In this document: positions 1 to 64,000 of the stretch, in pieces
How the letters are laid out: each line of letters starts with the position of its first letter
Numbering within the stretch: position 1 is the first letter of the stretch
Assembly (NCBI GenBank): GCA_963281255.1
Contig: OY725488.1
Span: 7,289,524 to 7,353,523, forward strand
Source of the DNA: Aphrocallistes beatrix
Lineage: Eukaryota; Porifera; Hexactinellida; Sceptrulophora; Aphrocallistidae
Direction of reading: 5' to 3'
Length of the DNA: 64,000 bases
Notes under the pieces: model-generated
What the model was told of the DNA's origin: nothing
What the model saw: the letters and a program-made list of their open reading frames with translations, nothing else
The model's database searches: none
Position numbers and translations under genes: made by a program

Positions 1-427
1 CAGGGGTAACCATTTTTGAGTAATTCGGTAACTTATAATCCAATTTGATTAACTCACCCAACCTACTGAGTTTATTTTCCAATGCTTTACTTTCACATTC
101 AAATTGGACGAAATAGTTAGAAGTAGACATTTTCAATTTTCGTATATTTGCCTCAATTTCTAATAAGAAATTCTCTTGCATCTTCTTCAAGTCATTCTCT
201 TTTATTTTTTCAATATACTCTTTAGTATTTTTCAATTCTTGTTCTGTCTTGTTTTTGTTAGAAAGGAGAGTATCGTATTATTCACGGAATTCAGTTAATT
301 GTGTGAGGAGTGTTCGTTTACGTTCTCTCACAATATTCACAATTCGCTCGTATCTGTTTTCAATATCAAAAGCTATTGTATCAAATGGATGAGGTGGTGG
401 TACCTTATCAGGGAGTAGAGTAGCCAT
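1..427 (-). pseudogene. N-terminal part of a coiled-coil protein, in-frame stop, cut by window edge
   Basis: Reading leftward from an ATG at 427, the minus strand encodes a protein starting MATLLPDKVPPPHPFDTIA. A long charged helical stretch follows, rich in Glu, Lys, Arg and Leu, and looks like a coiled coil. The frame has a TAA at codon 50 (bases 278-280) and then stays open for more than 90 codons of the same character up to the window edge. The stop sits where a Glu codon would fit, so it is either a disabling mutation or a sequence error. I do not recognise the family with certainty; a proline-containing N-terminus followed by a coiled coil is typical of large lineage-specific adaptor or TRIM-like families, which is inference. 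The rest of the gene lies left of the window. Confidence 0.5.
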
Positions 428-1288
428 TCTAACCTGTTACAACAATTAGTATCTTTCGATTAAGATCAAGATGTTTTATAAATACAAGCTATGATGAGCA
501 TATATAGTATATTATAGAACTATGAATTAAGATGGAAATAACAGAGTATCTATATCCAACTGACTACTCTTCGTGTCCTATGTAAATTAACACGACCATC
601 TTTTTATATAGAATTCCTAATAGGCAGCAATTTTGTATAATTTCAGTTAATTAAAATATGACTCGTTTGGAGTACATTTTCCATCCGATCGGAATAGTAA
701 TTATGCTTATACTACCGACATGTTCCTCATAATTTGAATTTATTGCGTTGTTTCTATTTATGCAATTTTAGAATCGCTGATTACGGTAAAGGATTCCATC
801 CCGCGAACGCATCCAAAACTCCTAAACCCAGGGCCAGATTTACCCTTGAGTGGCCCAAAACATGGTCGACATTGCATAGTGCAGGGTTCTCAGGCAAAAA
901 TTATGGGTAGGAATAAATCACTGACCTGAAGGTGACATGCTTGAAGTTAATATAATATATTTCAAAGCATTCTTGCCAACTGTCCCGTTTTTTCACTCTT
1001 CTATTGAGCTAATTTCACGAGTTTCCAGCTTTTACATGAAATTTCCCCATCATGTCCCACTTTTTTTGATTCTATGTATAATACTTTTCTATTGCGTCCC
1101 GCCATGTCCCGCGAAATTCAACGCTGCGTCCCGCTTTTATCATGACTCAAGTTGGCATGTATGCAATACTAAACAATTGATAAAATGAACTATCCTATGA
1201 CATATCGAATACTACAAGTATAGTACTTACTACTAATCTAATGTTAACTAAACAATCGGGACCCACAAATAAAATATTGTAGTGAGAG
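428..1288. other. Intergenic, AT-rich, no gene seen
   Basis: I see no supported gene. The stretch 826-915 contains a GC-richer patch (GGGCCAGATTTACCC and flanks) of the kind found at the ends of degraded transposons. An 83-codon open frame at 937-1188 lacks protein-like composition. Confidence 0.4.
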
Positions 1289-1306
1289 CTATTCCGGTCC
1301 TGCCAA

Positions 1307-1368
1307 AAGTGGCCCGATTAAGCGGCTGACCCGATTGAACAGTGGCCCTATTAAGCGGAGTCGACTGT
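1307..1368. mobile_element. Pogo/Tc1-type terminal repeat remnant (possible)
   Basis: Read on the minus strand from 1368, the sequence begins CAGTCGACTCCGCTTAATAG and repeats the phrase CGCTTAAT(A/C)GGGCCA twice. This resembles the ends of pogo-like DNA transposons. No partner end was found nearby, so the call is weak. Confidence 0.25.
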
Positions 1369-1385
1369 AATGATTCATGTAACGG

Positions 1386-1740
1386 TTAATGCAATTTATT
1401 TGTGAACTCAGTTCCATTGTCGCTAATAATCTGAACTGGTAGCCCTCGTCTACATAGATAGAGAATAGACCTCGAGCCACTTCTGCACAGGTGTTTCTTT
1501 TGAACGAAGAGGCCTCTGGTTTCCATCCTTCTCGTAAAATGGTCGATCACCGACAAAATATATTTGAATCCGTTTGATTCGATTAGTGGACCAGTCAAAT
1601 CCATACCAACTCTGAACCACACTTTTGTGATGGCAGGAAGAGCTTGAAGAGGAGAAGTAGAACTTTTCTGGAATGTTTGATTTTTTTATACAGCGTTCAC
1701 AAGCTTTCACATAGACATCAAAATATATTTCGCCATACTA
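1386..1740 (-). mobile_element. Ty3/gypsy-type integrase core fossil
   Basis: The minus strand encodes pieces of a retroelement integrase catalytic core, recognisable from phrases such as VGMDLTGPL and ISDNGTEF. It is a broken fossil covering only part of the core domain, with several breaks. No long terminal repeats, protease or reverse transcriptase are visible around it. The decay suggests an old insertion. Confidence 0.6.
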
Positions 1741-1742
1741 GG

Positions 1743-1800
1743 CAGTGCTCGACAAATCTGGTGGTTCGGTGGCGATTGTCACCAAATTTTATCAAATATT
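1743..1800. repeat. Half copy of a small MITE (family also at 51258-51451)
   Basis: This segment begins CAGTGCTCGACAAATCTGG and continues with a phrase about GGTGG and GGCGAT that is the reverse complement of the right end of the element at 51258-51451. Only one end is present, about 70 bp upstream of the galactokinase start codon. Confidence 0.55.
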
Positions 1801-1870
1801 GGCTTGTATGTATGCAAAAGTAAAACTAATGCAGATAAGTACTTAGGTGCATATTAGTTATTAGCTTCGA

Positions 1871-3076
1871 ATGGACTCGCCTCTCGTTCTGGAAGCTAAG
1901 GCTGCATTCCTAACTCACTACTCTTATGAAGGAAATATCTGTGTGCGAGCCCCTGGACGTGTTAATTTGATAGGAGAACACACTGATTACAACGAAGGTT
2001 TCGTGCTGCCTATGGCTCTAGACCTGTGTACAGTCATAGTCGGCGGTCTTTCCCCGGATCCTAGCGTCGGCAAGCTGATCACCACTGCTCAGCAAATCCC
2101 CGAGACTGAAAGGTCGGTGTCGGTACAAACCGCTCAGCTTATTTCCGGATCGAGTCCCACTCCTGGGAAGTCTGGAGCCTGGGAGAACTACGTGCTGGGC
2201 GTAATCGACCAGATCCTGAGACAGTGCAGTGCAGTTAAGTCGCTGCCTGCGTTCCATTTGCTAGCTCACTCGAATGTTCCGTTAGGAGGAGGTCTGAGCA
2301 GCTCGGCCTCTCTTGAAGTGGCCACGCTCCAGTTCTTCCTGGCCTTGTGTCCAGAGTTGAGAGAGGACCCAGTAATCTCGGACCTCAAGCAGCAGGCGTT
2401 GCTCTGTCAGGCCGCAGAGCACACCTACCCTAAAGTGCCCTGTGGAATAATGGACCAGTTCATATCCATTATGGGACAGGAGTCCCAAGCCTTGCTTATA
2501 GACTGTCGAGCCCCCTACGCGACTCGCACTGTGCCCTTAAACGACCCTCAGTTGGTTGTCCTGGTGACGGATACTCAGGTTAAGCACGCGCTGGCAGGCT
2601 CTGAGTACGGAGTACGGAGAGCTCAGTGCGAGGCTGCTGCTGCTAAGCTCGGAAAGAAGTACCTACGTGACGTCACTCTGACAGAGCTCGAAGCGGGGAA
2701 AGATAAGCTGAGTGCCGCCGAGTACCAACGAGCTCTCCACGTAGTCAGCGAAATAAGCATCACTACAGAAGCAGCTGGCGCTCTGGACAGGAAGGACTAC
2801 TCGTTATTCGGGGAACTGATGAACGCTAGCCACGCCTCCCTACGAGACCGGTACCAGGTGAGCTGCAAAGAGTTGGACCAGGTGGTGCAGCTAGCCGCGG
2901 AGTGTGAGGGCGTGTTCGGGGCTAGGATGACTGGTGGGGGGTTTGGAGGGTGTGCAGTTTCTCTACTCAAGCTGGAAGTGTTAGATAAAGTGATTGCTCA
3001 CATTACCGTGAACTATCCACTCGCCAAGTGCTACTCCACCAGACCGAGTGCTGGTGCTTCTATCTTATCAGCCTAG
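1871..3076 (+). CDS. GALK1: Galactokinase (GALK1-type GHMP kinase)
   Basis: This intronless gene encodes 401 residues, close to the usual ~390. It phosphorylates galactose to galactose-1-phosphate with ATP, the first committed step of the Leloir pathway in the cytosol. All three GHMP signatures are visible. The galactokinase signature GRVNLIGEHTDYNEG is at about residues 29-43. The ATP-binding loop PLGGGLSSSAS lies in the middle of the N-terminal half. The C-terminal glycine motif GARMTGGGFGGCA comes near the end. The Asp of CGIMDQF is the expected catalytic base. The ATG at 1871 puts the substrate-binding signature at the family's usual distance from the N-terminus. GALK1 fits better than the GALK2/GalNAc kinase branch on length, but I did not resolve that by alignment. 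The next gene on the same strand starts about 0.9 kb downstream. Confidence 0.93.
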   Translation: MDSPLVLEAKAAFLTHYSYEGNICVRAPGRVNLIGEHTDYNEGFVLPMALDLCTVIVGGLSPDPSVGKLITTAQQIPETERSVSVQTAQLISGSSPTPGKSGAWENYVLGVIDQILRQCSAVKSLPAFHLLAHSNVPLGGGLSSSASLEVATLQFFLALCPELREDPVISDLKQQALLCQAAEHTYPKVPCGIMDQFISIMGQESQALLIDCRAPYATRTVPLNDPQLVVLVTDTQVKHALAGSEYGVRRAQCEAAAAKLGKKYLRDVTLTELEAGKDKLSAAEYQRALHVVSEISITTEAAGALDRKDYSLFGELMNASHASLRDRYQVSCKELDQVVQLAAECEGVFGARMTGGGFGGCAVSLLKLEVLDKVIAHITVNYPLAKCYSTRPSAGASILSA

Positions 3077-3983
3077 CTCAGCTCATCCGAATACTTTGTA
3101 TTCATCTCGCAGATTTATATTTTGCGATTGTGATTAGGCCACTGTTAATAGTAAACTTGTTTCAGCTCCAAAAGACCTGCATTGGAGATGCGGGCGGTAG
3201 GTATCTCATTATCTCATTATTTGAAAATATAATCAAGGCTGATAATTTGGTATATAATTGACTACAAATATATATGATTAATTAACGCATTGAAGTATCA
3301 ATATTCCTCTATCATTGAAATGCTCTATCATTGAAATGCTGGTTATAACTCCATCTATGGTTATACTAGTACAGTGTTTCTCAACCTTTTTCTTCTCGCG
3401 GCACCCTTTCTAAACTTATACCTTTCAGCGGCACCCCTTAATTTGACTTAGGGGCAGGCCAATGAACAAATGATAGTAAAAGTGGAGATTGATTTGAATT
3501 ATTACGACTTTATTATAGAATAACTAATTAATAAACTAGGAAATTATTGTGAATATTGTGTAATAAATTATTCCAGAGGATTGTCAGAGGACAATCATCA
3601 AATTCAACATTGACAATGGTATCAATAGAAAATAAAATAAAGCAGTATGTAAGTGTGGTAAGGCCTGCGGCACCCCTAGAGGAAGTAAATGGCACCCCAG
3701 GGTGCCATTTTTGAAGTTCAATATTCCTCTATACATTGAAATGCTGGTTATAACTCCATCTATGGTAATGTATTCCCTGCAACTGAAATATAATGGGATA
3801 CTGATTGCAATAATGATAATTATGAGAATATATGCGGTAACTAAATTTGATTGGGGCAGAGGAGCTGAAACATGTTTCAAATTAACAGTGGCTTTAATTT
3901 ATTAAAAGTCTATTAAAAGTAATGAAAGAATCCTAACTGTGAATTTCTACTCTACTCTTCGGTTTTACTCGTCACTAGAGTTT
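3077..3983. other. Spacer between GALK1 and DPP8/9 holding a hAT-like remnant
   Basis: The spacer is AT-rich. Apart from the element at 3372-3716 and its duplicated flanks (3298-3365 and 3718-3767), I see no gene or RNA. Confidence 0.5.
3372..3716. mobile_element. hAT-like MITE remnant flanked by ~50-bp duplicated sequence
   Basis: The segment starts CAGTGTTTCTCAACC followed by a run of pyrimidines and GCGGCACCC, the style of hAT-family ends. It finishes with a short hairpin (AAATGGCACC ... GGTGCCATTT, 3688-3711). No full terminal inverted repeat is left on the right. The sequence on both sides (3298-3365 and 3718-3767) is the same AT-rich phrase, TTCCTCTAT..CATTGAAATG and onward, so the insert sits inside a local direct duplication. 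Confidence 0.5.
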
Positions 3984-6900
3984 ATGGCAGAGGGCTCTAC
4001 AGGCACTCGTCCGCAGCAAGTGGAGGACGTCTTCCAGACGGCCAGATCGAAGTTGCTCGCCTGCTACGCCAGCATAGGGCCACTCAACCCCACCATCAGC
4101 GACTTCACGTTTGACTCGGCTGGTCGGCTCTACTACTTCGGTACCGGGCTCAGCCAGACAGCTGAGTCCATTCTCACGCTGGACATGAAGTTAGATGCGG
4201 AACTGGAGAACACTGCGGCTGTTCAAGCAGTGGACCCTAACTGTGCTCACTCGGCCGATAGGAACTGGACAGTTGAACAAGTACCCACCTACTCTACTAC
4301 TACTGCTAGCCTAGTTATAGTATGTTGATTGATTACTAATGCAATGTTACCCATCAAGGAGATGATATTCGAGAGGAAGAGGGTGTCGCCCAAGCCTGCT
4401 GGAATCGATAGCTTCGAGATCGAGACTGTCTCTGGCCGGTTCCTGATGACAGCAGGGACTAACCTGCTGCTAGGCACACCCTCAGAGGATGGAAGCAATA
4501 TTTCTTGTGAGAACCTGTTGCTAAGGAAAGCTGTGAATGCCAAGCTATGTCCCGGTCATCCAGAGATGCTTGCCTTTGTGAGAGAGAGCAACCTGCATCT
4601 GTACCACGTTCCGAGTGGGCAGGAGTTCGGCGTGAGTGAAATCCCTCCGGATGAAGTCTCGGCAGGCGTTTCAGCGGGTGTGGCCTCCTTCTTGGTCCAG
4701 GAGGATATGGACCGGTATGAGGGATTCTGGTGGCATCCGGTTTCATCTCCGAAGTCTGACAGTTTCTCCCTCTTATACGAAGTGGTGAATGACTTTGAGA
4801 TCAAGAGCATTCCTCTCCACCACCCTTTGCAAGGGTCTGTCACGCAGCAGAAGTAAGGAAAGGTGGAGACTAGCCTGATGGTAATTCTACTTGGTGGTTC
4901 TGTGTTCTAGGTATCCGGTCCCACAAGGTCCTATCAGCAAATCTGATCTGGTGATAGCCGAGTTCTCTCTCTCAGAGAGGTCCCCTGAGGTCTACGGGGT
5001 GCAGATAAAGAGAAGGAGGCTCTCCGTCCCCCTGTGGGAGCTGCTCACGGGCGCCGACTATCTGCTGCGAGTTGGCTGGACTACGTCTGGAGATTCCGTC
5101 TGGATTCAGATTCTGAACCGCTCCCAGCAAGAGCTGCGCCTGATTGAGATCCCGATCAGCTGTTTCAGGACTGCCGAGGAGTGGGAGACTTCTCCAGCGG
5201 AGTCTCTACCCCCGCTTAGACTCCTGGTTTTGGAGCGGAGCGAGTTTTGGATAAACTCACATAATCTCTTTTCAATAATTCCCAACAAAGACAAGCTTGA
5301 ATTTATAATAGCTTCCTCCGCAACGAACTTCCAGCATTTGTACCACATCACCGCGCCTACCGTCCCTCCGTCCGAGGCTGCCAAGCTCCCCTGTGGAGAC
5401 TACTCTCTCCTCGACCTGTCCCCTCTGTGTGAGGTTACGCAGCTCACAGATGGAGAGTGGGGAGTTGACAAGGAATCAATCTGGGTCGATCGCGCGAATA
5501 AGCTCCTCTACTACCTCGCCAACTCAGCCACGCCTGTAGAGCACCATCTGCACGTGTCATCCTACGCCAGTAAGCAGCCGCACAAAGTCCTCACACAGCC
5601 CGGGCACTACATTGAGTGCAGCATGGATAGTGCGTGCAAGTAAGTACCGTGATTCGTAATAATAATGGACTCTGTAGAGTTCTCCTAGGGCGTTTTGGAG
5701 TATTGGCCTTGATAGGTGGTAAAGATGCAGGTTGTTTTAAACGTTTTAAAACATATTTAAATGTCTTAAAATGTGTCTTAAAATGTCTAAACATGTATAG
5801 ACGCTTTTTACACATGAAAAAAGATTTATTTACTTAATGTATCTATCTAAGTTGACTAATTCATTGAAATATGATGAAGAATTATGAATTATTCAAAATC
5901 TCAAACATTATTCATCTATCATATTTAATACCTTCATTTGCTAATTCGATTTATTACTGAATATTACAAATCGTATAAGCTGTAATTAATCCCTAATCCC
6001 CATCTTATCCTGATTCAACTACTGTCCGTAGGTACGCAGTTCTGACTTACTCAAGCCTCTCTTCCTGTCCAGAAATTAGACTCTGTAAAATCAATTCTTC
6101 GCTAAATGTCCCAGAGGTTGAGCTGTGTACTCTCAAGATACTTCACAAATCTGCTGCCTACCCGTCTTCATTCACAGTCCCCCAGATTCACAAGTTTAAG
6201 AACCTACGGGGAGTAGACCTATATTCTTTATATTCTCAGCCGAAATCTTCAGACCCTGATAAAAAGTAAGATTTGCATGACAATGTGGCGTCATACAGAG
6301 CTCATCTTGTAATTTAATTCCCACCAGGCACCCTCTTCTGGTGTATGTGTACGGAGGTCCAATGATCCAGCTGGTTAAGAATGAGTTTGCGGCTGCGCTC
6401 ATTAGAATACAGATATTCCTTCAACAGGGGTTCTCTGTACTGATAACTGACAACATGGGCACAGCTGAGAGGGGACTACAGTTCGAAGGAGCCATCAAGC
6501 ACAGATTGGGACAGGTTGTACTGTTAGAAACCAGTTTATTAAATACTCCTAATCACTTACGTACGTACTTAATTAATTAAAGTGTTTGTCTATGTAGATT
6601 GAGATTTCAGATCAAGTGGAAGCTATACAGTATATTGACAAGAATATCGGCGGTATTGATATGGCAAAAATAGCGATACACGGCTGGTCCTATGGAGGGT
6701 ACTTGTCCTTCCTCGCCCTCGCTCAGAGGCCTGATATATTTCGCGTCGCGGTATGTGGCGGTACGGTTCAAGATTGGAGAATTTATGAGAGTGCGTACAC
6801 TGAGAAATACATGGGGACGCCTGAAACGAACCCGGATGGATATAACAAAGGTTGCGGTGAGTTCTATGTTAGCGGCCTTCCTCAAGAAACTGGCAGGCTC

Positions 6901-7104
6901 CTGTTTATCCACGGAGAGATTGATGAAAATGTGCATTTCACTCACGTCCAGAAATTGATTTCGTCTATTATATCTGTTGGCGCTCCTTACATGCTCAACG
7001 TGTTCCCAGATGAGAGGCATGGGATCAGAAACGGTCGGTCTCGGGTACAAATGAACACTACAATGATTTCTTTTATTAAAGAAAGTCTCAAGGCGAGTTC
7101 TTAA
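3984..7104 (+). CDS. DPP8/DPP9: Dipeptidyl peptidase 8/9 (S9B serine protease), six exons
   Basis: This is a cytosolic prolyl dipeptidase that removes Xaa-Pro pairs from peptide N-termini. Exons: 3984-4280 or 3984-4319, 4359-4852, 4911-5639, 6032-6265, 6328-6514 and 6598-7104. All junctions are GT-AG and phase-consistent, giving 815 or 828 residues against about 860-900 in human. The end of exon 1 is ambiguous because both donors keep frame; the 4281 donor gives a 78-base intron and the 4320 donor only 39. Exon 2 has the ERKR and RYEGFWWHP phrases of the beta-propeller. The hydrolase domain has the nucleophile motif HGWSYGG (Ser at 6688-6690), the Asp in GEIDENVHF and the His in DERHGIR, so the triad is complete. 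YVYGGP marks the domain start. The propeller contains the C-terminal DPP8/9-type VEHHLHVSSY. No signal peptide or membrane anchor is seen, which favours DPP8/9 over DPP4. The start is the first ATG (MAEGSTG) in the frame. Confidence 0.9.
5640..6031 (+). other. Longest DPP8/9 intron (392 bases), AT-rich
   Basis: The intron begins GTAAGT and ends CCGTAG. It holds a run of imperfect short repeats around TTTTAAA and TCTTAAAATGT (5738-5800) and no open frame. The other introns of this gene are about 39-83 bases, so a small insertion is likely. Confidence 0.6.
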
Positions 7105-7687
7105 AATCAATCTAGAATCCGAATATGATAGGATAATATTGGAGAAAAATTCATTTCAGATATTACCTGTAGTTATGTACTTATTTTCAGAAACGATGAT
7201 ATCCCTGGATATGTATATACTATAGTACAGACGTAGTGTATTGGCTAAGAGGACTTTTATTCCCTCAATCATCTCTGTTTACGGGGGAATATCGGATTAT
7301 TTGTTGCATTACTTGTTTATTCAACGTAATTACAAATAGAACATGTGTATTGTGTCTATGTCAGCACATGTCTAGGTACTAGGAAAGGCATATTTCTAGT
7401 TATTAAGTAATAATGCAACATCACATATGTTAAGGTGGCATGGAATTCCATAGGTACTAATCCTGACTAATCTTGACCACGCACGTAGTATATTATATTA
7501 GGTTACTATGAATATGACAGTAATATAAGTATTTCCAACTACTGAGATACTATATAGGCGCTATATCGCATTGTACTTAGTTCATTCCTGAAATAAGATA
7601 TTTCATTAAGATTTCATATAATTATCTTCTGAGAAAGGGCAATTTATTATTCAATTAGCTTCTTGAATTAAATTCTGCTTCGAAATT
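7105..7687. other. Spacer, AT-rich, no gene seen
   Basis: This 583-base spacer separates DPP8/9 from the G-gamma gene. It should contain the 3' end of one transcript and the promoter of the next, but I recognise no specific signal. Confidence 0.4.
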
Positions 7688-7870
7688 ATGGATCGCACAC
7701 AAGAGGAGATAGATCAATACAGGAAGGAACTCAGCCGAGACAGGACCAAGGTTTCTGAGTCCGCGCACGAGATCATCCAGTTTACAACTCGGGAAGCAGA
7801 TCCTCTGAGAGATGGAATCGCCAATGCGGACAATCCTTTTAAGAAAACAACAAAATGTACTATTCTTTAG
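7688..7870 (+). CDS. Heterotrimeric G-protein gamma subunit
   Basis: A single exon encodes 60 residues, slightly shorter than the usual 65-75. G-gamma pairs with G-beta and tethers the dimer to the plasma membrane, where it signals downstream of G-protein-coupled receptors. The family's C-terminal signature is clear: the DPLRDGI and NPFK phrases, then a CAAX box CTIL, in which Cys57 would be prenylated. The final Leu predicts geranylgeranylation. The N-terminal half is the expected amphipathic helix that forms the coiled coil with G-beta, and its Arg/Glu pattern matches. The paralogue cannot be named from sequence alone. The frame is short, but the start, signature and stop leave little doubt. 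Confidence 0.88.
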   Translation: MDRTQEEIDQYRKELSRDRTKVSESAHEIIQFTTREADPLRDGIANADNPFKKTTKCTIL

Positions 7871-8276
7871 ATGTCGATGAGGAACAATGTTGAGATCACA
7901 TGCTAAACTTAGTATTCATTATTTTGATTTCCTCTTTTGTACATATGGCTGTTGATTTCTAACCTTGTAGTAGTAGTTGAGAGTATTGCTATAGTATCTT
8001 AATGTGTGTCATGTTATGAATATTCCTTGATCATTTTAGCTGTGATAATGTGATAATTAATTAAGGGGAAGAATTAAATTAAATTTAGTCTAGCTATGGC
8101 GGTCATTTAGTCCTGTGTTTTCAAAATAGCATCTATTTCCCTGAAAAATATTATTTATTTTCTGAACTTTGCGAAACGTATTCTTTCCGTAATACTGAGT
8201 GATCATTTAACTTATTAATATTCTTTCCATAAGGCTGAGTGATCATTTAACTTATTAATGATATTGCAATTCTAGA
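7871..8276. other. Spacer with a 40-bp tandem duplication upstream of TMEM223
   Basis: AT-rich, no gene. Bases 8181-8220 and 8221-8260 are two head-to-tail copies of a 40-bp unit (TTCTTTCC...TGAGTGATCATTTAAC), ending 16 bases before the TMEM223 ATG. They could duplicate a promoter or 5'UTR element. Confidence 0.55.
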
Positions 8277-8924
8277 ATGAATCTATTTTCCAAGTTGATA
8301 ACTCCATTCAAACAGTGTCGCGTTCATGTCCGTCACAATAGGAAATTTTCAATCGTGAATCCAATGACAGAGAAACTCCTCTATGAAAATACATCCAGGA
8401 TAATTCCCCCTCCACTTGTCATGATTTTTGGAGTGTCTCAATTCCTTTTCTGGAACTTCATGGCCTACCTCATCATGAAGGATCTGAAGAAAGGGAGAGT
8501 TGGAATATTTACTTTACATTTCGCGCGTCCTCAGGGCTTTCCGGAAGAAGTCCTAGAAAGAACAAAACCTAGCTCCGCGTTGAAACTCAGAATAATTTTC
8601 TCTCTCATTTCCCTCACTCTTGCCGTTCTCATCTTGAACGTGGCATATATATATTCAACACGATTGGTAAGGAGAATTTATCTCCTGGACAACTGTTCAG
8701 TCGTCAGAGTCATAAGTTCAACTGCATTCGGCCGGACCAAAGAGATTATTCGTCCGATTGATCGGATAAAATCAAAATATTCTCTTCAGCGATTTCCCCA
8801 AAATAGACTCTTTCTTCCATTGAAGCTAGAAAAGATAAGATTTCACTTCCTTGTCGATAAAAAAGGACACTTCTCATCTAAAAGATTTTTTGATACTTGT
8901 TTTTATAATCCAACTCACGTTTAA
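8277..8924 (+). CDS. TMEM223: TMEM223-like mitochondrial inner-membrane protein
   Basis: A single exon encodes 215 residues; the human protein is about 200. TMEM223 is a mitochondrial inner-membrane protein reported to act in cytochrome c oxidase biogenesis through COX1 translation. The match rests on the order of features: a basic N-terminus fitting a targeting signal, the LYEN phrase just before a first membrane helix (residues ~44-67), a second helix (~105-127), and a conserved C-terminal block FHFLVDKKGHF followed by RFFD. That block is the best-conserved stretch of the family. The spacing of the two helices and the terminal domain is as expected. The ATG follows directly after a 40-bp tandem duplication in the upstream region. 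Identification is by memory of the human sequence and was not confirmed by search. Confidence 0.82.
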   Translation: MNLFSKLITPFKQCRVHVRHNRKFSIVNPMTEKLLYENTSRIIPPPLVMIFGVSQFLFWNFMAYLIMKDLKKGRVGIFTLHFARPQGFPEEVLERTKPSSALKLRIIFSLISLTLAVLILNVAYIYSTRLVRRIYLLDNCSVVRVISSTAFGRTKEIIRPIDRIKSKYSLQRFPQNRLFLPLKLEKIRFHFLVDKKGHFSSKRFFDTCFYNPTHV

Positions 8925-9076
8925 TAATCACTTGTACGAGTATTGCGCCGAAGTTAGTAGTAGAATATATTAAAGATTATTACATTCAAATCTGTATAGT
9001 ATCATGTACATGAATAAAATTCTAAATTAACCACTAAACTAGATCCAGTACAGCTGCATTAATTAAGTTCCACCTC

Positions 9077-10804
9077 ATGGAGGAGGTACCAACCGCTGAG
9101 TTTGTTGAGTCAGCACACAAGGCATGGTCAGAGTTCGACCCTGCCAACCACGTGCGTCTGTTAGGACAGAGCGGAGCTAAAGTGTGCGTGGATAGCAACC
9201 TCTCTCCTGCTCGATATATCCGAGCGATGAACCAAATGGAGAAGACCACCCTCTACTACCTGAAGAATGGAAAGCAAGAAGAAGCATATGTCCTGCTGAA
9301 TAAACTAATTACCATATATATTGAAAAGCTCCCAGCACATCCAGGTTACAAGAAGCTTGATAGCAAATCACTCGCTGAGGGTAAAAAGATTGTTAGAAGG
9401 GCGTTCCCAGTGGCTGAAGAATTAAAGACGAATCTGACACAGAAATTACAGACCCTGAAGGATAACTCCTTACAGCAGCTCGAAATTCGACGGACAGAAT
9501 TTTCAAACTTTACAGGAACCCAGGCAGCTGATTCTGAGGAGAAGAGAGATGCTACTGTCGAAACAGGAACTGACTTAGTGAATACTGAACAAGTGAGTTA
9601 ATGAATATTTTGAAATGTTTTCTGTTTTAACGAATACTTTTTAAATTTCAGGCAGTTGTAACTGATTCAAATCTCCCGACTTCAAAATCCCAAGAAGAAC
9701 CTGAACCTACCGTCTCAACTTCTGCTCTTTCTAGCTCTCCGCCTCCGTCCTACTCACCCCCTGCGCCTGCCCTTCTCTCATCAAGGGGTTCTGTCAAACA
9801 GCTGGTACACTCCTATTCGAAATTGCTAACACAAGCTGAGTCTGTTGAATCTTCTACCAAACCTTCTATCCATCCGGATGCCGCTACACCACAGAAGAAC
9901 GACCACAGGAGCTCTCACATGCACACGTACGCAGTGGGGCCTATGTCCAGCAGGTGGACTGGTGGGGGCGCTCCTCCTCCTCCCAATCCTCTCTTTTCTC
10001 TCCCTTCTCACCTCACAGCTACAACTACAACCTTGGCTAGTCCTACCAGTAGCCTCCTCACCTCCTCACTTAACATAGGGTTAGGTGGATTAAGGAATGT
10101 GGTCATTCCTCAAGATATCAGACGAAAGTGAGTCTAACAAACGAAGTACTAATTCAATTTGTGACACTTCCTGTGTTTATAGGTTTGAATCTCTCTCTCA
10201 GTCCAACTCTATGAACAAGATTGAGACATGTGGCATTCTCTGTGGTGTGCTGAGGGACTCCGGAGAGGGTGAGATCATCCTCATAACTCATCTTGTACTT
10301 CCCAAACAGAGCGGGGGTCCAGACTCCTGTGACACTCTGGACGAACAAGAGTTATTTGAGTTCCAGGTAAGATCCCTAATCTAGACAAAGTTTACTATTT
10401 ATTTATTCAATTTCTGGTATTATACATATCAGTGTTGTAAGCACTTTATATATACTTGTACGTCTTGCTATGCCATTACCAGCAATTCTTAGGATAAGAA
10501 TGACCTAATTACAGCCGGCTGGATTCACACACACCCGACACAGACCGCCTTTCTCTCCAGCGTAGACCAGCACACACATGCTTCCTACCAGATACTGTTA
10601 GACGAAGCAGTAGCACTGGTTTTGGCGCCTAAGTACGATAACATGGGGGTGTTCTCCCTCACTTCACCTCACGGACTATCTTATGTCAACAGCTGTAGAA
10701 AATCCGGATTCCACCCACATCCCAAGGTGCCACCTCTCTTCGACACCTGTTCGCATGTTCACTTCGCTTCTTCCTTGTCCATTCAAATAGTAGATCTCAG
10801 GTAG
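9077..10804 (+). CDS. STAMBP: AMSH/STAMBP, JAMM-type K63 deubiquitinase, four exons
   Basis: AMSH is a zinc metalloprotease on endosomes that cleaves K63-linked ubiquitin chains from cargo sorted by ESCRT. Exons: 9077-9592, 9652-10127, 10183-10366 and 10493-10804, with GT-AG introns of 59, 55 and 126 bases. The product is 495 residues. The N-terminal ~110 residues are the USP8-type dimerisation (MIT-like) domain with the [15 protein letters not shown] phrase. The middle is a Ser/Pro-rich linker ([11 protein letters not shown]). The C-terminal JAMM domain has the catalytic Glu in ETCGILCG and the full zinc motif [18 protein letters not shown], with the AMSH-specific insertions and the CSHVHF phrase that holds a second zinc. 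The linker is longer than in human AMSH (424 residues). It lies immediately upstream of the CYLD-like cluster, whose enzymes have related chain specificity. Confidence 0.93.
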
Positions 10805-11574
10805 AATCATTTAGGAGTTGGAACACTGGATTATTTCTACTTTTATAATATACATATATATACTGTATTTATATATGTTTGCAAGTTTGGTATAATTATT
10901 TCTTAAATTTAAATAGTAAGTTGTTAAAAAGAAAGCATCCTGATCAAATGTGAGTTTGTTCACTAAAATACAGCCTAAAGTCCCAGGAGGTCCTCTTCCA
11001 CAAAATATGTTCCCAAATTTATATGCGATAATTTGTAGTTATCCTGATGACTCCTTTTCTAGTGGTACTATATACCAAGTAAGCTGAGGATCCGATTAAC
11101 CAATGCTGCCTTTCCTTTCTAAACTAATTTCCATTCGAAATAATTTATTGAAAAAAGAGATCAGTCGACAGACTGACTGATGGATAAGGCACTAAAAATC
11201 TGTTTAAATATGATTAGTTTAGAGAATAGTAGAACCTGCTTAATCCGACTTTAGTTGGAGGTCGAAAAAATGCCGGATTAATAATTGTCGGATTATACAG
11301 TGCTAATTGTGGTTGAAAATGTTTCGAATTATGGAGGTTCTACTCTTCTGTATAAATATTACATAGCTAAAATATACTACGTAATTGTGATCATTCTTTG
11401 ATTCTAATTAATCCACAAGTGCCTCTCCACCCAATTCGACGTTATCGCTTTTTAATAGTTTTACAAAGACTATTAGTGACCAATAAACTTTTTAGTTTGA
11501 TTTTATCACCGTGATTCTGGTGTGCATTGTGACCAGTATCTTGTATTTTGGTTATTAAATATTATTTATCAGAA
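10805..11574. other. Spacer between AMSH and CYLD copy A, with a MITE
   Basis: This AT-rich spacer contains one recognisable small element at 11228-11344. The stretch just before the CYLD start (from about 11548) is repeated upstream of the other CYLD copies, so promoter-proximal sequence was included in the duplications. Confidence 0.5.
11228..11344. mobile_element. Pogo-like MITE, ~117 bp
   Basis: The ends are inverted repeats: AGTAGAACCTGCTTAATCCGA on the left, and on the right the complement of AGTAGAACCTCCATAATTCGA. The inner sequence again has GGATTA/TAATCC-type phrases. The element has no coding capacity. TAATCCGA and AGTAGAACCT are typical of pogo-derived MITEs. Confidence 0.6.
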
Positions 11575-14199
11575 ATGAACTTCGGACTAGATTCCTTGCT
11601 AACAGACAATGGTAAAAGATATGTTGAATTCAAAATATTGACTGCTGAGAAATTACTATTGAATGAAATTGAATGGATTGATTTAGACTATTCACTTGTA
11701 CACCAAGTTCAAGATCTCATTTTCTCAACTAAACAGCGAGAAGAGAAGAGATATCTACGTAAAGGTGAAATAATAGCGAGCCATAGTCGATTCGGAACGG
11801 TGGTTGAAAAAAATTCATACATCTTGATTGACTATTGGCTTGAGAATAGAGAAAGAAAATTTCCTATCATAAGAGACATAGATATTCCTAGCAAGCATCT
11901 TATAGATATTGATAGAAAACAGTTAGCAGCTCTTCTCACTGTCTATGATTATCCCAGCCGTATCAAATTTAGGATTGAAGATTTTTTAATCCTAGATCAG
12001 TATCTTAATCTAACAGAAGGTATTGTAGTAACAATCCGTGATCCGAATACCAATAAAGAATGTACTGGAAAAATATTTCGATCAGAATTGGTTAATTTTA
12101 AATTTTTTCACTTTCTTCGATTTGGTTCTAAGGAAATCCGTTTTGGAATTGATTCGTTGATCCAATTATCTTATGTAAAGGATCCACCTGCTTCCTCGCA
12201 AGAGTATTTAGCGAAGCAACAAGGTCAATTGTATAGTCAATACCAAACCTCCAAGATAAATGCTGCTGGTACTGTACAACCAGAACACCCAATTCACAAT
12301 AATAAATCCACCACGTCAATCCCACATCACCCCCTGCATCCGGTTCCTGACTCCTACAATAACAAATATCCGCAAACTGCTGCCATTCATCAACCTGAAT
12401 TACCCAACACACTTCCTAAAACTGCTCCACCTGGTGTTGGATATACTGATAAAGATATGCATTTCCCGAGAAAAGAACCAAAACATCACAACTACGAACA
12501 AGATAAGAACGCTGCCACTCAAGGAAGTGATGCTGTCCCTTTGAATGATTCTGACCCCGTACCACTCAATTCATATGGTGTAGTTAAGGACTGTATCGTC
12601 AAGGTAAAACAGATAATTCACCTGGTATCCTTATTAATTATGGATTATATATTCCTGTACTATTTTTGTAGGTAAAACTGAAAGAAAAACATTATACTGG
12701 GAGAGTAGTGTGGATTGGAGAATTTAAGGCTGTCCCTACCCATGCCTGGGTGTTGATTGAGACAGAGAATAGACGTGAAGATTTAAATGAAAAAACATCG
12801 ATAGATGAAGCAAATGGGATGAAATATGGAGTTCGAATTGGAAATGTTAAGCCTGGACACGGTTTGTTTGTTCCCGCGGAGAGGTGTAAAGTTATTGTAC
12901 CAGAGGACATTCAATGTAATAAACTCCCTCAATCTTCTCTGATTGGATCTCCGAATGAGTTCGACCCCATGACTGCTACCATCATATCTGGAGAGTTTGT
13001 CCCTCCAATCAAAGACGTGAAGAAGATACTGGGCTTGAAGAAGGGGATACAAGGACTGGACAACTCTTGCTACATGGACGCATCTCTGTTCGGAATGTTC
13101 TGCTTCAATGAGAGACTGGATGACATCTTCCTCAAGACATCTCAAGAATCTGACAGGAAAAATTCTAGGTTACAAAAATCTTTTAATTGATGTTTACTGT
13201 ACTAATGTATGATGTAATTATGTGCTAACCCTGTTTAGTGTTGAGAGATACACAGTGGTACAGAAGATACTGAAGGAGAGGATCGTGTATCCTCTCAGGA
13301 AGGAAGGGTTCGTACGAGCAGACCAGATTTTGCTGCTGAGACACAAGCTAGATGAGGCGGGAGTTGTGGATGGGCTTCTTGACAGGGAAAAAGATCCAGA
13401 AGAGTTCTTGACCTGTTTACTACAACATGTTCTAAATGTGCAGCCTTACCTGAAGATCAGAGGTGCGAGGAATGAAGATGGATTCTTCTTTCAAATATTC
13501 ACTCACAGAAGACCTCACATCAACTTACCGACAGTGCAGTTATTGCTAGAGCACGCATTCCGAGAAGATAAGCTGATGCTAGCAGAAGTTCCTCAGTTCT
13601 TCCTAATTCAGATGCCTCGTGACGGGAAACACTTCCGTCTCTACCCTCACATAGTTCCTAGCTTGACGCTAGACATTTCTAACATCACTCAATCCGTGTA
13701 CAGTCCCAAGTGTGTCTTGTGCTCCCGACTAGCCGAATTCAGGTGTGAAGAATGTGAGAAGAGTGAGTTGTACGATCCGAGGAAAGTGTACATTCATTAC
13801 TGCAAAAATTGTAGTGATTTGCACACCGACCAGACTAAGCATACTCCAACACAACTTACTATTAAACCGAAACAACAGCAAGATGCCGCTCAGATGAAGT
13901 TGTTCGCTGTTCTCACCATTGAAATAGCACACTATGTGTGTTTCGCTAAGTGCGGGGCAAATCCTCATGACTGGGTGATGTTTGACAGTATGCATGACAG
14001 AATTGAAGAAAGTCTGTCTAGTCGTAACGTCCCTAATGTAGTACATCTCCCTGACTTAGAAGATTGGCTAGCCGACCCAGAAAAACTTTGTAAAGTTTCA
14101 GACAGAGACGCTAAGAAAACTGTCCCCGATTATATCCGTCGCCTGACACAGGACGTGTACGTGTGCATGTACTACTCAGCGGTGAATGAAATGTTTTGA
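11575..14199 (+). CDS. CYLD: CYLD-like deubiquitinase, copy A (intact)
   Basis: CYLD is a USP-type deubiquitinase that trims K63 and Met1 chains and restrains NF-kB and JNK signalling. Exons: 11575-12603, 12672-13168 and 13239-14199, with 68- and 70-base GT-AG introns and consistent phases, giving 828 residues (human 956). Exon 1 (residues 1-343) is poorly conserved and ends in a Pro/His/Asn-rich linker. Residues ~345-425 form a CAP-Gly-like domain (GRVVWIGEF ... GHGLFVPAERCK). The catalytic domain follows, with Cys476 in GLDNSCYMD, His740 in IAHYVCF and Asp758 in WVMFDSM; the His-Asp spacing of 18 equals that of human CYLD. A zinc-binding B-box-like insert starts at CVLC (residue 667). The KDPEEFL phrase is typical of CYLD. 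The start is the first ATG of the frame and is shared by the other copies. Confidence 0.92.
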
Positions 14200-15246
14200 T
14201 TGATACTTGCATTTTTGTTTTTACCTTTGAACTTTCTGTGTATTACATTATAATTATGTTATAGAGTAGGAGAGTGTACACCCCACACATGCAGACTAAT
14301 GCTCAGTCCTGTTATTGTTAACTATTTGCTCATGTGCTGTGCATTTGGTATTTTGTTCTGAGTCCTAATTATTTGATAATATTATCCTTCTTATGCACTC
14401 CAACTCTGTTACCTTGACTTTACTTGACGAGAGAGTTCTACAAAAATGTTGTGTGACTTGAGCCCACATTTATAATTCCTTGTCTAGACAACTTCAACAA
14501 TGCTAGCTGATCGACCTTAACCTTGAGAGCTCTATGTTTATTTTTAGTCCAGCTGAGGTGCCTTGTGGCGTGCACGGCGTAATACCTCCGTCTGTATCGT
14601 ATGTGTATGATCCGCACGCCCGATCCTGCGAACTCTCAACAAGAGGGTACTCTTGCACGAAACGACTCAGGATGGCATGTGCAAATCATGAGATATTGTA
14701 CAATTGTATTACACCAGTGGTTCTAAATCGTGAGATAATGGTGAGTGATGGTCTCAAATAATAGCGAAAATCGTGAGACACACGACAGGGTCTTGAGAGC
14801 TGAGAGGCCTCAGTTATGCTAATCTAGATAAGAAACGTAAACTCTGTTATGTGTATGGAATGGAAGGTTTCGCTTTAATCGATACTTCAACATCTAAGAT
14901 TCACACATTTTTCAATCCAATATTAATTTGATTTTTTAAAAATGCAATTAAAAATAAACTAAGAAGGACTTACTTATATAATGGAGTATTCTCAATTTGT
15001 TCATTAAATTCCGTCGATCAGCTTCGATTAGTAGTATTGGTTTGTTGTGATAATATTTTTTAGGTTCACTACGTTCAATATTATACGCCGGTTTAGTTTA
15101 GGGTATTTGTGTTGAATAATTTGTTTTCGTTTCCTTTAAAGATGCAGATATGTGAGTAGAACTGTTTGAATATCCCAGTAATGCATAGCTTAGATTAGCC
15201 CAGTGAACATCATATTATTTTAGTTATTAAATATTATTTATCAGAA
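14200..15246. repeat. Downstream block of the CYLD duplication unit (first copy)
   Basis: The kilobase after copy A matches the stretch after copy B (33772-34794) almost base for base over long phrases, such as AGTAGGAGAGTGTACACCCC and GGTGCCTTGTGGCGTGCACG. The duplication unit was therefore one CYLD gene plus about 1 kb of 3' sequence, roughly 3.7 kb. Short open frames inside (14534-14761) are not convincing genes. Confidence 0.8.
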
Positions 15247-15736
15247 ATGAACTTCGGACTAGATTCCTTGCTAACAGACAATGGTAAAAGATATGTTGAA
15301 TTCAAAATATTGACTGCTGAGAAATTACTATCGAATTAAATTGACTGGATTGATTTAGACTATTCACTTGTACACCAAGTTCAAGATCTCATTTTCTCAA
15401 CTAAACAGCGAGAAGAGAAGAAATATCTACTTAAAGGTGAAATAATAGCTCGCTATAGTCGATTCGGATATGTGATTGAAAACAATTCATACATCTTGAT
15501 TGACTATTGGCTTGAGAATAGAGAAAGAAAATTTCCTATCATAAGAAACATAGATATTCCTAGCAAGCATCTTATAGATATTGATAGAAGACAGTTAGCA
15601 GCTCTTCTCACTGTCTATGATTATCCCAGCCGTATCAAATTTATGTTTGATGATTTTATTATCCTAGAACAGTATCTTAATATAACAGCAGGTATTGTAG
15701 TAACAATCCGTGATCCGAATACCAATAAAGAATGTA
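15247..15736 (+). pseudogene. CYLD-like copy B, left part of exon 1
   Basis: The ATG at 15247 starts the same protein as copy A (MNFGLDSLLTDNGKRYVEF), but an in-frame TAA at 15337-15339 replaces the Glu codon in the NEIE phrase. The homology stops abruptly at 15736, where a pogo-like end (CAGTACACCCTCGC) begins after a TA. Bases 15470-15736 are repeated, at about 98% by eye, at 27494-27757, where the gene resumes on the far side of a ~12-kb block. This left part has the variant phrase MFDDFIILEQYL, shared with the right part of copy B and different from copies A and C, so both parts belong to one lineage. Confidence 0.85.
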
Positions 15737-15900
15737 CAGTACACCCTCGCTAAACCGAACCTCGCTAGTCCGAACCCTCGCTAATCCGAACACTTCATTC
15801 TTACAATCCGAATACCCGAAATATAATCTTATTCACCTCTATGCTTTAAATCAACGTTTATAATATTATATATTTCAATAAGATTTGATAGACTCTATGC
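15737..15900 (+). mobile_element. Pogo-like element, left end inserted at TA in CYLD copy B
   Basis: The element starts CAGTACACCCTCGCTAAACC directly after a TA dinucleotide of the gene. It carries three near-repeats of CCTCGCTAAWCCGAAC between 15743 and 15790, the typical terminal sequence of pogo/Tigger-like elements. The right end was not found; sequence from about 15900 belongs to something else. Confidence 0.6.
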
Positions 15901-16032
15901 ATTATGTGGAACGGGGTAAGTCTGGTACTCGTGCTCGGGAGCTATTTAGTGCGTGGGCCACTTCTTGGAGGATTGATGGCCACTAGTCTTTTTCCAACTC
16001 TCGGTCAGCAAGCATACACCTTAGAGTCTGCT

Positions 16033-16617
16033 TTAAAATGTTCCACTCTGCCTACCCGTCTCCCTGCGGTGGTAGGGCGAAGATCCAAGTTTTCCAATTC
16101 CTAATTCACTCAAGGCCTTGTGGATTTCAGTGCCATCGACATTCGGGCCTTGGTCACTTAGAAACGCTTCTGGGTTCCGTGTTGATTGATTCAAGACGTG
16201 TTTAACGCTTTGAGAATGGACCTGAAGTTCGATCTCGCATGGGTGCCACTTGGAGTATAGGTCAGTCATTGGTAGGAAGTACCTGCTATTTTCGCTCCAA
16301 GGCAAAGTTGCTACATCATAAGCGACGATTTGTTGTGGTCTGTTCGCAGCAGAGTTAGGTGTTAGAGGCTCGTTGCTCTTTGTCTTGGATTTCTCTCGAT
16401 GGCAGATGTTGCATTCATTTGCATTCTTTATATATATGCTGCTGGGTGTAGCGGGGAGGATACAGGAGGTGCTGAGGGGTTTGTAATACTGTCTCCCTTG
16501 GCCAGCTCCCTCACCGACATGAGAGTTCTGGAGTCCTACATACTCTTCAGGATCCGCTGCTCCTCCTTCTTCTGATGTCCAGCTTCGTTTCGATCGTTCG
16601 AGCGGCGATCTTTTCAA
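16033..16617 (-). mobile_element. Ty3/gypsy-type integrase fossil
   Basis: The minus strand encodes a fragment of retroelement integrase, with a zinc-binding type C-x2-C phrase (ECNIC) followed by catalytic-core phrases such as SDQGPNVDG and the SPYH block. It covers roughly one domain and a half; homology may extend down to about 15900. It is a fragment without LTRs, abutting a Helitron piece at 16618. It appears less decayed than the integrase fossil at 1386-1740, so it is probably younger. Confidence 0.65.
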
Positions 16618-17223
16618 CTCAGAGTGCTGGTCCAGAGACTGACCTTGCTCTCCGCCCTCTCCTCTCTCTCTGGTGCTAAGCTTTTAGTTTGGGATGAAGC
16701 TCCTATGATGCATAAACATACTGCTGAATGTATAGATCGGACATTGAGAGATCTCTGCTCCAATGATCTACCATTTGGCAGCAAAGTTATTGCATTTGGA
16801 GGTGACTTCCGACAAATCCAACCCATCATTAGGCGTGGATCGAGGGCCGAGGTCGTATAAGCCTGCCTTAACAGATCTTCACTTTGGCACCATGTCAAAG
16901 TGATGAAATTGACCATAAATATGCGTCTTCGAATGGATTCATGTCAGGATCATGAAGAGGTGAGTAACTTCTCTGAACTTTTATTGAAGGTAGGAGAAGG
17001 TACTGAGCCTCATGATGAGAATAACATGATTAATTTAGATCACAAATATGTAGTACGTGGTGAGTCTATTGCAGACTTAGCCACTGCTATATATGGTAAC
17101 ATTAAAGAACCCTTTAATGATCGTTATTACATCACGACGCGTATTATGATGTCTCCTAAAAATGAGACAACTGAAAAGATAAATAAATATGTGATTGATC
17201 AACTTCCTGGAGAAGCAAATTGA
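16618..17223 (+). mobile_element. Helitron PIF1-like helicase fragment
   Basis: The frame encodes the middle of the Helitron helicase. It has the Walker-B phrase LLVWDEAPMMHKH, the sensor phrase AFGGDFRQIQP and the motif LTINMRLR. A TAA at 16858-16860 interrupts the frame after SRAEVV, and the next codons continue the homology (ACLNRSSLW). The nickase (Rep) domain and the Walker-A part of the helicase are absent. This is a dead internal piece of an autonomous Helitron, in tandem with repeats that follow at 17271. Confidence 0.75.
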
Positions 17224-17270
17224 AGAACTACAAGATGAAACAGCTCAAATGATTTGAAAAATGATAATAG

Positions 17271-18224
17271 AAAACATAAATATAATTTTAGAACAATTTT
17301 AAGACGTCGGACTTCGTGGTCGAGTGGTTAGTGAACTGTGTCGGTAATAAAGCGGCGCAGGTTCGAACCCCGATCATGTCAACAAATTTTCAATGTTGCA
17401 AATACCAAACATAAATACAATTTTAGAACATTTTTTAAGACGTCGAACTTCGTGGTCGAGTGGTTAGCGCACTGTGTCGTTAATAAAGCGACGCAGGTTC
17501 GAACCCCAACAAGTCAACAAATTTCCAATGTTGCAAATATCAAACATAAATACAATTTTAGAACATTTTCAAGACGTCGGACTTCGTGGTCGAGTGGTTA
17601 GCGCACTGTGTCGTTAATAAAACGACGCAGGTTCGAACCCCAATCAAGTCAACAAATTTCCAATGTTGCAAATACCAAACATAAATACAATTTTAGAACA
17701 TTTTTAAGACGTCGGACTTCGTGGTCAAGTGGTTAGCGCACTGTGTCGTTAATAAAGCGACGCAGGTTCGAACCCCGATCAAGTCAACAAATTTCCAATG
17801 TTGCAAATACGTAGTACCAAACATAAATACAATTTTAGAACATTTTTAAGACGTCGGACTTCGTGGTCGAGTGGTTAGCGCACTGTGTCGTTAATAAAGC
17901 GACGCAGGTTCGAACCCCGATCAAGTCAACAAATTTCCAATGTTGCAAATACGTAGTACCAAACATAAATACAATTTTAGAACATTTTTAAGACGTCGGA
18001 CTTCGTGGTCGAGTGGTTAGCGCACTGTGTCGTTAATAAAGCGACGCAGGTTCGAACCCCGATCAAGTCAACAAATCTCCAATGTTGCAAATAGTACCAA
18101 ACATAAATACAATTTTAGAACATTTTTAAGACGTCGGACTTCGTGGTCGAGTGGTTAGCGCACTGTGTCGGTAATAAAGCGACGCAGGATCGAATCCCGA
18201 TCAAGTCAACAAATTTTCAATGTT
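17271..18224 (+). repeat. Tandem array of seven tRNA-like (SINE-head) units
   Basis: Seven head-to-tail units have B-box cores (GGTTCGAACCCC) at 17360, 17496, 17630, 17765, 17907, 18049 and 18187 (last copy degenerate), a period of 134-142 bases. Each unit has an A-box-like phrase TGGTCGAGTGGTTAGCGC about 50 bases before the B box. GACTT and AAGTC at the two ends can pair as an acceptor stem, and TGTGTCG/CGACGCA as an extended anticodon stem with a 9-base loop. The T stem has mismatches and the loop is not tRNA-like, so these are tRNA-derived pol-III-type modules rather than working tRNAs. The AT-rich linker AAACATAAATACAATTTTAG is part of the unit. An 8-base phrase, GTAGTACC, distinguishes the later units. 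Confidence 0.8.
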
Positions 18225-21200
18225 CAAACCGGTTTGACTGGATGGCGAAACTGGTCAAACCGGTTTGGCTGGTTGACTAAACTGGTCAAACCGGTTTGGC
18301 TAGATAGCTAAACTAGTCAAACCGGTTTGACTGGATAGCTAAACTGGTCAAACCGATTTGACTGGATAGCTAACCTGGTCAAACCGGTTTGGCTGGATTG
18401 CTAAACTGGTCAAACCGATTTAACTGGATAGCTAAACTGGTCAAACCGATTTGACTGGATAGCTAAACTGGTCAAATCGGTTTGGCTGGCTGGCTGAACT
18501 GGTCAAACCGGTTTGGCTGGATAGCTAAACTGGTCAAACCGGTTTGGCTGGCTGGCTAAACTGGTCAAACCGATTTGACTGGATAGCTAAACTGGTCAAA
18601 CCGGTTTAACCAGTTCAGCCAGCAAACTAGGTTGGCTAAACTGGTCAAACCAGTTTGGCTGGATAGCCAAACTGGTCAAACCGGTTTGACTGGATAGCCA
18701 AACTGGTCAAACCGGTTTGACTAGATAGCTAAACTGGTCAAACCGGTTTGACTGGATAGCCAAACTGGTCAAACCGGTTTTGCTGGATAGCTAAACTGGT
18801 CAAACCGGTTTTGCTGGATAGCTAAACTGGTCAAACCGGTTTGACTGGATAGCTAAACTGGTCAAACCGGTTTGACTGCATAGCCAAACTGGTCAAACCG
18901 GTTTGATTAGATAGCTAAACTGGTCAAACCGGTTTGACTAGATAGCCAAACTGGTCAAACCGGTTTTGCTGGATAGCTAAACTGGTCAAACCGGTTTGGC
19001 TGGATAGCTAAACTGGTCAAACCGGTTTGGCTGGATAGCCAAACTGGTCAAACCGGTTTTGCTGGATAGCTAAACTGGTCAAACCCGTTTGACTGGATAG
19101 CTAAACTGGTCGAACCGGTTTGGCTGGCTGGCTGAACTGGTCAAACCGGTTTGGCTGGATAGCTAAACTGGTCAAACTGGTTTGACTGGATAGCTAAACT
19201 GGTCAAATCGATTTGACTGGATAACTAAACTGGTCAAATCGATTTGACTGGATAGCTAAACTGGTCAAACCTGTTTTGCTGGATAGCTAAACTGGTCAAA
19301 CCGGTTTGACTGGATAGCTAAACTGGTCAAATCGATTTGACTGGATAGCTAAACTGGTCAAACCTGTTTTGCTGGATAGCTAAAGTGGTCAAACCGGTTT
19401 GACTGGATAGCTAAACTGGTCAAACCGGTTTGGCTGGCTGGCTGAACTGGTCAAACCGGTTTGGCTGGATAGCTAAACTGGTCAAACCGGTTTGGCTGGC
19501 TGGCTGAACTGGTCAAACCGGTTTGGCTGGATAGCTAAACTGGTCAAACCGGTTTGGCTGGATAGCTAAACTGGTCAAATCGATTTGACTGGATAGCTAA
19601 ACTGGTCAAACCGGTTTGGCTGGATAGCTAAACTGGTCAAACCGGTTTGGCTGGATAGCTAAACTGGTCAAACCGGTTTGACTGGATAGCCAAACTGGTC
19701 AAACCGGTTTTGCTGGATAGCTAAACTGGTCAAACCCGTTTGACTGGATAGCTAAACTGGTCGAACCGGTTTGGCTGGCTGGCTGAACTGGTCAAACCGG
19801 TTTGGCTGGATAGCTAAACTGGTCAAACTGGTTTGACTGGATAGCTAAACTGGTCAAATCGATTTGACTGGATAGCTAAACTGGTCAAATCGATTTGACT
19901 GGATAGCTAAACTGGTCAAACCGGTTTGGCTGGATAGCTAAACTGGTCAAACCGGTTTGGCTGGATAGCTAAACTGGTCAAACCGGTTTGACTGGATAGC
20001 CAAACTGGTCAAACCGGTTTTGCTGGATAGCTAAACTGGTCAAACCCGTTTGACTGGATAGCTAAACTGGTCGAACCGGTTTGGCTGGCTGGCTGAACTG
20101 GTCAAACCGGTTTGGCTGGATAGCTAAACTGGTCAAACTGGTTTGACTGGATAGCTAAACTGGTCAAATCGATTTGACTGGATAGCTAAACTGGTCAAAT
20201 CGATTTGACTGGATAGCTAAACTGGTCAAACCTGTTTTGCTGGATAGCTAAACTGGTCAAACCGGTTTGACTGGATAGCTAAACTGGTCAAACCGGTTTG
20301 GCTGGATAGCTAAACTGGTCAAACCGGTTTGACTGGATAGCTAAACTGGTCAAACCGGTTTGGCTGGCTGGCTGAACTGGTCAAACCGTTTTGGCTGGAT
20401 AGCTAAACTGGTCAAACCGGTTTGGCTGGCTGGCTAAACTGGTCAAACCGATTTGACTAGATAGCTAAACTGGTCAAACCGATTTGACTGGATCGCTAAA
20501 CTGGTCAAACCGGTTTGGCTGGCTGGCTGAACTGGTCAAATCGATTTGACTGGATAGCTAAACTGGTCAAACCGGTTTGACTGGATAGCCAAACTGGTCA
20601 AACCGGTTTTGCTGGATAGCTAAACTGGTCAAACCCGTTTGACTGGATAGCTAAACTGGTCGAACCGGTTTGGCTGGCTGGCTGAACTGGTCAAACCGGT
20701 TTGGCTGGATAGCTAAACTGGTCAAACTGGTTTGACTGGATAGCTAAACTGGTCAAATCGATTTGACTGGATAACTAAACTGGTCAAATCGATTTGACTG
20801 GATAGCTAAACTGGTCAAACCTGTTTTGCTGGATAGCTAAACTGGTCAAACCGGTTTGACTGGATAGCTAAACTGGTCAAATCGATTTGACTGGATAGCT
20901 AAACTGGTCAAACCTGTTTTGCTGGATAGCTAAAGTGGTCAAACCGGTTTGACTGGATAGCTAAACTGGTCAAACCGGTTTGGCTGGCTGGCTGAACTGG
21001 TCAAACCGGTTTGGCTGGATAGCTAAACTGGTCAAACCGGTTTGGCTGGCTGGCTGAACTGGTCAAACCGGTTTGGCTGGATAGCTAAACTGGTCAAACC
21101 GGTTTGGCTGGATAGCTAAACTGGTCAAATCGATTTGACTGGATAGCTAAACTGGTCAAACCGGTTTGGCTGGATAGCTAAACTGGTCAAACCGGTTTGG

Positions 21201-24200
21201 CTGGATAGCTAAACTGGTCAAACCGGTTTGACTGGATAGCCAAACTGGTCAAACCGGTTTTGCTGGATAGCTAAACTGGTCAAACCCGTTTGACTGGATA
21301 GCTAAACTGGTCGAACCGGTTTGGCTGGCTGGCTGAACTGGTCAAACCGGTTTGGCTGGATAGCTAAACTGGTCAAACTGGTTTGACTGGATAGCTAAAC
21401 TGGTCAAATCGATTTGACTGGATAGCTAAACTGGTCAAATCGATTTGACTGGATAGCTAAACTGGTCAAACCTGTTTTGCTGGATAGCTAAACTGGTCAA
21501 ACCGGTTTGACTGGATAGCTAAACTGGTCAAACCGGTTTGGCTGGATAGCTAAACTGGTCAAACCGGTTTGACTGGATAGCTAAACTGGTCAAACCGGTT
21601 TGGCTGGCTGGCTGAACTGGTCAAACCGGTTTGGCTGGATAGCTAAACTGGTCAAACCGGTTTGGCTGGCTGGCTAAACTGGTCAAACCGATTTGACTAG
21701 ATAGCTAAACTGGTCAAACCGGTTTGGCTGGCTGGCTGAACTGGTCAAATCGATTTGACTGGATAGCTAAACTGGTCAAATCGATTTGACTGGATAGCTA
21801 AACTGGTCAAACCTGTTTTGCTGGATAGCTAAACTGGTCAAACCGGTTTGACTGGATAGCTAAACTGGTCAAATCGATTTGACTGGATAGCTAAACTGGT
21901 CAAACCTGTTTTGCTGGATAGCTAAACTGGTCAAACCGGTTTGACTGGATAGCTAAACTGGTCAAACCGGTTTGGCTGGCTGGCTGAACTGGTCAAACCG
22001 GTTTGGCTGGATAGCTAAACTGGTCAAACCGGTTTGGCTGGCTGGCTGAACTGGTCAAACCGGTTTGGCTGGATAGCTAAACTGGTCAAACCGGTTTGGC
22101 TGGATAGCTAAACTGGTCAAATCGATTTGACTGGATAGCTAAACTGGTCAAACCGGTTTGGCTGGATAGCTAAACTGGTCAAACCGGTTTGGCTGGATAG
22201 CTAAACTGGTCAAACCGGTTTGACTGGATAGCCAAACTGGTCAAACCGGTTTGGCTGGCTGGCTAAACTGGTCAAACCGATTTGACTAGATAGCTAAACT
22301 GATCAAACCGATTTGACTGGATAGCTAAACTGGTCAAATCGATTTGACTGGATAGCTAAACTGGTCAAACCTGTTTTGCTGGATAGCTAAAGTGGTCAAA
22401 CCGGTTTGACTGGATAGCTAAACTGGTCAAACCGGTTTGGCTGGCTGGCTGAACTGGTCAAACCGGTTTGGCTGGATAGCTAAACTGGTCAAACCGGTTT
22501 GGCTGGCTGGCTGAACTGGTCAAACCGGTTTGGCTGGATAGCTAAACTGGTCAAACCTGTTTTGCTGGATAGCTAAACTGGTCAAACCGGTTTGACTGGA
22601 TAGCTAAACTGGTCAAACCGGTTTGACTGGATAGCTAAACTGGTCAAACCGGTTTGGCTGGATAGCTAAACTGGTCAAACCGGTTTGACTGGATAGCTAA
22701 ACTGGTCAAACCGGTTTGGCTGGCTGGCTGAACTGGTCAAACCGGTTTGGCTGGATAGCTAAACTGGTCAAACCGGTTTGGCTGGCTGGCTAAACTGGTC
22801 AAACCGATTTGACTAGATAGCTAAACTGATCAAACCGATTTGACTGGATAGCTAAACTGGTCAAACCGGTTTGGCTGGCTGGCTGAACTGGTCAAATCGA
22901 TTTGACTGGATAGCTAAACTGGTCAAATCGATTTGACTGGATAGCTAAACTGGTCAAACCTGTTTTGCTGGATAGCTAAACTGGTCAAACCGGTTTGACT
23001 GGATAGCTAAACTGGTCAAATCGATTTGACTGGATAGCTAAACTGGTCAAACCTGTTTTGCTGGATAGCTAAACTGGTCAAACCGGTTTGACTGGATAGC
23101 TAAACTGGTCAAACCGGTTTGGCTGGCTGGCTGAACTGGTCAAACCGGTTTGGCTGGATAGCTAAACTGGTCAAACCGGTTTGGCTGGCTGGCTGAACTG
23201 GTCAAACCGGTTTGGCTGGATAGCTAAACTGGTCAAACCGGTTTGGCTGGATAGCTAAACTGGTCAAATCGATTTGACTGGATAGCTAAACTGGTCAAAC
23301 CGGTTTGGCTGGATAGCTAAACTGGTCAAACCGGTTTGGCTGGATAGCTAAACTGGTCAAACCGGTTTGACTGGATAGCCAAACTGGTCAAACCGGTTTG
23401 GCTGGCTGGCTAAACTGGTCAAACCGATTTGACTAGATAGCTAAACTGATCAAACCGATTTGACTGGATAGCTAAACTGGTCAAATCGATTTGACTGGAT
23501 AGCTAAACTGGTCAAACCTGTTTTGCTGGATAGCTAAAGTGGTCAAACCGGTTTGACTGGATAGCTAAACTGGTCAAACCGGTTTGGCTGGCTGGCTGAA
23601 CTGGTCAAACCGGTTTGGCTGGATAGCTAAACTGGTCAAACCGGTTTGGCTGGCTGGCTGAACTGGTCAAACCGGTTTGGCTGGATAGCTAAACTGGTCA
23701 AATCGATTTGACTGGATAGCTAAACTGGTCAAACCGGTTTGGCTGGATAGCTAAACTGGTCAAACCGGTTTGGCTGGATAGCTAAACTGGTCAAACCGGT
23801 TTGACTGGATAGCCAAACTGGTCAAACCGGTTTTGCTGGATAGCTAAACTGGTCAAACCCGTTTGACTGGATAGCTAAACTGGTCGAACCGGTTTGGCTG
23901 GCTGGCTGAACTGGTCAAACCGGTTTGGCTGGATAGCTAAACTGGTCAAACTGGTTTGACTGGATAGCTAAACTGGTCAAATCGATTTGACTGGATAGCT
24001 AAACTGGTCAAATCGATTTGACTGGATAGCTAAACTGGTCAAACCTGTTTTGCTGGATAGCTAAACTGGTCAAACCGGTTTGACTGGATAGCTAAACTGG
24101 TCAAACCGGTTTGGCTGGATAGCTAAACTGGTCAAACCGGTTTGACTGGATAGCTAAACTGGTCAAACCGGTTTGGCTGGCTGGCTGAACTGGTCAAACC

Positions 24201-27200
24201 GGTTTGGCTGGATAGCTAAACTGGTCAAACCGGTTTGGCTGGCTGGCTAAACTGGTCAAACCGATTTGACTAGATAGCTAAACTGATCAAACCGATTTGA
24301 CTGGATAGCTAAACTGGTCAAACCGGTTTGGCTGGCTGGCTGAACTGGTCAAATCGATTTGACTGGATAGCTAAACTGGTCAAATCGATTTGACTGGATA
24401 GCTAAACTGGTCAAACCTGTTTTGCTGGATAGCTAAACTGGTCAAACCGGTTTGACTGGATAGCTAAACTGGTCAAATCGATTTGACTGGATAGCTAAAC
24501 TGGTCAAACCTGTTTTGCTGGATAGCTAAACTGGTCAAACCGGTTTGACTGGATAGCTAAACTGGTCAAACCGGTTTGGCTGGCTGGCTGAACTGGTCAA
24601 ACCGGTTTGGCTGGATAGCTAAACTGGTCAAACCGGTTTGGCTGGCTGGCTGAACTGGTCAAACCGGTTTGGCTGGATAGCTAAACTGGTCAAACCGGTT
24701 TGGCTGGATAGCTAAACTGGTCAAATCGATTTGACTGGATAGCTAAACTGGTCAAACCGGTTTGGCTGGATAGCTAAACTGGTCAAACCGGTTTGGCTGG
24801 ATAGCTAAACTGGTCAAACCGGTTTGACTGGATAGCCAAACTGGTCAAACCGGTTTTGCTGGATAGCTAAACTGGTCAAACCCGTTTGACTGGATAGCTA
24901 AACTGGTCGAACCGGTTTGGCTGGCTGGCTGAACTGGTCAAACCGGTTTGGCTGGATAGCTAAACTGGTCAAACTGGTTTGACTGGATAGCTAAACTGGT
25001 CAAATCGATTTGACTGGATAGCTAAACTGGTCAAATCGATTTGACTGGATAGCTAAACTGGTCAAACCTGTTTTGCTGGATAGCTAAACTGGTCAAACCG
25101 GTTTGACTGGATAGCTAAACTGGTCAAACCGGTTTGGCTGGATAGCTAAACTGGTCAAACCGGTTTGACTGGATAGCTAAACTGGTCAAACCGGTTTGGC
25201 TGGCTGGCTGAACTGGTCAAACCGTTTTGGCTGGATAGCTAAACTGGTCAAACCGGTTTGGCTGGCTGGCTAAACTGGTCAAACCGATTTGACTAGATAG
25301 CTAAACTGGTCAAACCGATTTGACTGGATAGCTAAACTGGTCAAACCGGTTTGGCTGGCTGGCTGAACTGGTCAAATCGATTTGACTGGATAGCTAAACT
25401 GGTCAAATCGATTTGACTGGATAGCTAAACTGGTCAAACCTGTTTTGCTGGATAGCTAAACTGGTCAAACCGGTTTGACTGGATAGCTAAACTGGTCAAA
25501 CCGGTTTGGCTGGATAGCTAAACTGGTCAAACCGGTTTGACTGGATAGCCAAACTGGTCAAACCGGTTTTGCTGGATAGCTAAACTGGTCAAACCCGTTT
25601 GACTGGATAGCTAAACTGGTCGAACCGGTTTGGCTGGCTGGCTGAACTGGTCAAACCGGTTTGGCTGGATAGCTAAACTGGTCAAACTGGTTTGACTGGA
25701 TAGCTAAACTGGTCAAATCGATTTGACTGGATAGCTAAACTGGTCAAATCGATTTGACTGGATAGCTAAACTGGTCAAACCTGTTTTGCTGGATAGCTAA
25801 ACTGGTCAAACCGGTTTGACTGGATAGCTAAACTGGTCAAACCGGTTTGGCTGGCTGGCTGAACTGGTCAAACCGGTTTGGCTGGATAGCTAAACTGGTC
25901 AAACCGGTTTGGCTGGCTGGCTGAACTGGTCAAACCGGTTTGGCTGGATAGCTAAACTGGTCAAACCGGTTTGGCTGGATAGCTAAACTGGTCAAATCGA
26001 TTTGACTGGATAGCTAAACTGGTCAAACCGGTTTGGCTGGATAGCTAAACTGGTCAAACCGGTTTGACTGGATAGCCAAACTGGTCAAACCGGTTTTGCT
26101 GGATAGCTAAACTGGTCAAACCCGTTTGACTGGATAGCTAAACTGGTCGAACCGGTTTGGCTGGCTGGCTGAACTGGTCAAACCGGTTTGGCTGGATAGC
26201 TAAACTGGTCAAATCGATTTGACTGGATAGCTAAACTGGTCAAATCGATTTGACTGGATAGCTAAACTGGTCAAATCGATTTGACTGGATAGCTAAACTG
26301 GTCAAACCTGTTTTGCTGGATAGCTAAACTGGTCAAACCGGTTTGACTGGATAGCTAAACTGGTCAAACCGGTTTGGCTGGATAGCTAAACTGGTCAAAC
26401 CGGTTTGACTGGATAGCTAAACTGGTCAAACCGGTTTGGCTGGCTAGCTGAACTGGTCAAACCGGTTTGGCTGGATAGCTAAACTGGTCAAACCGGTTTG
26501 ACTGGATAGCTAAACTGGTCAAACCGGTTTGGCTGGATAGCTAAACTGGTCAAACCGGTTTGACTGGATAGCTAAACTGGTCAAACCGGTTTGGCTGGCT
26601 AGCTGAACTGGTCAAACCGGTTTGGCTGGATAGCTAAACTGGTCAAACCGGTTTGGCTGGCTGGCTAAACTGGTCAAACCGATTTGACTAGATAGCTAAA
26701 CTGGTCAAACCGATTTGACTGGATAGCTAAACTGGTCAAACCGGTTTGGCTGGCTGGCTGAACTGGTCAAACTGGTTTGGCTGGATAGCTAAACTGGTCA
26801 AACCGGTTTTGCTGGATAGCTAAACTGGTCAAACTGGTTTGACTGGATAGCTAAACTGGTCAAACCGGTTTGACTGGATAGCCAAACTGGTCAAACCGGT
26901 TTTGCTGAATAGCTAAACTAGTCAAATCGATTTGATTGGATAGCTAAACTGGTCAAACCGGTTTGGCTGGATAGCCAAACTGGTCAAACCGGTTTTGCTG
27001 GATAGCTAAACTGGTCAAACCCGTTTGATTGGATAGCTAAACTGGTCAAACCGGTTTAGCTGGCTGGCTGAACTGGTCAAACCGGTTTGGCTGGCTGGCT
27101 GAACTGGTCAAACCGGTTTGGCTGGATAGCTAAACTGGTCAAACCGGTTTGGCTGGATAGCTAAACTGGTTTGACTGGATAGCTAAACTGGTCAAACCGG

Positions 27201-27243
27201 TTTGGCTGGCTGGCTAAACTGGTCAAACCGATTTGACTAGATA
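18225..27243. repeat. 31-bp minisatellite array, ~290 units, higher-order structure
   Basis: About 9 kb of head-to-tail units of 31 bases. A typical unit is AAACTGGTCAAACCGG followed by TTTGACTGGATAGCT. Several variant types alternate: GACTGGATAGCT, GGCTGGCTGGCT and TGCTGGATAGCT tails, with ACCGGT, ATCGAT, ACCTGT, ACCCGT or ACTGGT cores. Marked variants recur at exact multiples of 31. For example, the AAACCCGTTTGACTGG variant lies at 19081, 19732, 20042, 20631, 21282, 23855, 24878, 25591 and 26118. A block of about 50 units (1550 bp) from 19081 recurs from 20631. No open reading frame crosses the array. The left edge abuts the tRNA-like array and the right edge abuts a UPF1 fragment. Confidence 0.95.
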
Positions 27244-27494
27244 GACTGGCTTCTCTACGTCATGTCCCAGCAGCTTGTGGTAGATGTAGTAGCTGACGCT
27301 GTTGTCATCGATAGCGAAGGTTTTCAATCCGTTCAACATTCGATCGAAACTGGTTCGCTTCCAGACGAAATCCACACTGAAGTTGTGCGTGCACTCTGTA
27401 GGGACGTTACTGCTGGAACGCAGTTCTAAGCCTACTTTTTCTCCGAAGCTGTTAGGCACTTTCACAACGTGGCCCACTCCTTCCCAATGCTTGT
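27244..27494 (-). pseudogene. UPF1 (RENT1) gene fragment
   Basis: The minus strand encodes about 83 residues that match the 1B region of the RNA helicase UPF1, the core factor of nonsense-mediated decay. Recognisable phrases are [27 protein letters not shown] and [12 protein letters not shown]. Neither the CH domain before it nor the Walker-A helicase motif after it is present. The frame is uninterrupted over the fragment, and no splice junction was identified at its edges. It is wedged between the minisatellite and the resumption of CYLD copy B, which suggests capture by a mobile element or filler DNA. The complete UPF1 gene must lie elsewhere. Confidence 0.8.
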
Positions 27495-28335
27495 GTGATT
27501 GAAAACAATTCAACATCTTGATTGACTATTGGCTTGAGAATAGAGAAAGAAAATTTCCTATCATAAGAAACATAGATATTCCTAGCAAGCATCTTACAGA
27601 TATTGATAGAAGACAGTTAGCAGCTCTTCTCACTGTCTATGATTATCCCAGCCGTATCAAATTTATGTTTGATGATTTTATTATCCTAGAACAGTATCTT
27701 AATATAACAGCAGGTGTTGGAGTAACAATCCGTGATCCGAATACCAATAAAGAATGCACTGGAAAAATATTTCGATCAGAATTGGTTAATTTTAAAATTT
27801 TTCACTTTCTTCGATTTGGTTCTAAAGAAATCCGTTTTGGAATTGATTCGTTAATCCAAGTATCTTATGGGAAAGCTCCATCTGCTCCCGATCAAGAGTT
27901 TTTAGTGAAGCAACAAAGTCAATTGTATAATAAATACCAAACCTCCAAGATAAATGCTGCTGGTACTGTACAACCAGAACACTCAATTCACAATAATAAA
28001 TCAACCAAGTCAAATCCTCATCAACCCTGCATCCGATTCCTGACTCCTACAATAACAAATATCCGCAAAATGCTGCCATTAATCAACCTGAATTACCCAA
28101 CACACTTCCTAAAACTGCTCCACCTGGTGTTGGATGTAATGATAAAGATATGCATTTCCCGAGAAATGAACCAAAACATCACAACTACGAACAAGATAAG
28201 AACGCTGCCACTCAAGGAAGTGATGCTGTCCTTTTGAATGATTCTGATCCCGTACCACTCAATTCACATGGTGTAGTTAAGGACTGTATCGTCAAGGTAA
28301 TACTGCTAATTCACATGGTAGCTTTATTAATACAA

Positions 28336-29800
28336 GCGCGCTTCGCGCACTTACGTAGCATGGCTAGCGAACTGTGTTCGCAGAATCACCCTGCAGGTGC
28401 CTGGAAATATCAACAAATTCAGAAGTCCCTACGGGTGCAAAATATTGATTATTACCAATAATCCATTTCAAATTTGCTTGCTTAATGAATCTATTGTAAA
28501 TAAAAAGCATTCAAAATAAGATCGAAAGTACGATATTTGGGATCTACACCCTTAATAACAACATGTCAATAGTTGAAAGCTAGTTTTTATCACATTTTTG
28601 AGATTTGTTTACTTGATGTATCTAATGTAAACAAAAAGTAAACAAATAATTTATCATATAGATTCAAAAATGCAATATTAAGAATGAGGCAGATTCCTAA
28701 AACCCCAGATCAACAGTAGAAAGATAGTTTCTAGTATGTTTTTGAGATATGTTTACTTTATGTTCCTGTTTCTATTGTAAACAAAAGTGAACAAATAATC
28801 TATCAACAATTCGAAAATACGAAATTTGGAATATACACCCATACTTACCAACCCATCTTGAAAATGTCCCTGGATTTTAGGAGTGAAATCCCTGGACTTC
28901 AATGGTAAATCTCTGATGTTATTATATTTTTAATTTTAATGACTATATATATTAACATGAATCAATATACTTCAATTTCGAAATTCTCGCTCGATCCGAT
29001 GGAAATCCCTGGATATGCAGGGAATTCCCTCGATTTTAAAAAAAGGCTAAATATATGCAATTTAAAATTTCGAAATGGATAAGTAAGCGATTTAGGGAAA
29101 GGTTCATCGTATATAATGTCATCTAACGCGTTAAATAATCACTTGATCAAAATTCTAGAACAATTTTCGAAATTCGTGATCCAGGAAATTTTCCTAGATT
29201 CCTGAAGACTTGCTAACTAATGAGGAACATAAAATTATTCAATAAATTATTTAAACTGTATCAAAATAAAAATTATTATAGGCGAGTTAAAACTCAAAAT
29301 CCCTGGATTTTTCGTTAAATCCCTGGATAATCCAGGGATCCCTGGAGGGTTGGTAAGTATGTGTAACACCCCTAAAACCCATGTCATTTAAACTTGAAAG
29401 CTCGTCTCGAACCTATTTTTTGGAATTTATTTACTTTATGTCAACAGTTGGAAGCTACATAACCTTTTTTATTGCTATACACTAGGATATAATTAAGATA
29501 TACGTATAAGTTATTGCTTTGAAGTATTAATAACAATGACACTCCATTGAAATGTCGTTACACAATGATTTATATTGAAAGTATACAAGCATTGTATAGA
29601 AAAGGGTGAAAAATTGCTTTCCATTTTTTGCGGAGTTGTGAACATTTCGCTTAGATTTTCGAACTTAATCGTATACTCATCATTTGACACCTACATGCCA
29701 ATTTTCATATCTCTACAACTTGCCAATTCGAGCGAACAAACAAACAAAATCCTAGCTTGAATATATAAGTCAGATATATTATCGATTCCCATATATCTAT
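28336..29800. repeat. GC-head repeat family member in intron 1 of CYLD copy B
   Basis: A GC-rich head (ACAAGCGCGCTTCGCGCAC at 28336, to about 28412) is followed by degenerate ~140-base AT-rich units. Each unit contains TTTGTTTACTT..ATG and GTAAACAAA..GTAAACAAAT, then AAACCCCATGTCAACAGTTGG-like phrases. The member is split by the MITE at 28841-29360. Relatives lie at 30497-31125, 31127-31215 and 55252-55990. Confidence 0.65.
28841..29360. mobile_element. ~520-bp MITE with ATACTTACCAACCC termini
   Basis: The ends are perfect 14-base inverted repeats, ATACTTACCAACCC at 28841-28854 and its complement at 29347-29360. Inside, the phrase (A)ATCCCTGGA(T) and its complement recur several times near both ends. 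There is no coding capacity. The element is nested inside the GC-head repeat, so it is younger than that copy. Confidence 0.75.
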
Positions 29801-30496
29801 TCAGGTAAAACTAAAAGAAAACGAATATCTTGGGAGAGTTGTGTGGATTGGAGAATTTGAGGCTATTCCTAACCATGCCTGGGTATTGATTGAGACAGAG
29901 GATAGACGTGAAGATTTAAAGGAAAGAACATCGATAGCTGAGAGTTCGAATTGGAAATGTTAAGCCTGGACACGGTTTGTTTGTTCCCGCGGAGAGATGT
30001 AAAGTTATTGCACCAGAGGACATTCAATGTAATAAACTCCCTCAGTCTTCTCTGATTGGATCTCCGAATGAGTTCGACCCCATGACTGCTACCATAATAT
30101 CTGGAGAGTTTGTCCCTCCAATCAAAGAAGTGAAGAATATACTGGGCTTGAAGAAGGGGATACAAGGACTGGACAACTCTTGCTACATGGACGCGTCTCT
30201 GTTCGGAATGTTCTGCTTCAATGAGAGACTGGATGACATCTTCCTCAAGAGATCTCAAGAAGCTGGCAGGAAAAATTCTAGGTATGCGAAAACTAATCAA
30301 CATCGAGTATCTTAGCATAAAATTCAGTGCACCCCTAGGAGAGTATACATTAGAGACATTTCAAAATGCATACTCTTAATTTTTTGAGAATGAAAATGAT
30401 TGGCGCATGCTAACCGATCAATTATCTCCCTTTCATGTCATTGATGAATATCATGTACGTGTATAGGATCCAATCGAACTGACCAATTTTAATTAT

Positions 30497-31125
30497 TACA
30501 AGCGCGGTTTGTGCACTTGCGTGGCGCGGCTAGCAAACACTTCGTGTCCACATGCGGGAGCCTGGGAATGTAAACAAATTCAAAACCCCTACAGGTGCTG
30601 AATAATAATACTTTCACTAAAGTCCATTTCAATTTGTTTACTTTATGAATGTATTATAAACTACATAAGATAAAAAATAAAATATTTTTCATATTGATTC
30701 AAAATATTATATTCGAAATCTGCACGCCTGAAAACCCCATGTCAACCGTTGGAAGCTTGTCTCTAGCCTATTTTTCAAAATTCATCAAATTGTGTGAAAA
30801 TATATCCATAACCTTTTTTATTATTTAGTACTCATTTATCTATAAAAGTTATTGCTTTGAAATATTAGTAACAATGACAGGCTATTCGTCGTACAATGAT
30901 TTCAATTGTGAGTGAAGCCATATACTATATAGTATAGAAAAGGTGTGAAAAAATTTCTATTTTTTTGCAGAAGTGTGAAATTTCACTTAGATCTTCGAAC
31001 TTAATAGTAGACTCATCATTTGACACCTGCATGCCGATTTTCGTATCTCTACGACTTACCAATTCTTCAATCAATTAGGACAAGCAAACAAACAAAAAAT
31101 CCTAGCATTTGAATATACAAGATTC
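30497..31125. repeat. GC-head repeat family, second member
   Basis: The head ACAAGCGCGGTTTGTGCACT at 30499 and GGGAGCCTGGG mirror the head at 28336. The body carries TTTGTTTACTTTATGAATG and AAAACCCCATGTCAACCGTT and ends in the same 3' region as the first member (ATTTGACACCT..ATGCC and CTAGC near the end). Confidence 0.65.
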
Positions 31126-31249
31126 GCTTGCTTGCGCTGCACGGCAGACGGACACTTTGTATCCACCAGAGGCACCCAAAGGCGCCTGGGGTCACATTGA
31201 TTACTTATAAGGTAGATAACATCTCTAAATAGGTCTGTCTTATTGGGGA

Positions 31250-31376
31250 TACAGACAAATGACTACAAGACAAATGACTACAAGACAAATGACTGCAGAT
31301 AAATGAGTACATGGACAAATGGGTACAGGACAAATGGGTACAGGACAAATGGGTACAGGGACAAATGGGTACATAA
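31250..31376. repeat. 14-16-bp minisatellite (GACAAATGGGTACAG)
   Basis: About nine units of ACAAATGACTACAAG grade into ACAAATGGGTACAGG. The change in unit type from left to right suggests growth at one end. Confidence 0.75.
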
Positions 31377-31424
31377 ATGGTTTCAAAAATGAACCTTCTA
31401 TCCTATTATTCAATGTTCAGAACA

Positions 31425-31599
31425 TTACCAGGTGGAGGTCAAGTGGCGCCAATATTTCCCATTGACATTTGGAATCACCACCATGATGTTCTTCAGGGCA
31501 TTCCTCGAACAACAAATGCCAAAAATCAGCTTTCTGTGCCTGGCAGTTTCTTCAATCAATTCGTTGCAGATATATCTAAACATGAATCGAGTTTTAATA
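31425..31599 (+). mobile_element. MULE-type transposase C-terminal fragment
   Basis: The frame has the phrase FPIDIWNHHHDVLQGIPRTT followed by NAK, the conserved C-terminal block of Mutator-like (zinc-finger) transposases, where RTTNAVEGWH is usual; here the sequence diverges after NAK. Only this short block is present. Its right edge is cut by the long-TIR element. The part from 31482 on is copied into CYLD copy B exon 3 at 33353. Confidence 0.55.
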
Positions 31600-32323
31600 C
31601 TTAGGGCGTTCAATATGTTCCAGGCCCAACTTTATAATTCGAAAGGCAACTGAAACAATGTATTTTAAATTCTTTTATTGTATTCGTTAGAGGATTATCT
31701 TTCTACTGGCAATTTGATTTGCTGTGATAATATACTTATTGTGGTTAGCACACACGATTTATATACCCGGTTTACGGCGGTCCTTGTACTTATGGAGAGT
31801 TTTAGCTTAAGATTTGATGTATTTCAGTTCTGAGCAAATTTAGATTAAAACTAATCTCTCCATTGAATTCTGCAAATCAAATAACATAGAGATTGACTTC
31901 TTTAAACTCTTCTAATTTTAAGCTGGGGGAAATGTGGTTTTTCAATTCACTAACACTTTTGTCCCACTTTTAAGTGGCAAAAAATTGGGAAATATTCACT
32001 TGAACACCTCCCGTTTGCATTTTCTCCATGCCTTCTTGATTATTTTACATTTCAACGATATTATTTAACAATTTTGAGGAATTTTATCCATACAAATTGT
32101 TTTCCAGTCTTTTTAATGACAAAATTGAAATTTTTTATAAGGGCCGTAAACCGCGGGTCTATAATCGTGTGTGCTAATCACAGTAATTATATTAATAACA
32201 CAGCAACCAACATACCAGTCGAAGCATAATCCTGCAACGAATTCATTAAATGAATTGAAAATACTTTGTCTTTGTTACCTTTTGACATATAAAGTTGGGC
32301 TGGAACATATTGAACGCCCTAAG
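31600..32323. mobile_element. Foldback DNA element with ~190-bp inverted repeats, TA target site
   Basis: The ends are CTTAGGGCGTTCAATATGTT on the left and the complement on the right, flanked by TA on both sides. The inverted similarity runs on for about 190 bases into each arm, through GATTAGCACACACGAT-type and GGTTTACGG phrases near 31741-31790 and 32130-32185. Arm identity is roughly 75-80% by eye. The middle is AT-rich and non-coding. Confidence 0.75.
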
Positions 32324-33352
32324 TAGTAAGGATAGAATGACATTGGCTATTCCACCATCACATAGTATTCGTTTAGTTTGTATTAGCTTGTACGTATATA
32401 CTAATACATGATGATGTAATTTTATGCCAACCCTATGTTTAGTGTTGAGAGGTACACAGTGGTACAGAAGATACTGAAGGAGAGGATCGTGTATCCTCTC
32501 AGGAAGGAAGGGTTCGTACGAGCGGACCAGATTTTGCTGCTGAGACACAAGCTAGATGAGGCGGGAGTTGTGGATGGGCTTCTTGAAAGGGAAAAAGATC
32601 CAGAAGAGTTCTTGACCTGTTTACTACAACATGTTCTAAATGTGCAGCCTTATCTGAAGATCAGAGGTGCGAGGAATGAAGATGGGTTCTTCTTTCAAAT
32701 ATTCACTCACAGAAGACCTCACATCAACTTACCGACAGTGCAGTTATTGCTAGAGCACGCATTCCGAGAAGATAAGCTGATGCTAGCAGAAGTTCCTCAG
32801 TTCTTCCTAATTCAGATGCCTCGTGACGGGAAACACTTCCGTCTCTACCCTCACATAGTTCCTAGCTTGATGCTAGACATTTCTAACATCACTCAATCCG
32901 TGTACAGTCCCAAATGTGTCTTGTGCTCCCGACTAGCCGATTTCAGGTGTGAAGAATGTGAGAAGAGTGAGTTGTACGATCCGAGGAGAGTATACATCGA
33001 TTACTGTTCGGATTGTTCCAAATATCATAAACTCCAGACTAAGCACATTCCAACGCAACTTACTATTAAACCGAAACAACAGCAAGATGCCGCTCAGATG
33101 AAGTTGTTCGCTGTTCTCACCATTGAAATAGCACACTATGTGTGTTTCGCTAAGTGCGGGGCAAATCCTCATGACTGGGTGATGTTTGACAGTATGCATG
33201 ACAGAATTGAAGAAAGTCTGTCTAGTCGTAACGTCCCTAATGTAGTACATCTCCCTGACTTAGAAGATTGGCTAGCCGACCCAGAAAAACTTTGTAAAGT
33301 TTCAGACAGAGATGCTAAGAAAACTGTCCCCGATTATATTTGGCGCCTGACA

Positions 33353-33632
33353 CATGATGTTCTTCAGGGCATTCCTCGAACAACAAATGCCAAAAATCAG
33401 CTTTCTGTGCCTGGCAGTTTCTTCAATCAATTCGTTGCAGATATATCTAAACATGAATCGAGTTTTAATACTTAGGGCGTTCAATATGTTCCAGGCCCAA
33501 CTTTATAATTCGAAAGGCAACTGAAACAATGTATTTTAAATTCTTTTATTGTATTCGTTAGAGGATTATCTTTCTACTGGCAATTTGATTTGCTGTGATA
33601 ATATACTTATTGTGGTTAGCACACACGATTTA
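33353..33632 (+). repeat. 280-bp duplicate of 31482-31761 inserted in CYLD copy B exon 3
   Basis: The segment is identical by eye to 31482-31761, covering the end of the MULE piece and most of the left arm of the foldback element. It interrupts exon 3 after CGCCTGACAC. The 89 bases before it (33265-33352) are repeated right after it (33633-33721) with one mismatch. Confidence 0.9.
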
Positions 33633-33771
33633 AGATTGGCTAGCCGACCCAGAAAAACTTTGTAAAGTTTCAGACAGAGATGCTAAGAAAACTGTCCCCG
33701 ATTATATTCGGCGCCTGACACAGGACGTGTACGTGTGCATGTACTACTCAGCGGTGAATGAAATGTTTTGA

Positions 33772-34794
33772 TTGATACTTGCATTTTTGTTTTTACATTG
33801 ACAACTTTTTGTGTATTACATTATAATTATGTTATAGAGTAGGAGAGTGTACACCCCACACATGCAGACTAATGCTCAGTCCTGTTATTGTTAACTATTT
33901 GCTCATGTGCTGTGCATTTGGTATTTTGTTCTGCGTCCTAATTATTTGATAATATTATCCTTCTTATGCACTCCAACTCTGTTACCTTGACTTTACTTGA
34001 CGAGAGAGTTCTATAAAAATGTTATGGGACTTGAATCCACATTTATAATTCCTTGTCCAGACAACTTCAACAATGCAATGCTAGCTGATCGACCTTAACC
34101 TTGAGATCTTTATGTTTATTTTTAGTACAGCTGAGGTGCCTTGTGGCGTGCACGGCGTAATACCTCCGTCTGTATCGTATGTGTATGACGTACGTCCGTA
34201 CGCCCGATCCTGCGAACTCGCAACAAGAGGGTACGCTTGCACAAAAACGACTCAGATGGCATGTGCAAATCATGAGATATTTACAATTGTATTACGCCAG
34301 TGGTTCTAAATCGTGAGATAATAGTGAGTGATGGTCTCAAATAACAACGAAAATCGTGAGACACACGACGAGATCGTGAGAGCTGAGAAGCCTCACTTAT
34401 ACTAGTCTATATAGGAAACATAAACTCTGTTATGTGTATGGAATGGAAGGATTCGCTTTAATCGATACTTCAGGTCTTCAACATATAAGATTCACAAATG
34501 TTCTTTATTTTTAATTGCATTTTTAAAACATCAAATTAATTAGATGTTTTAAAAATGCAATTAAAAATAAACAGAGAAGGACTTACTTATATAATGGAGT
34601 GTTCTCAATATTTTTTTAGGTTCACTGCGTTCGATATTATACCCCGGTTTAGTTTAGGGTATTTGTGTTGAATAATTTGTTTTCGTTTCCTTTAAAGATG
34701 CAGATATGTGAGTAGAACTTTGAAAATCCCAGTAATGCATAGCTTAGATTGTGAACATCATATTATTTTAGTTATTAAATATTATTTATCAGAA
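33772..34794. repeat. Downstream block of the CYLD duplication unit (second copy)
   Basis: This matches 14200-15246. Differences include a perfect palindrome at 34504-34571 that the first copy lacks, and loss of some sequence before the start codon of copy C. No gene is supported inside. Confidence 0.8.
34504..34571. repeat. Perfect 29-bp palindrome arms with 10-base loop
   Basis: The left arm TTTATTTTTAATTGCATTTT (34504 onward, to 34532) is the exact complement of 34543-34571. The loop is AAATTAATTA. The equivalent place after copy A (about 14930-14955) has only the right arm. Confidence 0.9.
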
Positions 34795-37357
34795 ATGAAC
34801 TTCGGACTAGATTCCTTGCTAACAGACAATGGTAAAAGATATGTTGAGTTTTTAATATCAACTGCTGAGAAGTTACCATTGAATGAAATTGAATGGATTG
34901 ATTTAAACTATTCAGTATTAAACCAAGTTCAAGATTTCTTTTTCTCAACTGAACAGCGAGAAGAGAAGAGATATCTACTTAAAGGTGAAATAATAGCTCG
35001 CTATAGTCGATTCGGAACGGTGGTTGAAAAAAATTCATACATCTTGATTGACTATTGGCTTGAGAATAGAGAAAGAAAATTTCCTATCATAAGAAACATA
35101 GATATTCCTAGCAAGCATCTTATAGATATTGATAGAAGACAATTAGCAGCTCTTCTCACTGTCTATGATTATCCCAGCCGTATCAAATTTAGGATTGAAG
35201 ATTTTTTAATCCTAGATCAGTATCTTAATCTAACAGAAGGTATTGTAGTAACAATCCGTGATCCGACTACCAATAAAGAATGTACTGGAAAAATATCTAG
35301 ATCAGAATTAGTTAATTTTAAATTTTTTCACTTTCTTCGATTTGGTTCTAAAGAAATCCGTTTTGGAATTGATTCGTTAATCCAAATATCTTATGAGAAG
35401 GCTCCATCTGCTCCCGATCTTGAGTTTTTAGCGAAGCAACATAGTCAATTGTATAATAAATACCAAACCTCCAAGATAAATGCTGCTGGTACTGTACAAC
35501 CAGAACACCCAATTCCTGACTCCTACAATAACGAATATCTGCAAACTGCTGCCATTCATCAACCTCAATTACCCAACACACTTCCTAAAACTGCTCCGCC
35601 TGGTGTTGGATATAATGATAAAGATATGCATTTCCCGAGAAAAGAACGAAAACATCACAACTACGAACAAGATAAGAACGCTGCCACTCAAGGAAGTGAT
35701 GCTGTCCCTTTGAATGATTCTGACCCCGTACCACTCAATTCATATGGTGTAGTTAAGGACTGTATCGTCAAGGTAAAATAGCTAATTCACCTGGTATCTT
35801 TATTATTTATGGATTATATATTCCTGTACTATTTTTGTAGGTAAAACTGAAAGAAAAAAATTATACTGGGAGAGTAGTGTGGATTGGAGAATTTCAGGCT
35901 ATCCGTAACCATGTCTGGGTGTTGATTGAAACAGAGAATAGACGTGAAGATTTATATGAAGAAATATCGATAGGTGAAGCGAATGGGTTCAAATACGGGG
36001 TTAAAATTGGAAATGTTAAGCCTGGACACGGTTTGTTTGTTCCCGCGGAGAGGTGTAAAGTTATTGCACCAGAGGACATTCAATGTAATAAACTCCCTCA
36101 GTCTTCTCTGATTGGATCTCCGAATGAGTTCGACCCCATGACTGCTACCATAATATCTGGAGAGTTTGTCCCTCCAATCAAAGACGTGAGGAAGATACTG
36201 GGCTTGAAGAAGGGGATACAAGGACTGGACAACTCTTGCTACATGGACGCGTCTCTGTTCGGAATGTTCTGCTTCAATGAGAGACTGGATGACATCTTCC
36301 TCAAGACATCTCAAGAAGCTGGCAGGAAAAATTCTAGGTTACAAAAATATTTTAATTGATGTTTACTAATGTATGATGTAATTATATGCTAGCCCTGTTT
36401 AGTGTTGAGAGGTACACAGTAGTACAGAAGATACTGAAGGAGAGGATTGTGTATCCTCTCAGGAAGGAAGGGTTCGTACGAGCGGACCAGATTCTGCTAC
36501 TGAGACACAAGCTAGATGAGGCGGGAGTTGTGGATGGGCTTCTTGACACGGAGAGGAAACCAGAGGTCTTTATAATTCATTTACTGCAAGTTCTAAATGT
36601 GCAGCCTTACCTGAAGATCAGAGGTGCGAGGAATGAAGATGGGTTCTTCTTTCCATTATTCACTCACGGAAGGCCTCACATCAACTTACCGACAGTGCAG
36701 TTATTGCTAGAGCACGCATTCCGGGAAGATAAGCTGATGCTAGCAGAAGTTCCTCAGTTCTTCCTAATTCAGATGCCTCGTGACGGGAAACACTTCCGTC
36801 TCTATCCTCACATAGTTCCTAGCTTGACGCTAGACATTTCTAACATCACTCAATCCGTGTACAGTCCCAAGTGTGTCTTGTGCTCCCGACTAGCCGAATT
36901 CAGGTGTGAAGAATGTGAGAAGAGTGAGTTGTACGATCCGAGGAAAGTATACATTCATTACTGCAAAAATTGTAGTGATTTGCACACCGACCAGACTAAG
37001 CACATTCCAATACAACTTACTATTAAACCGAAACAACAGCAAGATGCCGCTCAGATGAAGTTGTTCGCTGTTCTCACCATTGAAATAGCACACTATGTGT
37101 GTTTCGCTAAGTGCGGGGAAAATCCTCGTGACTGGGTGATGTTTGACAGTATGCATGACAGAATTGAAGAAAGTCTGTCTAGTCGTAATGTCCCTAATGT
37201 AGTACATCTCCCTGACTTAGAAGATTGGCTAACCGACCCAGAAAAACTTTGCAAAGTTTCAGGCAGAGACGCTAAGAAAACTGTCCCCGATTATATCCGT
37301 CGCCTGACACAGGACGTGTACGTGTGCATGTACTACTCAGACGACGATTTCTTTTAG
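34795..37357 (+). CDS. CYLD: CYLD-like deubiquitinase, copy C (intact)
   Basis: Exons 34795-35772, 35841-36337 and 36403-37357 have 68- and 65-base introns and encode 809 residues. Gene layout is that of copy A: divergent N-terminal region, linker, CAP-Gly-like domain, then the USP domain with Cys459 (NSCYMD), His722 (AHYVCF) and Asp740 (MFDSM). The linker is 17 residues shorter than in copy A. One patch, the LLDTERKPEVFIIHLLQ stretch, differs sharply from copy A's LLDREKDPEEFLTCLLQH although the sequence around it is almost identical; this removes the otherwise conserved KDPEEFL phrase. The C-terminus ends SDDDFF instead of SAVNEMF. An in-frame upstream ATG at 34735 could add 20 residues; I chose 34795 because copies A and B share it. 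It probably acts on the same ubiquitin chains as copy A. Confidence 0.9.
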
Positions 37358-37361
37358 ATCT

Positions 37362-37592
37362 GTGATTCTCAAACCTGTGAAGCTGCCGACCCCCTATACA
37401 AATTTCATTTTTTACCTCACATTATTAATATGCAATTCTTTAAATATTACTATGGACCCACTACGTGTTTTAGATTCTTGCTTTTATTCTTTACGTATTT
37501 CTATGATACATTGCTATGCGATGCTATTTTATTTGTTTGTGTGTTATTCCGATTAGAGTATATCATTAGAGATAATAAGGTAATTAACAAAA
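37362..37592. other. Spacer with a hAT-like end after CYLD copy C
   Basis: Directly after the stop codon the sequence reads TGTGATTCTCAAACCTGTGA and GCCGACCCCC, in the style of a hAT-family end. The remainder up to the DNAAF9 ATG is AT-rich. The insertion may explain the altered C-terminus of copy C. Confidence 0.4.
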
Positions 37593-40500
37593 ATGTTTTC
37601 TCTGTCACATTCCAACTCTTTGACTCGCATTCGATCCTTCCAACGACTGCTGGGTAGCATCCAGATAGACGCACTCCTTTGTATCCCTGGTCCAGACAGC
37701 AACTACAACGAGGGCAGCCGGAGGCTGTTTAACTACCTCCTCTACGAGGTGTCAGGGGACGAGTTGGAGCAACTGGAGCTAGGAGCTACCGAGGAAGAGG
37801 AGGAAGACACTTTTCTTCTCATCACCCCCACTCAACTGTGCGTCTACTGCCACCCCAACTTCTACAACAGCCTGACCTCGCAGCTCGGCAGATGGCATTC
37901 TTCATTGTCGGTGTGGTGTGACCTATCCTATTCAGACCGAGAGGACACGGACCATTTTGAGGTTTTCAAGATTAAATCATTCATTGAGATGACTGGCGGG
38001 ATTAAGCATATTGGGGTTCCCTATGGGAGCGGCTCCAGCGCCACAGCAGGGGCTGGAGAGAAGGGATTTTCTAAAATGAGCGTCGAGCAGTGGCCGCTGA
38101 TTCAAGCCTACGCCCTGGAGGAGATGGGGGGGTGCGGGTTCTTCACCATGACGCATCTGATCTCAGACGTGAGCCGCGACGTGGAGAAAGTCTACTCGGA
38201 AGTTGATCCTCTCTCCGCGCGCTATCTCCACAAGGGACAGCGACTGTTCTCCAAGCAATGGGAACATTTGATTGAGTCCATTAGTCGCCGGGAGCCAAGA
38301 GAGTTAGGCGAGATATCAGAAATGGAACTTGTAACTGGCATGAAAGCTTACATCCAGCACGCGAAGAGATTGGAACCTACTCCAGGGAGGTCTAAAGGAT
38401 ACGTCTACGCGTTGATAGGACAGAACTCACAGAAATTGAAGTATAAGCCTTGTCCTGTCGCCTCCAACAGTGCGACTATTGACTCTGAGGAGGGCGCGGT
38501 TCGACATGGTGTGGCTGAGCTGAGTGACCCCCTGCTCCCTCTCGCTTGTGCGAGGACTCTCTTCTTCTCCCAAACTCACTCTCCGCTCCATCCAGACCCC
38601 GCCCTCTCCTCCCCACGAGCCCCCAACCCAGACCATGAGTACCTGGTGCATTTGTATCAGCTCCTGGTTACCGAGGTCAGGAATGGAATGCAATCCGTGG
38701 TGACTGCTGCTAACTTAGGAGACGTGAAAGAATCCGTGTTTGCGAATATCAGAACGGCTCTGAATAAAGAGAGCGAGGATGGAGACAGAGAAATAGGGAT
38801 ACACATACACGCACTGGCTTACAATGTATTTAAAGAAGAGCGGTCAATGGAATGTGAGATTGATGGCAAATCAGTCTACTATCTAAAGGCAACTCTAACC
38901 GATATTCTGAGTCCGATGAACCCTGCTAGGAAGCTGGGTGCTATCGTATTCGGAGATTCATTCCTGATTAGCAAACTTCGGGTGGAGTCTTGTGGGTCAC
39001 AGCTGATTACGGAGACGAACAACTTAGTGACTGTGCTGACTGAATCGATTCCTGTGTTCTTATCATGGGCTGACAGGTGTTCACAGCTGTTAGGGAATAT
39101 GACTCTTAAATCCTGCCTTCAGAGCGGTGGAGAGAATCAGCTTGGTAACCCGATATCACTTGGAGCTAAGGACATCTCGCTAGCCACTGACTTCATCCCT
39201 GGTTTCATGCCTCATGTGCAGACTTACTTCCTCTCCAGAGGGCTTGTGCTGCAGAATAGGGCGTGGAAGTTGGTCTGGGTACCATGGGATCATGTTGAGA
39301 GGATCTGTCTCGTAGAGAGGACGGATAGCAGTGAGGATAAACGGCTTCAAATCTCTCTTAAGTCTAGTCTTATCTCTCACCTTCCCGTCTTCTTCAGGTC
39401 ACGGATATTCTCACTTCTCTACTCTCCACATTCCACTGAACACTCCAAGTTGTATACAGAAGTAGTGAGGTACTTGAAGAGTGTAAGACCCAACTTCTTT
39501 TCAATCGAAACTGAAACACTTGGTGTTGAAGAAAAAAATGTCCTTGAATCCGGTTTTCACACATTTGAGAAGTTTAATGATCTGAACCAGATAACACATA
39601 TATACGGTGGTTCTATATCTTCTCATTCCTTATCTTCCTACTTGTATCCCGGCACTACATCCTCCGGTGTAGGTAGATTGGTGGTTAATGTGTTGGTGGG
39701 GCTGCCCGGATCAAATGTTGAGATGCTGGCTGGTCTCATTGTAGCGCTGACTCGTGGGGAATTCGATTGGATGGTACTGTGCGAGCAGTTAGAATTTGAT
39801 TGTGGTTTCAATCCTGAACGATTTCGTGAATCTTTCCAGGATGTAGTTCAGATATGTTTGAATAAGAGAGAAGACCCATCAAAATCTGAATCTGAACTCC
39901 GCATTCTAGTCCTAGCTCCTAGCTTCTCTACTCCCTCTCAAGTGGTACAGGCCATACTCCAGCACACGAGTGCTGCTGTGAAGGAGAACACTTGTGTGGG
40001 GTGCGTCACCCTATGTCTTGATCCCGCTAGCTCCTTCAGAAAATCTGGAGAACTCCACCCTCTCACCTGCCACAGCCTCCGTCCCGGGGTAGTGAGCAAC
40101 ATCGTGCTTAGCGGGGCCGCTCCTCAAGGACAGGTGGAGCAGACACTACAGTATACTCAGCTGCTGGCTCTCTGTTGCGGTGTAGCCGTGGGAGTCAGAA
40201 TCATCCAAACGCCTCACATCTCTGCCCTCCCGACAGAACATGTCAGGTCCATCTTGTCGCAGGACAACTTCCATAACTTAGGCCGGATTCGAACTTGGTA
40301 TAATCCAGACTTGGAAAGGGAAGCGCCGATAGAGCCTCCCATGCACATAGAGTCGAGGGCTGTCAAGTGCAGGTATTTTCTATCGCAGAAGTCGCTAAAT
40401 GCTGCTCTCAAAACTCTTCCGAAAGATGTCGAGTTTGTGAAAGGAGTTGTTAAACTCAGCTCAGACACACCACAGTACCACCATGTGGAGATGAACCACT

Positions 40501-40892
40501 CAGCAGTAAGCGTATATCCAGGGACCAGTTCTCCATCCCACCCCCCCAACACTAGCGTCATCCTGTTCTACGGAAGAAATCTCCAGCATCTAGATTTTCT
40601 GGCTGTGATGCAATCCTCCCTTCCAATTGAAAAGCAAAAACTCTGTTTAAAAACTGAGGAGAGTCTCAGTAAAGATGAAATGACTGAGATAGATCTCAGT
40701 TGCAAGAGTACGCCTCTCCCGGAAGGGGTCTACTTTAATGGGTACCAATATGTAGGATTCGATGGTGAGAGATGGTTTTGTCACCCTTGCAGACAAGACA
40801 TTGTATCTGAGTATCTCGTCGCGGTGAATAAGAAGGTTGAGTTTCATAACAAAGATTTAGACAAGTTCTACGAAGATATTTTCTCTTACTGA
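37593..40892 (+). CDS. DNAAF9: DNAAF9-like protein (C20orf194 family), intronless
   Basis: A single exon encodes 1099 residues; the human protein has about 1177. DNAAF9, formerly C20orf194, is a cytoplasmic dynein axonemal assembly factor that binds ARL3 and is linked to delivery of dynein arms to motile cilia. The N-terminal phrases carry the identification: DALLCIPGPDSNYNEGSRRL (human LCILGIDSRYNEG), then FFTM after the E-x-GG phrase, and EQWPLIQAYALEEMGG (human EKWPIVQAFALEGIGG). The lineup continues through CARTLFFSQTHSP. No membrane segment or signal peptide is visible. The ATG at 37593 places the homology close to the N-terminus, as in human. Being intronless at this length is notable for an animal gene and matches its neighbours. 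It implies motile cilia in the organism. Confidence 0.85.
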   Translation: MFSLSHSNSLTRIRSFQRLLGSIQIDALLCIPGPDSNYNEGSRRLFNYLLYEVSGDELEQLELGATEEEEEDTFLLITPTQLCVYCHPNFYNSLTSQLGRWHSSLSVWCDLSYSDREDTDHFEVFKIKSFIEMTGGIKHIGVPYGSGSSATAGAGEKGFSKMSVEQWPLIQAYALEEMGGCGFFTMTHLISDVSRDVEKVYSEVDPLSARYLHKGQRLFSKQWEHLIESISRREPRELGEISEMELVTGMKAYIQHAKRLEPTPGRSKGYVYALIGQNSQKLKYKPCPVASNSATIDSEEGAVRHGVAELSDPLLPLACARTLFFSQTHSPLHPDPALSSPRAPNPDHEYLVHLYQLLVTEVRNGMQSVVTAANLGDVKESVFANIRTALNKESEDGDREIGIHIHALAYNVFKEERSMECEIDGKSVYYLKATLTDILSPMNPARKLGAIVFGDSFLISKLRVESCGSQLITETNNLVTVLTESIPVFLSWADRCSQLLGNMTLKSCLQSGGENQLGNPISLGAKDISLATDFIPGFMPHVQTYFLSRGLVLQNRAWKLVWVPWDHVERICLVERTDSSEDKRLQISLKSSLISHLPVFFRSRIFSLLYSPHSTEHSKLYTEVVRYLKSVRPNFFSIETETLGVEEKNVLESGFHTFEKFNDLNQITHIYGGSISSHSLSSYLYPGTTSSGVGRLVVNVLVGLPGSNVEMLAGLIVALTRGEFDWMVLCEQLEFDCGFNPERFRESFQDVVQICLNKREDPSKSESELRILVLAPSFSTPSQVVQAILQHTSAAVKENTCVGCVTLCLDPASSFRKSGELHPLTCHSLRPGVVSNIVLSGAAPQGQVEQTLQYTQLLALCCGVAVGVRIIQTPHISALPTEHVRSILSQDNFHNLGRIRTWYNPDLEREAPIEPPMHIESRAVKCRYFLSQKSLNAALKTLPKDVEFVKGVVKLSSDTPQYHHVEMNHSAVSVYPGTSSPSHPPNTSVILFYGRNLQHLDFLAVMQSSLPIEKQKLCLKTEESLSKDEMTEIDLSCKSTPLPEGVYFNGYQYVGFDGERWFCHPCRQDIVSEYLVAVNKKVEFHNKDLDKFYEDIFSY

Positions 40893-41125
40893 TCATACTT
40901 TCTACTTCTGATCAAATGCGAATCATTAATCACGAGTATTCCGATTGAATCATTTAATATATGTGTCGTGGCGAGTTCAATTTTAGAGTATTAGTTTAGA
41001 TCAAATCCTCCCGAAAAGAATGTAATTAAATTTAATCCCGAATTCTAGTTATGTATTATTATTAACTCACAAACACCACACTAATCAAATAATTAAATAT
41101 ATTCAGTATACTAGCTAACACTGTC

Positions 41126-41734
41126 ATGAAGAAAAAAAAGTTTGAGAATTCTGTTGCAGTGCTAGGTCGAAAATGCGATATGTCTGAAACACAGTACAAC
41201 TTTGATAGGTTCCAAAAAGCGCATTTTAAAGAAGGAGAGGGGAAATTTCTGCTGGATGTTTCATTTTGGGAAGACATTCCTAAATCTTTGTCATTACACA
41301 CAAATCAGCTTATTTCGCAGAAAATAGACTCACAGCGACTCAACAAAGAAAGAGAGCGAAACGTTGCAGACCTTATTCTGAAGACAGTACCACTGCGAGC
41401 TAAATCAGCAATGGAACAAGATGGTAACGCATATAACCCTGAAGAATGTCTTAAATTGTTTCACGAGCATCTGAGTCGAAAAGCACAAGAACTGATGAAA
41501 GCACAGAACGAACTTAGAACGAAAAAAGATGGCATTGAGAATGAAATAGCTAAATACTCGACTAAGTTCAAATTGTATAAATGTATTCTCCCGATAGAAA
41601 CTAGGATCGAGTGTGCTGAACCCCTCACCATCAAAGTATCCCTGAAGAAGGATAACTGGGCACCCACGGATTTCACATTTAATTCTACAGACCTTTCTAC
41701 ACCTGATATCACTAATAGCTTATGGGATTATTAA
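41126..41734 (+). CDS. Small coiled-coil protein, possibly SPC24-like kinetochore subunit
   Basis: A single exon encodes 202 residues. The region ~65-150 is charged and helical (ERERNVADLILK ... KAQNELRTKKDGIENEIAKY) and looks like a coiled coil. The last ~50 residues look like a small alpha/beta domain: KLYKCILPIETRI, then IKVSLKK, FTFNSTDL and a terminal NSLWDY. That pattern, a coiled coil ending in a compact domain that closes with LW, resembles the RWD-type subunits SPC24 and SPC25 of the NDC80 kinetochore complex, SPC24 better than SPC25. The similarity is weak and based on pattern only. It could also be an unrelated coiled-coil protein. It lies between two confident genes on the same strand and has a clean ATG and stop. 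Confidence 0.7.
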   Translation: MKKKKFENSVAVLGRKCDMSETQYNFDRFQKAHFKEGEGKFLLDVSFWEDIPKSLSLHTNQLISQKIDSQRLNKERERNVADLILKTVPLRAKSAMEQDGNAYNPEECLKLFHEHLSRKAQELMKAQNELRTKKDGIENEIAKYSTKFKLYKCILPIETRIECAEPLTIKVSLKKDNWAPTDFTFNSTDLSTPDITNSLWDY

Positions 41735-41905
41735 CTAAATTGTTTTAACACAACTGTTTCCTTTGTTCTCGATCTATCAGACGATCATTTATTAACTTAG
41801 TACTGCGAACTAGGGCAATATCCATTTCAGTTGAGATTCTATAAGTAGCAAGTCAAATTTCTACCACTCGTTTAAATCTTATTTAATTTACAAGTTACAG
41901 TAGGC

Positions 41906-43972
41906 ATGAACGATTCAGCAGCTGCTGGTAAGGAGGAGACCTCTCCCTCTCCAGCCCAATCTGCCACCGCTAAGCTAGATACCCTGTCCAGAGACGATCT
42001 AATAAAGTTCGTGAAGAAGCAAGCTGTCACGATCAAGACCTTGAAAAATAAAGTCGTCAGTTCAGAGCAACCAGGGTTTAAATCAAGTTTAGACGCCGCG
42101 GAAGAATACTCAGTGTTGAAATCTGAGAGGGATGTGCTCTATCAGAAATACAAGGCACTCAGCTCAGAGAAAGAGCGATTGGAGGAGATGCAATCTCTAG
42201 CCAAACTCAAGGAATCTAAGGAAAGAGATTCTAGCGAATTAGCTCAGGGGGAAGATGACACTCTTACCAGGAAAACGAAGAAAGAGGAAGAAAGTATGAT
42301 AGAATTACAAAAGCAGATCAAAGGTCTACAGGGGGAACTGAGTCGGTCTGAGAGTGAGTGCGCTTCACTCAGGAGCAGAACCAGCGACGAGTTAGCCGGC
42401 AAACTAGAGGCTTCCGAGCAGAAACTGAAGCTGTTAGACCTCGAGCTGTCGGACTATCAGAGAAACAGCAAGCAGTTAGATGTGGAGAACTCTCGACTGA
42501 AGGAGAAGTTGAGAGCCAATGAGGACGTGTTAAGAGAGGGAATTTCTGAGAAAGAACTTGTGTTGGAGCAGGTAAGAAAGGCGGAGTCAGAGAGCTCAAA
42601 TCTTACAAAGGAGCGAGACGACCTTTTGAAGCAGATACGGCAGCAGACAAGCAGTGCTGATGAGATGAGAGCTGAACTGGAGAGGGAGAAGAGGGCGAGA
42701 GAGGAGGCGAAGACAGAGGCAGAACAGGTGCGGTGTGAGTGGGAGGAGCACAAGTTGTACAGTCAGGAGCTGGAGGTCAGAGTACACGAGACTCAAGCTG
42801 TCTCTCAAAGAAAGGGCGAGCAGCTACTAGATGAGATGGATAAGTTGCAGAGGAAGAACTCGGAGTTGGAGAAGAAGCTGAGTGAGAGTACCGCTGCGCT
42901 GGATTCCTCCGTGTCCGAGTACGAGAACTATAAAATCCGCGTGCACGGAGTTCTGAAGCAGAAGTCCGAGCTAGTCAGCTCTACACAGCAGCTCCAGCAA
43001 GAGGTGGCCTCTCTCGAAACTCGGAATTCAGAACTTCTCAGTGACTCGCAGAGAAGAGACGACGAAATCTCTAAATTGAGCGCGGAAGTAGCGCGACTGA
43101 GAGAAGAGTTGGGCAGCGTGGAGGAGAGACGCGTCCGCTCCGAGCAGGCCAGTCTGTCTCGCGTGGAGAGTCTGCACACGAGCAAGAACGAGCAGATCGG
43201 CCGACAGGTGGACGAGATCCACCGCTTGCACGAACAGGTGGAGAGTCTGAAGCAGACGGAGCAGCAGATGGAGCAGTCCTACGACAAGCAGATCCAGGGC
43301 CTCCAGCGGGCGCACCAGGAGAAGATGACCGCTCTCCAGCAGGAGAACCTCCGTCTGCAGGACATCCTGCGCGCCGATGAGGCAGCGGAACTCCCGCCCT
43401 GTGGCTCCCAGCAGCGGACGCAGGGGGAAGGAATGGAACGGGAGTACTTCCCGCTGCCCTCAAAGCAGGATTCCTTGCCCTCCTCGCCTCCCGGGTCAAG
43501 CCGCGGGTTCTACCTGGAGAGGTTGCTCTCCAGCGGACCTGAGCACCACACCCCCACTCCCGAGCAGAGCTCGGAGAGGGCGGACTCCCTAGCCCACGAG
43601 GTCGCTGCTTCTCAGAGACAGCTGCGCCACCTGAGTGAGCTGCTGAGGGAGAGCGAGAGCGGCGGGATGCTGCTGGAGCAGCAGGCCAAGCTTCTCAAGG
43701 AAGAGATACGGCGGTTAGAGAGGAATTCAAAGAGAGGTGAACACCTGGAGTCTCTAGAGTACCTCAAAAATGTGGTCGTGCAGTTCCTAACCACCAGCTC
43801 CTGCAGACACGAGATGCTCCCTGTCCTACAGACGCTGCTGCAGCTGTGTCCCGAGGAGGTGGACTCCATCCAGACGGAGATAGCTACAGCCGATCAGTTG
43901 AAGAAGAATGTAGCCAACTCCGCCTCCTTTGCCTGGTCCTCATACGACCCCACCAACATCAATATTGTGTGA
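41906..43972 (+). CDS. GCC2: GRIP-domain golgin, GCC2 (GCC185)-like
   Basis: An intronless gene of 688 residues; human GCC185 is about 1680, so this is a short golgin. Golgins of this class tether vesicles at the trans-Golgi through ARL1 and Rab binding. The N-terminal phrase KLDTLSRDDLIKFVKKQ matches the start of GCC2 (LETLPKEDLIKFAKKQ). Residues ~100-500 are an almost unbroken coiled coil rich in Glu, Lys, Gln and Ser. A Pro/Ser-rich break follows at ~515-560. The C-terminal GRIP domain (about 610-655) has EYLKNVVVQFL, including the Tyr needed for ARL1 binding, and MLPVLQTLLQLCPEE. A TATA-like TATAAGTAG lies 66 bases upstream of the ATG, and an AATAAA follows at about 44043. The length leaves some doubt over orthology, not over the family. 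Confidence 0.85.
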   Translation: MNDSAAAGKEETSPSPAQSATAKLDTLSRDDLIKFVKKQAVTIKTLKNKVVSSEQPGFKSSLDAAEEYSVLKSERDVLYQKYKALSSEKERLEEMQSLAKLKESKERDSSELAQGEDDTLTRKTKKEEESMIELQKQIKGLQGELSRSESECASLRSRTSDELAGKLEASEQKLKLLDLELSDYQRNSKQLDVENSRLKEKLRANEDVLREGISEKELVLEQVRKAESESSNLTKERDDLLKQIRQQTSSADEMRAELEREKRAREEAKTEAEQVRCEWEEHKLYSQELEVRVHETQAVSQRKGEQLLDEMDKLQRKNSELEKKLSESTAALDSSVSEYENYKIRVHGVLKQKSELVSSTQQLQQEVASLETRNSELLSDSQRRDDEISKLSAEVARLREELGSVEERRVRSEQASLSRVESLHTSKNEQIGRQVDEIHRLHEQVESLKQTEQQMEQSYDKQIQGLQRAHQEKMTALQQENLRLQDILRADEAAELPPCGSQQRTQGEGMEREYFPLPSKQDSLPSSPPGSSRGFYLERLLSSGPEHHTPTPEQSSERADSLAHEVAASQRQLRHLSELLRESESGGMLLEQQAKLLKEEIRRLERNSKRGEHLESLEYLKNVVVQFLTTSSCRHEMLPVLQTLLQLCPEEVDSIQTEIATADQLKKNVANSASFAWSSYDPTNINIV

Positions 43973-44202
43973 GATGCACTCAGCCAAGATTGTTCCTATT
44001 TCCATCATGTAATACTATGTCATGGTTTTTTTCTTTCATTTTAATAAATCCATTCCTTCCACCACCTCCTCACATGTAACTTCATCGTTTATCTGAGTTG
44101 TTACTTTTGTGGGTGACGATTACTGTACTATTTTAAAGCATAACAAACCTCAGGAAGGATTGGATATGAAAAAAATGTGTTTAAATTAGATTTTTTCGAC
44201 TC

Positions 44203-45144
44203 ATGGCGATGGACACTGGAGAAATAATAAATTCTAAAACCGGCGCTTGTCACCCAGAGATCCAAGATGACTTAACAACCCGCAGACAGCTCAGACAGAA
44301 GTATCGCGACGTGATTCGAGACACGAGGAAGGAGAGCAAGAATTTGGCAGTTCCTTCGGATGACCGCCTCTTCGAGAAGGTCCAATGTTCCTCTGAGCTA
44401 TTCCAGAATGTGCGCCAGGCGCGGGAGGGAGTGTTGGACTCACAGCTGCTCCGACTCGTGTCAGACATCGGCAAAGCAAAGGCAGACGCTTTTCAAGCAG
44501 AGTCCGTTTCATTTGATGATATAATTTTTATTTCCAAGTTACAAGGTCTCCTCTCATTCACTCCAGGATCTGGCGCCAAGCAGACCAGCAATTCCTGGAA
44601 TAAAATTGTGGGTGTGTGCCAACCACTTCTCGTCTCCTGTCCTCCTTCCATGACCACCATGAGGGGGAGTATGGAGGTGTCCGCCCCCAAGATTCGAGCA
44701 AAGACAGAGCGCACTCAGACTCGAGACAAGTCTCAAGTTGTCTCGAAGCCTAAAGTTGTGACGAAGTCAGATATTTCTCGTTGTGATGACACAAAGACAG
44801 CTGTCGAGTGGTTGTACAAGTGTTTGCATTTGGCGTGTGAAGAGGAAGGAGGAGAGGTGTTAATTTGGGACTTTGTGATCGACCCCAAAAGCTACACGGC
44901 CACTGTGGAGAACTTGTTTCATCTAACTTTCCTCATCAAAGATGGGAGGTCTGACCTATTCGAACAAGATAACAGTATCTACTTGAGAGCTCGCAAGAGT
45001 AGTTCCGAGCAAGAACTCGCTCAGAGACACCACAGACAATTCGTTTTCTCTCTTGATTTTGAGCGATGGGAACAGCTGAAAGAGGAATATAGTATTCAAG
45101 AAGCGATGGTGCCTAAAAATGAACATGGAACGTCGAGGAACTAA
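44203..45144 (+). CDS. NSMCE4A: NSMCE4A (NSE4), kleisin of the SMC5/6 complex
   Basis: A single exon encodes 313 residues, near the usual 300-385. NSE4 is the kleisin subunit that bridges the heads of SMC5 and SMC6 in the nuclear complex for DNA repair and replication-stress response. The N-terminal kleisin part has RRQLRQKYRDVI and QNVRQAREGVLDSQLLRLVSD, matching human RRQIRHQYRALI and SRAREAVLDAHFLVLASD. The C-terminal NSE4 domain (about residues 195-300) has WDFVIDPKSYTATVENLFHL, followed by FLIKDGR and ending in FSLDFERWEQL. All appear in the family's order. The Ser/Lys-rich middle is a variable linker. The ATG at 44203 is followed by MAMDTGE, with a second Met two codons later. It sits among other nuclear housekeeping genes on the same strand. 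Confidence 0.92.
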   Translation: MAMDTGEIINSKTGACHPEIQDDLTTRRQLRQKYRDVIRDTRKESKNLAVPSDDRLFEKVQCSSELFQNVRQAREGVLDSQLLRLVSDIGKAKADAFQAESVSFDDIIFISKLQGLLSFTPGSGAKQTSNSWNKIVGVCQPLLVSCPPSMTTMRGSMEVSAPKIRAKTERTQTRDKSQVVSKPKVVTKSDISRCDDTKTAVEWLYKCLHLACEEEGGEVLIWDFVIDPKSYTATVENLFHLTFLIKDGRSDLFEQDNSIYLRARKSSSEQELAQRHHRQFVFSLDFERWEQLKEEYSIQEAMVPKNEHGTSRN

Positions 45145-45569
45145 CAAACCGCATTGAGCTCGTCCTGCCCTTGCCACCACTTGAGTTATAATCGGAGACT
45201 TCAGTACCTAATTAGTTAGTACTCAAATCTATTCAGTTTTTGAGTTTATTAGAGCATTTTAAGAGTTTTATTTGCTATTCAGAAATTTGATCATCTGCTA
45301 CGACATTTGGAATTTGAATCATCAAACCGAAATTATTTTATTCTTAGTGAACTTTACAGCAGTATACCAAAATACTAGTTTGTCCCGTAACCGACTTCAA
45401 TTAGTTAGTCGTGTCGATTAAAACCTGAACGATTTCACCGTTATTACAGTTTTGTACATCTAGCATCGTACTAAGCACCTTTTCCACGATTCATTGATTA
45501 TAACATTACACCAGTTCTCGAATTAATATATAAGTTTATTGACACGATTAAATAACTGTTTAGACTGTG
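45145..45569. other. Spacer with a TATA-like box upstream of LARP7
   Basis: AT-rich, no gene. TATATAAG at 45527-45534 lies 36-43 bases before the LARP7 ATG, a plausible core promoter with a very short 5'UTR. Confidence 0.35.
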
Positions 45570-46841
45570 ATGGAAATAGATGAGGTTCCAAAGTCAGGTA
45601 CCAACACCTCTGATGTCCCCGAAACATCACTTCCGGTCGGGTTTAGTAAGCGGAAACTAAAGAAGGTACGGAACCAACTCGAGTTCTATTTCAGTTCCAC
45701 CAACCTCTTGAAAGACACATACTTACAGCAGCACATGTCCCCTCCCATGAGCCAGCAGCAGTCGGAGCTAGGGCGCGGCTACGTGGAGCTAGATCTGCTC
45801 ACTCAGTTCGGCGTTGTGAGGGAGCTCACAGGCGGGAATGTTGAGGCGGTGCGTAGAGGGGCGGAACTCTCCCCTCACTTAGAACTGTCGGAAGATGGGA
45901 GGTGCGTCAGGAGGAAGGAACCAGTCACCCCTCTCTCTGAAGAAGAAGTCACGCTTAGGACCATTTACGTAGAGCACTTCCCTCCTAAGCTGAACTCTCA
46001 ACAAGCGCTACAGAAGTTGTTCTCCAAATACGGAGCTGTCACTTATGTTTCACTTCCACATTACAGAACAAAGAATTGCAAGAGCAAGCAAGCTCCCATC
46101 TCGAAGGGATTCGCTTTTATAGAATTCTCTTCTCCTCATTCCGTAGCCAGAGCCGTATCCGCACTACGAGCTAACCAGAATGTTCTAACTGAGAGAGACA
46201 GTGACGTCTCTGAGTTGGAACTTGCTCCACTCAACAATAGTCTCGCCTTGAAACACAGTCCTCCTGTGAAGTTCGGTAAAGACCTCACTAACAAGTCTAA
46301 CAAAACGGCGCAGAACAGAAAGAGGCGCTATGATGTAGAGGAAGTAGGCGAGGAAGCATCCACCTGCCAGGAGGTAAAGAGAAATAAATTCGATTCAGGC
46401 ACCTCCCAAACACCTCTTCCTGTTAATCCACCTTTAGAAGGGAGAGAGAGGAGAGAGGGTGAGGCTACTGAGGGTATGGAAGAGGGTATCACAGCTGTAA
46501 AGAAGAAAGTGAGAAACAGACTGAGACGTAAGAAGCGACTGCGAGAGAAGAAGATGTTGATACCAAACCTGCGGAAGCACACTGACAAGTGTGCTGTGAC
46601 ACATCCTATGAGGGTTATGACAAAGTCGCAGTGGCTCGGCATGAAATCCGAGTTTAAATCCGCACAGAAGGAATGCTTGGGGCAACTAAAACAAGTCAAC
46701 AAGCAGGCGAGACTCAATGCTAGTCTCATGCCTAGGGAAGAACAGATGGAATGCGAGAAGAAAGGAGAATCTGAGAAAGAGCGAGGATGCGACAAGATCC
46801 TAAGCCAGTGCATGCAGATAGCAAAAAGTTTTAAACACTAG
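45570..46841 (+). CDS. LARP7: LARP7-like La-related protein, no C-terminal RRM
   Basis: A single exon encodes 423 residues against 582 in human. LARP7 binds the 3' end of 7SK RNA, keeps the 7SK particle stable and so controls P-TEFb; it also acts on U6. The La motif (about 25-115) has the aromatic phrase RNQLEFYFSSTNLLKDTYLQ. RRM1 follows (about 130-200): RTIYVEHFPP for RNP2 and KGFAFIEFSSPHSVARAV for RNP1. A basic Lys/Arg stretch (VRNRLRRKKRLREKK) comes next, then a block around TKSQWLGMKSEF that aligns with the linker before the second RRM in human. The protein then ends without the C-terminal xRRM that contacts the 7SK hairpin. A continuation in a downstream exon was not found. The ATG at 45570 follows a near-cognate GTG. 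Confidence 0.85.
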   Translation: MEIDEVPKSGTNTSDVPETSLPVGFSKRKLKKVRNQLEFYFSSTNLLKDTYLQQHMSPPMSQQQSELGRGYVELDLLTQFGVVRELTGGNVEAVRRGAELSPHLELSEDGRCVRRKEPVTPLSEEEVTLRTIYVEHFPPKLNSQQALQKLFSKYGAVTYVSLPHYRTKNCKSKQAPISKGFAFIEFSSPHSVARAVSALRANQNVLTERDSDVSELELAPLNNSLALKHSPPVKFGKDLTNKSNKTAQNRKRRYDVEEVGEEASTCQEVKRNKFDSGTSQTPLPVNPPLEGRERREGEATEGMEEGITAVKKKVRNRLRRKKRLREKKMLIPNLRKHTDKCAVTHPMRVMTKSQWLGMKSEFKSAQKECLGQLKQVNKQARLNASLMPREEQMECEKKGESEKERGCDKILSQCMQIAKSFKH

Positions 46842-47162
46842 CAAGGTACCATCTGGGGTACAGTCCTGTAATATTTTTACGTTTCAATTGGTCACTGAGA
46901 TGTACATAGAGTGCCTACTCTATTCATTAATTGGGGGTATTGTCCTATTTGATTTCACAATAATAAATATCTGCGTATTATACTAGTACATTAGCTTTGT
47001 TAGAGGCGTAAAAGAGGAAATTCCTGTTGGAATGATAAACAGCTGTGAAGAATTAAGGCAATTCTATTTACGCATGTATCCATTGTTCAAGTCTAGTTCG
47101 ATAGAAAGGTTCTCCCTAGACAAACCATCTCTATACGTATCCGTGGTGTGCTGGTTAGGTCG
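46842..47162. other. Spacer with LARP7 polyadenylation-type signal
   Basis: CAATAATAAATATC near 46961-46972 contains AATAAA and probably ends the LARP7 transcript. Nothing else is recognised before the PGM3 start. Confidence 0.35.
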
Positions 47163-48845
47163 ATGGCGTCTAATGAGTCCGCTAGTCTGGGGAAATTCCT
47201 CGCGGGGATAGAGAAAAGCATTTCGCGGTACCCTCCGAGAGAAGGCAGCTTCTCCTACGGGACGGCTGGATTCCGCACTTTAGCTGACAAGCTCCCCTCA
47301 GTGGTCAACCGAATGGGCGTCCTCGCCACGCTGCGCTCACTGGCCAGAGGGGGCGCGGTTGTGGGAGCGGTGGTGACCGCGTCTCACAACCCTCTCTTCG
47401 ACAACGGAGTGAAGCTGGTGGATCCAGACGGGGGCATGCTGACACCCGGGTGGGAGGGGTACGCCAAGAGACTTGCTAACGCCTCGCAGTACGAAGTGCT
47501 GGTCGCCGTTTCAGATATCGTCAAGAGCGAAAAGATAGACCTCTCCCTCCGTGGCAGAGTCCTAGTAGCTCGCGACACGCGCCCCAGCGGAGAATCGCTC
47601 TCGCAGGCACTGGTGGAGGGAGCCGAGTCTGCGGGGGCTGGCGTCACCGACATGGGAGTCCTCACGACCCCACAGCTGCACTTCTCAGTTCGATACTCTA
47701 ACTTGGGAACCAAGCCGGCCAACCTAGCGGGGTACATGGAGAACCTAGTCTCTGCGTTTAAGAAATTGGTCGAGTTAAATCCTGTCGGGAAGGAAGCACG
47801 CATTACTCCGATGAAGGTGGATTGTGCGAACGGTGTAGGAGCCATGCACCTAAGACGTCTGTCGGAGATGCTACACCCCCTCGCGGAATATCACATCTGT
47901 AACGACGGGAGTGAGGGGGTCTTGAACGATGGGTGTGGAGCGGAGCACGTCAAGAGCCAGCAAACCTACCCTGCGGGATTTAAAGTGAACCCAGGGGAGC
48001 AGTGTTGCTCCTTTGACGGAGATGCGGATCGAATAATGTTCTTCTACAAGGAAGAGGGCGATGCCGCGGGCTCTCAGCTAGAGAGAGAGGGGTTTAGACT
48101 GCTGGACGGGGATAGAATGGCCTCTTTGCTAGCTGGGTTCATTGGGAATTACGTCACAGAGGCTGGGCTGTCTCAAGAGCTGAGCATGATAGTGGTACAG
48201 ACAGCCTATGCTAACGGAAACTCCACTGCATACCTGAGAGACCAGCTTAAGCTGGAGGTCGCCTGTACCCCGACAGGAGTTAAGTTCCTGCACAAGAAGG
48301 CGCTAGAGCACGATGTAGGTCTCTACTTCGAAGCTAACGGCCACGGAACCGTACTGTTCAGTGAGAAAGCCCTCGATCTGATTCGAGCAGGAATGAACTC
48401 ACACCCAGATCCCACCTCTTCTCCAAAAGCTCGCGCACTGCATATACTGCTGCACCTGTCCGACCTCCTGAACCAGGCGGTGGGGGACTCACTCAGCGAC
48501 CTCCTAGCGGTACAGGTCGCTCTCCTCTACCGCGGGTGGGGGTACAGAGACTGGCTAAATTGTTACTCAGATCTACCGAACCGACTCTCTAAGGTGAAGG
48601 TACGCGACAGGAATGTAATCACTACAACTGACGCCGAGCGCAAGTGTGTCACACCTCCGGGACTACAGGAAGCTATCAACAGAATGGTGAAAGAGGTCTC
48701 AAAGGGACGCGCATTCGTGCGCCCTTCAGGGACAGAGGACATCGTGCGGGTGTATGCTGAGGCAGAGACACAGACGCTCACTGACGAACTCAGCGGAAGT
48801 GTGTTTGCTGCCGTGTTTGAGCTTGCTGGAGGAGTAGATAAGTGA
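47163..48845 (+). CDS. PGM3: Phosphoacetylglucosamine mutase (PGM3/AGM1)
   Basis: An intronless gene of 560 residues; human PGM3 has 542. It interconverts N-acetylglucosamine-6-phosphate and -1-phosphate in the hexosamine pathway, feeding UDP-GlcNAc for glycoproteins, GPI anchors and chitin. All four active-site loops are present. The phosphoserine loop is TASHNP (Ser74). The magnesium loop is DGDADR. The sugar-binding loop is EANGHGT. The phosphate-binding loop is RPSGTED near the C-terminus. The N-terminal phrase YGTAGFRT is typical. The ATG at 47163 (MASNESA) is preferred to an upstream in-frame GTG at 47148. It converges with the V-ATPase subunit e gene on the other strand, 372 bases downstream. 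Confidence 0.95.
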   Translation: MASNESASLGKFLAGIEKSISRYPPREGSFSYGTAGFRTLADKLPSVVNRMGVLATLRSLARGGAVVGAVVTASHNPLFDNGVKLVDPDGGMLTPGWEGYAKRLANASQYEVLVAVSDIVKSEKIDLSLRGRVLVARDTRPSGESLSQALVEGAESAGAGVTDMGVLTTPQLHFSVRYSNLGTKPANLAGYMENLVSAFKKLVELNPVGKEARITPMKVDCANGVGAMHLRRLSEMLHPLAEYHICNDGSEGVLNDGCGAEHVKSQQTYPAGFKVNPGEQCCSFDGDADRIMFFYKEEGDAAGSQLEREGFRLLDGDRMASLLAGFIGNYVTEAGLSQELSMIVVQTAYANGNSTAYLRDQLKLEVACTPTGVKFLHKKALEHDVGLYFEANGHGTVLFSEKALDLIRAGMNSHPDPTSSPKARALHILLHLSDLLNQAVGDSLSDLLAVQVALLYRGWGYRDWLNCYSDLPNRLSKVKVRDRNVITTTDAERKCVTPPGLQEAINRMVKEVSKGRAFVRPSGTEDIVRVYAEAETQTLTDELSGSVFAAVFELAGGVDK

Positions 48846-49217
48846 AAGCGCATTTCTTTTCAGTTAAGTCACCCTTTGTCATCAAGTTTCAATTCTAGAA
48901 TTCTTATCTCAGCTAGATGGTGACATCCAGAGGTAAATACAATTCTCTTAAATATATTTATTGCGCATTATGTTAATTAAGTTTCGCAATCTATTGCGTT
49001 TTTATTTTCCTTCTTAAAGTTTACGTTAATGACTTTACAGTTCCGGGGTAAAGCTAGGATTGTGCTATTTCATATATGAATTAATATACCAGGTGAATGT
49101 TAATGTAATATTAATTTCACATCAGTATGTACATGATGCAGTAAATAGTAATCTCTCAAGTTTAGTTGCCTAAAAGAATAAAGTATGTTTCTTGGCTCTA
49201 GAGTCGTGACATCTCTC
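48846..49217. other. Shared 3' spacer between PGM3 and ATP6V0E (convergent genes)
   Basis: AT-rich, with TTAAATATATTTATTG near 48951 and no coding sequence. It must hold the 3' ends of both convergent transcripts, which may overlap. Confidence 0.4.
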
Positions 49218-49499
49218 TCAATCAGAAAGGTGGATCTCTGCTCCATTCCATTGCCTTGCGATGTGCTCGAGTTCATGTGATTTGAGGATTGGACCGATGA
49301 GAGGGTTGAGCTGTACCAAGAAAGCGATAAGCCAAAATAAGTAGCAGCAGATAGCTGTGGTGACCAGCATTGTCTGTATGATTCCTGCGTTGTATTTGCC
49401 ACGCAGGACGAATAAGACTCCTGGCAAAACCACCCCGATGATTAACCAAAAGGCAGTCACCGAGGGTAAAGCAAGTATGAGCGTTGTCAATTCAATCAT
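49218..49499 (-). CDS. ATP6V0E1: V-type proton ATPase subunit e (ATP6V0E)
   Basis: A single exon encodes 93 residues; the human protein has 81. Subunit e is a small hydrophobic component of the membrane V0 sector of the proton pump of lysosomes, Golgi and secretory membranes. Two membrane helices are clear: about 8-30 ([20 protein letters not shown]) and about 41-64. The second contains the family's hallmark [24 protein letters not shown] (human [24 protein letters not shown]); it is followed by GPIL. The ATG at 49499 gives the expected short N-terminus; an in-frame TTG upstream was rejected. Its 5' side faces UBE2L3 divergently across about 820 bases. Confidence 0.9.
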   Translation of the reverse strand: [93 protein letters not shown]

Positions 49500-50319
49500 T
49501 GTCTCTTGAAGCAAATTCGATCTCTCTCCGAGTGTTAAAGGCTAACTAGAATATAAACCTAATTAAAATACGTCTCCGAATAGACAATACCAGTAGTGAA
49601 TAGGCAGATGCGCTGAATCAGCCATAAGGGGAAAACATAGGCTAAAGCACCACATATGGATTTCTTTGCTAGTTACTCTATCAACTTAAATGATACATAC
49701 AAGTATCATGCCATACACCACTCAATGAAATCTTATCCCAATGATACAAGATTATCTGTAAGGGGATAGGCAAAGCCTATCAACATAAGAGCGCGTCGTA
49801 AATTTAGAGTTTATTTAAATACTGTGCATATGAGCATGCTTCTAATCAGAAATTTCTCGTTTTATTTTCAAACCATTGGATACCTTCAAATTTCCAGGGT
49901 AAGTTTTCAGCTTCGAAGAGTAGGAACTCCATTATGTGCTAAGCCAGTTCCGAATACAATTATAATTGTTGATAGTAAGTAGTAGTAGATTTAATTTTTT
50001 TGAAATTTATCGTAAATTAAATTAAGAACTGTTATAAGATCTGGGGACTAAAAAGTCTTATTATCCACATACATAGGTCTATAAGTATCCATATACAAAA
50101 TATGACGCGACATCAATGAAATCATTTTTCATGGTCCACGGAAATAAATTCATTTTACCTCTCACGTTGAGATTGTTGTGAGTGGAGGGTTGTCTTGTAC
50201 ATTTGCTCACGCTGCACAGTTATGGGAGAAATCAATCTGGATTCTCTATGCACTTATTGATCTTATTATGATGTTTGCTTTCTGTTATTAGTGCAAAGAA
50301 TACCATATTAGGTAACATA
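49500..50319. other. Divergent spacer between ATP6V0E and UBE2L3
   Basis: AT-rich with no gene. It should contain the promoters of both genes. A short palindrome, GATAGGCAAAGCCTATC, lies near 49764-49780. No other structure was recognised. Confidence 0.4.
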
Positions 50320-50790
50320 ATGGCTGGAAAAGGTGGCAAAAGAATTACAAAGGAACTCACGGACATAAAAAAAAATGCCCTTCCTCCAGGCATAGATTCG
50401 ATTACAGTTGACGATACGAACATGCTCTGTTGGAAAATCTTATTGGCACCACTCCATGCACCTTACGATAAGGGCTCCTTCCGAGTACACGTTGACTTTT
50501 CTGCTGAATACCCTTTTAAACCCCCGAAAGTTAATTTTAGGACGCCGATATACCATCCAAACGTAGACGAGAAGGGGCAAATTTGCCTACCGATAATCGC
50601 TCCAGAGAACTGGAAACCAGCCACGAAGATGGACCAAGTGCTGCGGGTGCTCACTGATATCATCAAAGACCCAGAGCCGGAGCACCCCCTCCGCGCTGAG
50701 CTGGCGGAGGAGTTCGTGAAGAACCGAGCATTGTTCAATAAAAACGCTGAGGCTCAAACACTTAAATCGGCAGAACCAAGGCCGACTTGA
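50320..50790 (+). CDS. UBE2L3: Ubiquitin-conjugating enzyme E2 L3-like (UBCH7)
   Basis: A single exon encodes 156 residues; human UBE2L3 has 154. This E2 passes ubiquitin to HECT and RBR ligases such as HOIP and Parkin and lacks reactivity towards lysine. The match runs the full length: [13 protein letters not shown], then [23 protein letters not shown] with catalytic Cys89, [13 protein letters not shown], and [16 protein letters not shown]. The HPN motif is intact. The ATG at 50320 ([18 protein letters not shown]) aligns with the human N-terminus; an upstream in-frame TTG is ignored. It is a partner of RBR ligases that build the chains CYLD removes, although distance in the window gives no evidence of co-regulation. 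Confidence 0.94.
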
Positions 50791-51257
50791 TAAGAAATAA
50801 TTGTGTACATATAAACTTAGTGTGCTCGTTAGGAACCTGTTAGCCGTTCTTATTCATGACATGTTTGATTGGCCTGTTCTCTGTGACTGAGACCCATAAG
50901 AGATGCTTTTTATTATGTATTTCTCAATATACCAACTAGTAGGAGTAGTTATGTGTTCATTTTCAACTTATCTATAGATTATAGATTACTAGGTAATAGG
51001 TTATATACTCTGTCTAATATTACTTGTACTTATAAAATGTTTTGTGAACCTTTATCTCTCTCTGTAAATCTTTCTTATCCACGCGGCTGGAATTTGTAAC
51101 CGATAAAATAAGGCATACTTGCATACATACATGATACATAAGACTTCTTTACTAGCAGGGCAGGCGATACCATGGGCGTTGTGGATGCTACCTTGTATAA
51201 AGCGGCATGTACAACCAACGTTTGGAAGCGCTGGATGTTCTTAATCTCACTATGCTC

Positions 51258-51451
51258 CAGTGCTCGACGAAATCAAAATACGGTTATGTATGGGCTATCT
51301 TAACCACCATTTTACCTTTTCTGGTGACTAATAGCCACCAAATTCTAAATACATAAATTGCTTAGTTCCACGACGCTCAGGAATTTGGTGATTTATCGTT
51401 AAAATTTGGTGGCTATCGCCACCAAACCACCAGATTTGTCGAGCACGGCTG
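51258..51451. mobile_element. MITE with CAGTGCTCGAC termini, ~194 bp
   Basis: The left end CAGTGCTCGACGAAATC pairs with the right end, whose complement is CAGCCGTGCTCGACAAATC. The inner phrase GGTGGCTATCGCCACCAAA is itself nearly palindromic. A half copy lies at 1743-1800. CAG termini suggest hAT ancestry. Confidence 0.65.
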
Positions 51452-51644
51452 TGCTCAGTAATTATTTTAAAATTCCGCTGCGTGACATCTGCACTTGTTT
51501 GTTGACTGCGCGGCACTACGTTATCGAATGGCAGTATTTCAGAACGGATTGTATAACCTTGTGTAGTGATTGCATAATAAATAATATGGGTTACTGCATA
51601 TTTGAATCTATGTAATTGAAGCTATTGACCATTTTATAACAACC

Positions 51645-51802
51645 CATGGCCGGCGCCATGTTTTATCGGCAGTGGGTATCCTAAGAGGGATTTCTCTGAA
51701 AGTGGGTGTCCATTTATGGAGGGATATACGTTGTACAATATGATAAAACAGGACGCAGTGGGTGTCTGGACACCCAGGACGCCCCCGGTGGCGCCGGCCC
51801 TG
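51645..51802. mobile_element. hAT-like MITE with GGCCGGCGCCA termini, ~158 bp
   Basis: The left end CATGGCCGGCGCCATG and right end TGGCGCCGGCCCTG form inverted repeats. Both flanks carry CAACC, a possible short target duplication. CAGGGCCGGCGCCA ends are common in hAT-type MITEs. Confidence 0.65.
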
Positions 51803-52080
51803 CAACCTATTGATATTAATGGATCTCACTAAGGGATAATTATTTTCCCTCTCTGTCTTGGAAGTTTCGAACAAGCGCTGTTTATTTTTTAAAAATGCGC
51901 TGCAAATTAAACGCTTTCCATTAGCGTAACGCAAAGCGCTCCACTGAGAACAGCGGATCAGGGTTTTAGATTGGAAATCTTACTATAAATAATAATCTTA
52001 ATAAAATTACAAATTAAAGAATGTAAAGTGCTAGTTACTAGAATAAACATGACTGATAGACTTAATTGTGCTATATTTTG

Positions 52081-54387
52081 ATGTGTGAAATAACACTACC
52101 TCGAGGCTTCATCATCTTACTGTTGGGCGAAGCTAAAGTAAAGTCGGAAATTGAATTCTTTAACAAAAGTCTTCAAGTTGTTTGCGAAAAGTTGTGTCGT
52201 ATTCTCTCACGGACTACTCGACCTATCTACCTTTCTTTCGTACCACAGGACGTGTCCCCTTACAATCTAGGCGATCCGATTGCACTTTCTTGGGAATTGG
52301 TCTCAGGAATAGATGAATGTCGAAGCCACTTGTGTGAGAAATTATACTACTGTGGTGATGAGGAATCTAAAAATATCGCTCCATTGGATCTGTCCAAAAT
52401 TACCGGCATCTTTCATGGATTATTAACTAATGGGATAGGCAAACTGGGTCACAATGTACTCTTGGATGTGATCATCATAGTATCTGAGTCAGGGGTGAGT
52501 CAGCTGAGTGAAGGGAAGAAGGCTTTGGAGCTGTACGGCGCTACCAGGCGTGTTAGGTGGCAGAATGGTCATATAACCGCGGTCTACCCTTTGCCGGTGA
52601 GTAAACACTTATTGATTTCTCCTGCTGTCAATACAACCGTGGTGATGTCGGAAACTGAGAATTTGGACTGCATTGATGAGAATGTGTGGTGGAGAGGTGC
52701 GTATCTCCCAGCTTTTAACCCGTTTGACACTGAAAACAGAGAAAAGCAGATGACGGATGTCTCTATCAGTATTAATTACGAGTCACAAGAACAATTTAAT
52801 AAGGAAGACAAAAAGACTGCATCTAAAAAGAAGAAACTCGTAGAAGACAAAGACATACTATCCGAATTTCACTTGCTGATTCTGGTAGTGAAGGAGGTGG
52901 TTAATGCCCGTTTCCCGTTATTTCTGCTTGACTCGAGCTTATTAAATCTATATGGCAGTGATGAGAAGGGACAAAGAGCTCTGTTGGATTTGAGAGGACG
53001 ATTGACATCATTGGAAGGAGAGGACAGCACTGAAACCGCCGCCATTATAGCTCTCGTTCCATGTTGCCTTGAGAACACTCTCAACACTGATGCTTGGTAC
53101 AAGTATATTATAGGCGAACAAACTCATTGGATTAATTCTTTAAAAATAAAATTATTTCAAACTCCAAATTATTGTGTTCCATTCCAAACACCTTCTAATG
53201 GCATCTGGCGTATATGGAAGTTTAAACACAAACTTGACTTACCTAAACAATTGTTACAAGATTATCACATTCCAACCGTAAATGATGCAGAAAAGGAGGA
53301 AGAGCCCCCTAAGCCTATGGGAGATACTATGCTACCCCAATTGAACACAGATCACATCAACATCATACATTCTGTATGGAGCGAACTGGTGGAGCTGACT
53401 CCTCCATCAGAGGAGTCTGGTGAAGGAAAGGAAGAGTTTCAGAGCAGAGTGAATAAAATATTACAACCTCTCAACTCCCTGCCTCCTGCTCCTAAGGTTT
53501 TGCTCAAGCGAAATCATGATAAGCCAACAGAAGATCCCGAACATACACAGGACATGAATGACACACTAGAATACAAAGCCCTATGTGCAATGGATCGGTA
53601 TTACAATTTATCAAAAGAGCCAGAAAGTTCTCATTTAAAGAGTTTAGGTGGTCTCTCCCCTCCACCCATGACTGACAGTAAAGACAAGATCGGGGTAGAT
53701 TCACTCCTCAAGTGTTTCGACCAGGAAGGATATCCCATTGGTGACTTGGAGCCAGTGTCTCTTCCGAGCCTAACCAGGAGGAAAGACGTCAGGGCGAGGT
53801 TGTTTGGGGACGATGATGAGGCAAATGACACGGATCATTTCTTCGAACATTTTCGGGGAAATACCCAAAAACATTTTGTAAAAAATGAAACAAAAGGTCT
53901 CATGAATTATGAAAGCCCACAGAAACCGAAAGTATATTACAAATCATCTTTATTCCAGGAAACTAGTTCATCGCATTCTCGCTCACAAGATCCGGTTGGT
54001 TTTCTTAGAAATAAAATAAGCAAAAACGAAGTAAAATCTCCATTTTCTAAAAGCAACACTAAGAAGTTGACACCAAAACATCATCTCAAAACGAAGGTGA
54101 GAATCAAGAGTAGAAAACCTTCAGAAACAAAACGAACACAGAAATCTGTCAGTGAATCAACCGGTGATAAAGAACTAAGATCTCTTTTAGAACGTGCTGT
54201 CGTAAAGGCCCTCAAGGGAGAGCAGCTGAACCGAGATCATCCCCAGTTCAAACCAGCTTACACGCAGTTATTCAACGTGTGTAAGTGTTTTCTTGCTGGT
54301 CTAGACGCAGAAGCAGCAAAGGAAAAAGTGGAACAGTTAGCGATTAGCAATGCTAAGCAAGTGATCGAACTACAGGTGAAGAAGTAG
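52081..54387 (+). CDS. MTBP: MTBP-like (MDM2-binding protein), replication initiation factor
   Basis: A single exon encodes 768 residues; human MTBP has 904. MTBP works with Treslin/TICRR downstream of S-phase kinases to load CDC45 and start DNA replication. The sequence is fast-evolving, but three blocks match in order. The N-terminus FIILLLGEAK corresponds to human YLLLVIWGEGK. A central block is LLKCFDQEGYPIGDLEPV (human LLKYFTSDGLPIGDLQPL). The C-terminal domain, LERAVVKALKGE ... AISNAKQVIELQVKK, matches human LKEVVTETLKKH ... NNNAVQVIDWVLEK. A basic linker (about 640-710) precedes the C-terminal domain. The ATG at 52081 gives MCEITLPRG; no upstream exon was found. The assignment is by recalled sequence, without a search. 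Confidence 0.85.
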   Translation: MCEITLPRGFIILLLGEAKVKSEIEFFNKSLQVVCEKLCRILSRTTRPIYLSFVPQDVSPYNLGDPIALSWELVSGIDECRSHLCEKLYYCGDEESKNIAPLDLSKITGIFHGLLTNGIGKLGHNVLLDVIIIVSESGVSQLSEGKKALELYGATRRVRWQNGHITAVYPLPVSKHLLISPAVNTTVVMSETENLDCIDENVWWRGAYLPAFNPFDTENREKQMTDVSISINYESQEQFNKEDKKTASKKKKLVEDKDILSEFHLLILVVKEVVNARFPLFLLDSSLLNLYGSDEKGQRALLDLRGRLTSLEGEDSTETAAIIALVPCCLENTLNTDAWYKYIIGEQTHWINSLKIKLFQTPNYCVPFQTPSNGIWRIWKFKHKLDLPKQLLQDYHIPTVNDAEKEEEPPKPMGDTMLPQLNTDHINIIHSVWSELVELTPPSEESGEGKEEFQSRVNKILQPLNSLPPAPKVLLKRNHDKPTEDPEHTQDMNDTLEYKALCAMDRYYNLSKEPESSHLKSLGGLSPPPMTDSKDKIGVDSLLKCFDQEGYPIGDLEPVSLPSLTRRKDVRARLFGDDDEANDTDHFFEHFRGNTQKHFVKNETKGLMNYESPQKPKVYYKSSLFQETSSSHSRSQDPVGFLRNKISKNEVKSPFSKSNTKKLTPKHHLKTKVRIKSRKPSETKRTQKSVSESTGDKELRSLLERAVVKALKGEQLNRDHPQFKPAYTQLFNVCKCFLAGLDAEAAKEKVEQLAISNAKQVIELQVKK

Positions 54388-55250
54388 AAAATATCATCTG
54401 TCTCTTCTAATAAGTTTGATTTTTCCAAAAAATTTAATTCTCATTTTTCACGAGTATGTCAATCTTGTTTGCGTAGATTTCCTGATTAAACACATGAATA
54501 CTCACTTGTTTGATCTCTTGATGATACAGCTGATTTAAATTAATGCTAATCCTTAATTCTTGTAACTTGCAGTTAGTTTTTCCATGAAGGTTTTTTTGAG
54601 AGACAAAGCAATTGGTGTACAACTCCTTAAAAAGTCGTCCGGTGGTCCTCAGGGTCACTAGACCGAAGGACCGCAGTAGGATGAGCCGTAGCCTGCTACG
54701 GTCGGTCTAGTGACCCTAAGGCCCTGCCGAAGCCTGGGCCAGACCGACATCCAGCCGTCATCCTACTGAGTTTCCACGCTACAGGGATCCCAACTGCGTC
54801 GGTGATAGGAGTTTAACATGCTTCCTAAACAAAAGAATGCGAGTATTCCCACCTCATATCTGCCAATCAGCTTAATTTTGGTGGATAAAAATCAAATTAT
54901 TCCAAGAAATTGAAAGTGCATCCTTTCAGACTATGATTATTGCAAAATTATCAGAAAGGATACAGTGGAATTCTTGGAATAATTTGAAACTCATTTAGAA
55001 ACATTACAGTAAATTGTGCTGCCTACACTGTTAAACAAACGTATCTAATTTGCAAATGTTAGAGAGTGAGTCATCTTTTGCCGATACCAAAATTATACTT
55101 GTTTTTAAATACTATTAGGTTAGCTCTTAGAGTTAATTTTATGTGTCATTGTAAGAATAAATTTAGCAATATTAGTTATACTACATCAGTAGATATTGGA
55201 CATAGTGATAGTGCCGGAGACAGGAAATCTTTGGTCAAATTATATTCACT
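54388..55250. other. Spacer with a GC-rich foldback island
   Basis: Mostly AT-rich with no gene. The exception is the inverted-repeat island at 54640-54790. Confidence 0.45.
54651..54767. repeat. GC-rich foldback island
   Basis: AGGGTCACTAGACCGA at 54651 is mirrored by TCGGTCTAGTGACCCT ending at 54717, with imperfect pairing continuing to an 11-base loop. CAGTAGGATGA at 54674-54684 is mirrored again at 54757-54767, so two alternative stems are possible. It could be a foldback transposon remnant or a structured RNA; nothing decides. Confidence 0.6.
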
Positions 55251-55251
55251 A

Positions 55252-55990
55252 CAGGCGCGTTTCGCTTACTTGCGCTGCGCGGCTTGCGGAGACTTTGTGT
55301 CCGCAGAATCGCCCTGCGGGCGCCTGGAGTTACTCAATCTAGCCTATTTTGGGAATTTGTTTACTTTATATAAATACTGTAAACAAAAGTTAACAAATAA
55401 TTTCTCAAATAGATCTGAAAATAAAATATTCGAAGTCTACATTCCGGAAAACTCCATGTCAACCGTTGGAAGCTAGTCTCTTGCTTATCTTGTAATTTGT
55501 TTACTTTATGTATCTAATGTAAACAAAAGTAAACAAATAATTCATCATATCGAACTGAAAATGTGATATTCAAAATCTACACCGCTAAAAACCCCATGCC
55601 AACCGTTGGAAGCTAGTCTCTAGCTTATTTTTGTAATTTGTTTACTTTATGTATCTAATGTAAACAAAAGTAAACAAATAATTTATCATATCGATCTGAA
55701 AATATGATATTCGAAATCTACACCCTTAAAAAACCCATGTCAACCGTTGGAAGCTAGTCTCTAGCTTATTTTTGTAATTTGTTTACTTTATGTATCTATT
55801 CTATTGTAAACAAAAGTAAACAAATAATTTATCATATCGATCTGAAAATATGATATTCGAAATCTACACCCCTAAAAACCCCATGTCAACCATTGGAAGC
55901 TAATCTCTAGCATAATTTTCAAAATTCGTCAAATGGTGTTAAAATATGTATATAAAGGTGTGAAAATATATGCTTAAACTTTCCCAACAA
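55252..55990. repeat. GC-head repeat family, member with four ~140-bp units
   Basis: The head runs from CAGGCGCG (55252) to GGCGCCTGG (about 55330) and its ends are complementary. Four tandem units follow, marked by AACCGTTGGAAGCTAGTCTC-type phrases at 55461, 55601, 55742 and 55888. Each carries TTTGTTTACTTTATG ... GTAAACAAA, an inverted pair of the forkhead-type core TGTTTAC. Relatives interrupt the introns of CYLD copy B. Confidence 0.75.
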
Positions 55991-56336
55991 AATTATCACT
56001 ACATCCAATATATCATCATTATATCCAATATCAACTGTATTATACGTAACATCTCGAATGATTTCTTTTGGGAAGCTTGAAGCAATGATAGTGACCAACA
56101 GAAACAAAATTTGAAACAAATCAAGCATGGAAATTATGGCATTTTTTAGTTCCAGCACTTCATGACAAATTTCTATGATATTTTTTAGGAATTGACTGAC
56201 TTCATTAGGTGGTATAGTGTTTATTCATTTTACCGAGTGATTCCAACTGTCTTGTTAGATTTATAAAATTCTGTCATAAAACTACTCTAGGGGTCCGAAC
56301 AAACGCCCCCCCCCCCGTTTATTAAATATTAATTTA
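55991..56336. other. AT-rich spacer with an 11-base C run
   Basis: No gene is supported. A homopolymer of about eleven C lies at 56306-56316. Confidence 0.4.
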
Positions 56337-57226
56337 CAGTCTGTCTCATAATTATTGATCACATTTTCAATTACTATTGAACTATTTTATCTCGCTCAAT
56401 AATACTTTTATAGCGGATTTAAGTTGATAGTAGAAGCATTGTGTTTGAGTAATGTAACTTTTTGCGTTGTATAGTAACATTTTGAATTTTTTGTGCTACT
56501 TCAGGATTTTATTTATCCCAAACTAGTAAAATGTCCCAAACTAGTAAAAGTTATGAAATACAAACTCTGTTGAAATCTCGGAAGCATTCGATAAAGCAAA
56601 TTTGCCAAATTTCGATAAAGCAAATTTGCAAAAAAGGTCGGGATAGCCACTGTACGCCGGGTAATTCGGAGAATCAAGAACAAAGAGGAATTGGAACACC
56701 GAAAAGGCGGTGGTAGACCTCCTACACTTCGTAAATCCATTAATTACACAGTCGCCCAACAGATCAGACACGATGACACTCTCGCTGTAAGAGATATTAC
56801 CTCTAAAATTCGGGAGAAAGGGGTTGAAGTGTCAAAGGGTACTGTTCACAGATCACAGTTGAATGGATGGAGAAAAATGTGAAGAAAAACATATTCGAAT
56901 GGCCTAGTCAGAGTCCAGACATTAACCCAATCGAGAATCTGTTTTCTGTTATCAAGCATAGGCTGGATAGAAGGCGTCCCAGTACTAAAAAGGAACTCAT
57001 TTCGTACTTGATCGATATTTGGGGTACTATTGATTCTGATTTTTTGAAAGGATACTGGGGTTCGATGAAAAAAAGATGTGATTTGGTTAAAGAGAACAAA
57101 GGCTATAAAATAAATTAATAATAAACTTTATTTAGTCTCTATCATATTGAAGTTTCCTAGGATTTAAATGTGTATTGGTGAAGTAATGTTAAAATATTGA
57201 GTGATCAATAATAATGAGACAGACTG
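56337..57226 (+). mobile_element. Tc1/mariner element, internally deleted and dead
   Basis: The 26-base terminal inverted repeats, CAGTCTGTCTCATAATTATT(GATCAC) and its complement with one mismatch, are flanked by TA on both sides. The element is 890 bases against roughly 1.3-1.6 kb for complete relatives. The plus strand encodes the N-terminal DNA-binding region (MSQTSKSYEIQTLL, then, in another frame, GGGRPPTLRK). After a jump it encodes the C-terminal block WPSQSPDINPIENLFSVIKH with the last acidic catalytic position region. The central part with the first two catalytic Asp residues is missing, and the remaining frame is shifted at least once. Confidence 0.88.
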
Positions 57227-58036
57227 TATATCCAATACACCTTTTCACCAGCGGTTTGTATCGGATATTTCCATCTGAATTATATCGAACTCTCTATTCT
57301 AATAGTCCTATTCCTAGCTAAGCTGATACGGTGTACTGTATTATGAAAAACATTATTTAATTATGTCCACCAATCCCTCCGTTTATTCCAACAAATCTTC
57401 AAAACTTTCCAACTATTTGGATTTTCTGACCCCAAAAGTACCTAAAATTCAGGTACTTTTATGACCATTTAATTAGTATAAAATTTTTATTCCTTTTTTC
57501 TACCTCTTAGTCAGCAGTTATGATAATTTTGTAATCCATATTTATTAAATTCTACTCATCAATAAATTAGCAAAAGGCTTGGCTCGTGATCAATTTCAAT
57601 CAAGTACGTAACTTTTTATTGACATGAGCACTCTACGTAACGAATTACGCATTCAAATTCTGTAGATAGAAGCTCGTTATCCTACATATTGAGAACCACG
57701 GGATTCCTTGTTAATTGATTCGTCGTGTAATGATTTACAACAATCTGGAACTACGATCTCATCACTCATAACACCATGTGAATTGTTCATTAATCAAGTA
57801 GAGAAGCAATTACACAGATTTTATAAACTTGGAAACCGTAGAATGTTTTGTTTCTAAAATTAACTGGTAGATCTCCCTTTTTAGAAACTTGTAGGTAATG
57901 TACAGACGGCATAATGCTTGTTCTTGTTATCTAATATAAATGTATAACTGATTACGTACGCATTACTCCACAAATGTATGTAACATATAAATAGAGCAAA
58001 TTAATCAGTTAGTGATTAATTAATCTTAAACTCAAA
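57227..58036. other. Spacer upstream of the JNK-like kinase, TATA box near its end
   Basis: AT-rich, no gene. A small hairpin AAAAGTACCT ... AGGTACTTTT lies near 57443-57470. Confidence 0.4.
57986..57994 (+). promoter_or_regulatory. Candidate TATA box of the JNK-like kinase
   Basis: TATAAATAG lies 51 bases before the ATG at 58037. A start site about 30 bases downstream would leave a 5'UTR of only about 20 bases, in keeping with the compact style of the window. Confidence 0.4.
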
Positions 58037-59068
58037 ATGTCACAAAATATATTATATGATATTGATCCTGACCTTGATACCAAAAAAACTCTACACGAAT
58101 ATATTATACAGGCCAATGGTTTGCAAACAAAATTTTTGTTGAAAAATAACTATGTCTTCCCGAAATATTTAGGAGGGGGCTCCCAGGGGATGGTCGTAGG
58201 CGCATGGGACAAAGTAAACGAGCAACACGTGGCGATAAAAAAGATGAACTACGACACCAAAGCAGCATGGTCTGATATCCAGAAAGAAATCTCTATTTAT
58301 CGTTCTCTTAATCAGGAAAACACAGTCTCTCTATTGGACACTTATCAGTCGGCGAACTGCACAGACAAAGAAGGAAGTTTTTACATGGTCATGGAATTAA
58401 TGGACGGAGATCTCTTTTGCATTAGAAACAAACTAAACCACAGAAAACTGTCTTTCCTGTTATTCCAATTAATTACAGGTGTTAACTATCTCCATTCAGT
58501 TGGCATTGTGCATCGTGACCTCAAACCACATAATGTTGGAGTTTCCAAAAATTGTTCTCTCAAGATATTCGACTTTGGACTGAGTTGCCGCATTGAACGG
58601 AATGAGCTGCTAGAACACAGCCGCGTTGGAACTCTGCACTACCAAGCTCCTGAGATATTGCTTGGGAATCCTTACAACCAATCTGCAGACATGTGGGCTG
58701 TGGGATGCATCTGCGCTGAAATTGTCTTCAAAGAGACACTATTTAGCGGCTCAAACGAGGAAGATCAACTCGAACTTATCTGCCAGAGTTTAGGGCAACC
58801 TAGCCAGGAATTCCTACAGCAGCTGGACATTTCACAACGCACTCTTTTCAATTACTACACTCAAGATTTACATGAGAGGAGCATAGAGTCTCTACTCCCA
58901 GATGAAGTATTCGACATCCAAAACAGACTAGATCTGAAGCACACAGAACAATTCAGGGATTTGGTCAGCAGACTGCTAGAAATCGATCCCGCTAAGAGAA
59001 TCAGAGCAGCAGACGCGCTAGAACACCCGTACCTGAGCGTGTACAAGACCAGCACCAGATCTCTGTAA
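58037..59068 (+). CDS. JNK-like MAP kinase lacking the TxY activation motif
   Basis: A single exon encodes 343 residues, a kinase domain with little else. It resembles JNK throughout: the loop GGGSQGMV (JNK GSGAQGIV), VAIKK with Lys68, FYMVMELMDGDL (JNK VYIVMELMDANL), GIVHRDLKPHNVGV, CSLKIFDFGL and IDPAKRIRAADALEHPYLSVY (JNK [21 protein letters not shown]). Catalytic Asp161 (HRD), Asp179 (DFG) and APE (204-206) are present. Counting back from APE, the place of JNK's Thr-Pro-Tyr is His194-Ser195-Arg196, so dual phosphorylation by MKK4/7 is impossible. The C-terminal MAPK extension is short. It is probably catalytically competent but regulated in some other way. A divergent member of another CMGC branch is the alternative. 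Confidence 0.85.
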   Translation: MSQNILYDIDPDLDTKKTLHEYIIQANGLQTKFLLKNNYVFPKYLGGGSQGMVVGAWDKVNEQHVAIKKMNYDTKAAWSDIQKEISIYRSLNQENTVSLLDTYQSANCTDKEGSFYMVMELMDGDLFCIRNKLNHRKLSFLLFQLITGVNYLHSVGIVHRDLKPHNVGVSKNCSLKIFDFGLSCRIERNELLEHSRVGTLHYQAPEILLGNPYNQSADMWAVGCICAEIVFKETLFSGSNEEDQLELICQSLGQPSQEFLQQLDISQRTLFNYYTQDLHERSIESLLPDEVFDIQNRLDLKHTEQFRDLVSRLLEIDPAKRIRAADALEHPYLSVYKTSTRSL

Positions 59069-59719
59069 TTTAATCCACCCTGCGAATGTTAACCTAAATT
59101 CACTTTTATGTATTTTACACTTTTATAAATATTCGGTACTCCGTTGATATTATTGAATCTCAATATTAAATTTATCCTGCTTCAAGCACTTTATTCTGAT
59201 AAATCGAATACGTTTAGTTTAGTACATATATAATTATTCTCAGCAATTATGTGGCACGGGACTACGCATCTGCATATCTATGTTGAAAAAATTCCGAAAA
59301 CTCGCGACATTTTTCATATCTGACGTCCCCTTTGGGATTGGGGAATGCGTACGTGTAAACAGTGTAGGATGCCTACTTTGAATAATATCAACTCGTGATA
59401 AGAAATTTTGATATATGATATGCTTAGTTTCTTAGTTACAAAGAGAGATCATAGCGAGGAACATAGAGGAATGTATACCTAAGGGTGTTACGCAATGGAA
59501 CAACTATTCCTCTTAAATTCCCTTAGAATATCTGGCATTCTTTAGCAGCCTAATTAGTGCAGTGGTCTATTTGTACCACGGCCCAATAGTGCCCATAATT
59601 TATCATGTAATAACTACGGATTTAATTAATTACAAAATATACTGGCTGTATTACGCGCTATTAACATCTCTACTGACATTGTATATACATACACGCCAAA
59701 GCGAACAGATGGGACAGTG
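59069..59719. other. Shared 3' spacer between the kinase and VPS52 (convergent)
   Basis: AT-rich with no open frame of interest. It holds the 3' ends of two convergent genes. Confidence 0.4.
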
Positions 59720-61885
59720 CTAGTTTATGAACTGAGGTTTCAACTTCCTCACCTCTACCATGAGCTGGTGGATGTTGAGGAGGTCAGCTTTGAGGTGTAA
59801 CGACTTGAAAGGAGGGTTACTCATCAGTTTGTGAAATCGATTGTAATACTGCAGCATCTGACTTAGAATCTCCTGGAATATCGCCCCGCCTCCTCTGAAG
59901 TTGCTGAAAGATTGAAGTACGTCTTTTGAAATGTTGTCAACTATTTTCTTCCAGTTGAGTGCGAAATTCTTCGCTATTTTCCTAACCTTGGACTCGTAGT
60001 GATTGATCTGTTCAACCTTCCCCGCTTCCACCAGAGGTTCAGCCTCTTGTACGAACAAGATCAAGTCCTTGAATGAGGTCTGTAGCGTGTGCTCCACGAA
60101 ATCCCGAGTGCTTCCGTCCTGCAGTCCTTGGAAGTTCTGAACGTCCCTCGCACTAGCGCCAGCCTCTCCCACCCCGCGTTCATTCAGCACGGATAGCATC
60201 ATGTCGTAGTTGTTTATCAGGAACACCAGCTGGTCCTTCTTCGTGAGAAATTCCGAGGCTAGCAGGTTGAGGAACTTCTGCAGCTCCACCTGGAGGCTGG
60301 ACAGCACCGTGTCCACTCTCTCGTCTGGATGGTGTCTGTTGATGCTCACTATTCCTGCTGAGAACTCCGCGTACCTCCTGGTCACGTAGTGGGGGCGTGT
60401 GTCGAAGTGGCTCAGTTTCTGTGAGTCTGCGTTCCTGATGCTATTCACGTTTAATTCGATGATGACAAGAAACCTGGGCCAGAGCAGCTCGAGCAGGCGG
60501 CCCCAGTAGGCGGCGAGTGCCGGCACCCCGCGCTTCTCCATGAGGTCGTGGTATATGTGCACGAGGTTGATGCACAGCAACAGCCCGATGCTGTCGTAGC
60601 TGCCGCTGACACTAGATTCTGTGTTGCTGTACAGGTAGCTCAGTGTGCGTTCAATAAGTGAGTTGAAGAGGTCTTGGGTGCCTTTCCCCAGCTGAAAGAA
60701 ATCCTGCAGGAAGATGTACTCACGGCTGCAGGTGTCGGTAAGAGAGTAATGAGTGCTCCTGAATATCGTTTCATATGTAAACCTTCTTTCTTGCTTCTGA
60801 GCGTGAGGGATTATCATAGGGTCTTCGAACTTGGTAGTCAAGATATCGTCCCTGTTCCCAAGTGTGAACACTGTGCTCTTGTTCGTTAGGTTGTGTTTGT
60901 TGGAGCCAAACAGATTAGAACCTCGTCTGCTCCCGCTCTCCTCCCCCGCTATCACGTCGTCTTTGGTAGACTTCTCTTCGAACTCCAGTTTCTGAATGCG
61001 AGACTGATAATCCTTGAAATAGGAGAAGTAGACTTTGCTCACAGTTCCGATGTATTCGTCCCTCACTTGTAACGCGGTCTCTCTGGAATGCGCCATCAGG
61101 AATTCATTGAAATTCTTGAACTTGACCATTGCATTCTGTGGCACCTGGTAGTTAGTCATCGGCTTACGAAATTGGTATATTTTCTCGAAGATAAACTCTC
61201 GGATTTTGCTAATAGCTTTGAGTCGCAGCTTCTCTATCACCTTACGTACGTCTTCAACTGCTAGGGCTCCGAGGAAATCGAGTTCTTTGAGGTAGTCAAT
61301 CTTCTTCGAGAGCTGTTGCAGCGCTTCTGAGAAGCCTTGCTCCTGGACTGGCGTGTCGACTATAGCCGTCACCATCCCCTCAGAGACCGCCAGCTTTTCA
61401 ATCACCTGCTCCAGCTCAGTGGAGACCTCCTGTCTGTTCCTCAGCTTCTGGCTCATGCTCGTGGAAGCCTCCTGCAGGTAGTCAATCTCGGAGCTGATGC
61501 TGCTGAGATTGGCTTGGAAGGTGGACAGCATGTGCTCCATATTCCCAAGCACTTCATCACAGCCCCTAATCTCCAAGTAGAGGCGAGCCATCTTCACACC
61601 TTCTTTGGTGTACTGGGTCACAGTCTGGTTCTCCTCTCGCCGGAGATCCCTCTTTATCTGAGAGGCGTACTCCCTCAGGTCCATTCCCTGTGTCACTGCT
61701 TGCTGAATGAGAGAATCGTCCAGATGCTTCTCCATATACTCCGCGGCCTGCTCTAGCACCTCGTCTCCCTGGGATGTGATGTCAAGTCCGTCCAGGTCGT
61801 GCTCCAGCGACGCCAGGATATCGTCAGGGTCTGCTCCCTCTGTTCCTCCGACTACTTCATCTAAAAGTATGCCTTCTCTAGACAT
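59720..61885 (-). CDS. VPS52: VPS52, subunit of the GARP and EARP tethering complexes
   Basis: An intronless gene of 721 residues; human VPS52 has 723. It is a core subunit of GARP, which tethers endosome-derived carriers at the trans-Golgi, and of EARP on recycling endosomes. The N-terminal half is coiled coil with the phrases LYLEIRGCDEVLGNMEHMLS and FQANLSSISSEIDYLQEAS. The block LDFLGALAVEDVRKVIEKLR leads into AISKIREFIFEKIYQFRKPM, then TNYQVPQNAM. The C-terminal half is the helical rod typical of CATCHR-family tethers, with YVTRRYAEFSAGIVSIN. Length, order and termini all agree. The ATG at 61885 (MSREGILLDEV) is the first of the frame. Confidence 0.95.
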   Translation of the reverse strand: MSREGILLDEVVGGTEGADPDDILASLEHDLDGLDITSQGDEVLEQAAEYMEKHLDDSLIQQAVTQGMDLREYASQIKRDLRREENQTVTQYTKEGVKMARLYLEIRGCDEVLGNMEHMLSTFQANLSSISSEIDYLQEASTSMSQKLRNRQEVSTELEQVIEKLAVSEGMVTAIVDTPVQEQGFSEALQQLSKKIDYLKELDFLGALAVEDVRKVIEKLRLKAISKIREFIFEKIYQFRKPMTNYQVPQNAMVKFKNFNEFLMAHSRETALQVRDEYIGTVSKVYFSYFKDYQSRIQKLEFEEKSTKDDVIAGEESGSRRGSNLFGSNKHNLTNKSTVFTLGNRDDILTTKFEDPMIIPHAQKQERRFTYETIFRSTHYSLTDTCSREYIFLQDFFQLGKGTQDLFNSLIERTLSYLYSNTESSVSGSYDSIGLLLCINLVHIYHDLMEKRGVPALAAYWGRLLELLWPRFLVIIELNVNSIRNADSQKLSHFDTRPHYVTRRYAEFSAGIVSINRHHPDERVDTVLSSLQVELQKFLNLLASEFLTKKDQLVFLINNYDMMLSVLNERGVGEAGASARDVQNFQGLQDGSTRDFVEHTLQTSFKDLILFVQEAEPLVEAGKVEQINHYESKVRKIAKNFALNWKKIVDNISKDVLQSFSNFRGGGAIFQEILSQMLQYYNRFHKLMSNPPFKSLHLKADLLNIHQLMVEVRKLKPQFIN

Positions 61886-62891
61886 CCACGTGCTATCGTT
61901 TGATCATCGTAATTTTGTTAATTTCATTCTTTATTATGACCAATTTGACCCGACTGGTAGAAACGATCAACCATTACTACTCACAAATTTGTACAATCAT
62001 GCAATACTAAGTTTTTCCCTCAAATCTATTCTTGTAATAAATATGACGTCTATAGCATTACTTTAAGTGATGTTGATATTATATAATAATATTAATAATG
62101 CTTATTATGTAGTACTATAGTAGATACTTACGTAGGATGACATTGTTTTCTAGGTCTTGATAAAACTCAAATTTGATAGAACCTCACTCCGGTCTCAGGA
62201 AAATCTCCACATTTAAGATTCCCACTTATCCTTAATTATAGAATGCATAGTATAAACTGAAATAAGCACTCCCACTCAGGAGGGTGGTACTGACGTGCTT
62301 TTCCGGTAAACAATTTATTCGCAGGCCTACGAATAAGATAGTGAGTGGTTCACACTTACATGAAAATATAGTAATTACTAGGGATGGATGTCAGATTTTT
62401 AGCTCCGCAGATGTGGATGCAGAGCTCCGTCACATCCCTAATTGAGATATAAAATGACTTAATATCCTCTCTAAATATGTACCCTTTGACACTGGTCAGA
62501 TGGCCCTGGGATGTATGATCTGTATTAAAACTCTAATAATTGTGTACTATCCTCATGTCCAGGATGTTACCTTTAGCCTTTGTAAAAAGCAAAACAAATC
62601 AAATGTGGTTGGGAGCATTTCTAAATTAACTTGTATTGTCTAAAAAGGAATTGAATTATGAAATTATTCTATTATTAGAACAATTAATAATAAGAAATTG
62701 CTAAATATTTGGGTCTTAAAATGCATCCTAATCAATCTGTTAAACTAGTCACTTCGACACATGATGGCGAATCAATACTACACACCATTAATAAAAATAA
62801 TCATTAGAATAAAAGAAGCTCTAAAAAGAAATACAAATTTATACAATCTTAAATAAAAGTATATTTATACCACTTTAACAATTAATTCCAA
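61886..62891. other. AT-rich spacer upstream of VPS52, no gene seen
   Basis: About 1 kb holding the VPS52 promoter and the 3' end of the receptor gene. No repeat or RNA was recognised. Confidence 0.4.
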
Positions 62892-64000
62892 TTAATTTAT
62901 GCTGTTTCGGGAATTTGCAGTATCTTCTTGTTTGGTATCCGAATTTCTTCTGGTGCAAACGAGAAGTGCAATCATTATCAATGCTAATAACAATATAATT
63001 AAAAACATTCCGAATGATGTAAATGTGGATATTTTCAAGAGAATAGGTAAGACTTGAAGAAGAGTGTTTGAACAAATGCTAGAATTTGTGGTTGGCTGGC
63101 TGGTATTCGTTGTAGGATTTGGCAGGGATGTCATCGTATTTGAGGGAGTTGAAATTTCAATCAGCAGTAAATTAAATACATCCGAAAAAGCATTTGTTTC
63201 TACTGAAGAGAAGGTAATCAACGTCAGGATAAAGTCTTCACTCTGGTTGAAATTATTCACAGTGACTCGACACCCATAAGTATCTTCAGACCTTTGAGAA
63301 CATCCATTCACTGCTTCCTGCATCATCACACCTCCATTACTCGTGTAATTCAACTCAAAACTTAACTCATTCACTCCTCCCTTCAACTCATAATCGAACT
63401 TGAAAATGGAATTGTTTCTTATTAATGAGAAATTCTTCAACAAAGGGAAAGTAGATACAAAACTGATATTCTCACTATTCTCCATTCCACTCAGCTCCAC
63501 AAGATTGTTCAATGGAGTCACTACCAACACATACTCTCTGCTCCCTTCAAGCTCTGATTCAGACAGATTATACCACAAATCCACACTGATTCCACTCCAC
63601 GCCAGCACATCTCGATCAGATTCTCGTGTGTATAAACTCAAATTGTAACTCACAGAACGATTAAACACTTCCACAGGTTCATCCCATGACACTCTGAGCA
63701 TAGTTCGTTCCACAGAATATCTCTCCACATGGATATTCCGTACAGCAGAGGGACTCCTTCCACATTCCATACTCACACTCTCCCCCTCACCTCGATAAAA
63801 CCCTGCTCCACACTCACACGCCACACTTCCTGTATCACCGTATGTGCTACTCTCAGATGGACACGTGACACACTCCCTCTCATTCCCCACAGACTCCTTG
63901 TAACTGTTGACAGGACAAGCTGCACAAGACAGGTTACTCAGTTGTCTCCATCCTGCTACACACTCACATGGGTACAATACCCAGTTACTGTTAGAGTAGC
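62892..64000 (-). CDS. Eph-like receptor ectodomain with membrane anchor, no kinase (5' partial)
   Basis: The frame is open from the right edge to a TAA at 62892-62894; the N-terminus lies outside the window. The visible part starts with Cys-rich ephrin-receptor-like (GCC2_GCC3) modules: CAACPVNSYKESVG, then CVTCPSESSTYGDTGSVACECGAGFYRG. A fibronectin type III domain follows, beginning PSAVRNIHVERYSVERTMLR and VSWDEP. This is the same order as in Eph receptors (TNF-like Cys-rich, then PSAPRN, FN3). A second less clear FN3-like region and a Ser/Thr/Asn-rich stalk (TTNTSQPTTNSS) come next. A single membrane helix (SFGMFLIILLLALIMIALLV) is followed by a 20-residue tail, TRRNSDTKQEDTANSRNSIN. There is no kinase. 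Many Asn-x-Ser/Thr sites suggest glycosylation. Confidence 0.75.
   Translation of the reverse strand, partial: YSNSNWVLYPCECVAGWRQLSNLSCAACPVNSYKESVGNERECVTCPSESSTYGDTGSVACECGAGFYRGEGESVSMECGRSPSAVRNIHVERYSVERTMLRVSWDEPVEVFNRSVSYNLSLYTRESDRDVLAWSGISVDLWYNLSESELEGSREYVLVVTPLNNLVELSGMENSENISFVSTFPLLKNFSLIRNNSIFKFDYELKGGVNELSFELNYTSNGGVMMQEAVNGCSQRSEDTYGCRVTVNNFNQSEDFILTLITFSSVETNAFSDVFNLLLIEISTPSNTMTSLPNPTTNTSQPTTNSSICSNTLLQVLPILLKISTFTSFGMFLIILLLALIMIALLVCTRRNSDTKQEDTANSRNSIN

Follow-up and report, generated by a model that had tools for sequence, protein, structure and literature searches.

The 31-bp minisatellite of Aphrocallistes beatrix described here is most probably the VNTR portion of a composite repeat that is dispersed through the genome; this copy was probably carried into a CYLD-like paralogue by a patchwork insertion, after which its array grew in blocks. 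It lies in a window of 64,000 nucleotides, the whole stretch of DNA that was analysed (contig OY725488.1, positions 7,289,524 to 7,353,523 of the forward strand). A seven-copy array of a 142-bp tRNA-like repeat directly abuts the minisatellite and was not remarked on in the sequence-only reading.

The array and its surroundings in the window

The features are listed below in window coordinates.

15471-15734, plus strand: left 264-bp direct repeat, belonging to CYLD-like copy B (98.5% identical to 27494-27756; contiguous in copies A and C)
16036-16683, minus strand: integrase core (rve)-like remnant (Pfam PF00665, E=1.3e-4, which misses the curated cut-off)
16576-17220, plus strand: broken PIF1-like helicase in two open pieces, which we take to be of Helitron type (PF05970, E=1.2e-20 and 4.2e-11)
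17218-17271, plus strand: leader of ~54 bp, common to other composite repeats (94.4% identity with locus L009 over leader and first unit)
17272-18228, plus strand: seven tandem tRNA-like units of 142 bp each, carrying motifs that resemble the A and B boxes (TRF)
18224-27244, plus strand: 31-bp minisatellite (VNTR), 292 units (TRF, wrap-around parse, block and variant counts)
27244-27493, minus strand: UPF1 exon fragment (1B domain), antisense to the array (PF18141, E=5e-13 over 27226-27525; 94.8% identity to L009:5428-5679)
27494-27756, plus strand: right 264-bp direct repeat, where CYLD-like copy B resumes (98.5% identity to the left copy)

TRF called the minisatellite at 18224-27244 with a period of 31, 290.7 copies and 0% indels. 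By a wrap-around parse, 288 of its 292 units are exactly 31 bp long and comprise 38 distinct sequences; full-unit counts of 288 and 287 both occur below, the one-unit gap tracing to 10 extra end bases in that parse. Mean identity of the units to the consensus TCAAACCGGTTTGGCTGGATAGCTAAACTGG is 94.1%. Only two indel sites are present in the whole array: one pair of units is scrambled and in part inverted at ~18597-18643, and 9 bp are missing at 27166. This bears out the strict register noticed earlier. The array thus falls within the definition of a minisatellite (tandem units of ~10-100 bp in kilobase arrays), and its placement in a compact genome is consistent with an assembly of 100.5 Mb in 28 contigs. 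A coding array was considered and rejected: no open reading frame of at least 120 aa lies inside it, and the unit contains TAG and TAA. The tRNA-like repeats are not real tRNA genes either, as ARAGORN found none in the window and an Rfam scan of 15000-29000 (E up to 1) listed no tRNA family; Rfam microRNA matches in the same interval fall far below gathering scores.

The 9-kb length is that of the array as assembled, in one assembly. Tandem repeats are difficult to assemble, but the units follow a heterogeneous order and both the adjoining features and the flanking repeats are coherent, and inflation of the array by an assembly artefact is accordingly quite improbable.

The array is part of an 11.8-kb mosaic insertion with integrase, Helitron-type helicase and UPF1 pieces, which interrupts CYLD-like copy B; copies A and C are uninterrupted across the insertion site. 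(The CYLD name is based on a match of 32435-33475 to a CYLD structure; Pfam gave nothing above cut-off for the seven CYLD-like open frames.) The flanking direct repeats are closer to each other (98.5%) than to copies A and C (93-95%), and the insertion is therefore younger than the CYLD-like paralogues. Locus L009, which lies antisense within a UPF1 gene between pieces with the UPF1 1B, UPF1 zinc-binding and helicase domains, has in common with the window the leader of ~54 bp, the tRNA-like array, the 31-bp array and 251 bp of UPF1. A copy of the composite, together with a bit of the UPF1 gene that is host to a relative, would thus have moved into the CYLD-like paralogue within the patchwork insertion. 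We infer that the transfer ran from the UPF1 locus to the window, and that insertion preceded growth of the array. Together with the uninterrupted paralogues, the window copy would offer a mosaic insertion that can be dated, bounded by large direct repeats and succeeded by expansion of the array.

A composite of tRNA-like repeat and minisatellite

By a hand tally, the tRNA-like repeat occurs at ~42 places or more, distributed over 9 of the 28 contigs of the genome. The tally is a lower bound (one source list gave the best 100 of 169 matches) and leaves out a 62-bp inverted tRNA-like fragment at L020. We read 33 of the 42 places, of which 9 came from the 31-bp search and are biased toward VNTRs, 22 were picked by the tRNA-like part alone and two are inverted copies (L019 and L049). 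A minisatellite is located on the 3' side at 32 of the 33, and at 21 of the 22 picked by the tRNA-like part alone. Among tRNA-like arrays called by TRF, 28 of 29 have a 3' minisatellite within ~620 bp; the other places in the 32 are short or broken copies (L059, L060) and the two inverted copies, which lie at the far end of a VNTR. Three places had no visible VNTR hits, and on reading a VNTR was present at L059 (101-bp unit, ~0.6-0.8 kb from the tRNA-like copy) and at L060 (40-bp unit). The sole exception is L061 (C1:7.007 Mb), where the 5 kb that were read, ~2 kb on each side, show no VNTR; it contains an inverted tRNA-like array called by TRF (2.3 units) and another plus-strand copy. At the nine unread places VNTR hits lie 3' by coordinates. 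On this association we base the assignment of the 31-bp array to a dispersed composite, of which it would be the VNTR portion.

The order of the composite is a short leader, a tRNA-like unit in up to ~10 copies, a purine-rich linker (absent in some) and the minisatellite. The tRNA-like part is ~75-99% alike in register (18 arrays), whereas the VNTR unit differs from place to place, with lengths of 18, 31, 40, 64-78 and 101 bp, and two VNTR arrays reach ~60 and ~45 kb. The 5' heads vary among groups, and the leader is not clearly common to L011, L013, L018 and L034. A best-candidate search of the genome with the 31-bp unit gave, as a lower bound, seven arrays, which are 0.3-9 kb long, are spread over 6 of the 28 contigs and each lie beside a tRNA-like array; the six outside the window are all shorter than 2.5 kb, and larger minisatellites of sister families are present on the window's own contig. 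The composites are confined to limited zones of some contigs (0 of 20,000 simulations for C1; P of 0.0002 for C3, 0.005 for C13 and 0.26 for C6), in a simulation that treats copies as independent, which duplication violates.

Array growth and routes of copying

A block of 28 units (868 bp) starting at 19048 occurs again, unchanged, at 20598, confirming the 1550-bp offset previously proposed. This longest exact block, at an offset of 50 units, compares with a maximum of 7 units in 300 shuffles of unit order, and further exact blocks of 27, 25, 22 and 19 units recur at offsets of 37, 47, 116 and 83 units, respectively. Unit variants that occur only once are concentrated at the edges of the array (14 of 30 units on the left, 1 of 246 in the middle and 8 of 16 on the right). 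Growth in blocks is well supported by these observations, as the earlier suggestion of recent unequal exchange or slippage had it. After insertion the array would have expanded internally, tens of units at a time, through unequal exchange or slippage, the mechanism being the part that we infer. Few unit variants of the window array recur in the other 31-bp arrays (3 of 26 units at L009, 12 of 68 at L010 and 20 of 55 at L011; none of 64 at L012, 29 at L013 and 10 at L013b), which we count against the preferred explanation.

The sequence-only reading had likened the nested blocks to centromeric higher-order structure. The nesting is real; the offsets are irregular, with no regular higher-order period, and indicate nested block duplication rather than a periodic repeat of the alpha-satellite type. 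A centromere or heterochromatin seed would also fit the confinement of composites to limited zones, but the 31-bp arrays occupy 6 of 28 contigs rather than every chromosome (a best-candidate lower bound, and contigs need not be chromosomes), the tRNA-like family occupies 9, and each 31-bp array, including one inside the UPF1 gene, accompanies a tRNA-like array. A functional satellite of this kind is scarcely plausible.

How did the copies spread? Three groups (L021/L022/L025, L030/L031/L032/L035 and L009/L012) are alike well beyond the composite, which indicates segmental duplication, and this route is favoured over retrotransposition. The alternative is a mobile element in the manner of SVA or LAVA, with a Pol III-type tRNA-like head and a minisatellite body, for which a LINE would provide copying via RNA. 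The fixed order of head and VNTR and the 5' ends of varying length within groups would agree with it. So would the outcome of an uncontrolled pattern search, which found 79 A-box units across 27 sources; a perfect B box accompanies 59 of these units, and a T4 run lies downstream of 64. A-runs follow the VNTR in L010 and L011, the longest run being 2-9 in the seven copies examined. However, none of seven copies tested had a target-site duplication above background (the ends used are uncertain), and no 3' end or tail common to all copies was found, so that these data do not establish the composite itself as a transposable element. Several groups, moreover, spread as parts of larger duplications, and arrays of 45-60 kb would require later growth. 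With no convincing sign of retrotransposition in the seven copies, such an element appears unlikely.

Properties of the 31-bp unit and comparison with known repeats

The plus-strand unit can be folded into TCAAA and a stem of 11 bp (-14.6 kcal/mol), and three units score z=-11.7 relative to 60 dinucleotide shuffles (z=-5.4 for the 18-bp unit), as might be expected of an RNA or DNA hairpin array under selection. Over 119 distinct units, however, covariation is absent and conserved RNA structure was rejected: pairing is 90.45% versus 90.40% in column shuffles, of which 484 of 1000 reach the observed value, and there is no excess of double changes (605 of 1000 shuffles). A change of G14 to A produces an A-C mismatch in 130 of 288 units, and only one of eight 64-78-bp consensus units tested (L019) has z below -3 against shuffles. 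Selection on a hairpin is therefore highly improbable; the fold of the unit may ease slippage.

The unit contains AACCGGTT, which two reports give as the GRHL consensus with a CxxG core (PMC13105062, PMC7471608). The 12-mer CAAACCGGTTTG (157 copies in the window array) could in principle recruit Grainyhead and so open or organise chromatin. It has 329 copies in the genome versus 1 for a reversed control, AACNNGTT is kept in 222 of 287 units, the core is kept in the consensus of all seven 31-bp arrays, and the genome has a single match to the CP2 domain, which resembles Grainyhead (GRHL2 E=5e-38, GRHL1_C domain). The octamer has a mean of 5.5 variant types per position versus 13.4 in the rest (119 distinct units), but the median of the non-octamer positions is 5.0 and the octamer ranks ninth lowest of 31 8-bp windows. 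Furthermore, 43 of 287 units have AAATCGATTT, without the CxxG core, and AACCGGTT occurs in none of the printed 40- to 101-bp VNTR consensus units. A putative Grainyhead-site role of the array is possible and unproven, and as an explanation of the array we regard functional sites as very unlikely. A copy of the 12-mer on C9 (L015) lies in a 405-aa Gly-rich open frame with QTGL repeats and without a tRNA-like array; it was taken as a coincidence and not counted.

Hypervariable minisatellites have similar unit lengths, grow block-wise and carry variants at their edges; unlike them, the arrays described here have a near-constant tRNA-like partner. SVA, LAVA, PVA and FVA likewise join a SINE-like part to a VNTR in fixed order. 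In contrast to these, the head here is tRNA-like and itself tandem, no Alu-like or SINE-R part was seen, the VNTR unit varies between copies, arrays reach ~60 kb, target-site duplications were not found, and the host is a non-primate animal. One account describes VNTR composites as specific to hominoid primates, with the VNTR remodelled at the DNA level and conserved unit arrays at the ends (PMC4432496), and another places them within segmental duplications, in one case bounded by large direct repeats (PMC9132208).

A search of open-licence literature by titles and the first lines of abstracts returned no published description of this tRNA-like/minisatellite composite. We tentatively raise the possibility of a VNTR-composite family that arose independently in a compact invertebrate genome, in which Pol III-type tRNA-like repeats and fast-changing minisatellites would be spread mainly by segmental duplication, with a 31-/18-bp sub-family built around Grainyhead sites. 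If true, the two-part design in a distant animal would make it possible to compare how SINE-like parts and minisatellites come to be joined, and why the minisatellite is replaced but the head retained.

Foldback-type elements (FB, Galileo, Tetris) also have tandem-repeat parts able to seed satellites. Inverted tRNA-like copies lie beyond the VNTR at L019 and L020, and L049 is such a copy at the distal end of the L017 array. Unlike foldback-type elements, however, an inverted partner is absent in 13 of the 15 sources in which the VNTR terminates within the retrieved sequence, leaving inverted repetitive ends in two, plus L017 through L049, and none in the window; no transposase was identified as the composite's own. 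Non-autonomous Helitrons can carry internal tandem repeats, and the window copy resembles them in having a Helitron-type helicase remnant and a UPF1 gene fragment beside it, the helicase evidence there consisting only of the broken PIF1-like pieces. Helitrons are abundant in this genome, with 106 matches.

Growth of the 31-bp array

Two adjoining tandem arrays of the window were delimited by TRF as follows.

Window 17272-18228: tRNA-like array, 142 bp x 7, with A and B boxes, directly before the 31-bp array
Window 18224-27244, (+): 31-bp minisatellite, period 31, 290.7 copies

Parsed unit by unit, the minisatellite has 292 units, 288 of them exactly 31 bp, and two indel sites, which bears out the strict phase claimed by the sequence-only reading. 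Near the left edge, at 18597-18643, lies a short inverted, scrambled stretch; the phase is otherwise strict. The 288 full-length units comprise 38 distinct sequences, and identity to the consensus averages 94.1%. The longest exact repeat in the unit string is 28 units (868 bp), found at 19048 and again at 20598, an offset of 1550 bp, so that the block recurrence at about 1550 bp reported from the sequence is confirmed; shuffling of the unit order (n=300) gave exact repeats of at most 7 units. Offsets between exact unit blocks are irregular. One-off variants account for 14 of the 30 leftmost units and 8 of the 16 rightmost, versus 1 of the 246 in the middle. Growth in blocks, also proposed in that reading, is supported by the long exact repeats and by one-off variants that sit at the edges and are nearly lacking mid-array. 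The pattern is that of a minisatellite grown from inside, in blocks. The array is a real minisatellite, the product of an ordinary growth process in an unusual setting.

A dispersed composite repeat

The window array forms the VNTR portion of a composite repeat that is dispersed in the genome. A whole-assembly search for the 31-bp unit (100.5 Mb, 28 contigs), as the sequence-only reading had suggested, found it on contigs C1, C3, C6, C13, C15 and C16. The genome has at least seven 31-bp arrays; each of the seven found is preceded by a tRNA-like array, and the same order holds for the 18-bp relatives at loci L014 and L016. Many further places were recovered by searching the genome with the tRNA-like repeat; the 19 of these that were read all have a minisatellite on the 3' side (19/19), with units of 64-78 bp containing the word AATGCC. 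Three extra places were chosen for the absence of a visible neighbouring VNTR hit. Two of them have AATGCC-type minisatellites, with units of 101 bp (L059) and 40 bp (L060), and the third has no VNTR within the 5 kb read.

L061:2065-2704 (C1:7.007 Mb): tRNA-like repeats in both orientations, an inverted array set back to back with a plus-strand copy; no VNTR within ~2 kb

At the far VNTR ends of L019 and L017 (the latter seen in L049) sit inverted tRNA-like copies, and for these too the VNTR lies 3'. In total, 32 of the 33 tRNA-like places read have a 3'-side minisatellite, L061 being the exception, and VNTR hits lie on the 3' side at nine further places for which coordinates only were used. 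A hand tally, which is a lower bound, gives at least 42 tRNA-like places on 9 of the 28 contigs; they are confined to limited zones on C1, C3 and C13, and the zoning is less clear on C6.

A purine-rich linker (161-622 bp, 63-73% A+G) precedes the VNTR in 21 of the first 28 arrays. The linker of L012 (141 bp, 51% A+G) is not purine-rich, and six arrays (the window, L009, L010, L011, L018 and L020) have practically none. The linker of L016 holds an (AAGGGT)13 microsatellite at 3830-3909. Among 79 A-box units found by pattern, in a count made without a control, 59 have a perfect B box and 64 a downstream T4 run. Since the units often keep both boxes, their transcription by Pol III is a fair prediction.

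The 9-kb array of the window is smaller than the two largest minisatellites of the family, both on C1.

C1:6522000-6581300 (6.522-6.581 Mb): ~60-kb minisatellite, 69-bp unit, beside a tRNA-like array
C1:7599100-7643900 (7.599-7.644 Mb): ~45-kb minisatellite, 66-bp unit, beside a tRNA-like array, with an inverted tRNA-like copy at the far end

For these two (L043-L049), search hits cover both end regions, and all five inner sample points are filled with the unit (3/3 and 2/2, respectively).

A second dispersed tandem family, of 141-bp repeats, occurs at window 55338-55919 and in L010, L018, L022, L029 and L061, at some loci close after a VNTR. Helitrons are abundant (106 Helitron_like_N matches in the genome, some open frames of ~1500-1970 aa) and, judged by eye, lie mostly on other contig parts than the composites.

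The window insertion and the spread of copies

The insertion that carries the window composite interrupts one of three CYLD-like paralogues in tandem.

Window 11544-14179: CYLD-like copy A
Window 15216-15737, 27495-28331, 29803-30283 and 32408-33354: pieces of CYLD-like copy B
Window 34764-37340: CYLD-like copy C

The name comes from a match of 32435-33475 to the CYLD structure 2vhf (E=1.1e-51); Pfam gave no significant match on the CYLD-like frames. Alignments link copy A to copy C and to the B pieces at 91-96% identity, and A and C run uninterrupted where B is broken. The left B piece (15216-15737) matches A 11544-12065 at 95.4% and the right piece (27495-28331) matches A 11800-12638 at 93.1%, so that the two matches overlap by 264 bp, and this stretch flanks the break as two copies that are 98.5% identical. 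Between these two copies lies an 11.8-kb insertion that contains an integrase-core remnant (below the curated cut-off), a PIF1-like helicase in two pieces, the tRNA-like and 31-bp arrays and an antisense UPF1 fragment. In apes, SVA-bearing duplications are reported in which large direct repeats flank the duplicated segments (PMC9132208).

Locus L009 matches both the UPF1 fragment and the arrays. It holds a smaller composite (2.6 tRNA-like and 27.4 31-bp units), antisense within a UPF1 gene; open pieces with zinc-binding and 1B domains lie to one side of it, and open pieces with helicase domains to the other. A type III hammerhead ribozyme (57.9 bits, above the Rfam gathering score) is found near this gene at L009:8440-8493 (+). 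We infer that a copy of an L009-like locus was brought into the window together with other fragments, and that its 31-bp array then expanded about tenfold; alternatively, the L009 array may have shrunk. Exact counterparts in the window array exist for only 3 of 26 L009 units, and the two arrays have thus since been homogenised apart.

Copies L021 and L022 are 99% alike across 1.5 kb upstream; L030, L031, L032 and L035 share upstream flanks of 1.5-2.7 kb and downstream flanks of 0.4-1.6 kb; and L009 and L012 have UPF1 gene parts in common on both sides. These long flanks, common to several groups, indicate that the family spread in part as larger duplicated pieces of DNA. Spread through RNA is possible and unproven. 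Most tRNA-like arrays have a leader of ~20-55 bp that recurs across groups, the 5' heads sort into groups, some arrays lack a clear leader, and comparison of the copies gave no 3' end common to all. The heads upstream of the tRNA-like array in L017, L019 and L020 resemble a hAT-type transposon end, and in L019 a second copy of this head lies beyond the VNTR.

In structure and growth the repeat works like a VNTR composite, and its design resembles that of SVA and LAVA; membership in that class is short of established because no target-site duplications were found above background in 7 copies and the signs of a poly-A end are ambiguous. According to PMC4432496, such composites are specific to hominoid primates.

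Candidate functions of the 31-bp unit

A role as a functional array of Grainyhead sites is possible, with low probability. The palindrome AAACCGGTTT is present in 172 of 287 window units and AACNNGTT is kept in 222, successive units lie 31 bp apart, close to three turns of the helix, and a search of the genome found one CP2-domain match, of Grainyhead type. A preprint (PMC13105062) gives AACCGGTT as the GRHL consensus, in which constraint is strongest at positions 3 and 6 (CxxG), and reports a preference for same-face spacing. The octamer varies less on average than the rest of the unit, but it ranks only 9th most conserved among the 31 stretches of 8 bp in the unit; moreover, 43 of 287 window units carry AAATCGATTT, and the motif is absent from the printed consensus of sister VNTRs with longer units. 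A functional hairpin also has a low probability: the + strand unit folds into an 11-bp hairpin, but pairing over 119 distinct units (90.45%) is no better kept than in shuffled columns (90.40%). The 12-mer CAAACCGGTTTG also occurs at L015:3907-5124 (-) on C9, where it repeats without a tRNA-like part but inside a coding frame, a 405-aa open frame that is rich in Gly and contains QTGL repeats, and its presence there is probably due to chance.
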